Shown: piece by piece, positions 1 through 36,195 of the stretch | How the letters are laid out: each line of letters begins with the position of its first letter | Position numbering within the stretch: position 1 is the first letter of the stretch | Assembly: GCA_015063535.1 (NCBI GenBank) | Contig: SVTY01000007.1 | Location: 1-36,195 of the forward strand | DNA from: Oscillospiraceae bacterium | GTDB taxonomy: Bacteria; Bacillota; Clostridia; Oscillospirales; CAG-272 | Length of the DNA: 36,195 nucleotides | Direction: 5' to 3' | Notes under the pieces: model-generated | Told to the model about the DNA's origin: nothing | What the model saw: only the letters and a program-made list of their open reading frames with translations | Databases searched by the model: none | Made by a program: the position numbers and the translations under genes

Positions 1-70
1 GTTTTGACTGGCAGGTCGAACTAATTATATCATATTTGGAGGATTTCCTCTCACCGGTTAACCTTTTTTG

Positions 71-93
71 AACCCCGCCACTATGGCGGGGTT
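71..93 (+). terminator. Rho-independent terminator hairpin of a gene upstream of the window
   Basis: A perfect 10-bp stem (71-80 with 84-93) with a 3-nt loop is followed by a T-rich tail (TTTTCGTTT). It would end a plus-strand transcript entering from the left edge. No coding sequence can be recognised in bases 1-70. Confidence 0.7.
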
Positions 94-102
94 TTCGTTT
101 AC

Positions 103-138
103 AAAAAGAAGGCGAAGAACCATCTTCGCCTTCTTTTT
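103..138. terminator. Bidirectional terminator after the cytidylate-kinase-like gene
   Basis: A perfect 16-bp inverted repeat (103-118 with 123-138) has a GC-rich core, a 4-nt loop, an A-run on one side and a T-run on the other, so it can work on both strands. It lies 5 bases past the stop of the minus-strand kinase gene and is its probable terminator. Confidence 0.85.
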
Positions 139-142
139 TTAT

Positions 143-763
143 TTACTGTCCCTGCTCCTCCAGCCACAAACGGACATACGCCGCCACAGGCTCCACCAGC
201 GACTTGATCTCCCGATCGGTGGTATTGATGCACAAATGATACCCCCGACGGTCGCCCCAAGGAATATCCGAGATCATGCTGTGATACCGCTTCCGATCCA
301 TGTCTACCTTGCGGATCTTCCGTTCCATCTCCCGCCCGCTCAGATGCTCATCCTCCGATGCCCGCTCCCGACAGCGTTGCAGCTTCGAGGGCATATCGGC
401 ATAGACAAACAGATTAAACGGACGAAATTCCCGCAGGATCACATCGGCGGCACGCCCCACGATCACACAGTTTCCCGCCGTAGCCAGCTCCCGCAACAGC
501 TTGTTCTGATCGGCAAACAAACGGCTCTCCCCCGCCATCAGTGCGGGAGAATAAGAAAAGGTGCGACCGAAATGCACGGGAAAATTCCGAAACATTCCGC
601 CCTCCAGCGCATAGGATACATACTGCTCATTCAGCTTGTTTTTTTCGGCAATGGCAGTCACGATCTCTCTGTCATAATATCCGTAGCCCAGCTCGTCCGC
701 CAAACGCTTGCCAAGCTCTCTGCCGCCGCTTCCGAATTCTCGGCTGATCGTAATAATTCCCAT
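143..763 (-). CDS. Cytidylate kinase-like family protein
   Basis: A 206-aa cytosolic P-loop kinase of the cytidylate kinase-like family. The N-terminus MGIITISREFGSGG holds the P-loop (EFGSGGRELGKRLA), followed by the YYDREI motif typical of this family. An internal VIVGRAAD strand and a late Arg-rich stretch (KRYHSMISDIPWGDRRGYHL) fit the lid and NMP-kinase fold. Members are usually about 200 aa. True substrates are mostly untested, so this should not be equated with the housekeeping cmk. The start at 763 is chosen because GGAGG sits 7 nt upstream. The longer open frame to 919 runs through the promoter and is unlikely. The gene is monocistronic and diverges from alaS. Confidence 0.85.
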   Translation of the reverse strand: MGIITISREFGSGGRELGKRLADELGYGYYDREIVTAIAEKNKLNEQYVSYALEGGMFRNFPVHFGRTFSYSPALMAGESRLFADQNKLLRELATAGNCVIVGRAADVILREFRPFNLFVYADMPSKLQRCRERASEDEHLSGREMERKIRKVDMDRKRYHSMISDIPWGDRRGYHLCINTTDREIKSLVEPVAAYVRLWLEEQGQ

Positions 764-803
764 ATCATCCCTCCATGATGTATTTGAACTCATTTCCATC
801 TTT

Positions 804-832
804 ATTATACACCATTTTCCGCCATTTGTCAA
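804..832 (-). promoter_or_regulatory. Sigma-A promoter of the kinase gene
   Basis: On the minus strand, TTGACA (827-832) and TATAAT (804-809) are separated by exactly 17 nt. Both hexamers match consensus, and the site lies about 40 nt upstream of the start codon at 763. Confidence 0.85.
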
Positions 833-912
833 GAGCCTGCCGCACAGCCCATGCCTGTTTCGATTTCTTTGCTCCGCAACGCAACAATCCCCGCAAAAAA
901 TCCCGAAACTGC

Positions 913-941
913 TTGACAACCCTCCTACAGCGTGATATAAT
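913..941 (+). promoter_or_regulatory. Sigma-A promoter of alaS
   Basis: TTGACA (913-918) and TATAAT (936-941) are separated by 17 nt, a perfect consensus promoter. The predicted transcript start near 948 leaves only about 43 nt of leader before the alaS start. That is too short for a T-box riboswitch. Confidence 0.88.
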
Positions 942-990
942 AATATAATGTATGATTCTGTAATTTTTTAGAAAGGCAAGGCTTCCTGCT

Positions 991-3624
991 ATGCAATGGA
1001 CATCTCTTAACGACCTTCGGGAAAAATATCTGTCCTTTTTTGAATCCAAAGGACATCTGCGTCTTCCCTCCTTCCCGCTGGTTCCCATCAACGACAAATC
1101 CCTTCTCCTGATCAATTCGGGCATGGCGCCCATGAAAAAATATTTTACGGGAGAAGAACAACCCCCCCGTACCCGTGTCACCACCTGTCAGAAGTGTATC
1201 CGTACACCCGACCTTGACCGAGTGGGACATACCGCACGTCACGGCACCTATTTTGAAATGCTGGGAAACTTCTCCTTCGGCGATTACTTTAAGAACGAAG
1301 CGATTCCGTGGGCTTGGGAGTTCCTGACCGAATGGCTGGAGATCCCCGCCGAGCTCCTTTGGCCCTCCATCTACGAAAAGGATGAGGAGGCCTTTGCAAT
1401 CTGGAACAAGAAGATCGGCGTTCCCGCCGAGCGCATCGTTCGTCTCGGCAAGGCAGATAACTTCTGGGAGCACGGCTCAGGTCCCTGCGGCCCCTGCTCT
1501 GAGATCTACTTCGACCGTGGCGAAAAATACGGATGCGGCTCTCCCGACTGTAAGCCAGGCTGTGACTGCGACCGCTTCATGGAGATCTGGAACAACGTCT
1601 TTACCCAGTTCAACAACGATGGGCAGGGCAACTACACCGAACTTCAGCAAAAAAACATTGATACCGGCATGGGACTGGAGCGTCTCGCCTGCGTCATGCA
1701 GGGCGTGGACAACCTGTTCGAGGTCGATACCGTCCGCAAGATCCTCAATACCGTCTGTGCCATTGCCGACAAAGCATACGGTGCCAATGCCAAGGATGAT
1801 ATTTCCATCCGTGTGGTCACCGACCATATCCGTTCGGCAACCTTTATGATCTGCGATGGCGTCATCCCCTCCAATGAGGGACGCGGCTACGTACTTCGCC
1901 GTATTCTGCGTCGTGCCTGCCGCTTCGGCAAGCTTCTCGGCATTCAGCGTGCCTTCCTGTGCGAGCTGTGCGAGGTCGTCATCGGTGAGAATATCGGTGC
2001 CTACCCCGAGCTTGGCGAAAAAAAGGCCTATATTCTGAAGGTCATCCGCAACGAAGAGGAACGCTTCGATGCCACCATCGATGCAGGTCTCAATATCCTA
2101 GGAACCATTATCGCCGAAGCAGAGCAGAGCGGACAAACGACCATCTCCGGCGAGGACGTCTTCCGTCTCTATGATACCTATGGCTTCCCCATGGATATCA
2201 CCAAGGAGATCGTTGAGGAGAAGGGTCTGACGATCGACGAAGAAACCTTCACCCTGCGTATGAAGGAGCAAAAGGAGCGTGCCCGTGCCGCACGAGGTAA
2301 TATCGGCGGTTGGGATGACGGCTCAAAGCAGCTTCTCTCCACCCTGCCCAAGACCGAGTTTTGCGGTTATGACCGAATGACCGCTGAAGCCAAGGTGCTT
2401 GCCATCATCGACGAATCTGCCTCCTTTGTAGACGAGTTCAGTGAGGGCGATTGCACCGTGATCCTTGATACCACACCCTTCTACGGCGAGGGCGGCGGAC
2501 AGGTCGGAGACATCGGTACGATCACAACGCCCAACGCCTCCTTGCACGTTACCGATACCAAAAAGACCGACGGTGTGTTCCTGCATATCTGCACGGTTGC
2601 AAGCGGCATACTGAAGGTCGGCGATCCCGTCACCGCAACGGTCAGCACTTCCGTGCGCCGTGCTACCATGCGTTGCCACTCGGCGTGTCACCTGTTGCAG
2701 GCAGCACTCCGTCAGGTACTGGGCAACCATGTAGAACAGGCAGGCTCCTACGTGTCGGGAGATCATGTCCGCTTTGACTTCACCCACTTCTCCGCCCTGA
2801 CGGCAGAGGAGCTGGCACAGGTCGAGACCATCGTCAACGAGCATATTTTGGCGGGCGAGACCATCACCATGACCGAAATGCCCATTGACGAAGCCAAAAA
2901 GCTGGGAGCAATGGCGCTGTTCGGCGAAAAATACGGAGCCATTGTCCGTGTAGTCCGCATGGGAGACTTTTCCACCGAATTTTGCGGCGGTACCCATATG
3001 GATAACACCGCAGGCATCGGTCTGTTCAAGATCACCTCGGAATCCTCAGTCGCCGCAGGCGTGCGACGGATCGAAGCGGTCACAGGCGAAGCCGTGCTGA
3101 AGCTTTTGGCAGAGCAGCAAGAACTGATCCGAGAGACCGCCGCCGAGCTTCGTTCTCAAAACCCCGCTGACATCGCCAAGCGCGCCGTACAGCTTCAAGG
3201 CGAATTGCGAGACATGAAGAAGGAGGTCGAGGCGCTCAACAGCAAGCTGGCGTCCGGCAAGCTGGATGCGATCCTTGGCTCTGCGGTACAGGTAGGCTCC
3301 GTTCGCCTAATCGCAGTGAAGCTCACCGACATGCAGCCGGATGCGGCAAGAAGCCTTGCCGATGATATCAAGGCAAATCATCCCGATGCCGTTGCCGTGC
3401 TGGCACTGGAAACACCCGATAAGCTGAATTTCTTAGCCGTTGCGGGAAAGGATGCGGTCGCCACAGGCGTTCATGCGGGCAAGCTGGTCGGTGCCGTTGC
3501 CGCCGTCACAGGCGGAAAGGGCGGCGGACGTCCCGACAACGCCATGGCAGGCGGTCAGGATCGCACCAAGATCGACGAAGCCCTTGCCTGTGCCGAAGCA
3601 CTCCTGAAAACCATGCTGAAATAA
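991..3624 (+). CDS. alaS: Alanyl-tRNA synthetase
   Basis: Full-length 877-aa class IIc synthetase that charges tRNA-Ala in the cytosol. The N-terminal aminoacylation domain carries the motif 1/2 region (RTRVTTCQKCIRTPDLDRVG, then HGTYFEMLGNFSFGDYFK) and a Cys-rich stretch before RFMEIWNNVF. A central editing domain has the HxxxH motif (HSACH) and the later CGGTH motif, which together bind zinc and clear mischarged Ser/Gly. The C-Ala domain ends with a coiled-coil segment and the glycine-rich GGKGGGRPDNA motif. The AAAGG-type ribosome site is somewhat distant (about 14 nt). It is transcribed alone from its own promoter and ended by a strong hairpin. Confidence 0.98.
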   Translation: MQWTSLNDLREKYLSFFESKGHLRLPSFPLVPINDKSLLLINSGMAPMKKYFTGEEQPPRTRVTTCQKCIRTPDLDRVGHTARHGTYFEMLGNFSFGDYFKNEAIPWAWEFLTEWLEIPAELLWPSIYEKDEEAFAIWNKKIGVPAERIVRLGKADNFWEHGSGPCGPCSEIYFDRGEKYGCGSPDCKPGCDCDRFMEIWNNVFTQFNNDGQGNYTELQQKNIDTGMGLERLACVMQGVDNLFEVDTVRKILNTVCAIADKAYGANAKDDISIRVVTDHIRSATFMICDGVIPSNEGRGYVLRRILRRACRFGKLLGIQRAFLCELCEVVIGENIGAYPELGEKKAYILKVIRNEEERFDATIDAGLNILGTIIAEAEQSGQTTISGEDVFRLYDTYGFPMDITKEIVEEKGLTIDEETFTLRMKEQKERARAARGNIGGWDDGSKQLLSTLPKTEFCGYDRMTAEAKVLAIIDESASFVDEFSEGDCTVILDTTPFYGEGGGQVGDIGTITTPNASLHVTDTKKTDGVFLHICTVASGILKVGDPVTATVSTSVRRATMRCHSACHLLQAALRQVLGNHVEQAGSYVSGDHVRFDFTHFSALTAEELAQVETIVNEHILAGETITMTEMPIDEAKKLGAMALFGEKYGAIVRVVRMGDFSTEFCGGTHMDNTAGIGLFKITSESSVAAGVRRIEAVTGEAVLKLLAEQQELIRETAAELRSQNPADIAKRAVQLQGELRDMKKEVEALNSKLASGKLDAILGSAVQVGSVRLIAVKLTDMQPDAARSLADDIKANHPDAVAVLALETPDKLNFLAVAGKDAVATGVHAGKLVGAVAAVTGGKGGGRPDNAMAGGQDRTKIDEALACAEALLKTMLK

Positions 3625-3644
3625 ACCGAATATTTTCCCAAAAA

Positions 3645-3690
3645 ACATGTGGGTCACGCAAACCGAATTGCATGACCCACATGTTTTATT
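3645..3690 (+). terminator. Terminator of alaS
   Basis: A 12-bp stem (3645-3656 with 3673-3684) encloses a 16-nt loop and is followed by TTTATTTTTT. An A-run precedes it, so it could also act on minus-strand transcripts leaving the ABC operon. Confidence 0.8.
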
Positions 3691-3711
3691 TTTTGAAATT
3701 TTTGAAAGGGC

Positions 3712-3743
3712 TTGGGAAAACTTTTTCTAAAAAGTTTTCCCAA
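3712..3743. repeat. Perfect 15-bp palindrome with a 2-nt loop
   Basis: The arms 3712-3726 and 3729-3743 are exact reverse complements around the dinucleotide CT. The hairpin sits 20 bases past the stop of the last ABC-operon gene. It has no T-run on the minus-strand side, so it is not a classical terminator, although it could protect the 3' end of the mRNA. It has the same design as the hairpin at 29028-29057. Confidence 0.75.
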
Positions 3744-3763
3744 ATTCTCCCTGCAACGGTCTC

Positions 3764-4888
3764 TTAATCCGCCGTCAAGCCGGAACGCTCAATACCCTGT
3801 ACCAGATATTTCTGACAGAAGAGGTACATCACGATCAACGGAGCAATCAGCATCAAGCCGCAGGTATTGCGGATCGCTGCATAATACAGATTCTGTCCGG
3901 CGTAATCCTTCGATAGCGATGCGGGAACATCAATGATGTCGGGCATCAGGATCGTTTCGGTATTGGTCGTAAAGAACAAGCCCGTATAGAAGTCATCCGT
4001 CCACTGCCAGGAGAAGGCAAACAGGAACACGGTAATCATCATAGGAACGGACAGCGGCAGAATAATGGTAAAGAAGGTGTGCATCACACCGGAACCGTCG
4101 ATATATGCCGATTCCTCCAGCTCATCCGGCACGCCTCTGAAGAACTGACGAAGCATAAAGATATACAAGCCATTCTTAAAGGCAAGTCCGCACAGAGACA
4201 TAATGATCAGCGGCCAATAGGTATTGGTCAGCGTCATTCCGTAGCCATCCTGGAACACCTTCGTCCACTCCTCGGTATCGGGAATGATATCCACCACACC
4301 CTCAAGGAAGGTGTTGCCAAACAACTCGATTCCGCCACCGTTCAAGAACTGAACGATTCCCAGAATGTCAAAGTCCAAGAACTTCATAAACAGGGAAAGC
4401 TGCAAGGTCTGGTGAGGAATGGTCAGCGAGAAGATCACTGCCAAGAACACAAGACCGTTCCCCTTGAATTTGAACTTTGCCAAGCCGTATGCCACAAAGC
4501 AGCAAATGAAGGTTTGGATCAAAGCCGTGCTTGCCGACAGCAACAGTGTGTTACCGAAGGCCTCTAAATAGTGATTTTCCGTCCAGATCGCCTTATACAT
4601 ATCCACCGAGAAATTCTTGGGGATCAGACGAACCGTCACATCCACAAAGTCATCGGGACCCATAAAGGAGCCGGCGATCTTGGAGAAGAACGGGAACAGA
4701 ACGATGTAGGCAATACCGATCAAAAGAATCAATCGGAAGATATACCAGATCACCCGCTTCAGGAAATAGAGGGAAAGGAACTTTGCCTTCAGTCTTTCTT
4801 TCAAAGGCGCCCGTTCGAAGTCCACACGGATCTTGTTCTTTGTTTCCTTGCGAACCTTGGGCTTATTTTCAATATTTTGTGCGTTCAT
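3764..4888 (-). CDS. Carbohydrate ABC transporter permease, MalG type (second pair)
   Basis: A 374-aa inner subunit of a sugar ABC importer and last gene of the locus. A long basic N-terminal tail (about 45 residues) precedes six predicted membrane spans. The cytoplasmic EAA loop, which docks to the ATPase, is at residues 257-278 (ELEESAYIDGSG... ILP). MalG-type permeases are usually 275-300 aa. The extra length comes from the N-terminal tail and an insertion at about residues 172-220, predicted to face outside. The start at 4888 has GAGGAGG upstream; an alternative start at 4945 overlaps the preceding gene and is less likely. Its partner is the MalF-type gene at 4899-5861. The substrate is unknown, presumably an oligosaccharide. 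Confidence 0.88.
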   Translation of the reverse strand: MNAQNIENKPKVRKETKNKIRVDFERAPLKERLKAKFLSLYFLKRVIWYIFRLILLIGIAYIVLFPFFSKIAGSFMGPDDFVDVTVRLIPKNFSVDMYKAIWTENHYLEAFGNTLLLSASTALIQTFICCFVAYGLAKFKFKGNGLVFLAVIFSLTIPHQTLQLSLFMKFLDFDILGIVQFLNGGGIELFGNTFLEGVVDIIPDTEEWTKVFQDGYGMTLTNTYWPLIIMSLCGLAFKNGLYIFMLRQFFRGVPDELEESAYIDGSGVMHTFFTIILPLSVPMMITVFLFAFSWQWTDDFYTGLFFTTNTETILMPDIIDVPASLSKDYAGQNLYYAAIRNTCGLMLIAPLIVMYLFCQKYLVQGIERSGLTAD

Positions 4889-4898
4889 TTCAACCTCC

Positions 4899-5861
4899 TC
4901 AATCCCGTCTCTGATAGAACACGAATGCCGAGAAGATACCGGCAACCAGTGCGATAATTCCGATGACGATCAGGAAGTACATCCACGCCATAGCAGAGCT
5001 GATGACGTTACCGTTGGGCTGATTGTACTGATCCGAAATAAATCTCATGACCACATTGGAATCGGTCGTAAAGGAGTCTATCACCGTATAGACTGCGTTC
5101 ACCAGGATCATCGGGCTGATCATCGGGAAGGTGATCTTCCAGAAGGTCTCCCATGAGGAAGCGCCATCGATCTGCACCGACTCATAAATAGCGGGAGAGA
5201 TCGACTGCAAGCCTGCCAGGAAGATCAGCATCTGTACACCGGAACGGTTGACGATATCATAAATGTTGTTGATCGCCGTCGTAACGTATTCCACCAATCC
5301 CTGACCGACTGCCATGCCGGAGAACATCTTTTCCACATCCATAGAAGAAACGATCTCCGAGGCAGTGCTCTCGCCGGATCCGTCATCAATTCCCTCTGCC
5401 CCCTCCATGTAATCGCCGAGGATATTCCCCGCCTCAATGGACTCCATAACACCCGTCGAAAGAATAACGGGAATGAAGAAGATGGCACGGAACACAGCAC
5501 GTCCCGCCATTTTCTGGTTCAGCAGGACCGCCATAAACAGCGAAAAGATCAGGATCATGGGAATGTCAAACACCATGTCTGCCAAACCGCTCAGCAACGT
5601 GGAAACATAGTTGGGGTTTTTAAACAGCGCATTCTCATAGTTCGCCCAACCCACAAATTCAAAGACCGGCTTGCTTCCGCCGCCTACAACCTTCATTTCA
5701 CAGAAGCTGTAGGTGATGGAATCAACGATAATGGGAAGATAGACCAACAAAAATCCAAGAACAAAAGGAAGAACAAAGATCCATCCCGCCCGTGCCTTCT
5801 TGCGTTCCAGAGAGGCAACCTTACGCTTTTTGGGCGCTTTTACTTTCATTTCACTTGTCAT
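4899..5861 (-). CDS. Sugar ABC transporter permease, MalF type (second pair)
   Basis: A 320-aa permease subunit with a basic N-terminal tail and about six membrane spans. The EAA loop is at residues 226-246 (YESVQIDGASSWETFWKITFP). An acidic, Ser/Gly-rich external loop at about residues 138-205 (containing GAEGIDDGSGESTASE) interrupts the usual spacing between membrane spans. This is unusual for MalF/UgpA-type subunits and suggests a contact surface for a binding protein or surface partner. AGGAGAGG precedes the ATG at 5861. It lies 18 bases after the DUF5696-type gene and 10 bases before its MalG-type partner, so all are probably co-transcribed. Confidence 0.88.
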   Translation of the reverse strand: MTSEMKVKAPKKRKVASLERKKARAGWIFVLPFVLGFLLVYLPIIVDSITYSFCEMKVVGGGSKPVFEFVGWANYENALFKNPNYVSTLLSGLADMVFDIPMILIFSLFMAVLLNQKMAGRAVFRAIFFIPVILSTGVMESIEAGNILGDYMEGAEGIDDGSGESTASEIVSSMDVEKMFSGMAVGQGLVEYVTTAINNIYDIVNRSGVQMLIFLAGLQSISPAIYESVQIDGASSWETFWKITFPMISPMILVNAVYTVIDSFTTDSNVVMRFISDQYNQPNGNVISSAMAWMYFLIVIGIIALVAGIFSAFVFYQRRD

Positions 5862-5879
5862 GCTTTACCTCTCCTTTCC

Positions 5880-8800
5880 TCAAGCTGCTCGCTCCAGCAC
5901 CAGATATCCGTATGCGTCGATCGTATAGGTACCCGCATGCTTGCCGTCCTTGATGGTAACCACCACACGGTAGTCATTGAAGTTCAAAAGGAAGGCAGTG
6001 CCGTTTTCGTAGACCTCATAGACAATGTTGTTGGGGTCGGAAACATAGCGGCTATCAACCGTATCTCCATCTCCGCCAACAGCTCCGGCACCACTGTTCG
6101 CTCCGGCACCTTCCTCATTTTTGTTCGTCTCGGGTGCCTGATACTCGGTAACGGTCATCAGCTTAGAAATGTCGGCAATGTCGTATTCAGCGACCGCCTT
6201 GTTGGTGTCATCCTTGACCTCGGTTTCCAAAACGACCGTTGCATCCTTCAGTGCTTTATACGCCGTAAAGGCATCGGCTACGGCAGTCTTTGCCTGTGCC
6301 GCATGATCGACAGCAGTCAAAGAAGCATACTGTGTTTCAAACTCTGCATCCAGCAGATCAAGAAGTGCTTCTCTGTACGCATCCTCAAAGGCTTGCTCTG
6401 CCTCTAACAGCTCAGCACCCGCCTTGGCATCGGCATACGCCTTCTTCACAGCATCCAGCTCATTCAGAACTGCGTTGACCGCCGTATACAGCTTGGTCAT
6501 CTGCTCATTCAGTGCCGCAGTAGCCTCCGTAGCAGCAGTCTTTGCCTTGTCTCTCATAACACGGGTACCGGTCTCTTTGTTTGTAACCAGATCCGATTTG
6601 TCACCGATCGTGGGATCATACTTATAATCCGCATGCTTCTTCTGCGCATCGCTGTACGCCTTGATCTTGGCATCAGCATCCGTAATTGCCTGATCCAGCG
6701 CAGTCTTTTGTGCCGTCACATTGGCGATCATCGCCGCCAGATTGCCGGACTTTCCTGCTGCCATGGCATCCTTTACCTTGACAACGCCGTTCTGAATTGC
6801 CAGCTTGGCATTCAGGATCTTAGACTGCTCTGCCTGGGTCTCGGCTTCCTTCTTGGCAGCCTCGGCGGCAATAGCATCCTTCACAGCTTGAATGGCATCT
6901 GCCTCCAGCTCATCCGCATCGGGAACACGAACGCCATCCAAGAATTCATGAACCTCAATGGTGCTGGTCTGCACATCCTTCAACAGCGCATTCAATTCGG
7001 TATACATGGAAACCATGTCCTCGAACCAAATGTCATACCGAACCGAGTAGTACTGGCTCAGAGTATGATACTCCTTCAGTGCGGCAGTATTCTGATACGA
7101 CAGAATGAAGTTCAGTGCGGCACCGTTCTCCAAGGATTTCAGGAATGCCAGCTCCAGATTACCCTCCATATTGATGGGCGTTCCTGCGATCTCCACATAT
7201 CCGTGAAGCACGATTCCGAGGAACGGAACGGCTGCGGAGGAAACCGAGAATCGGCTGGAATCCAAAGCAATATCGGTAATATGGTCCACGTACTTCCAGC
7301 AGTACGAATTACCGCCGGAGGTCATGATCTCGGCATCGGCAAACTGCTCCCGCAGATACGCAAACGCCTGAACGGTATATTCCTGACCGTCAGCGCGGTT
7401 GTAAGGCTCATCCTCATCAAAGTCCGAGTTCAGATAAGAGCCGAGAGTCGAAACCGAAATACCGATTGGCTCATATTTCTGATACTTCGGAGTAAATTTC
7501 TCATAGAAATGCTCAAAATATGCGGGAGAGATCGCCAGCTCGAAGTTGGTCACAAAAGTGTGCTTGGTTGCGCTGTACTCTCTCTTGGAGGTATATCGGT
7601 TGTCAATGGTCTTGACCGCATGCTTCTTCAGGGACAGACCGTCAAACATATAGTCGCCCGAGGTAAACACAAAGTCAAAGTCCGGGAACAGACCGAAGTC
7701 CTTTTCCTTGGCATAGGCAAGCAGATCCTCAAAATCCATATCGCCCTCTACCGCATTTTCCCACTTCAGCTTATACGGCATTCTCCGATTGGTCATACCG
7801 CCGTCGGTATACCCTGTCATAATGAAGTTGACATTCTGAATGCCTTCGCCTTCCAGATCCTCATACATGGTACGAATATCGTCAAAGCTGGTCAAGGGAG
7901 TCATAACATTGACAGGGATCGACAAAAATTTCTTTGTGGTTCTCACTGCGCCAAAGGTCTCAATGTACAGCGGGATATCCTCGCTCACATCCTCAGCAGT
8001 CAAACGGGTCAAAATCCCATTCTTCTCTAAATACGAGCGATACGCCTTTGCCATACCCACATAGGAGCACTCATAGAATTCGCTCATTTTCTTTTCTGCC
8101 GCCACATCTTCATCGGTCAGCATCATGTACCGAACCTTATAGTTGCCGGTATACTTCCGATCGGACACCACGGTCCATGTGGAGTTGGAGCCGACGGAGA
8201 TTGCATCCGCAAGATTGTAGGAGTCGGTAGGTCTGGGATAGACCGACATCTTAATCGCATTGTATTCACTGGTCTGACCGGCATGGAAGGAAGCCAACTC
8301 CAACAGGGAATCTCCCTCCTCCACGATGGCAACATAACCCCGATCCTTTTCGTAGCTTTGCGTCTCGACGACGTTGCCTTCTTCGTCAAGGATATTCTTG
8401 GTCAGCGTCTCTGTCTCGGTTACACCGAACACAGGATACCGAAGGGTCTCCTCATAGGTACCGGAGATCTCATGATACGCAAAATCCTGCCCGTAAAGCC
8501 TTCCCGTTACAAGCTGACGGGTTCCTAAAATCGCAATGTCCTTAAAGTCAAACAGCGTTCCCGAACCGTCAGGGAAGAAGGTATACCCGGGATTGGGGTT
8601 GGTTCCCGCACCGATATAGGGAAGGATATCGATACTGTCAAGGCGATATGCCGACTCATTGAACCGAATGCCGCCTGCAGCCAGCCGCACCACGAGCCCT
8701 GTGTCCTCCAGCGTGTATTCCAACGCCATTTTGAACAAGGGAGAGCTTTCATTCTCAGCCTCATATTCCACATACCGATGTGCCTCATCCAGGTCCTCAA

Positions 8801-9704
8801 AGGTATATTCGGGATGGTACTGCTTCATCAGATTTTCCAGCTTCTTTACCGTGTTCTCACCCATCTGTCCATCATCCAACACATAGATGTCACACTTCTC
8901 AAGAACAGGATACTGGTTCAGCATACTGACCTTCATATCCTCACTGATGGCATCGGACAGCCGATAAGGATCTCCGTAATAGGACTTGAACTGCGTAAAT
9001 CTATGCCGTTCGTCTTCCGCATCCTTTTCGGAAACCTTGCCGGAGGCGATTGCCTCCTCAATATTTGCCTCAATGGTTGCGAAGATCTCCTCCATAGCGG
9101 AGACCTCGATCATTCTGGGCAACAGGCTACGGCTCTCCTCACGACCGATGGCATACTCCACACGAAGTCCGCCCTTGATGGTCTTGACTGCGATCTGTCC
9201 GCGGTTTGCCGCCCACGTGTAGCTGTAATAGGTTCCGGGCGTATTGGTTTTTACGTCGGTGTAGTTAACAACGATCTGAGACAACAGCTCATCCTTCGTG
9301 CTGCCCACATTGTTGGTAGCCTTAGAGGAACCGATGTTCCAAGGGTTAGTAAACAGCATCTCGCCGCTGACCGTATCCACCACAGCGACCTCTCCGCTGA
9401 ATGCGTCGATATACAGCTCATAGCGTCCGTTTCCGTAACGGTAGTCCATAGTAGCCAGCTTATCCTCAGCCGAGGCAATGGTTCCCGTGGTTCCGTTCGC
9501 CAGCTTGTATGCACCGGTCTTGTAGGAATACTTATCCAGCGTCTCGTCCTGCTTGCTTGCGGCGTTGAACACCATCTGCGAGCTGGTACTACTCGTGTTA
9601 TATGTATACTCCTTCGTCTCCTCCTCTGCGCCGATCACCAAGGTCATTGCGCTGGCCAGCATGACAACAGCTAAGAGAGTCGATATTATTCTTTTTATTT
9701 TCAT
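5880..9704 (-). CDS. Large secreted DUF5696-type protein with glycosidase-like barrel and coiled-coil insert
   Basis: A 1274-aa exported protein. Residues 1-26 form a signal peptide with likely signal peptidase I cleavage after VIGA; there is no lipobox and no LPXTG-type anchor. Residues 90-560 are beta-rich and hold FFPDGSGTLFDF at 376-387, which I associate with the DUF5696 family. Residues 575-900 look like a TIM-barrel glycosidase-type domain, with acidic residues at strand-like ends (D634 in GYTDGG, D675/D677 in FPDFDF, E722 in NFELA). Residues 930-1165 are Ala/Lys/Glu/Gln-rich and predicted coiled coil. A Gly-rich linker (1198-1213) and a closing beta segment (1217-1274) follow. Relatives I recall are about 800-900 aa, so the coiled coil appears to be an insertion. 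Catalytic activity is not established; its position between transporter genes suggests glycan binding or trimming. AGGAGG precedes the ATG. Confidence 0.68.
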   Translation of the reverse strand: MKIKRIISTLLAVVMLASAMTLVIGAEEETKEYTYNTSSTSSQMVFNAASKQDETLDKYSYKTGAYKLANGTTGTIASAEDKLATMDYRYGNGRYELYIDAFSGEVAVVDTVSGEMLFTNPWNIGSSKATNNVGSTKDELLSQIVVNYTDVKTNTPGTYYSYTWAANRGQIAVKTIKGGLRVEYAIGREESRSLLPRMIEVSAMEEIFATIEANIEEAIASGKVSEKDAEDERHRFTQFKSYYGDPYRLSDAISEDMKVSMLNQYPVLEKCDIYVLDDGQMGENTVKKLENLMKQYHPEYTFEDLDEAHRYVEYEAENESSPLFKMALEYTLEDTGLVVRLAAGGIRFNESAYRLDSIDILPYIGAGTNPNPGYTFFPDGSGTLFDFKDIAILGTRQLVTGRLYGQDFAYHEISGTYEETLRYPVFGVTETETLTKNILDEEGNVVETQSYEKDRGYVAIVEEGDSLLELASFHAGQTSEYNAIKMSVYPRPTDSYNLADAISVGSNSTWTVVSDRKYTGNYKVRYMMLTDEDVAAEKKMSEFYECSYVGMAKAYRSYLEKNGILTRLTAEDVSEDIPLYIETFGAVRTTKKFLSIPVNVMTPLTSFDDIRTMYEDLEGEGIQNVNFIMTGYTDGGMTNRRMPYKLKWENAVEGDMDFEDLLAYAKEKDFGLFPDFDFVFTSGDYMFDGLSLKKHAVKTIDNRYTSKREYSATKHTFVTNFELAISPAYFEHFYEKFTPKYQKYEPIGISVSTLGSYLNSDFDEDEPYNRADGQEYTVQAFAYLREQFADAEIMTSGGNSYCWKYVDHITDIALDSSRFSVSSAAVPFLGIVLHGYVEIAGTPINMEGNLELAFLKSLENGAALNFILSYQNTAALKEYHTLSQYYSVRYDIWFEDMVSMYTELNALLKDVQTSTIEVHEFLDGVRVPDADELEADAIQAVKDAIAAEAAKKEAETQAEQSKILNAKLAIQNGVVKVKDAMAAGKSGNLAAMIANVTAQKTALDQAITDADAKIKAYSDAQKKHADYKYDPTIGDKSDLVTNKETGTRVMRDKAKTAATEATAALNEQMTKLYTAVNAVLNELDAVKKAYADAKAGAELLEAEQAFEDAYREALLDLLDAEFETQYASLTAVDHAAQAKTAVADAFTAYKALKDATVVLETEVKDDTNKAVAEYDIADISKLMTVTEYQAPETNKNEEGAGANSGAGAVGGDGDTVDSRYVSDPNNIVYEVYENGTAFLLNFNDYRVVVTIKDGKHAGTYTIDAYGYLVLERAA

Positions 9705-9726
9705 AGTAACATCTACCTCCTATCCG

Positions 9727-12117
9727 TTACACTCGATACTGGATCTCCGTTACGATATTGGTAACGAAGCTTACCAGCTTACTAAGCAAGGTACTGAACA
9801 AAATAGCAATAAACATAATAATGACCATACCGAGAATGGTTCCCAAAACCGTGATCACATTCTTACCCAAGCTGTAATCGTGGGTAACCATGGTTCCGAA
9901 GAAGAGCAGCATACCTGCCCAAACATAACCAAATGCCGTGATCACAGACAAAATATTTGCCTCAGTTGCCAACACAAAGTTGGATGCAATCGTCACGGGG
10001 ATCATGATGATAGCCAACGGCACCAGAGCATAGCAGGTAGCGATGAAGATATCCTTCAGACTTCCTTCTCCGTCGAACAGCGTAGTCAGACACCAGTTGG
10101 AAACGATCCACAGAGCCAACGGCACACAAACGCTCAGGATCACCGAGAAGACCGAAGCGTATCTTGCCGTGGGATTCAGAATATAGCCCTGACCCACTGC
10201 CTGATAATAGAACGCCACGATGGTAATTCCCAGGAAGGTGAGTGCCGCTCTTACCGAGCCTCTCTTTTCATGCTTCAGATCCCAATATCCGTCAAAGGGA
10301 TGGAACATCAGATGGAACACATAGATCAGCTCCTGTCCGTAGGTTTTCTTTCCGACCGTCACAGACACCCGCTTGTTTACCTTCTTCGCAAAGCCCATGA
10401 ACTTCGCCCAAGCGATGCACACGGCAATGATAAAGATCGGAACCAGCAGAATGAACTTGGACAGCCATTCCTTTCGGATCTCCTTATAGGAATTGGAATA
10501 GTTGACGGTATCGTATGCGGAACGGAAATATTCCAACGATTCCTCATACTGACCGCTGCGGTACAGTGCGTTACCGATTCCGATATAGGCAGCGTCAAAG
10601 TTGGAGTTTCTCTTCAGGATCTCCGTCCAGTCGTCGATCGCCTTATCATTCTGTCGAGTGTTCTGATTGTGCAACGCATGGATCAGAATATCGCCGTACT
10701 CGGTACGGCTGTACACCGTAAAGGTGGCATCGGTCTTGTTCAAAAGCAACATTCTGTCGCCCTGATACACGATACCGGCAAGTCCCGCCTGGGTAATGTT
10801 ACCCAACTGACGGCCCATATCACCAAAGGCAAACAGCAGATTTCCGTCGAAGTCATAGGTATAGACCTTACTTCTCTTCTGGTCAATGATCGACCATGTC
10901 TTTTCGGGACCGACCGCCACATCCACCACGGTAGAAGCGCCGAAGATCGTGTCGGAAACATTGACCTTGGCATTGTCCACCTCACCGGAGGGAGGATAGA
11001 AGCCGTTTCGGCGCATGATCTCGTCGCCGGCGGCGTTCAGCATCTTAACAGGCGCATAGTCGCCCGAGGTGGATTTCGAGGTGATCGAGGAAAGCACTTG
11101 CTCCTCATTCACCGAGGACGTGGTAACGTAAATAAAGTCACTGGTCAGCGTAATGTTGTTAAACTCGGTAGACACATAGGATTGCGTCTGCGCTCTCTGC
11201 TCTTCGGTCTGGAAGCGTCTCCAAATCCGCTCCCAAGCACCGATGGTAACCTTCTGCGCACCCACGAATCCGGTAAACACACCCTCTTCGGTCATCACGA
11301 TAATACCCTGATAGGTGGTAGAGGATACCACATACAACCGATCGTAGTTGTCCACTGCCAAGGCAACCGGCTTATACACGGCACCGTCATCGAACAGCTG
11401 CGATTCGGGCTGAGGGATGACATCCATAAAATTACCGTCATGGTCGAAGGTCACGATCCGATTGGCATCGGTATCGCACACATAGATTTTTCCGGGAACC
11501 ATTTCTCCTGCCACCATCTTGTCGGGGGTGATATACACACCCTTGGGAGCGGACAGTACATCTGCGATACCCTGCCCGTTCAAGAAGTTGGCAATGATAA
11601 ATTTCACCTTGTAATATCGGTCCAGAACCACAATGCGGTCATTTTCGGTATCGACGATGTACACATTCTCATTGGCATCCACCTCAATATCCGAGGGACC
11701 CGTGATCTTACTCAAGGTCTTATACAGATTCAAATAGTTGTTGTTGACGGTATTGTAGGTCGTAGTAGCGGTAGTGAGGGCGGTATTGGCCGCCTTGTAC
11801 TCATTGCTCTTCTCCCCAAATTCGGCCTTTGCCTGTGCGGCAGCGGCGGTCGCATCGTCCAACTGCTTCTTGGCATCCTCCCGATTGGCGTACAGTGCCG
11901 CCAGCTCCGGGTGATACTTGCAAAGGAACAGCTCATCCGTCAGCCCCATATAGGTTGCGTCCACCGTTTTGGAGGGCGTATAGGCATCGGGGGAATACAG
12001 TGCGGTTCCGTCAATGGAGTAGGTGTAGGTCTGATACGGCGTTGCTGCGCCTATGGGAAGAGCCAACACCATGACCATGGCAAAGATCAAACAGATAATT
12101 GCTGTCAGTTTTTTCAT
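9727..12117 (-). CDS. NHL-repeat beta-propeller / TPR / Yip1-domain membrane protein
   Basis: A 796-aa multi-domain surface protein. Parts in order: signal peptide 1-24; a short N-terminal segment; a coiled-coil stretch 71-136 rich in Ala, Lys and Gln; an NHL-type propeller 137-475, with repeat units such as PSDIEVDANENVYIVDTEND and a DTDANRIVTFDHDGNF unit at 215-230; a TPR pair 485-545; a membrane span 553-573; and a C-terminal Yip1-like domain 595-785 with about five spans. The propeller and TPRs would face outside, tethered by the membrane part. I recall YIP1-family proteins beside DUF5696 proteins in other Firmicutes sugar loci. It is the only clearly membrane-anchored non-permease product of the locus, so a scaffold or sensor role is inferred. 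The gene lies between the first permease pair and the DUF5696-type gene, 22 bases upstream of the latter. Confidence 0.78.
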   Translation of the reverse strand: MKKLTAIICLIFAMVMVLALPIGAATPYQTYTYSIDGTALYSPDAYTPSKTVDATYMGLTDELFLCKYHPELAALYANREDAKKQLDDATAAAAQAKAEFGEKSNEYKAANTALTTATTTYNTVNNNYLNLYKTLSKITGPSDIEVDANENVYIVDTENDRIVVLDRYYKVKFIIANFLNGQGIADVLSAPKGVYITPDKMVAGEMVPGKIYVCDTDANRIVTFDHDGNFMDVIPQPESQLFDDGAVYKPVALAVDNYDRLYVVSSTTYQGIIVMTEEGVFTGFVGAQKVTIGAWERIWRRFQTEEQRAQTQSYVSTEFNNITLTSDFIYVTTSSVNEEQVLSSITSKSTSGDYAPVKMLNAAGDEIMRRNGFYPPSGEVDNAKVNVSDTIFGASTVVDVAVGPEKTWSIIDQKRSKVYTYDFDGNLLFAFGDMGRQLGNITQAGLAGIVYQGDRMLLLNKTDATFTVYSRTEYGDILIHALHNQNTRQNDKAIDDWTEILKRNSNFDAAYIGIGNALYRSGQYEESLEYFRSAYDTVNYSNSYKEIRKEWLSKFILLVPIFIIAVCIAWAKFMGFAKKVNKRVSVTVGKKTYGQELIYVFHLMFHPFDGYWDLKHEKRGSVRAALTFLGITIVAFYYQAVGQGYILNPTARYASVFSVILSVCVPLALWIVSNWCLTTLFDGEGSLKDIFIATCYALVPLAIIMIPVTIASNFVLATEANILSVITAFGYVWAGMLLFFGTMVTHDYSLGKNVITVLGTILGMVIIMFIAILFSTLLSKLVSFVTNIVTEIQYRV

Positions 12118-12133
12118 GTTTCTCCTCCTGTTA

Positions 12134-13009
12134 TCAGTCTTTCATACCACTGGATCCCATGGTCTCAATAATATTGGACTGGGAAATAACGAATACGAGA
12201 ATCGGCACGATCATCATGACCACGGTAGCCGCTGCGGAAGCGCCCGCACGCTTGATACCGCCGGCAGTGATCTGACCGATGGCGTAGTTCAACGACTTCA
12301 GCTGCTCCGAATGGATGTAGATCGACGAACCTGCGTTCCAAAGTCCTTGGAACGAATACACGATCAGCGTCAGCCATGCGGGCTTAACCATCGGCATGGC
12401 AATCGTCCAGAAGATCCGAAGCTCGCTGGCTCCGTCCAGCCGTGCGCTTTCCAGCACCGCATCGGTCACGCCGGATTCCATAAACTGCTTCATCAAATAC
12501 AAGCCGAGAGTGGAGCCCCATGCGGGAATAATGATCGCCCAGTAGGTATCCACGATATGCAAGGCACTCATCAGAATAAAGCTGGTAACACCGGTCACCG
12601 TTGCATGGAACATCAGCGAGGTTCTGACCAGCTTAAACATGCCCTTACCGCCGGGGAACTTGATCTTCGCCATGGCATACGCTGCCAAAGAGGACACAAA
12701 CAGGTTACCGACCGTACCCGCAACCGACGTAAAGACGGTATTGAATATGTATCGGGAGAAGGGCACCAGATTTCCGCTCATCAAAGTAAACAGGTCCTTA
12801 AAGTTCTTCCCCGTAGGAGAGACTACATAAAATCTCGGGGGGAACATCCACAATTCATCCAAGGGCTTGAGGGCTTGGATCACCACATAGTACATAGGCA
12901 GGAACATAAAGAGTCCCAAAATAAACAGTACAACGGTGATGCCCGCATCTCCTCCTCGGGAACGTGACAGAACAACCTTATGCTTTCTTGTTCTTAACTT
13001 CTTTGCCAT
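12134..13009 (-). CDS. Carbohydrate ABC transporter permease, MalG type (first pair)
   Basis: A 291-aa permease of normal MalG size with about six membrane spans. The EAA loop is at residues 186-206 (LESARLDGASELRIFWTIAMP). It pairs with the MalF-type protein encoded one base upstream. The ribosome site is modest (AAGGTGGG), consistent with translational coupling to the preceding gene. Unlike the second pair in this locus it has no enlarged loop. Confidence 0.93.
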   Translation of the reverse strand: MAKKLRTRKHKVVLSRSRGGDAGITVVLFILGLFMFLPMYYVVIQALKPLDELWMFPPRFYVVSPTGKNFKDLFTLMSGNLVPFSRYIFNTVFTSVAGTVGNLFVSSLAAYAMAKIKFPGGKGMFKLVRTSLMFHATVTGVTSFILMSALHIVDTYWAIIIPAWGSTLGLYLMKQFMESGVTDAVLESARLDGASELRIFWTIAMPMVKPAWLTLIVYSFQGLWNAGSSIYIHSEQLKSLNYAIGQITAGGIKRAGASAAATVVMMIVPILVFVISQSNIIETMGSSGMKD

Positions 13010-13010
13010 A

Positions 13011-13958
13011 TCACGATCCCACCTTTGAAAGTATCTTTTTTACCAATGCGTTGGCTCCGATCATCACGAGGAAGAGGATCACCGCAATGGTAGACGAATA
13101 ACCGATCTCAAACCGTTGTCCGCCGTAGTCATCCAAGTGGTGCATAATGGTATGCGCCGCATAATCCACGGAGGGGAAGCCGCACAGTGCGGTAACAACG
13201 CCGCCAAAGCCGAAGGAGCTGGTGATGGACATGACCGCTCCGAACATCAGCTGCGGCTTCATGTTGGGCAGCGTGATGTACCAAAGCTCCTGCCAACGGT
13301 TGCGGATGCCGTCCACGGCGCCCGCCTCATACTGGGCCTTGTCAATGCCCTGCAAGCCTGCGATAAAGGACAGGAAGGCGGTACCCAACGAGGTCCAAAG
13401 AGCAACCACGATACACAAAGGCATGACATAGGAGGCATTTTGGAACCAAGCGATGGGCGTTGTTATCAAACCGAGCTTCAGCAGCATCGCATTGACCCAT
13501 CCATAGGCGTCTGCGGAGAACAGGGTACCCCAAACAAGGTAAACCTGACCGGCAATGGAGGGGGCATAGAAGATCAAGGTCACGATCGCTCTGATCTTGG
13601 GAGACAGCTCGTTGATAAACCATGCGATCAACAGAGACATAAAGTAGGACACGGGTCCTACGATCGCCGCAAAGATCAAGGTGTTCTTGACTGCGATCAG
13701 AAAGATATCATCATCGAGGAACAATCGTACATAGTTGTCGAACCAGACAATATTCGGCAACTCAAGCAAGTTAAAGTCTGTAAAGCTGATGAGGACGGAC
13801 AGCACCACAGGCAACACGGTAAAGCAGGTAAAGATCAGCATAAAGGGCGCTACCATGAAATAGGCGACCTTATTCCGCTTCATTTCCTTCCATGTCCACT
13901 GTCTGCGAGTCATATCCTGACGGACAACAGCTTTCTTTTGTGCCGTTTTTTGGGACAT
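13011..13958 (-). CDS. Sugar ABC transporter permease, MalF type (first pair)
   Basis: A 315-aa MalF/UgpA-type permease. A basic N-terminal tail is followed by about six membrane spans and the EAA loop at residues 210-231 (YEAGAVDGIRNRWQELWYITLP). The start at 13958 is chosen because AAGGAGAG lies just upstream; an in-frame ATG at 13994 would overlap the preceding gene. It is the second gene of the operon, directly after the binding protein, the usual binding protein-MalF-MalG order. With its partner it forms the first of two permease pairs. Confidence 0.93.
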   Translation of the reverse strand: MSQKTAQKKAVVRQDMTRRQWTWKEMKRNKVAYFMVAPFMLIFTCFTVLPVVLSVLISFTDFNLLELPNIVWFDNYVRLFLDDDIFLIAVKNTLIFAAIVGPVSYFMSLLIAWFINELSPKIRAIVTLIFYAPSIAGQVYLVWGTLFSADAYGWVNAMLLKLGLITTPIAWFQNASYVMPLCIVVALWTSLGTAFLSFIAGLQGIDKAQYEAGAVDGIRNRWQELWYITLPNMKPQLMFGAVMSITSSFGFGGVVTALCGFPSVDYAAHTIMHHLDDYGGQRFEIGYSSTIAVILFLVMIGANALVKKILSKVGS

Positions 13959-14000
13959 TATACTTCTCTCCTTCTTTGTTGTTTTCACGATCACAAGGGA

Positions 14001-17000
14001 TTATTTATAGGCTTCGTAGGATTCCAGCGCATCGGCAGCCTCTCTGAGGTATGTGGTAACTGCCTTGCCGTTGTCACCGAAGGGCTTGCCGAACAGATCG
14101 GCATTCAAACCGTCCAGGGAATCGGCGATCGCACGAAGCGAAGCATAATCCTCTGTCAGATATCCGTCGATCAGATCCATCGCATTGTTGTAAGCGGTGT
14201 CATACTCGCTGCGGTAGGAATCGGACTCCTTGATCTCCTCCAAGACCGTCTCTGCCTGAGCCATTCTCTTCTGAGCCAAGGTCTGTCCTACATAGTCCAG
14301 CGTCTCCAAGCCAAACTCTTCGCGCTTACGGGTGATCTCTTTGTTAATGGTGGTAATGTAGCCCTGCAATGCGGTAGCAGGATCTGCATGGGAGTTATAC
14401 GCATCTAAGAATGCGAACTGCGTATACCGTCCCACAATGTAGCTACCGGGATAGTTGGGAATGGATGCCAGACTGTTGAACTGATACGAGATCTGCTCAT
14501 ACTCGTCTGCCGTCCAGGGCAGGCTTTCTATGGCCTCCTTGTTTGCGGTGGGATGCTTTGCGGAGGGACCGAGAATGGCAATCATTTCATTCGAGTAATC
14601 CACTTGGAACTCCGCTCCCGAATGCCATTTCATAAATGCCCACGCATCATCCACATTGTCACATCCCGTGATCATCACGATGGCAGTAACACCGGACACT
14701 GCGACATTGTTGATCTTACCGGTCTCCTCGTCAGCATAGCCGGGCATGGGATAGAAGCCCCACAGACCCTCGATCTCGGTAGCGAACACCTTCAATTGGT
14801 TGTATGCTGCCGTATAACCCGCAAAGCCGATCGGCATCTCACCGGTTCGGAATCGGTTGGCAAAATCGTAAGAATAAGGGAAGGAATACATGGTAAACAG
14901 ATCACACATGGTGTTAAAGGATTCCAATGCCACGTTGGAGTCTAAATTGATCCGCATGCCGCCGTCGGCAAACAGCTCGCCGCCGCTCTGATACAGGAAG
15001 ATATTGGCATCGTTGGACATACCGATCTCCATATTGTTCGCCTGAAGCACGGGGATCGCTTCCTTCACGTCATCCCATGTCTTGGGGATCTCAATCCCCA
15101 GCTCTGCAAGAACATCCTTTCGGATAAACATCATCGAGAAGCTTTGCGTCTCGGGCAAACCGTAGCAGTGATAGTCTCCTTGGGCATCCTCAATACCAAG
15201 AACCATCATCGCCGCCTCGTTGAAGTTGGCTTCGATCTCCTCATAGCCCTCCAGATCCTCAATCTCCATTAAGGCACCTCGGATCGCATAGTTGATTACG
15301 TCTCCCTGTCCCACACCGATGTACACATCGGGACCCGTTCCCGACAGAATAGAGGGCAGCAACGTACCGCCCGCAACCAGCTTCAGGTTGATCGGAATTC
15401 CCTCCTGCGGCGTGAACTTGTTGTTCACCAAGCCTCGGAGAACCTGCATCTGGTCACGTCCGGTAGCGATCCAAACCTCCGCCGCTTCCTCGGATTCAGC
15501 ATCCTTGCTGATCGCACCCATGCGGTCATAATTTCGGAAGAAGGACTTCACGAAGCCCATGACCTCATAGGAGAAGGCTTCCCAGAAGTTTGCCTTTGCC
15601 TTGGGAAGCTCAGCGCCCTCGGGCTGGATCTGAATATAGTCAAGGATCAGCGGCTGTGTCTTGGCATCCGACAGCCAGGTACCCAGGTTACCGATATAGG
15701 TCTTAAGCTGTTCCAGGTTTTTCGCCACCTCGTCATCATCCATACCCATGGTATTCAGCACACGTGCCGCCTTTTCCAGCGTTGCGGTCATCGAGCTCTT
15801 CTCGCCCGCCTCAGCTTCCAGCTCAGCGGCGATCTGATACAGAGCCTCCGCCTGATCCAACAGGTCAGCCATCGTATCGGGCATCACACGGGAGAAGCCG
15901 TAATCCCGATATTGGTCGGGCGTGGTACCCGTCAGCTTCAGGATCTCCAGATAATCGCTGTTGATACTGTCCAAGGATTCGGTCACACGGCGCACGATAT
16001 CGCCCATGTTGCCAAGCGTTACCTCAAAGCGAAGCGTGTAGGTCACTCCCTCCTTGAAGTAGAAGCTGAACTCATCCGTTCCGTCGGTCAATACACCCGA
16101 CTGCCAATCGGAGGAATAATCGAACTGCAACCGTCCCGCCTCCTCAAAGGGAAGACCGTTGTAATAGCCTGCCTCGCCCTCCTTCAGAGAGCCGTCGCTG
16201 TAAATATACAGCATTCTGGAGGTATACATACCGTCCAGCACGTTCTGCATGTAGCGTGTTGCGATCTGATAGCGTCCGCTGCTTCCCACACGGAAGGTAT
16301 ATTCGATCCACTGTCCGGATCCCTGCCACTTGTCACCGCCAATGGTGTTCAGCACCGTGTAAGAGGTGGAAGAGGGCGAGGTGATCGCACTCGCAGTATC
16401 AGAAACAGGATAAATGGTCTGAGAGGAGGTTGCGGAGAAATATTCTCCTTCGATCTTGATCGTTTCGGTTCCGTTGGACTCCGTTGCGTATTTTTCGCTG
16501 TATTCCTCATAGGAGAGCGGCTCCTCCGGCGTTACCAAGCGGATCTCGGAGATCACCACAGGCTCGTTCACCGACTCCATGGAGATCGTCACCTTGCCGT
16601 CCTCGTCGGGCGTAATCGCAAACTCAAAGGGAGTCTGCAAAAATCCGTTGACATCCTTAAAGGTGTAGGTAGTCCAAGCGGGAGCCTGCACCAACGTCGC
16701 GCGGATCTCATTGCGGTCGATATCGGAGGTAAAGAACCGAACCGTCTGCTCATCCACCATCGAGGCAACATCGGCAGTCCAGTATTCGGGCATCTTATAA
16801 ATAATGTAGGAAACCCCGTCCTTTTCGGTCAGGCTTGCCTCAATTCCCATATCCTTCGCCTTGTTCAGGTAATCCTGTGCGCTTTCGTCCTTGGGCACCT
16901 CAAACTGCCCATCGGGATACACATTCTTCCACAGCTTCGCCATGGTCATGTACCGCGCCTCAGCAAAGGGAACCTTATCATTGATCATAAAGATCCGCTC

Positions 17001-17474
17001 AATCGCAGTAGCCTTATTCTCAATGGGGTAATACTCGATCTCTACATAGTAGCGAGCAGCCTCCTTGACCTGATCCGTCGTCCAGGAGACCATATTGGTC
17101 GCAGGAACATACAGACCCTGCTTTCCGTCATAGGTATCCACCCTTGCCAGCTCGGCATCGGGATCGACCTCAGCATCTGCCTGAGAAAGGATCATCTGCT
17201 CGGTCTTATGGTCTTTCTCCACTTCCTTGTAATAGCGCCAGTTTTTGGTCGCATCGATCACCACATCCTCCGTGGCACGATCCACACCGGTTTGTGCCTC
17301 CGCATGAATGTAGTCATTGTACGAAATCGCATTCAACAGCTCCCGTATATCGTCCGTGGTAGTCTGAGAAACCGAATCGTTCTCCTCGGCGCCGATCATG
17401 ACAACACCGCTGCAAAGCAGAAATACCAAAGCGAGTACAAAAGCCGTAACTCTTTGAAATTTCGTCTTTTTCAT
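14001..17474 (-). CDS. Giant extracellular solute-binding protein with N-terminal beta (CBM-like) modules
   Basis: An 1157-aa exported protein, over twice the usual 420-550 aa of a sugar-binding protein. Residues 1-29 are a signal peptide likely cut after MIGA. Cys21 follows Leu-Leu, so a lipobox is not supported. Residues 110-315 form a beta-rich module. Residues 335-515 resemble a CBM6/35-type sandwich (WQGSGQWIEYTFRVGSSGRYQIATRY). A helical segment (530-600) and a closing strand (LILDYIQIQPEG) follow. The solute-binding fold spans about 665-1055 (LPSILSGTGPDVYIG, KTWDDVKEAIPVLQ, TGEMPIGFAGYTA). The last 95 residues form another helical bundle. It is first in the operon, with a leader of about 125 nt. 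The added modules suggest it binds a large glycan at the surface. Ligand unknown. Confidence 0.85.
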   Translation of the reverse strand: MKKTKFQRVTAFVLALVFLLCSGVVMIGAEENDSVSQTTTDDIRELLNAISYNDYIHAEAQTGVDRATEDVVIDATKNWRYYKEVEKDHKTEQMILSQADAEVDPDAELARVDTYDGKQGLYVPATNMVSWTTDQVKEAARYYVEIEYYPIENKATAIERIFMINDKVPFAEARYMTMAKLWKNVYPDGQFEVPKDESAQDYLNKAKDMGIEASLTEKDGVSYIIYKMPEYWTADVASMVDEQTVRFFTSDIDRNEIRATLVQAPAWTTYTFKDVNGFLQTPFEFAITPDEDGKVTISMESVNEPVVISEIRLVTPEEPLSYEEYSEKYATESNGTETIKIEGEYFSATSSQTIYPVSDTASAITSPSSTSYTVLNTIGGDKWQGSGQWIEYTFRVGSSGRYQIATRYMQNVLDGMYTSRMLYIYSDGSLKEGEAGYYNGLPFEEAGRLQFDYSSDWQSGVLTDGTDEFSFYFKEGVTYTLRFEVTLGNMGDIVRRVTESLDSINSDYLEILKLTGTTPDQYRDYGFSRVMPDTMADLLDQAEALYQIAAELEAEAGEKSSMTATLEKAARVLNTMGMDDDEVAKNLEQLKTYIGNLGTWLSDAKTQPLILDYIQIQPEGAELPKAKANFWEAFSYEVMGFVKSFFRNYDRMGAISKDAESEEAAEVWIATGRDQMQVLRGLVNNKFTPQEGIPINLKLVAGGTLLPSILSGTGPDVYIGVGQGDVINYAIRGALMEIEDLEGYEEIEANFNEAAMMVLGIEDAQGDYHCYGLPETQSFSMMFIRKDVLAELGIEIPKTWDDVKEAIPVLQANNMEIGMSNDANIFLYQSGGELFADGGMRINLDSNVALESFNTMCDLFTMYSFPYSYDFANRFRTGEMPIGFAGYTAAYNQLKVFATEIEGLWGFYPMPGYADEETGKINNVAVSGVTAIVMITGCDNVDDAWAFMKWHSGAEFQVDYSNEMIAILGPSAKHPTANKEAIESLPWTADEYEQISYQFNSLASIPNYPGSYIVGRYTQFAFLDAYNSHADPATALQGYITTINKEITRKREEFGLETLDYVGQTLAQKRMAQAETVLEEIKESDSYRSEYDTAYNNAMDLIDGYLTEDYASLRAIADSLDGLNADLFGKPFGDNGKAVTTYLREAADALESYEAYK

Positions 17475-17564
17475 TCAAAAATCCTCCTGTAAACCTTTTT
17501 TGAAATTGCTGATTTTTCTGCGGCATGTTGCATGATCCACACCGCGCAAGGCATTTTTGGGGCA

Positions 17565-17576
17565 ATCGAAACCGAT
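17565..17576. promoter_or_regulatory. Possible LacI-type operator in the ABC-operon leader
   Basis: ATCGAAACCGAT is a palindrome of ATCG half-sites around AAAC, located about 32 nt downstream of the -10 element. Sugar operons are often controlled by LacI-family repressors that bind such sites, but no regulator gene is nearby and a single short palindrome can arise by chance. Confidence 0.3.
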
Positions 17577-17607
17577 CACGCCAAAAACACCGTAAAATCG
17601 TAACGAT

Positions 17608-17636
17608 ATCTTACCACATTTTCATCGAAAAGTCAA
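17608..17636 (-). promoter_or_regulatory. Sigma-A promoter of the ABC locus
   Basis: On the minus strand, TTGACT (17631-17636) and TAAGAT (17608-17613) are separated by 17 nt. Transcription would begin near 17600 and leave about 125 nt of leader before the binding-protein gene. It is the only good promoter seen for the seven-gene locus. Confidence 0.7.
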
Positions 17637-17639
17637 GCC

Positions 17640-18112
17640 AACATTTCAAATTTTATATAAGAGAAGCCCCTCTTGACCGCCGCATCTCCGTGTAATCGCT
17701 TTTTGCAAAATCGTCATTTTTATCGTCATATTTTCCGAAAGTCAAAATATGTAACTTTTATTCACCTTTCTTTGGGGAATTTTGCGGAGTTTTATTGCAA
17801 TTTTTATTAAAAATTCCCTGTTTTTTCTCTCAAGCAAATCAACAAAACAGGCGTGGTAACTTTTGTTCACCTTCCCTTCCTTGTGCACCCTCTTTTCATG
17901 CGGCAAAACGCCCGATTTTTTTGTTACTTCTGCACAAAAACCGTTCGCAATTTTCTACATCCGCACAAATCTGCAAAAACTCAGAATTTTTTCGCTTTTT
18001 TCAAAACAGCCACCAATGTTTCTCTTCTTTTTACCCTTTTTCTTCCATGTCTTACTTTTTTGTCCAAATCTTCAAGTTTCTTCTTTTCTTTAAAAAAACA
18101 TCTCCCTTGCGC
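17640..18112. other. AT-rich intergenic region with a spaced direct repeat
   Basis: About 470 bases with no credible gene on either strand; open frames here are low-complexity Phe/Ser-rich shadows. It contains two copies of a motif reading GTAACTTTTRTTCACCTT at 17751-17768 and 17856-17873, 105 bases apart. They sit about 115 and 220 bases upstream of the ABC-locus -35 element, a position suited to activator binding. Otherwise nothing distinct is seen. Confidence 0.5.
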
Positions 18113-18151
18113 AAAAAAAAGAGAAGCCGCCGAGAGCCAACAGCTCTCGGC
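18113..18151 (-). terminator. Terminator of the sufC/SufB-like operon
   Basis: On the minus strand, a 9-bp GC-rich stem (18143-18151 with 18129-18137, 5-nt loop) is followed by GGCTTCTC and eight T residues. It lies about 35 bases past the stop of the SufB-like gene. Confidence 0.85.
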
Positions 18152-18185
18152 AGCTCATTCCGCTTCAGCTCTCACAGCAAAAAAC

Positions 18186-19103
18186 TCACCGCAAGAACCC
18201 ATTCACGATTTCTTCCTCTGCTTCCTTTTCGGTCAGACCCAACGTCATCAGCTTAATCAACTGCTCTCCCGCAATCTTTCCGATCGCCGCCTCATGGATC
18301 AACGAAGCATCGGGGTGGACTGCCATGATCTCAGGCACCGCCGACACAGTTGCGCCATCCATAATGATCGCATCGCATTCCGTATGTCCCGAGCATTTGG
18401 CATTTCCCTTTACCCGGGAAATAAAATGCTGTCTCGAGGTATCTCTCGCTACCGAGCGGGAGATCACATGCGCACCGGAATTTTCTCCGTTCAGCTCCAC
18501 CTCAAATTCAGTCTCGGCAACCTGCTCTCCATGAGTCATCACCTTTTCATGCACGATCAGCGTTGCATTTTTCGACAGAATCGCCTTTGTCTTTCTCTTG
18601 GTAGAATCCACACCCTTGATCTGTGCTGTTTCCATTTCCAGCCGTGCATTTTCCGCCAATTCCGCATAAGTATAGGGATTCATCACGTTTCTTCCATTTC
18701 CATCGCCCTGTCCGTAATGCTTTTCCACATATTTCACCTTTGCATTTTTCGACAGATAAAACGAATGAACGCCGCTATGCTCAGAGGTCTCCGATCCGCC
18801 GTTATGGATCCCACAGCCGGCAACGATCGTCACCTCACAATCCTCCCCAATGTGAAAATCATTGTACACCAGCTCCCTCAGTCCCGTCTGAGAAAGAAGC
18901 ACAGGAATATGAAGGCTCTCATTCTTCGTCCCGGGCTGAATATAAATGTCGATCCCGGGCTTGTCCTCTTTTTTAACGATCTCAATATGCTCCGAGGAGT
19001 TCTTACCGTACAGACTTCCATTGATCCGCAGAGAATACGCTCCCTCAGGGACCTCATGCAGACCCGCAACCTCCTCCAATAGCTTCTGTTGTATTTTATC
19101 CAT
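18186..19103 (-). CDS. SufB/SufD-like Fe-S cluster scaffold subunit (minimal SUF/SMS type)
   Basis: A 305-aa SufB/SufD-family protein, much shorter than classical SufB (about 465 aa). It builds or holds nascent Fe-S clusters in the cytosol with the SufC ATPase. The C-terminal core is typical: GNAKCSGHTECDAIIMDGA, with Cys243 matching the conserved SufB cysteine by position, then HEAAIGKIAGEQL with a conserved Glu and Gln. No SufS, SufU or second SufD follows, as in the SUF-like minimal system (SMS) of anaerobes. The start at 19103 is preferred: AAGGAGG is 7 nt upstream of it but only 1 nt from the ATG at 19109. That site overlaps the end of sufC, indicating coupling. Confidence 0.88.
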   Translation of the reverse strand: MDKIQQKLLEEVAGLHEVPEGAYSLRINGSLYGKNSSEHIEIVKKEDKPGIDIYIQPGTKNESLHIPVLLSQTGLRELVYNDFHIGEDCEVTIVAGCGIHNGGSETSEHSGVHSFYLSKNAKVKYVEKHYGQGDGNGRNVMNPYTYAELAENARLEMETAQIKGVDSTKRKTKAILSKNATLIVHEKVMTHGEQVAETEFEVELNGENSGAHVISRSVARDTSRQHFISRVKGNAKCSGHTECDAIIMDGATVSAVPEIMAVHPDASLIHEAAIGKIAGEQLIKLMTLGLTEKEAEEEIVNGFLR

Positions 19104-19115
19104 GTCCATTCCTCC

Positions 19116-19823
19116 TTATCCGTTCACCGTAAAGCGGCAACCGGCGTGTACATCCATCAGCTTCGGGAACACCAGCTCCCGTGAGCCGTACTCTGCAACC
19201 TGACCGTCGGCAAGCACCACGATCTTGTCGGCAATATTCAAGATCCGCTCCTGATGAGAAATGATCACGATCGTTCCCTTGGTACGCTCATACATCTTCT
19301 CAAAGACCCGGATCAAATTATTAAAGCTCCACAGATCGATCCCCGCCTCAGGCTCATCGAATACCGAAAGCTTGGTGCCTCTGGCGTTTATCATGGCGAT
19401 CTCGATCCGCTTCAGCTCGCCGCCCGACAAGGACGCATTGACCTCTCGGTTGATATAATCCTTGGCGCAAAGCCCCACCTCAGACAGGTATTCACACGCC
19501 TCGGACATCCCCATTTTCTTGCCCGATGCCAAGGAGATCAGATCCTTGACCGTGATTCCCTTGAAGCGAACCGGCTGCTGAAAAGCGAAGCTGATCCCCT
19601 CTCTTGCCCGTTCGGTAATGGAATGCTCGGTAATGTCCACACCGTCCAGCAGGATCTTCCCCTCCGTCGGCTGTAAAATACCGGCGATCAGCTTGGCAAG
19701 CGTAGATTTTCCGCTGCCGTTGGGGCCGGTGATCGCCACAAACCGATCCTCGATCCGCAAATTCACATGCTTCACGATCTCTTTTCCCGAGACCGCATAC
19801 GATACATCTATCAATTCTAACAT
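19116..19823 (-). CDS. sufC: SufC-type Fe-S assembly ABC ATPase
   Basis: A 235-aa soluble ABC ATPase with Walker A GPNGSGKST, a Q-loop (FQQPVRF), signature LSGGELKR, Walker B LSVFDEPEAGID and switch His in SHQ. The SGGELKR signature and the EPEAGIDLWS ending are typical of SufC rather than of importer ATPases. It is the first gene of a two-gene operon with the SufB-like scaffold, whose ribosome site lies inside its 3' end. It is unlikely to power the neighbouring sugar permeases. Confidence 0.9.
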   Translation of the reverse strand: MLELIDVSYAVSGKEIVKHVNLRIEDRFVAITGPNGSGKSTLAKLIAGILQPTEGKILLDGVDITEHSITERAREGISFAFQQPVRFKGITVKDLISLASGKKMGMSEACEYLSEVGLCAKDYINREVNASLSGGELKRIEIAMINARGTKLSVFDEPEAGIDLWSFNNLIRVFEKMYERTKGTIVIISHQERILNIADKIVVLADGQVAEYGSRELVFPKLMDVHAGCRFTVNG

Positions 19824-19905
19824 TGTTTATCCTCTTTTGTCCGATTTACTCTGTTTTTCTATTCCTCGGTACGGTTTCGTCCCCGTCCTGTCAGAATATT
19901 ATATT

Positions 19906-19934
19906 ATTATACCCGATTCGTCGGTTTTTTTCAA
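19906..19934 (-). promoter_or_regulatory. sufC promoter with an internal palindrome
   Basis: On the minus strand, TTGAAA (19929-19934) and TATAAT (19906-19911) are 17 nt apart. The spacer contains CCGA-CGAA-TCGG (19913-19924), flanked by AAA and GGTATA. This position is ideal for a repressor, and the sequence loosely recalls sites of Rrf2/IscR-type Fe-S regulators. The regulator identity is inferred. Confidence 0.65.
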
Positions 19935-20207
19935 TAGTTTTCAAAAATGTTCAAAAAAAATTTAAAATTGCACCCCCTCACCGCTTCAAACTCTTCGTAG
20001 CATGTGCTTTTTTGTTTAACATTTAAAAGCAAGTCGTTTGTTTATAATGCTTTTATTATATATGTTTGTGTTGATTTTTACAATAATAAATATTTTTGCC
20101 GCAATCCCATCTGTATGTTGTATTTTTCGGCATTTCCCGTGTTTCAGACAAATCATATTTTATATGATTTTCAACTCAATATATTTTTATTTTTCATCAC
20201 TTTCTTA
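19935..20207. other. AT-rich intergenic region without recognised gene
   Basis: Very AT-rich sequence between the sufC promoter and the terminator of the lipoprotein gene. The small open frames lack ribosome sites and resemble no known protein. No structured element is seen. Confidence 0.4.
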
Positions 20208-20238
20208 ATAAAAAAGCAGGGCGGAATTTCTCCCGCCC
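20208..20238 (-). terminator. Terminator of the lipoprotein operon
   Basis: On the minus strand, the stem GGGCGG/CCGCCC (20233-20238 with 20219-20224, 8-nt loop) is followed by TGCTTTTTTA. It lies just past the stop of the lipoprotein gene. Confidence 0.8.
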
Positions 20239-20249
20239 TTTTGCCATGA

Positions 20250-21635
20250 TTATTTTTTCATAACCTTCACGTCGATCTCAATCCATCGCAGATACCACGT
20301 ATCCTCATCCTCTCCATGAGCGTCATACAGCAGATACATCATCTCCTTGCATTGATCGCCCCGAACATACATATCCAAGTCATCAATACCGTCCCGTTGC
20401 GTCCATTCCACCGAATCGACCCAACCGTAATCTCTCTTCGCCTTTTCCTCATCAACCCGATCGTCGCTGTTTGCAATGTTCGAGCTGTGTTCTTTGTTAT
20501 ACAAATGAATTTCATGGGTACCGTCCACCCATCCGATTCCTGCAAAGCCTTTTTCGCATTTGGAGCTGACCTTCATATCAAACCAAAAGGTATATTCCTC
20601 CGTCATATACTCTTTCAGGGAAGACATATTCAATGTATGCTTTTTTCCCACCTGCTCCAAGCCAAATACACCGTTATCTATGATCTTGAAATCGGGATTG
20701 TCTTGATAAAATGCAGATGCATACACATAATCCGCCGTCTTATTGGGCAGATCCTTTTGGAACAGATCGACCGTAATACCTGCCAGCATCTCCTCGGTCA
20801 GTGCCAGCTTTGCCTCATCGCTCGATACACTGAAATCATTGGTCGTGCTAAAGCGGAACATATCGACAAAGGACTCGGGCTTGGGAACCGTTACATAAGT
20901 ATATTGAACCGTCTTGTCGGCAATGTCGCAAACGAGTACCGCATAGACCTCAAAATCGGCATAGACTACGTACCGATAATAGCCAACCTCGGAATCCTTG
21001 TCGATCTTCACTTCGCGGGTACGACTGTTCTGCACCTTGTCGCTGACCTTTTTGGTAAAGGTTGTCTTGTCGCTCTCGGTATGCGTATGGCTCAAGGAGG
21101 TAGAAAGAGAGGTCGAGACCTTAACGCCAAAATCCCCGCTCAAAGCGCCATAGCTTGCCTTGATCCCGGCAGATGCGGACGTATTCACCTCCGCCTTCAC
21201 CGACGCATTGGTAGAATTGCTCACGCTGTTTTCCATCGCCTCGGTATAGGTGTCCTCGGTCACAGTGGATTCCGACCACGCATAGGTCGATACCGTTCTT
21301 CCGTCGTGATAATACGCATCCTCATAATAAACAGGCACGTTCTTGGTCTCGCCCAGCTTGAAATAGAAATAATTGTATTCTCCGTCGGTGACAGGAACCC
21401 CTGCCAAGGCAACGTTGCTCGCCGCCTCGATCTGATAGGGTCTCGTCACCATTTGTTCGGTAACGTTATAGATGTAATTTTCGGTGTTCTGCCGATTGCC
21501 CGACGGTGCCTGTGCCGCCGTATCGCTTTCAGTCTCACCGCCTACGCCAATCAGCGTGCCGTTACACGCCGCCAACGACAGCAGCATCGCCGCCATCATC
21601 ATAATAGATAGAATCCGAATTCCTGTTTTTTTCAT
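20250..21635 (-). CDS. Lipoprotein of unknown function with Ser/Thr-rich, pore-former-like segment
   Basis: A 461-aa exported lipoprotein; I do not recognise the family. The signal peptide ends in the lipobox LAAC with Cys24. A short polar linker and an N-terminal domain follow, then a 60-70 residue stretch of alternating Ser/Thr and small residues (NASVKAEVNTSASAGIKASY, then STSLSTSLSHTHTESDKTTF). This recalls the amphipathic beta hairpins of aerolysin-like pore formers. The C-terminal half has Trp-rich beta elements, including a repeated DGTHEIHLY / YLRWIEIDV style. The start at 21635 has AAGGAG 7 nt upstream; a TTG at 21659 is a poorer choice. It follows the membrane coiled-coil gene by 29 bases and is probably co-transcribed. 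A pore-forming role is only a structural guess. Confidence 0.6.
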   Translation of the reverse strand: MKKTGIRILSIMMMAAMLLSLAACNGTLIGVGGETESDTAAQAPSGNRQNTENYIYNVTEQMVTRPYQIEAASNVALAGVPVTDGEYNYFYFKLGETKNVPVYYEDAYYHDGRTVSTYAWSESTVTEDTYTEAMENSVSNSTNASVKAEVNTSASAGIKASYGALSGDFGVKVSTSLSTSLSHTHTESDKTTFTKKVSDKVQNSRTREVKIDKDSEVGYYRYVVYADFEVYAVLVCDIADKTVQYTYVTVPKPESFVDMFRFSTTNDFSVSSDEAKLALTEEMLAGITVDLFQKDLPNKTADYVYASAFYQDNPDFKIIDNGVFGLEQVGKKHTLNMSSLKEYMTEEYTFWFDMKVSSKCEKGFAGIGWVDGTHEIHLYNKEHSSNIANSDDRVDEEKAKRDYGWVDSVEWTQRDGIDDLDMYVRGDQCKEMMYLLYDAHGEDEDTWYLRWIEIDVKVMKK

Positions 21636-21664
21636 ACCTGATCTCCTTTTTATTTTCAAAATGA

Positions 21665-23038
21665 CTACATTTTGATTCGTTGCAAATAGTACATGTGGCT
21701 CAGTTGGTTGGCAATACGGCTCTGCTCTTCGATCATGCGACTTGCGTTGCGGTTATTGTCGTTTCGCAGCTCGTTGATCGACTTGTCTAACACAGCAGTC
21801 TGCTCATGGATCGAACGGTTGACGGTTGCGATCTCCTTCGTAATGGCGCTCTCCATGCTGTCCAGACGGCTCGACAGCCGATCAACTCCCTCCCGCACAG
21901 CACGGATCGTCTCTCTCTGCATGTCACTCAGTTGATTCTGAATGCGAAGCATTTGCTGATCCTGCACATACAGATTGAGCGCCTCTTGAATCGTCTTTGC
22001 CCGACGCATATCAAAGTAATACAGAATGTTGTCGATACAATCGAGATTCTTCTGAGAGGAATGCAGAATATCCAAGGAACGGATGGTCTTGTCACAGCTC
22101 TGCATGAGTCGCTCATACTTGGTCACAGCATCCTTACGTACACTGACCATTTTGTTGTAGTGATCGACCTCCTTATTGTAATATTCCCGATAGAATGCCA
22201 GATCCTCCTCAGTCGCCTTGCGGTCGCGCTCCTCAGCCTCCTTGTATTCCTTGGTCTGCTTCAGTTCAGTCAGATCAATTTGCGGCTTTTTATAGGTATG
22301 CACGCTCGACATCGTGCCCCGCACACATAAAAAGATCAACAAGCCCGCCACAAGCGGTGTGCCGATCACAGCAAGCACAAAGGGAAGCAAATATCCGAAC
22401 GCCATAAAGAATTTTGGAATAAACAAGAATGAGGCAAGAAAGGCAAACAGCTTCTCCCAAAAGCCCGATACAATAGAGTAATAATAGGAAAACGAAGCAA
22501 AAAAGGATACGACTCCGCAAAGACCGAACACCACCGTCCCCGCAAAGAATGCGGGGGATACCCCTGCGCCGAGGAATCCCAAGATCGTCGCTCCAATCGC
22601 AAGGGCAAAGGTCAGCGCAAACAAATGAATACCAACCGCCACCTCATAATCGATCATCGAATTCATATACGGCTCAGTAATCATTTTTCCGATAGAGCCG
22701 TTCCAGCTCCATACCGCCGAGTGATAAATGAGAAAACCGCCCAAGATCACGATCCCGATGGCAAGAAGCACAAAAAAGATATTTTTGACCGTGTTGATCC
22801 CCCTATCCCGACGGCGTGCGACCTTGTAGGCGGCATTCACCGTAGGTGCCTCAAATTCCTTTATCATCGCCTGCGTGTGGACCCGAACAGGTGCCCGATT
22901 GTTGGGGCTGGTCAGAGAAAATTTCATGTCATTCAATGTCTTGCGTGCTTGCGCCAGTCGCTCCTGTGCCTGCCGCTTGCCAACAATGGCACCTCTCAGC
23001 TTCAAAAGCTGTTGATACTCCACATTATCCTTTAACAT
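21665..23038 (-). CDS. Polytopic membrane protein with long C-terminal coiled coil, function unknown
   Basis: A 457-aa protein not assigned to a known family. Residues 1-45 are helical and charged. Residues 82-265 hold about four or five membrane spans, including glycine/phenylalanine-rich ones (LGFLGAGVSPAFFAGTVVFG). Residues 270-450 are a long soluble coiled-coil region with phased Leu/Ile and many Glu, Arg and Asn (SSRLDSMESAITKEIATVNR). The soluble part probably faces the cytoplasm. It has its own consensus promoter and an AAGGAG site 6 nt before the ATG. It is first in a two-gene operon with the lipoprotein, suggesting one membrane-spanning unit. Confidence 0.6.
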   Translation of the reverse strand: MLKDNVEYQQLLKLRGAIVGKRQAQERLAQARKTLNDMKFSLTSPNNRAPVRVHTQAMIKEFEAPTVNAAYKVARRRDRGINTVKNIFFVLLAIGIVILGGFLIYHSAVWSWNGSIGKMITEPYMNSMIDYEVAVGIHLFALTFALAIGATILGFLGAGVSPAFFAGTVVFGLCGVVSFFASFSYYYSIVSGFWEKLFAFLASFLFIPKFFMAFGYLLPFVLAVIGTPLVAGLLIFLCVRGTMSSVHTYKKPQIDLTELKQTKEYKEAEERDRKATEEDLAFYREYYNKEVDHYNKMVSVRKDAVTKYERLMQSCDKTIRSLDILHSSQKNLDCIDNILYYFDMRRAKTIQEALNLYVQDQQMLRIQNQLSDMQRETIRAVREGVDRLSSRLDSMESAITKEIATVNRSIHEQTAVLDKSINELRNDNNRNASRMIEEQSRIANQLSHMYYLQRIKM

Positions 23039-23087
23039 ACCGGCTCCTTATCTGTTTTATTTATCTACATTATATAATATCGCCGTA

Positions 23088-23116
23088 ATTATATCACATT
23101 TTCAGAAGAAAGTCAA
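23088..23116 (-). promoter_or_regulatory. Sigma-A promoter of the coiled-coil/lipoprotein operon
   Basis: On the minus strand, TTGACT (23111-23116) and TATAAT (23088-23093) are separated by 17 nt. The site lies about 50 nt upstream of the start at 23038. Confidence 0.85.
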
Positions 23117-23176
23117 TAGCAGACCAAAAATATCCCGAAAGCACCCCAAAAAGCTCTCGATTCTGTAACAAAGCCA

Positions 23177-23205
23177 TTGACATTCCGTGTTTTTTCTGTT
23201 ATAAT
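23177..23205 (+). promoter_or_regulatory. Sigma-A promoter of the AGCS symporter gene
   Basis: TTGACA (23177-23182) and TATAAT (23200-23205) are separated by 17 nt, a perfect consensus. It is divergent from the coiled-coil/lipoprotein promoter. A leader of about 100 nt follows, with a small GCCGC-AAAA-GCGGC hairpin at 23274-23287 just before the ribosome site. Confidence 0.88.
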
Positions 23206-23309
23206 AATGTAAACAATATTGAAATTTCGGCAAATCGGCATTACAAAAAACGACTTATTTTTTTACAAAAAAAGCCGCAAAAGCGGCATAAAAGAAAGGA
23301 ATCCCCGGC

Positions 23310-24785
23310 ATGGAGCTTTTAACAAATATTGCAGAATTTTTCCGATTTATTTTTTATGATATTTTCTTCTTCGCCCTTTGGGGCGATCTGATCAAGATCC
23401 CCCTCCCGGGCGGAAACACCTTGAATTTGTCCCTTTTGGTCATCCTGCTGATCCCTACAGGGATCTACTTTACCGTCCGCACCAAGGGCTTGCTGATTCG
23501 CAAATTTCCCGATATGCTACATATCGCAACCGAACGGAAGCAGGATAAAAAAGGTCACGCCATTTCGGGCTTTCAATCTCTGATCGTCTCCACCGCCACC
23601 CGTGTCGGTATGGGCAACCTCGTCGGTGTCGTCGCCGCCGTCTCGGCAGGCGGTGCCGGTGCTGTATTTTGGATGTGGATCACAGCACTCATCGGCTCCT
23701 CCACTGCATATATCGAGGCAACTCTGGCACAAAAGCATAAGCGAAAGGATCCGCTGTACGGCGGATATCACGGAGGTCCCGCCTACTATATCCATGATTT
23801 TGCCGAGCAAAAGCGAAAGAAAAAATTAAAGAAATCGGTCATTGCCGTTTTGTTTGCCATTTCGGGACTTATTTGTTGGGGCGGCATCAGTCAGGTCATC
23901 AGCAACTCTGTCACAAGCGCATTTTATACTGCATTTGATATCCCACCCATTTGGACAACTGTTATTTTGGTAGCAATCGCCGCAGTCATTGTCCTGCGAA
24001 AGAAAGCCACCGTAAAGGTCTTGGATATTGTCGTCCCCATCATGGCGGCAATCTTCTTTGTCATCACACTGGTCATTATTTGTCTGAACATCACCGAAAT
24101 TCCGGGCGTATTCGGACGGATCTTCAAGGAAGCGTTCGGCATCCGACAGGTAGTTGCCGGCGGCTTTGGTGCCGTACTGATGAACGGAGTCAAAAGAGGA
24201 CTGTTTTCCAATGAAGCAGGTAGCGGCTCCGCCCCCTGTGCGGCGGCGGCAGCCGAGACCGATCACATTGCAAAAATCGGACTGCTGCAAGCCTTCGGTG
24301 TATTTATTGACACCATCGTAATCTGCACCTGCACCGCCCTCATTCTCCTCCTTGTCCCCGAAACCGCAACCGTCGGTCTTGGCGGTATGGAGCTGTTGCT
24401 TGGGGCAATGTCTCATCATATGGGACAGGTCGGCGTGATCTTTATTACGATTACTCTGTTCCTGTTCTGCTTTTCCACCTTCCTCGGCGTGCTGTATTAT
24501 GCCCGCTCTAATGTTGCCTACCTGTTCGGCAGTAATTGGACAAGTCAGACTCTGTATAAGATCTTTGCTCTCATCATGCTGTTTATCGGCGGCTTGGCTA
24601 CCTACACCTTTGTTTGGGATCTGGGAGATCTGGGCATTGGCTTGATGACCGTTTTTAACCTGCTGATTATTATTCCTATGGGAAAAGAAGCCTTAGATGC
24701 GCTAAAGGATTATGATCGCATTCGAAAGGAAGAAAAGAAAGCAAAAAAAGAAGAAAAGTGTGAACGCAAGCAAAAGCTACAGTGA
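23310..24785 (+). CDS. AGCS-family sodium:alanine/amino-acid symporter
   Basis: A 491-aa polytopic symporter of the alanine or glycine:cation symporter family, importing a small amino acid with Na+. Family hallmarks are the glycine-rich GMGNLVGVVAAVSAGGAGAVFWMW region, YGGYHGGPAYYI, and RGLFSNEAGSGSAPCAAAAA in the second half. About 10-11 membrane spans are predicted, with a very basic cytoplasmic tail (KKAKKEEKCERKQK). Length fits the family. GAAAGGAA lies upstream of the ATG. Three small genes follow without an obvious terminator until 25811, so it probably leads an operon. Substrate (Ala, Gly, Ser or Gln) cannot be told. Confidence 0.93.
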   Translation: MELLTNIAEFFRFIFYDIFFFALWGDLIKIPLPGGNTLNLSLLVILLIPTGIYFTVRTKGLLIRKFPDMLHIATERKQDKKGHAISGFQSLIVSTATRVGMGNLVGVVAAVSAGGAGAVFWMWITALIGSSTAYIEATLAQKHKRKDPLYGGYHGGPAYYIHDFAEQKRKKKLKKSVIAVLFAISGLICWGGISQVISNSVTSAFYTAFDIPPIWTTVILVAIAAVIVLRKKATVKVLDIVVPIMAAIFFVITLVIICLNITEIPGVFGRIFKEAFGIRQVVAGGFGAVLMNGVKRGLFSNEAGSGSAPCAAAAAETDHIAKIGLLQAFGVFIDTIVICTCTALILLLVPETATVGLGGMELLLGAMSHHMGQVGVIFITITLFLFCFSTFLGVLYYARSNVAYLFGSNWTSQTLYKIFALIMLFIGGLATYTFVWDLGDLGIGLMTVFNLLIIIPMGKEALDALKDYDRIRKEEKKAKKEEKCERKQKLQ

Positions 24786-24812
24786 TACATACCGACATGC
24801 GGAGGTGATTGC

Positions 24813-25157
24813 TTGAACCCCTCAATCTATATTCCAATTCTTTTATTATTTGTGATTCTATATTTTCTATTGCGAACGCAAAAGAATGTAATCGCAAAGA
24901 AAGCCATGGAAAGACGAAGCACAAAGGAGAAAACTCACATGAACGAGCTTGCAAAAAAATTTATCGGCAAGGAGTGCGTGATCTACGCCTTCGACAGCAA
25001 CCATCAATTTGTAGGAACCCTCAAAGAGGTTACCGACGGAGCCATTTTGATTGAAAATAACGGTACGATCGAAGCGATCAATCTTGATTTTGTCATTCGC
25101 ATCAGAGAATATCCAAGGAAAAAGAACGGGAAGAAAAAATCGGTCATATTAGATTAA
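24813..25157 (+). CDS. Small Sm/SH3-like domain protein with N-terminal membrane helix; two possible starts
   Basis: A 114-aa protein if translated from the TTG at 24813, which has a very strong GGAGGTGAT site 2 nt upstream of it. Residues 5-20 are one hydrophobic helix, followed by a basic linker. A second in-frame start, ATG at 24939, also has a good site (AAAGGAG, 8 nt upstream) and would give a 72-aa soluble protein. Both contain the beta-barrel-like domain (FIGKECVIYAFDSNHQFVG, then AINLDFVIRIREY), which resembles small Sm/SH3-like proteins seen in Clostridia, some possibly labelled DUF6897. The function is unknown. It lies 27 bases after the AGCS symporter gene. Confidence 0.7.
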   Translation: MNPSIYIPILLLFVILYFLLRTQKNVIAKKAMERRSTKEKTHMNELAKKFIGKECVIYAFDSNHQFVGTLKEVTDGAILIENNGTIEAINLDFVIRIREYPRKKNGKKKSVILD

Positions 25158-25186
25158 CTTACTTAGATACATAAGAGGTAAATGCA

Positions 25187-25456
25187 ATGAAAGAAAAAAC
25201 GAAAATAACCTTTTGGCAACTTCTGCTGATATGGTTCTGTATCGCCTTACCTTTGGCTGTACTCAATGGTTTTTTTCTTAAAATCCCTTTTGCACACAAT
25301 ATCATCCTATCAACCTTGGGAATTATTTTGCTAATATATCCGATTTATCCCATCGAATTAACCTCAAAGTTCACGGAAAAACAATGCCGCATCTTCATTC
25401 GTACCCTTGCCGGAATTGAAATTCTTTTGTCACTGGCAACAATAATTGTTTTTTGA
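25187..25456 (+). CDS. Small three-helix membrane protein, function unknown
   Basis: An 89-aa protein, almost entirely hydrophobic, with three predicted membrane helices (about residues 9-28, 34-53 and 69-88) and a short basic N-terminus. The family is not recognised. The upstream site is AAGAGGTAAA. It lies 29 bases after the Sm-like gene and 24 bases before the next small membrane protein, in the same direction. Confidence 0.6.
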   Translation: MKEKTKITFWQLLLIWFCIALPLAVLNGFFLKIPFAHNIILSTLGIILLIYPIYPIELTSKFTEKQCRIFIRTLAGIEILLSLATIIVF

Positions 25457-25480
25457 GCAACAATCAATAAGGAGCCTTTT

Positions 25481-25810
25481 ATGATAACTTTTTTCATCAC
25501 CGCAGGAATCGGGCTTTTGCTTTGTATCCTTGGTATAATCAATATGACAGGAAATATATCCTCACTTCATTGGTACCACAGGCAAAGAGTAACCGAAGAA
25601 AACCGAAAGCCCTTCGGCAGACTTGTGGGCTTGGGAACCTTGATCATCGGCATTGCGATCATTACGTTCGGTCTCCTGCTTTTTCTACATGAAAAAACAC
25701 AACTCGATTGGATTGCGATCCTCGGCACCGCTGCACTGCTCTCAGGAATCGTATCGGGAATGATCATCAGCTTTTATGCCATGATAAAATACAATAAAGG
25801 AATCTTTTAA
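25481..25810 (+). CDS. Small membrane protein with conserved LHWYHRQRV motif (DUF3784-like)
   Basis: A 109-aa protein with three predicted membrane helices. A conserved-looking cytoplasmic loop after the first helix reads SSLHWYHRQRVTEENRKPFG, followed by GRLVGLGTLIIG. I recall this pattern from small Firmicutes membrane proteins, possibly DUF3784-related; the assignment is tentative. The gene has a TAAGGAG site and is the last gene before a bidirectional terminator. Confidence 0.6.
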   Translation: MITFFITAGIGLLLCILGIINMTGNISSLHWYHRQRVTEENRKPFGRLVGLGTLIIGIAIITFGLLLFLHEKTQLDWIAILGTAALLSGIVSGMIISFYAMIKYNKGIF

Positions 25811-25853
25811 CATACAAAAAGCGGAGAGTGAGTTTCTCTCCGCTTTTTGTATG
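25811..25853. terminator. Strong bidirectional terminator between convergent operons
   Basis: A perfect 18-bp inverted repeat (25811-25828 with 25836-25853) with a 7-nt loop, A5 and T5 at the outer stem and a GC core. It separates the plus-strand symporter operon from the minus-strand rnc end at 25867. Confidence 0.92.
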
Positions 25854-25866
25854 CGATTTTCTTTTT

Positions 25867-26577
25867 TCAAAGCTCTCCGAACAGGCGAAGAGCTTCCATG
25901 GCGGCGTTTTGCTCCGCTTCTCTTTTGGAGCGTCCCTCTCCCCGCCCGATAATATTGGAGTTCAGTCTTGCCACAACGGTAAAGATCTTATTATGGTCGG
26001 GACCGCTTTCTCCAACAACGGCATATTCCAAGCAATCGCCCTCGGTCTGCTGTACCAGCTGTTGCAGCTCGGTCTTGGGGTCTACCGAGATCGGGCTGTA
26101 ATTCTCTTGCAGTTCACGCACGATAAAGGGAAGCAAAAAAGCACGAACTACATCCATTCCTTGAGTCCCCGCATCCAAAAAGATAGCGGCAATCAGCGCT
26201 TCAAAGGCATTTTCCAATGTGGATTGCCGTTCCCTACCGTTGTTCTTTTCTTCTCCGTTACCAAGATACAGAAACTGTCCCAGTTCAATTTTTCTGGCAT
26301 AAGAGGCAAGTGCCGACGATTGCACTACCGCTTTGCGGCGGCTTGTCAGCTCGCCCTCCGGCAGATCGGGGTATTCCCGATACAGATAGTCACTGACCAC
26401 TGTCGCAATCACGGCATCTCCCAAAAACTCCAACCGCTCATTGCAAACGGCGTGCTGTTTTCTTGCCCGCAATTCATTGGCATAGGAGGAGTGCGTCAAT
26501 GCCTCTCTGAGGACAGTTTTGTCCCGAAAGGTATATCCGATCGTTCGTTCCAACAGGGATAGTGAAAGCTGTCCCAT
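25867..26577 (-). CDS. rnc: Ribonuclease III
   Basis: A 236-aa double-strand-specific endoribonuclease that processes rRNA precursors and structured mRNAs. The RNase III signature NERLEFLGDAV is at residues 46-56 and the second catalytic segment (LENAFEALIAAIFLD) at 121-135. The position corresponding to E. coli Asp114 appears as Asn123, which may occur naturally in Firmicutes homologues; Glu126 is kept. A C-terminal dsRNA-binding domain (from about 163) includes GRGEGRSKREAEQNAAMEAL. AAAGGAG lies upstream of the ATG. It follows plsX by 39 bases, without the acpP and smc genes that often flank rnc in Firmicutes. Confidence 0.96.
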   Translation of the reverse strand: MGQLSLSLLERTIGYTFRDKTVLREALTHSSYANELRARKQHAVCNERLEFLGDAVIATVVSDYLYREYPDLPEGELTSRRKAVVQSSALASYARKIELGQFLYLGNGEEKNNGRERQSTLENAFEALIAAIFLDAGTQGMDVVRAFLLPFIVRELQENYSPISVDPKTELQQLVQQTEGDCLEYAVVGESGPDHNKIFTVVARLNSNIIGRGEGRSKREAEQNAAMEALRLFGEL

Positions 26578-26616
26578 CGCTGTATCTCCTTTCTTACAGT
26601 ATAGAATAACAACCGA

Positions 26617-27651
26617 TCATTCGTTTGTCTGCTCTTCCTTTTCTTTCTTTTTTCGCTCCGAAAGTACCTGCATAGCAACCGTCATATCACCCGTCAGGTC
26701 GGTCTCGGCACAGATCAGGGCTTGACGGATAGCATTTTTAAAGGCTTTGGCATCGGAGGAACCATGTGCCTTGATGACCGGCTTGGCGATCCCCAAGATC
26801 GGCGCGCCGCCAAACTCACTCGAATCAAAGCTCTGCTTGATCTCTTTAATGCCCGACATGACCATTCCTGCGGCAAGCTTACTTCGCAGATTCTCATAAA
26901 ACAGCCCCTTCATGGTCTTAAGCATCAGCTTACCCATTCCCTCCATGGTCTTGAGAAAAATGTTGCCCGTATAGCCATCGGTCACCAGCACATCGCAAGC
27001 ATCGAACATCACACGGTTTCCCTCCACATTGCCTACAAAGTTGATCTCCGGGCAATTTGAAAGCAGACGATAGGTCCCGATCTGAAGCTCGGTTCCCTTA
27101 TGCTCCTCGGCTCCGTTATTCAAGAGACCCACTCGGGGATTCTCCACATCCATCATTTTTTTCATGTACACAGAGCCCATCACGGCAAACTGCTCCAAAT
27201 ATTCGGGGGTCACACTGATATTGGCACCCGAATCAAGCAACAGCACAGGGGGCTGCATGGGAAGCATGGCACCGATGGCGGGACGGCGCACGGCCTTCAT
27301 ACGGCGCACGATCAGATTGGCACCTGTAAACAGTGCCCCTGTATTGCCCGTACTGACGAAAGCATCTCCTTTTCCCTCGGCAAGCATTTTCAAGCCGATG
27401 CTCATAGAGGAATCTGCCTTGGCACGAACCACAGCCGCCGCCTCGTCCTCCATGGTGATCACCACCGATGTGTCCACGATCTCACAGCCATCGAGAGAGA
27501 CTGCGGCTTCCTTTGCCGCCTGCTCAATCTGCTCCCGATCGCCCACCAAAATATAGTCGGCACTCAGCTCCTGCCTTGCAAGGGCAACTCCCTTGACGGT
27601 CTCCGCAGGGGCATTGTCCCCTCCCATCATATCCACAATAATTCGTTTCAT
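26617..27651 (-). CDS. plsX: Phosphate acyltransferase PlsX
   Basis: A 344-aa acyl-ACP:phosphate acyltransferase, which makes acyl-phosphate for the first step of phospholipid synthesis with PlsY. The N-terminus MKRIIVDMMGGDNAPAETVKG is diagnostic, and the later STGNTGALFTGANLIVRRMK and DGYTGNIFLKTMEGMG match the family. Length is normal (about 330-345). Its ATG overlaps the trmFO stop (ATGA), so translation is coupled. A charged Lys/Glu tail ends the protein. No FapR-like operator is visible because the gene has no promoter of its own. Confidence 0.97.
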   Translation of the reverse strand: MKRIIVDMMGGDNAPAETVKGVALARQELSADYILVGDREQIEQAAKEAAVSLDGCEIVDTSVVITMEDEAAAVVRAKADSSMSIGLKMLAEGKGDAFVSTGNTGALFTGANLIVRRMKAVRRPAIGAMLPMQPPVLLLDSGANISVTPEYLEQFAVMGSVYMKKMMDVENPRVGLLNNGAEEHKGTELQIGTYRLLSNCPEINFVGNVEGNRVMFDACDVLVTDGYTGNIFLKTMEGMGKLMLKTMKGLFYENLRSKLAAGMVMSGIKEIKQSFDSSEFGGAPILGIAKPVIKAHGSSDAKAFKNAIRQALICAETDLTGDMTVAMQVLSERKKKEKEEQTNE

Positions 27652-28982
27652 CGAAAATTCTCCTTGATCTTTTCGATCTGTTCCAGCGCACGTCTTGAAA
27701 GCGCCTCATTCTTTGCCATCTTTCCGCCTTTCACTCGGGCAGGCAACGGCTCAACGATCCCAAAATTGGCGTTCATCGGAACGAATGAACCAATACCGCC
27801 ATTGGCAACATATGACGCCATGGCGCCCAGCATGGTCGTGCGGGGAAACACCACTGCCTCACGACCCAGCACCGAGCAAGCGGCATTCAAGCCTGCCACA
27901 AGCCCTGAGCCTGCCGATTCCACATAGCCCTCCACACCCGTCATTTGTCCTGCAAAATAGACATTGCTACGGCTGTGCAAGCAATAGGTTTCCGACAGAA
28001 GCCCCGGCGAGTTCAGATAGGTATTGCGGTGCATGATTCCATACCGCAAAAACTCGGCATTCTCCAGCCCTGGAATCATCCGAAAGACCCGTCTCTGCTC
28101 CGAAAAAGTCAGATGGGTCTGAAAGCCGACCAGATTATACATGGTTCCCTCGACGTTTTCCCGTCGCAACTGAACCACAGCATAATTTTTGTTTCCCGTT
28201 CGGGCATCCACCAAGCCCACGGGCTTCAAGGGACCGAACAGCAACGTATCGTGTCCCCGTCTCGCCATGACCTCTACGGGCATACAGCCCTCAAAGACCT
28301 TCAGCTTCTTTTGCTCCTCCCGATCAAACTCCTTCAAAGGCGCTTCTTCGGCACAGATCAATGCCTGCCAAAAGGCGTCATACTGCTCGGCGGTCATGGG
28401 ACAGTTGATATAGTCCGCATCCCCTTTATCATACCGAGAGGCGAAAAATGCCGTATCATAGTTGATGCTTTCCGCATCCACGATGGGAGCGGCAGCATCA
28501 AAGAAATGCAGGCTACCGCACTTCAGCTCGGTCTCGATGTAGCTTGCCATCCGATCGGAGGTCAAAGGTCCTGTGGCGATGACCGTCACACCCTCCTCTG
28601 CCACACGGTCGGCTTCAGCGGTGACCACCTCAATGCTCGGATGATTGCGGATCCGTTCGGTGATATAGTCAGAAAACTTTTCCCGATCCACCGCCAGTGC
28701 TGAGCCTGCCGGCACACGGGTCGCATCCGCCGCCGCAAGGATCAGCGATCCCATACGGCGCATTTCCTCCTTTAGCAGTCCCACCGCATTGGCAAGGCTG
28801 TCCGAACGGAGAGAATTGGAGCAGACCAGCTCGGCAAAGCCCTCTGTATGGTGAGCGGGGGTGTATTTGTCGGGCTTCATCTCCACAAGGCGAACCCTGA
28901 CACCCATTTGCGCCGCCTGCCATGCAGCTTCACATCCCGCAAGTCCCGCTCCCAAGACCGTAATCATACCGCCGTTGTTCAT
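27648..28982 (-). CDS. trmFO: Folate/FAD-dependent tRNA (uracil-5-)-methyltransferase TrmFO
   Basis: A 444-aa flavoprotein that forms m5U54 in the tRNA T-loop using methylene-tetrahydrofolate. It begins with the FAD-binding dinucleotide fold (ITVLGAGLAGCEAAWQAAQM), followed by the hallmark AHHTEGFAELVCSNSLRSD and, later, YFAGQMTGVEGYVESAGSGL near the C-terminus. The start at 28982 is chosen for GAGGAG 5-6 nt upstream; a longer frame to 29129 runs through the intergenic hairpin and topA and is rejected. Its stop overlaps the plsX start. The topA-trmFO order is common in Firmicutes. Confidence 0.97.
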   Translation of the reverse strand: MNNGGMITVLGAGLAGCEAAWQAAQMGVRVRLVEMKPDKYTPAHHTEGFAELVCSNSLRSDSLANAVGLLKEEMRRMGSLILAAADATRVPAGSALAVDREKFSDYITERIRNHPSIEVVTAEADRVAEEGVTVIATGPLTSDRMASYIETELKCGSLHFFDAAAPIVDAESINYDTAFFASRYDKGDADYINCPMTAEQYDAFWQALICAEEAPLKEFDREEQKKLKVFEGCMPVEVMARRGHDTLLFGPLKPVGLVDARTGNKNYAVVQLRRENVEGTMYNLVGFQTHLTFSEQRRVFRMIPGLENAEFLRYGIMHRNTYLNSPGLLSETYCLHSRSNVYFAGQMTGVEGYVESAGSGLVAGLNAACSVLGREAVVFPRTTMLGAMASYVANGGIGSFVPMNANFGIVEPLPARVKGGKMAKNEALSRRALEQIEKIKENFR

Positions 28983-29027
28983 CTTACTCCTCATTCTAAC
29001 AAACAATTTTTGCAGAGTTTTCTTTTG

Positions 29028-29057
29028 GTTCCTTTTCTTTTTCAAAAGAAAAGGAAC
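29028..29057. repeat. Perfect 14-bp palindrome with a 2-nt loop between topA and trmFO
   Basis: The arms 29028-29041 and 29044-29057 are exact complements around TC. On the minus strand it lies after the topA stop and ahead of trmFO. It is followed by CAAAAGAAAAC rather than a T-run, so full termination is unlikely. It has the same architecture as the palindrome at 3712-3743. Confidence 0.75.
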
Positions 29058-29065
29058 ACGCATCC

Positions 29066-31354
29066 TTATTCCTCTTCCGTCTCTACAACGGGAGCGGGCT
29101 TTTTGAAGCCGCAGCTCTGATTGTGGCAAACGAGCATTGCCTGTCCCTTTTTACGGAACAGCATTTCTCCGCAATCGGGGCACTTCTCCTCTGTGGGCAT
29201 ATCCCAAGAAGAAAAATCACAATCGGGATACCGCTCGCAGCTATAAAACATCGCTTTCTTTTTGCCGCTCTTCATGACGATCTTGGCACCGCATTTGGGA
29301 CAAGGCACGCCGATCTCTCTTGTCTTTTGCTTCGAGAAATTACATTCGGGATACCGCACGCAGGCAAAGAACGTACCGTACCGCCCTGTCCGCTGAACCA
29401 TATCCGAGCCGCACTTTTCACACTTAAAATCGGCATAGATCGGCTTTTTCTCCACGGTCTCGCCGTCCTCATTGACAGCGGGAGTGATCAGCGGCTTGGT
29501 ATTCCGACACTGGGGATACCCCGGGCAGGCGGCAAATTTACCGAATCTGCCGTTTTTAACGATCATGCGGCTTCCGCACTTGTCGCAGAGCATGTCGGTC
29601 TCCTCCACGGGGACCTCCAGCTCTCGGGATTCCATTTTTTGATTTGCCTCCTCCAGCTCCTTGCCAAAGCCCTTCCAAAAGCCATTCAGAACCGCATCCA
29701 TGGTGGTCTCTCCGTTTTCAATCTTATCCAGATCATCCTCCATTTCGGCAGTAAACTGGTAGTTGACGATATCGGGGAAGCTTTCCAGCATTAGCTTGTT
29801 GGTCAACTCGCCCGTGGGCGTGGGAACCAAGGATTTGCCCTCTCGCTTCACATAATTTCGGGAAATGATGGTGGTGATAATGGTGGCAAAGGTACTGGGT
29901 CTGCCGATCCCCATTTCCTCTAAGAATTTGATCAGAGAGGCATCGTTATACCGTGCGGGCGGCTCGGTAAAGTGCTTCATGGGGTCGATGGAGCGAGACA
30001 AAACCTTCTCGCCCTCCTTCATATCGGGCAGACGAAGATTCTTTTGCTCCTTCATTTCGTCAGCGTTGACCTTCGTATCGTCCTCGCTCTCCTCATACAC
30101 TGCCATATAACCGGGGAAATCCACGGTATATCCGCTCGTGCGGAACACATATCCCTCGGCTTCAAAATCCGCCGTGACGGTTGCCAGTACGGCAGATTCC
30201 ATCTGGCTGGCAATGAATCTCTCCCAGATCAGCTTATACAGCTTGAACTGGTCGGGGGTCACATATTTTTTAATCATTGCCGGCTCCAAGTCCACACGGG
30301 AAGGACGAATCGCCTCATGGGCATCCTGCGCACCGGCACGAACCTTGTAAACTCTGGGAGTCTTGGTATTGTAGCGCTCTCCGTATTTGCTGTCGATATA
30401 GGCTCTTGCCTCATTCTGCGCCTCTGCGGAAACACGCATGGAGTCGGTACGCATGTAGGTGATAAGACCCTGCATGCCGCCATTCTCCGCTCCCACATTG
30501 ACACCCTCGTACAGCTCTTGGGCGATCCGCATGATCTTCTGCGACTGGAAGCCCAGCTTCTTTGCCGCTTCCTGCTGCATGGTGGAGGTGGTAAAGGGCG
30601 GTGCGGGCAGTTTTTTCTTGTTGGATTTTTTGACGGAGCGAACGGTAAAGTCCTTGCCGCTTACGGCACTGACCACCTTCATAGCATCCTCCTCACAGGT
30701 CAGCTTGATCCGCCCGTCGGAGTTTCCGTAAAAGCGCACCGAAAATTCCCTTCCCTCGCTGTCAGACAGCAAAGCATCCACCGTCCAATATTCAACGGGA
30801 ACAAAGCTGCGGATCTCCTCCTCCCGCTCCACGATGATGCGGGTAGCCACCGACTGGACACGTCCCGCCGACAAGCCGCTCCGCACGTTTTTCCACAGGA
30901 AGGGGGAGAGCTTATAGCCCACGATGCGGTCAAGGATCCGTCTTGCCTGCTGTGCGTTTACCAAATTCATATCCAACTGCTTGGGGGTCTTGATGGCTGC
31001 CTTGACTGCCGTCTTTGTGATCTCATTGAAGCTGACACGCAGGGTCTTTTCCACGGGGATCCCCAATGCCACAGCCAAATGCCAGGAGATGGCTTCTCCC
31101 TCTCGGTCGGGGTCGGTGGCAAGAAAGATCTTTCCCGCATGCTTTGCTTCCTTGCGGATCTCCTTGATCAGATCCCCCTTTCCCCGAATGTTGATGTAGT
31201 GCGCCTCAAAGTTGTTGTCGATATCTACCCCCAACGAGCTTTTGGGCAGATCGCGAACGTGTCCCTTGGAGGCGACCACTTTATAGTTGGAGCCCAAATA
31301 TCCCTTGATGGTAGATGCCTTGGAGGGAGACTCCACAATGACCAGATTTGCCAT
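29066..31354 (-). CDS. topA: DNA topoisomerase I
   Basis: A 762-aa type IA topoisomerase that relaxes negative supercoils. The TOPRIM domain opens the protein (LVIVESPSKASTIKGYLG, and ATDPDREGEAISWH at 79-92). The catalytic tyrosine is Tyr300 in GLITYMRTDSMRVS. The C-terminus carries four Cys4 zinc-ribbon repeats, starting CDKCGSRM, CEKCGSDM, CPKCGAKI and CPDCGEML, each about 30-45 residues. Length and layout are standard for Firmicutes. It lies 44 bases after dprA. Confidence 0.98.
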   Translation of the reverse strand: MANLVIVESPSKASTIKGYLGSNYKVVASKGHVRDLPKSSLGVDIDNNFEAHYINIRGKGDLIKEIRKEAKHAGKIFLATDPDREGEAISWHLAVALGIPVEKTLRVSFNEITKTAVKAAIKTPKQLDMNLVNAQQARRILDRIVGYKLSPFLWKNVRSGLSAGRVQSVATRIIVEREEEIRSFVPVEYWTVDALLSDSEGREFSVRFYGNSDGRIKLTCEEDAMKVVSAVSGKDFTVRSVKKSNKKKLPAPPFTTSTMQQEAAKKLGFQSQKIMRIAQELYEGVNVGAENGGMQGLITYMRTDSMRVSAEAQNEARAYIDSKYGERYNTKTPRVYKVRAGAQDAHEAIRPSRVDLEPAMIKKYVTPDQFKLYKLIWERFIASQMESAVLATVTADFEAEGYVFRTSGYTVDFPGYMAVYEESEDDTKVNADEMKEQKNLRLPDMKEGEKVLSRSIDPMKHFTEPPARYNDASLIKFLEEMGIGRPSTFATIITTIISRNYVKREGKSLVPTPTGELTNKLMLESFPDIVNYQFTAEMEDDLDKIENGETTMDAVLNGFWKGFGKELEEANQKMESRELEVPVEETDMLCDKCGSRMIVKNGRFGKFAACPGYPQCRNTKPLITPAVNEDGETVEKKPIYADFKCEKCGSDMVQRTGRYGTFFACVRYPECNFSKQKTREIGVPCPKCGAKIVMKSGKKKAMFYSCERYPDCDFSSWDMPTEEKCPDCGEMLFRKKGQAMLVCHNQSCGFKKPAPVVETEEE

Positions 31355-31398
31355 GTTTTTTTCCTTTCTTCCTTATGATTGATCTCTTGGATCTTCTC

Positions 31399-32718
31399 TT
31401 ATTTTCTGATATAAAGTCCGCCCGGCAGAGATTCCACCAGCCCGCTCAGCTCCAACAGCGTCAGGGCGGTAATGACCTCTCCGATCCCGATCTCGGACAG
31501 CTCCGGCGCATCGGGCGATACCGCGCGATCCAGTGGCAGTGCCGCAAAGATCTTACGGGTAGTCTCATCCAGTGCGTTCAAGGCTTCGGCAGATGCCGTA
31601 TGCGTGACTTTTTTCGGCTTTGGCTCCGCAGAGGGCGGTACCTGCATTTGTTGCGGAAACGGCTCCTTCGGCGGTGCCTGCTCGGCGTATGCGCCGCTAT
31701 TCTCCATGAAATCTGCGACCTTTCGCTTTTTTCGTCCGCCCGCATATACGGCGGCAACGCCGTATTGACGCAACACCCGTTCCTCCTCGGGACGCTCCCG
31801 CTTGGCTCGCTGTAAGCCCTTGTAGGAGATCCGATCGTGATACAGAAAATCATAGTGCCGCAAAATATCCTCGGCGCAAAGCGCCACATTGGCACCGTGA
31901 CGGATCAGCTCGTTCGGTCCATCCGAATTGCTTTCGTTGATCTTCCCCGGCAGGGCGAACAGCTCTCTGCCCTGGGAGATGGCTTTTTGGGCGGTGATCA
32001 AGGCTCCGCTTCCCGCAGCCCCCTCTACCACCAAAACGCCCTGACACAGACCGCTGATGATCCGATTCCGCTTGGGAAAATTGCCCCCGAAGGGTCGTTC
32101 GTCGGGCGGATATTCGGTGATGACCGCTCCGTGACGGGCGATCGCCTTCATCAGCTTTTCATGCTCCTTGGGATAGACGACCGAAATGCCGCAGCCGAGA
32201 ACCGCCACGGTCGTTCCTCCCGCCGCCAAAGCACCGCAGGCGGACACACCGTCCACGCCCAATGCCATGCCGCTGACCACCACCGCATTGGCAGCGGCAA
32301 GCTCATAGGATATTGTATACGCCGACTGCCGTCCGTATTCGCTCATTTTTCTCGTTCCGACCATGCCAATGCATAGCCGATCGTTCAGATCGGGCAGGTC
32401 ACCCAACACATACAGCAATACAGGGGGATCCTCGATGGTGCGAAGCCGTGCGGGATACTGCGCATCTCCGTAAGGAAGGATCGTAACCCGATGGCTTCGA
32501 CAATAGCGTAAGATCGCATAGGCGGACTCCAGTGTTTTGTCGCAAAGCCTTGCCTTCAGTGCCGCTCCGATCCCCTCTAAGCCTTCGATCTCGCTGTCAC
32601 TCATGGAATACAGCTCAAAGGGATCCTCATAGTGCTCTGCCAATCTCCGAAACTCTCGGGAAGCGATCCCGCATTTTTCGGACAGCCATATCCAATACAG
32701 GCGATTTTCGTCGTTCAT
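31399..32718 (-). CDS. dprA: DNA-processing protein DprA/Smf
   Basis: A 439-aa protein that loads RecA onto incoming single-stranded DNA during natural transformation, and is also kept in many non-competent species. An N-terminal helical (SAM-like) part is followed by the Rossmann-type core: VGTRKMSEYG, SGMALGVDGVSACGAL, GCGISVVYPKEH and FPKRNRIISGL. A proline-rich linker (about 340-375) leads to a C-terminal winged helix. The start at 32718 follows a purine-rich GAGGAAGAGG site; the longer frame to 32805 overlaps the upstream gene. Followed by topA, as in Bacillus. Confidence 0.96.
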   Translation of the reverse strand: MNDENRLYWIWLSEKCGIASREFRRLAEHYEDPFELYSMSDSEIEGLEGIGAALKARLCDKTLESAYAILRYCRSHRVTILPYGDAQYPARLRTIEDPPVLLYVLGDLPDLNDRLCIGMVGTRKMSEYGRQSAYTISYELAAANAVVVSGMALGVDGVSACGALAAGGTTVAVLGCGISVVYPKEHEKLMKAIARHGAVITEYPPDERPFGGNFPKRNRIISGLCQGVLVVEGAAGSGALITAQKAISQGRELFALPGKINESNSDGPNELIRHGANVALCAEDILRHYDFLYHDRISYKGLQRAKRERPEEERVLRQYGVAAVYAGGRKKRKVADFMENSGAYAEQAPPKEPFPQQMQVPPSAEPKPKKVTHTASAEALNALDETTRKIFAALPLDRAVSPDAPELSEIGIGEVITALTLLELSGLVESLPGGLYIRK

Positions 32719-32765
32719 CCTCTTCCTCTCTCTCCCTCTGTCTCTCTTGCTGTCTTGCTCGGTCG

Positions 32766-33608
32766 TTAGATCGGTCGGAATGCCCGAACCGTCTCCCAAA
32801 TACAAATTGCCGCCGCCGTTGCCGCATTCAGCGATTCATTTCCCTCTTCCATGGGAATGATCGCTCTGCCGTCACAGGCGCAGACCGTTTTCTCTGAAAG
32901 ACCGTGTCCCTCGTTTCCGATCACGAAGCAATCGCCTTCTCGAAGAGCCATTGTGCCGATCCGCTCCGCCTCCTCATGCAATGCCGTCGCATAGACCCGT
33001 CTGCCCGATGCTCTCAAGCGAGTAATGACCTGCGGCAGCTCCTCCGCATCCACTCTCAAAGTAGGCAGACGAAACAAGGCACCCATAGCCCCTCTCAGGG
33101 TCTTGGGATGATACAGATCGGCGCAATCGGAGCTGAGGATCAAACGGTCGATCCCCAAAGCGGCACAGCTTCGCAGCACAGTTCCCAGATTTCCCGGATC
33201 CCGCATTGCCTCCACAAGCAACAAACGCTCCTCGGGGGCGATCTCCGCCACCACACTCTCCCATTCGGTATCGGAATGCAACGCCGAAAGCTGCTTTGCC
33301 ACGCACAGCACACCCTCGGGATTCTTCTCCTCACTCAGCTTCTCAAAGACCGATTCGGTGACCGAAAGGATCTGCTCCTCCCGAAGCAATCCCCCCTCCG
33401 TCGCCTCCCGAAGAAGTGACTCGGTTTCGACGGACATGGGCTCTCGCACAAAGACCGTCTCGATCGCCACCTCAGCGGCAATTGCCTCCCGAAGCAGCTT
33501 GATCCCGTCAAAGCGGAACAGCCCCGTCTTTTTTCTTTGCTTTTTATCCAGCAAACCGCATGCCGCAAGTACACGGGAATTTTGTCTGGATGTGATCGTT
33601 TCCTTCAT
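32766..33608 (-). CDS. TrmH/SpoU-family RNA methyltransferase
   Basis: A 280-aa SPOUT-class 2'-O-methyltransferase acting on rRNA or tRNA. The substrate-binding N-terminal domain (about 1-100, with SRQNSRVLAACGLLDKKQRK) precedes the knotted catalytic domain. SPOUT motifs are EAMRDPGNLGTVLRSCAALG, FVIGNEGHGLS and IPMEEGNESLNAATAAAI. The start at 33608 is about 10 nt after GGGGGAGG; an ATG at 33617 is only 1 nt from it. The exact target nucleotide cannot be inferred. It follows the rplT terminator and precedes dprA by 47 bases. Confidence 0.93.
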   Translation of the reverse strand: MKETITSRQNSRVLAACGLLDKKQRKKTGLFRFDGIKLLREAIAAEVAIETVFVREPMSVETESLLREATEGGLLREEQILSVTESVFEKLSEEKNPEGVLCVAKQLSALHSDTEWESVVAEIAPEERLLLVEAMRDPGNLGTVLRSCAALGIDRLILSSDCADLYHPKTLRGAMGALFRLPTLRVDAEELPQVITRLRASGRRVYATALHEEAERIGTMALREGDCFVIGNEGHGLSEKTVCACDGRAIIPMEEGNESLNAATAAAICIWETVRAFRPI

Positions 33609-33638
33609 CTCGGGCATTCCTCCCCCATAATACGACAA

Positions 33639-33667
33639 ATAAAACCCGGTAGAATACCGGGTTTTAT
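33639..33667. terminator. Terminator of the infC-rpmI-rplT operon
   Basis: A perfect 13-bp stem (33639-33651 with 33655-33667) with a 3-nt loop and A/T-rich outer ends. It lies 8 bases past the rplT stop and 30 bases before the SpoU-type gene, which may be served by read-through. Confidence 0.8.
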
Positions 33668-33675
33668 CGCTCAGA

Positions 33676-34029
33676 TCAAAGAGCGGCCTTTGCTTTTTCT
33701 GCCAAAGCGGCAAATGCTTCCTTATCGGATACTGCCAGCTCAGAGAGCATCTTACGGTTCAGATCGATGCCCGCAAGCTTCAAGCCGTGCATAAAGGTGG
33801 AGTAGTTCATTCCGTTGACCTTTGCCTGTGCGGAGATACGCGCGATCCAAAGCTGACGGAAATCTCTCTTCTTCATCTTTCTGCCGGCATACGCATAGTT
33901 ACCGCTCTTCAGAACGGCTTGCTTTGCCATCTTGAAATGCTTGGACTTTGCGCCCCAGTATCCCTTTGCAGCCTTCAATACTTTATTTCTTCTCTTGCGC
34001 GTCATCATTGCGCCCTTAATTCTTGCCAT
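33676..34029 (-). CDS. rplT: 50S ribosomal protein L20
   Basis: A 117-aa ribosomal protein beginning [20 protein letters not shown], with the family core YRGRK-like [19 protein letters not shown]. It binds 23S rRNA early in assembly and, in Bacillus, represses its own operon through the infC leader. It is the last gene of infC-rpmI-rplT. Confidence 0.98.
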
Positions 34030-34057
34030 TTTCCGTTTCCTCCTCTTCCTATTCCGA

Positions 34058-34252
34058 TTATTTCTGGATCAGTGTTCTGATGTTTGCGGTCATAGACTCG
34101 CTGAGAATTGCGCTGGAGCGCAGATGTCTCTTTCTCTTGGCGGTCTTCAGACCGGTGTTGTGTCTGTGATGGCAGTGACCCATTTTCACCTTACCGGAAG
34201 CGGTAACAGAAAATCTCTTTGCCGATGCTTTATGTGTCTTGATTTTTCCCAT
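34058..34252 (-). CDS. rpmI: 50S ribosomal protein L35
   Basis: A 64-aa basic ribosomal protein, [20 protein letters not shown], with the typical [15 protein letters not shown] core. The start at 34252 has AAGGAG upstream; the frame open to 34348 is non-coding before it. It sits between infC and rplT. Confidence 0.97.
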
Positions 34253-34351
34253 TTTTATAATCTCCTTTTTTCTTTTTCGGTTTTTATTTTTTCGGGTCGC
34301 TTCGGCTCTCGCCGATCTATCATCAACGCACATGGCGTTCACGAACAAAAA

Positions 34352-34870
34352 TTACTTGGACTTTATCGGCGAGATCACCATACTCATGATCCGTCCGTCC
34401 AGCACGGGAGCTTTATCCACACTGCCCACCTCGCTGCAGGTCTCCTGAAACTTCTTCATGATCTCCTGCCCAATGGAGACGTGGCTCATTTCCCGTCCCT
34501 TGAAGCGCATCACTACTCTGACCTTGTTGCCGCTCTCCAAAAAGCGTACCGCATGGCGCGCCTTAGTGTCAAAATCGTGAGTGTCGATCCGACAGGAAAG
34601 CTGAATCTCCTTCAGCTCCACGACCTGCTGCTTCTTCTTGGCTTCCTTTTCCTTCTTGTCTCGCTCGAAGCGATACTTTCCGTAATCCATGATACGGCAG
34701 ACGGGGGGCTGTGCCTGAGGAGCCATCAAAACCAGATCATACCCTTGATCGTATGCGATCTTCAGGGCGGCATCCGCACTCATCACACCCACGGGATTTC
34801 CGTCGGCACCGATGACACGAACCTCCTTGGCATGGATCTCCTCATTGATCAATAACTCTTTTGCGCTAAT
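34352..34870 (-). CDS. infC: Translation initiation factor IF-3 with AUU start
   Basis: A 172-aa initiation factor that keeps the 30S subunit free and proofreads start codons. The N-domain begins AKELLINEEIHAKEVRVIG, then LVLMAPQAQPPVCRIMDYGKYRF. The C-domain includes SCRIDTHDFDTKARHAVRFL and KVRVVMRFKGREMSH. No ATG or GTG fits. The only well-placed start is ATT at 34868-34870, 8 nt after GGAGGTG. The next ATG would remove the conserved N-domain. AUU starts are a known autoregulatory device for infC. The first gene of the operon. Confidence 0.95.
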   Translation of the reverse strand: MSAKELLINEEIHAKEVRVIGADGNPVGVMSADAALKIAYDQGYDLVLMAPQAQPPVCRIMDYGKYRFERDKKEKEAKKKQQVVELKEIQLSCRIDTHDFDTKARHAVRFLESGNKVRVVMRFKGREMSHVSIGQEIMKKFQETCSEVGSVDKAPVLDGRIMSMVISPIKSK

Positions 34871-34900
34871 GTGAAATACACCTCCAATTTTGCCGAAGGC

Positions 34901-34940
34901 AAAAAAATTGTGCGAAGAGGAACCTCCGCACGACACAATT
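34901..34940 (-). promoter_or_regulatory. Attenuator-like hairpin in the infC leader
   Basis: On the minus strand, a long imperfect hairpin (AATTGTG near 34934-34940 pairing with CACAATT at 34906-34912, with an inner stem) is followed directly by seven or eight T residues. It lies about 30 nt before the AUU start. Upstream, a second hairpin (ACTCTCC with GGGGAG) could compete. This matches the known concept of an L20-controlled leader in Firmicutes; the specific motif was not verified. Confidence 0.6.
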
Positions 34941-35024
34941 CTCCCCCACACAGGAGAGTTTCATATCAACCGAGCTCGCAGTGCGGCAGGGTGAGAACGG
35001 ATGTTCTGCTTCTTTGTCTTGCCT

Positions 35025-35053
35025 ATTTTACCACAATTCCGTTTCCCTGTCAA
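35025..35053 (-). promoter_or_regulatory. Sigma-A promoter of infC-rpmI-rplT
   Basis: On the minus strand, TTGACA (35048-35053) and TAAAAT (35025-35030) are separated by 17 nt. The transcript would carry a leader of about 150 nt, long enough for the attenuator hairpin. Confidence 0.8.
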
Positions 35054-35056
35054 GAG

Positions 35057-35120
35057 CTTTTTGAAAATTTTTTTAAAAAACTTTTTGCCACCGTCACAAG
35101 AAAAAACTTTTTGAAAATTT
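35057..35120. repeat. 14-nt direct repeat in AT-rich intergenic DNA
   Basis: CTTTTTGAAAATTT occurs at 35057-35070 and 35107-35120, in very AT-rich DNA between the divergent infC promoter and the putative RNA gene. Related A/T strings occur near 3690-3740. No function can be assigned. Confidence 0.5.
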
Positions 35121-35276
35121 CTTTTCCCGCAAAAGGCTTCTCTCCTACGACACGACCTGCGACATTTTCCGCATTCTCTTGTCCTTTGTGCCAATTTTTT
35201 TGAAAAATTTTGGATTTTTTTCTATTATGTATCGTTTTTCACGAAAAATTCGACAAAAAATCGTCTATTTTGAATA

Positions 35277-35305
35277 TTGCCTTTTTTTTGATTTCAAGGT
35301 ATAAT
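35277..35305 (+). promoter_or_regulatory. Promoter of the putative RNA element
   Basis: TTGCCT (35277-35282) and TATAAT (35300-35305) are separated by 17 nt. The transcript would start near 35312, at a GC-rich stretch that contrasts with the AT-rich surroundings. Confidence 0.65.
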
Positions 35306-35311
35306 AATAAG

Positions 35312-35465
35312 GCTGTCGGCGGCACCAACTCCACAGCATCACGCACAACGGTCGCATCGTTCTTGCGGAGTATCAAGCTTATGATATCAACGCGCAAGCA
35401 TGTCAACGGTTGTGCTTTTTTAAGCCCCACTCGGCAATCGTCGGGTGGGGCTTAATATGTTTTTT
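35312..35465 (+). ncRNA. Putative structured RNA or leader element upstream of lon
   Basis: A GC-richer island inside AT-rich intergenic DNA, behind a promoter. It can form ACTC/GAGT (35328-35331 with 3568-71 of the same row, i.e. 35368-35371) enclosing CGCA/TGCG and AACG/CGTT with a 7-nt loop. A terminator follows: GCGCAA (35392-35397) with TTGTGC (35410-35415) and six Ts. A second GC-rich hairpin (35422-35430 with 35445-35453) is followed by TTTTTT at 35460-35465. GCACAAC at 35343-35349 can pair perfectly with GTTGTGC at 35409-35415, competing with both. It could be a small RNA or a switching leader. No known family is recognised, and small open frames across it have no ribosome site. Confidence 0.5.
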
Positions 35466-35539
35466 GAAGAAATATATTAAATATTTGAATAAAATTTAAA
35501 ATAATTTCAAAACCACTGGAAATTCGGAGTTTTTTGTGC

Positions 35540-35545
35540 TATAAT
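35540..35545 (+). promoter_or_regulatory. Possible -10 element of lon
   Basis: TATAAT about 85 nt upstream of the lon start. The region 17 nt before it (TGGAAA) is a weak -35 match, so a helper factor or alternative -35 may be used. No CIRCE or CtsR-type heat-shock operator was seen. Confidence 0.45.
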
Positions 35546-35630
35546 ATAGAATTGTATTCGTATGCGCATATTCGGAATAGCTCCGAGATGCCTGCGGACA
35601 GCAAATCCCCTGTTGAAAGGAACCTGTTTT

Positions 35631-36195
35631 ATGTCAAGATATATAGAAAAGATCGAGCAGCACTCTCTGCCCGTCATCGCTCTGCGGGGTGCCGTAGCGT
35701 TTCCCGCCGTCTCCCTCAGCTTTGAGCTGACCGACGAGCTTTGCATTCACGCTGCCGAGGCGGCTTTTGCCACCGATTCTCATGTCCTTGTCTGTACCGT
35801 CAAGGATCCCGAAGAGGAGCGGCTGACACCCACCTCCTTGTATCGGGTGGGTACAGTCTCTCGCATCAAGCAATCGGTCAAGACCCCCGACGGCGGTATG
35901 CGGATCATCACCGAGGGCTTTTCCCGCGCCACCGTGACCGAGTTTCGGAGCTTTGCGGACTATCTTTGCGCCGATGCAATCAGCAAGGTGCTGACCATGA
36001 CCGACGAAGACAGCATCCGCTCCGAGGCATATTGCCGTGCCATGCTCTCCGAGACCGAACAGCTGGTGGCTCTGCTTCCTTCGGTCAGCGACGATGTTCT
36101 CACCGCCGCCCGCTCCATTCGCAATCCGGCACTTCTTGCCGATTTCATCGCCTCCAATATTTTGGTCAAATATCCCGACAAGCAGCAGATCCTCG
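35631..36195 (+). CDS. lon: ATP-dependent protease Lon, N-terminal part (cut by the window edge)
   Basis: 188 codons are open from the ATG at 35631 to the window end, with GAAAGGAA about 9 nt upstream. The start MSRYIEKIEQHSLPVIALRG, the PVSL-like AVAFPAVSLSFELTD strand and the closing PALLADFIASNILVKYPDKQ match the N-terminal substrate-recognition domain of Lon. The AAA+ and Ser-Lys protease domains would lie beyond the window. Lon degrades damaged and regulatory proteins in the cytosol. A related stand-alone LON-domain protein is possible until the rest is seen. Confidence 0.85.
   Translation, partial: MSRYIEKIEQHSLPVIALRGAVAFPAVSLSFELTDELCIHAAEAAFATDSHVLVCTVKDPEEERLTPTSLYRVGTVSRIKQSVKTPDGGMRIITEGFSRATVTEFRSFADYLCADAISKVLTMTDEDSIRSEAYCRAMLSETEQLVALLPSVSDDVLTAARSIRNPALLADFIASNILVKYPDKQQIL

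Follow-up and report, generated by a model that had tools for sequence, protein, structure and literature searches.

A seven-gene cassette for a putative double carbohydrate ABC importer whose second permease pair may be shared by dispersed receptors

The window (i.e., the whole 36,195-nucleotide stretch of Oscillospiraceae DNA analyzed in this study) contains a cassette of seven tightly packed minus-strand ORFs at positions 3764-17474, arranged in the order of S, a1, b1, N, D, a2, and b2 (Table 1). We consider it rather probable that this cassette encodes a double carbohydrate ABC importer, in which dispersed receptors of one lineage dock on a single a2/b2 core and an MsmX-type ATPase serves both permease pairs. 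Importer 1 would consist of the giant receptor S and the permeases a1/b1, and importer 2 of a2/b2 together with the accessory surface proteins D and N, of which N is a propeller held in the membrane by Yip1. As its receptors, importer 2 would use solute-binding protein (SBP) lipoproteins of ordinary size that belong to the s2 lineage. In other parts of the phylum, the cassette would have one or a few s2 genes nearby; in the lineage of the window, these genes would have moved away from the cassette and would have multiplied in several genomes, with ten of them in the assembly of the window. The dispersed receptors would have distinct ligands and would take turns in docking on the one a2/b2 core, and a single MsmX-type ATPase would energize both cores.

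Table 1. Genes of the cassette and candidate regulatory features in the window
Feature	Position	Strand	Description
S	14001-17474	-	1157 aa; first gene of the cassette
a1	13011-13994	-	327 aa; GTG start; MalF/UgpA-type permease, pair 1
b1	12134-13009	-	291 aa; MalG/UgpE-type permease, pair 1
N	9727-12117	-	796 aa; NHL propeller + TPR + Yip1 membrane domain
D	5880-9704	-	1274 aa; DUF5696 protein
a2	4899-5861	-	320 aa; MalF-type permease, pair 2
b2	3764-4945	-	393 aa from TTG; MalG-type permease, pair 2; last gene of the cassette
Terminator-like hairpin	18124-18156	-	15 pairs, T-rich tail; 3' of suf genes (SufBD-type gene); upstream border of the cassette
Promoter-like site TTGACT-17-TAAGAT	17608-17636	-	Upstream of S; consensus match only

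All seven minus-strand genes of the original prediction were found in the ORF list with the sizes claimed, and its proposal that they form one unit agrees with a comparison of DUF5696 neighborhoods: the cassette is widespread, and its full seven-gene order was kept in 53 of 64 loci, so a chance grouping can be excluded. These loci comprised 60 fetched stretches (one locus per DUF5696 genome), the window, and L032-L034; the window's set (n = 44) counts L032-L034 as presumed members of the same order, and the outside set has 20 loci. The gaps between consecutive genes from S to b2 (6, 1, 16, 22, 18, and -47 nt) leave little space for an internal terminator, and no intergenic one was seen when such a split of the locus was looked for. 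For b2, an ATG near 4888 appears by eye to be a likelier start than the TTG. The hairpin 3' of the suf genes was the longest terminator-like structure in the region scan, as every other one had at most 8 pairs; neither terminator-like sites (16 vs. 14.5 in shuffles) nor promoter-like sites (17 vs. 16.7) were in excess. The cassette is flanked by SufBD and an ATPase upstream and by alaS (identified by eye) downstream, and reading of these flanks revealed no glycosidase gene in or adjoining it. An origin of the second permease pair from an unrelated operon was ruled out by the conserved order and by the distance correlations described below.

Sequence distances of N, D, a2, and b2 were correlated with r of 0.926-0.951, compared with the lower values of 0.73-0.88 between these four genes and S, a1, or b1. 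This suggests two co-evolving blocks, S-a1-b1 and N-D-a2-b2. N-D was present without S in the fetched stretch of six of the 64 loci, two of which (L115 and L118) lie at contig ends, and N-D-a2 precedes S-a1-b1 in L119 and L122. The grouping of the second pair with the DUF5696 protein, which was part of one of the two options in the original prediction, is thus supported; the receptor role proposed for that protein fares less well, as discussed below. The data also bear on a single large importer, in which S would feed both pairs, D and N would act as a scaffold on the cell surface, and the SBPs encoded elsewhere would play no part. Such an arrangement is consistent with the joint occurrence of S, D, N, and both pairs in those 53 loci, with the correlation of all seven genes (r ≥ 0.727), and with five cassette genomes that have 0-1 matches to the dispersed SBPs. 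We regard it as rather unlikely, however, given that the blocks look separable, that S has 7 to 17 match rows in five genomes (G062, G135, G165, G082, and G040), and that an s2 gene accompanies most cassettes outside the lineage.

S is predicted to have a signal sequence (in which no clear lipobox could be recognized by eye), an N-terminal region, a CBM35-like module, and a CUT1-type SBP domain. A genome search with PF01547 matched S at 14610-15449 (E = 1.2e-22), and hmmscan of the protein returned no SBP family. Among known structures, the S profile matched sugar-binding proteins, with Lin1841 (5ysb) as the best (E = 6.9e-33), while its positions 300-398 matched a part of glucanotransferase 5x7g (E = 5.6e-8) that we take to be a CBM35. 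Given that S co-varies with a1/b1 in the distance correlations, we infer that it is the receptor of pair 1. That both permease pairs are complete, as had been claimed, was verified by PF00528 matches in a1 (E = 6.5e-6, exactly at the cut-off), b1 (6.4e-7), a2 (2.5e-10), and b2 (2e-12). In addition, a1 matched the UgpA model (5.4e-15), b1 the UgpE model (4.5e-23), and b2 the UgpE (9e-16) and MalG (1.6e-14) models. The cassette has the features of CUT1 importers, i.e., paired BPD_transp_1 permeases with an EAA-type coupling loop (alignment read by eye) and, in S, a sugar-type SBP. Compared with a1, a2 contains an insert of about 50 aa, which is also present in distant relatives (among six listed of a 14-sequence alignment).

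D belongs to the DUF5696 family (PF18952, E = 8e-132) and has an Ala/Lys-rich insert near its C-terminus; our literature search found no paper using the term DUF5696. The DUF5696 profile is similar to GH129 glycosidases, with whole-sequence E-values from 2.7e-12 to 4.5e-5 (8rzg, 2.9e-12; the 3,6-anhydro-D-galactosidase 5opq, 4.4e-12; NagBb 5wzn, 4.5e-5) and with i-Evalues of only 0.0001 to 0.27 for single aligned stretches. The similarity extends over the barrel of both NagBb and 5opq and, in the latter, also over the N- and C-terminal parts; 5opq and 8rzg are presumably GH129 members. Unlike in these enzymes, the column of the nucleophile, which we take to be D330 in NagBb, is acidic in only six of 64 DUF5696 relatives and is T638 in the window; another nearby Asp column (D322) is acidic in two of 64 and is T630 in the window. 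D also differs from them in its association with paired permeases and a propeller-Yip1 protein. NagBb itself is assigned to GH129 (PMC8106489). Judged from these alignments, D is a distant GH129 relative without the GH129 nucleophile, and because this nucleophile is absent, D probably binds rather than cuts glycan.

If D were instead an active glycoside hydrolase that uses other acids (e.g., D761 or E859), the cassette would be an ordinary degrade-and-import locus and the dispersed SBPs would be decaying genes or sensors. The D761 column is Asp in 56 and the E859 column Glu in 60 of the 64 relatives, and the GH129 kin of D are active enzymes, if distant ones; in light of the two rarely acidic columns, we still consider an active D unlikely. 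As for N, Yip1 (E = 7.2e-14), NHL (5.4e-5), and TPR_1 (1.3e-5) matches follow a signal sequence identified by eye, its profile matches TPRs and NHL propellers, both natural and designed, and in 20 of the 64 relatives, it is labeled as two separate genes. No paper joining a YIP1 family protein with an extracellular solute-binding protein was found in our literature search. D and N may aid capture or docking.

An ordinary SBP, s2, that scored >100 bits was found in the cassette stretch of 15 of the 20 loci outside the lineage vs. one of 44 in the window's set (1/41 without L032-L034). The window's set also contains weaker SBP matches in L097 (60 bits) and L101 (54 bits), and the stretch of the window's own locus has no s2. 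L108 contains a row of s2-type ORFs, four of them intact and a further one split into two parts, and s2 and a second SBP follow b2 in Butyrivibrio fibrisolvens pNP243; we regard these arrangements as intermediate states. Two SBPs also follow the cassette of Paenibacillus cellulosilyticus, but their matches are only weak, with 36-48 bits to the s2 model and 12 bits or none to the model of the dispersed SBPs. The latter two cassettes are the two records obtained in a plasmid search.

In the original prediction, either S was shared by both pairs or D was the receptor of pair 2, which missed a third option: the s2 SBPs of the outside loci and the ten dispersed SBPs in the genome of the window. With D as receptor, a surface-held pseudo-glycosidase would pass glycan to a2/b2 without any SBP. 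D has its tightest co-variation with N, a2, and b2, it lacks the GH129 nucleophile, and s2 matches of >100 bits are absent from the stretch of 43 of the 44 loci in the window's set, all of which would suit this role. No SBP family or structure was found among the profile matches of D, however, and outside the lineage D is present together with an SBP, given that s2 accompanies N-D-a2-b2 in most loci; a receptor role for D is thus very unlikely.

The ten dispersed SBPs (hereafter orphans) of the window's genome are full-length lipoproteins, all ten with lipoprotein-type signals (by pattern and by eye), which argues against decay. None is near a permease; SBPs of the s2 lineage (10) outnumber the permease pairs and lack local permeases, as in importers that share several SBPs. 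Their identity to the first orphan is only 20-26%, their scores with the s2 model are weak (36-67 bits), and two of three scanned matched PF01547 or PF13416, both under the curated cut-off. A query built from all ten had the cassette s2 as its best match in six of six other genomes, each of which has 17 to at least 47 MalG-type matches; divergent SBPs may escape this query, which was built from one genome. Of nine PF00528 matches in the window's assembly, four are the cassette permeases, and b1 and b2 are the only matches of the MalG-type model. The other five PF00528 matches belong to four importers. In each of these, a likely dedicated SBP is encoded next to the permeases or fused to them (judged by inspection for three importers), which leaves a2/b2 as the only pair without its own SBP. 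The cassette permeases are the only CUT1-type permeases found in this assembly, which is 83.9% complete, so a further one was possibly missed. We propose that the orphans bind different glycans and dock on a2/b2; docking on a1/b1 or non-transport roles are alternatives.

A similar picture emerged in four more complete relatives (G402, G433, G508, and G452), which had 30, 19, 12, and 5 SBP match rows, respectively, and each exactly two MalG-type matches, as many as the cassette alone contributes. No PF00528 match was found within 6.4 kb of any of the 66 listed SBP rows used from these and the window's genome (10/12 in the latter, and 28/30, 13/19, 10/12, and 5/5 in G402, G433, G508, and G452). 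It should be noted that contig ends could conceal permeases adjoining orphans in relatives. The orphan expansion is not general, because among 14 genomes of the order in which just two MalG-type matches were found, 0-1 orphan-type SBP matches were present in five (G453, G469, G548, G400, and G492) and 2 in another two. G559, a single case of a genome that lacks a full cassette, has 0. Metagenome assemblies, e.g., from roe-deer caecum, are the nearest named relatives of the lineage in this comparison.

In the window's genome, several orphans are flanked by Exo_endo_phos, metallo-beta-lactamase-fold or Glug-motif proteins, AraC regulators, GH2, or GH20 (20 flanking proteins scanned, six without a family). 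In relatives, where 78 of 92 chosen flanking proteins were scanned, the flanks are mixed and include many housekeeping genes; GFO/IDH has four members and UxaC and UxuA one each among 25 of 131 families listed. The orphans are thus not clear glycan loci, and a general role as parts of such loci was ruled out by these mixed flanks.

Outside the order, cassettes are near genes of GH26, GH10, GH3, GH35, GH42, pectate lyase, and GH28 (picked by eye), and that of L120 is near a GH26 gene whose product carries CBM27, a mannan-binding module. Inside the order, seven flanking genes encode an esterase and surface-type proteins, with no GH family in the domain scan. The plant-polysaccharide enzymes outside the order, including that of L120, speak against a cassette that serves the cell's own envelope by recovering wall or capsule fragments rather than nutrients. 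A role of this kind would explain the wide conservation in the order, where DUF5696 was above its cut-off in 104 of 197 genomes, and would fit the location of the window's cassette between alaS and suf genes and of a tRNA-modification-like gene (by eye) upstream of it in L068, L071, L099, and L100; overall, it seems quite improbable.

The absence of an ATPase gene, which the original prediction had pointed out, was confirmed for all seven cassette genes. It is no anomaly, given that one MsmX-type ATPase of 371 aa is encoded on another contig (C2:163-1278), as in MsmX-dependent importers; in this survey, five sequences were read and the rest of the 33 ABC_tran matches were judged by ORF size. 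The profile of this ATPase matches 7x0q (E = 5.8e-169) and MsmX (6yir, E = 4.6e-135), and the protein is 55% identical to the UgpC encoded directly upstream of S in P. cellulosilyticus. It may serve both pairs. According to passages of PMC7658222, MsmX-type ATPases are common to several importers in Bacillota, and CUT1 importers with a shared ATPase include those of Bacillus subtilis (MsmX) and Streptococcus pneumoniae (MsmK).

As in the MsmX/MsmK systems, the permease pairs lack an operon ATPase gene and a single MsmX-type ATPase is found elsewhere; in contrast to them, the cassette has two pairs per operon, a giant receptor, N, and D. We know of no MsmX/MsmK-powered importer with N- or D-type accessory proteins. 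Polysaccharide utilization loci with ABC importers have reportedly been described in Gram-positive bacteria (PMC5320581), and the cassette resembles them in combining a receptor with permeases, sometimes near glycoside hydrolases; it differs in that the window's cassette has no glycosidase, two importers, and dispersed candidate receptors for one of them. ABC importers using several SBPs are said to be the subject of Thomas 2010 ('Homes for the orphans') and Chen 2010 (Cbc), and Ejby 2019 reportedly describes a beta-mannan importer with two SBPs. There, as here, SBPs outnumber cores around one permease core, but the present case, known from genomes alone, involves about 10-30 sugar-type SBPs at dispersed sites and a single pair that has no SBP nearby, and its core has two conserved accessory proteins. 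In group II ECF transporters, one energizing core is common to several substrate-binding subunits. This likeness to a single core with several binding subunits has its limit in that ECF cores take membrane S-components for micronutrients, whereas the cassette would be a type I importer with lipoprotein SBPs. S-components compete for one ECF module (a passage of PMC7755397). In GH161 gene clusters, ABC transporters without an ATPase gene were noted by the authors, who proposed that one cluster in Acholeplasma, which encodes two permeases but lacks an SBP, makes shared use of the SBP encoded by the neighboring cluster (passages of PMC6484121). That case involves two adjoining clusters and one SBP, unlike the one cassette, many dispersed SBPs, N, and D found here; Yip1 is not mentioned in that text.

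More tentatively, and with slightly less than even confidence, we suggest a hub-and-spoke organization, in which a2/b2, the pseudo-glycosidase D, and the propeller-Yip1 docking protein N would accept 10-30 exchangeable receptors, D and N would be the exchange platform, and the diet would be widened by copying receptors. One channel may then serve many different food sugars in the bacterium of the window. The substrate of a sugar importer is habitually assigned from neighboring genes; if one core does take many scattered receptors, this rule would fail for the lineage, and the diet of the bacterium would have to be deduced from the orphan receptors that it encodes. A function would then also be suggested for DUF5696 and for NHL-Yip1 proteins, and the cassette would clearly exemplify how a sugar ABC importer can grow by adding receptors to one channel.

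The original prediction of a seven-gene locus was correct: gene sizes, order and domains were all recovered from ORFs and Pfam (Table below). By Pfam domain scan, D belongs to DUF5696 (E 8e-132), N combines NHL, TPR and Yip1 parts (a propeller-TPR-membrane protein, also by profile), and all four permeases, a1/b1 (pair 1) and a2/b2 (pair 2), match BPD_transp_1 (PF00528). The giant solute-binding protein (SBP) S gave no match by hmmscan, yet matched SBP_bac_1 (PF01547; E 1.2e-22) in a genome-wide profile search. Intergenic gaps range from -47 to 22 nt, and no terminator-like hairpins were seen between cassette genes when the window was scanned. Alignment revealed an insert of ~50 residues in a2 that is absent from a1 and also present in a2 of distant relatives. 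Contig C14, of which the window forms one end, belongs to a probably metagenomic assembly of 1.67 Mb and 22 contigs that is 83.9% complete.

Features of the window, its genome and a Paenibacillus locus
Feature	Position	Strand	Remarks
Cassette, seven genes	17474-3764	minus	S (1157 aa), a1, b1, N (796 aa), D (1274 aa), a2, b2
Long terminator-like hairpin	18156-18124		parts suf genes from cassette
Two ORFs (469, 457 aa)	20250-23038	minus	between suf genes and symporter gene; no Pfam match at E 0.001
Ordinary genes	23310-24785, 25867-33713		Na/alanine symporter, then RNase III, FA_synthesis (PlsX-type), GidA, topoisomerase I, DprA, SpoU methylase families
MsmX-type ATPase	C2:163-1278		near contig end
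Ten orphan SBPs	C1, C5, C7, C8, C9, C11 (two), C14 at 77 kb, C15, C20		nine contigs
Locus L164	NZ_CP054609.1 79495-105120		Paenibacillus cellulosilyticus

DUF5696 was found above cut-off in 39 of 398 genomes sampled from the phylum and in 104 of 197 genomes of the order. The neighbourhood comparison of DUF5696 homologues proposed with the original prediction was made with 64 loci, one per genome (the window, L032-L034 and 60 fetched stretches), whose genes were labelled by profiles; 53 carry S-a1-b1-N-D-a2-b2 in this order on one strand. The same order was confirmed with cassette profiles in Butyrivibrio fibrisolvens D1 pNP243 and on a Paenibacillus cellulosilyticus plasmid. N is split into two genes in 20 of the 64 loci. 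N-D is present and S absent from the stretch in six (L109, L110, L111, L115, L116 and L118, with L115 and L118 reaching contig ends), N-D-a2 precedes S-a1-b1 in L119 and L122, and one cassette gene is absent or broken, as labelled by profiles, in L091, L120 and L124. In L120, b1 is interrupted: its two fragments are separated by 1.6 kb that contains an antisense ORF and may be an insertion.

Pairwise-distance matrices were correlated gene against gene for the 55 loci with all seven genes. Correlations were highest within N/D/a2/b2 (r 0.926-0.951), followed by those within S/a1/b1 (r 0.844-0.920), and lowest across the two blocks (r 0.727-0.876, overlapping the S/a1/b1 range). The observed values were reached by 0 of 500 permutations, with kinship outside the statistics; because shared ancestry alone yields high r, only their ranking is informative. 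In five genomes (G062, G135, G165, G082 and G040) S itself is multiplied, with 7 to 17 match rows (fragments of a single gene account for some of them), and thus the S-containing block is able to expand too.

An ordinary-size SBP, s2, a candidate receptor of a2/b2, recurs in cassette flanks (initially clustered as 17 sequences, including two fragments). It exceeded 100 bits in 15 of 20 fetched stretches outside the order vs. 1 of 44 loci in the window's set, i.e., order loci plus L032-L034 (Fisher p 1.4e-9, uncorrected for kinship); weaker matches occurred there in L097 (60 bits) and L101 (54 bits). L108 has a row of five s2-type ORFs, four of them whole and one split in two. No s2 was found near the window's own cassette by profile search of its genome. 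Starting from an SBP_bac_1-type lipoprotein encoded on C15, searches of the genome identified ten full-length lipoproteins without a local permease pair (orphans), which score 36-67 bits against the s2 profile. In this incomplete assembly, PF00528 had nine matches, the five outside the cassette representing four importers: one is spermidine-type with a fused SBP, and the other three have a likely SBP gene adjacent (by inspection). Because these four importers likely have their own SBPs, a2/b2 is left as the one pair that lacks a nearby receptor. Exo_endo_phos-domain proteins lie near the SBP in five of nine orphan regions (L136, L137, L138, L140 and L142), and a lipoprotein-type signal was recognised by eye in four of these five; region L141 has a metallo-beta-lactamase-fold lipoprotein, and this neighbourhood recurs.

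An alignment of the ten orphans was searched against six other genomes, each with 17 to at least 47 MalG-type (b1/b2-like) permeases. In all six the best match was the s2 gene at a DUF5696 cassette (G142, L117; G229, L112; G085, L114; G066, L106; G376, L107; G335, L105), with E values of 1.4e-21 to 6.6e-9, and for this reason the orphans are, as judged by sequence, closest to the receptor of the DUF5696 cassette. The second match in G376 and the second and third in G335 each lie ~8 kb from an additional DUF5696 copy in the respective genome. The second match in G066 is not near any DUF5696 match listed, and further matches in G142, G229 and G085 were short, had E values of 9e-5 or worse and lay away from those cassettes.

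We then compared 38 genomes (29 of the order, nine outside) for orphan-type SBP match rows (E 1e-8) vs. MalG-type matches (E 1e-6); scoring covered up to 39 SBP and 47 permease candidates, so that high counts of both are lower bounds, and the orphan model, built from one genome, may under-count orphan-type SBPs elsewhere. Exactly two MalG-type matches were found in 14 of the 29 order genomes (Table below), and the nine outside genomes combined 17 to at least 47 permeases with no more than one SBP row. G559, a single case with zero orphan-type SBPs, is taken to lack a full cassette because its DUF5696 and S matches are only weak (E about 1e-5). PF00528 matches were listed for the window's genome and six relatives, and the 66 SBP rows listed for the window's genome, G402, G433, G508 and G452 are separated from the nearest permease match by 6.4 kb or more, or lie on a contig without one. 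No cassette-type permease was found near the 35 orphan-type SBPs in 20 fetched regions.

Orphan-type SBP rows and MalG-type permeases in genomes of the order
Genomes	Counts
Two MalG-type matches (SBP rows)	window's genome 12 (ten genes), G402 at least 30, G433 at least 19, G508 12, G452 5, G483 4, G570 4, G523 2, G406 2, G453 1, G469 1, G548 1, G492 1, G400 0
Others (SBP rows/permeases)	G522 at least 20/4, G535 15/5, G434 13/3, G413 11/3, G545 9/3, G509 7/4, G414 5/3, G536 4/3, G411 3/3, G580 3/3, G407 3/12, G556 1/3, G571 1/3, G573 0/3, G559 0/3

A profile of 18 DUF5696 proteins matched structures 8rzg, 8rzk and 5opq (E 2.7e-12 to 4.4e-12), of which 5opq and 8rzg are presumably GH129, and NagBb 5wzn (E 4.5e-5); taken one by one, the aligned segments behind these whole-sequence E values are weak (i-Evalues 0.0001 to 0.27). 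In the alignment, Asp330 of NagBb, which we take to be the nucleophile, corresponds to T638 of the window's D (chain numbering used as residue numbering). Of 64 sequences, 6 have an acidic residue at the Asp330 position and 2 at the Asp322 position. Given that D761 and E859 of D are conserved, D may have an activity of another kind. NagBb is a GH129 enzyme (PMC8106489). We infer that D and N form a capture or docking platform.

Outside the order, GH26 occurs near the cassettes of L106, L112 and L120 (Pfam) and of L107 and L114 (flank clustering), along with GH10, GH3, GH35, GH42, pectate lyase and GH28. These enzymes point to plant polysaccharides. GH26 (mannanase-type) occurs most often in this list, which gives no rate because the genes were chosen by eye as likely glycosidases. 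Within the order, none of seven cassette-flanking genes matched a GH family (Pfam): their products were an esterase, a phosphodiester glycosidase domain with dockerin, repeat, Cna_B and zinc-ribbon proteins, one protein with a marginal match and one without any. In L164, b2 is followed by four LLM-class flavin-dependent oxidoreductases and other redox genes, among which two SBPs are interspersed; this arrangement hints at a substrate other than plain sugar.

The window's genome has one MsmX-type ATPase, which is a fitting, putative engine for the cassette importers; in P. cellulosilyticus, an ATPase gene 55% identical to it lies directly upstream of S. Several SBPs are reportedly used by one ABC importer, in work attributed to Thomas 2010, Chen 2010 and Ejby 2019. 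Sharing of an MsmX ATPase among importers is already known (PMC7658222), and for Acholeplasma it has been proposed that two clusters use a common SBP (PMC6484121). No publication was found on DUF5696, or on YIP1 together with solute-binding proteins, in the literature searched. The conserved double-importer cassette with GH129-like and NHL-Yip1 proteins, whose function we infer, looks new, as does the scale of receptor dispersal.
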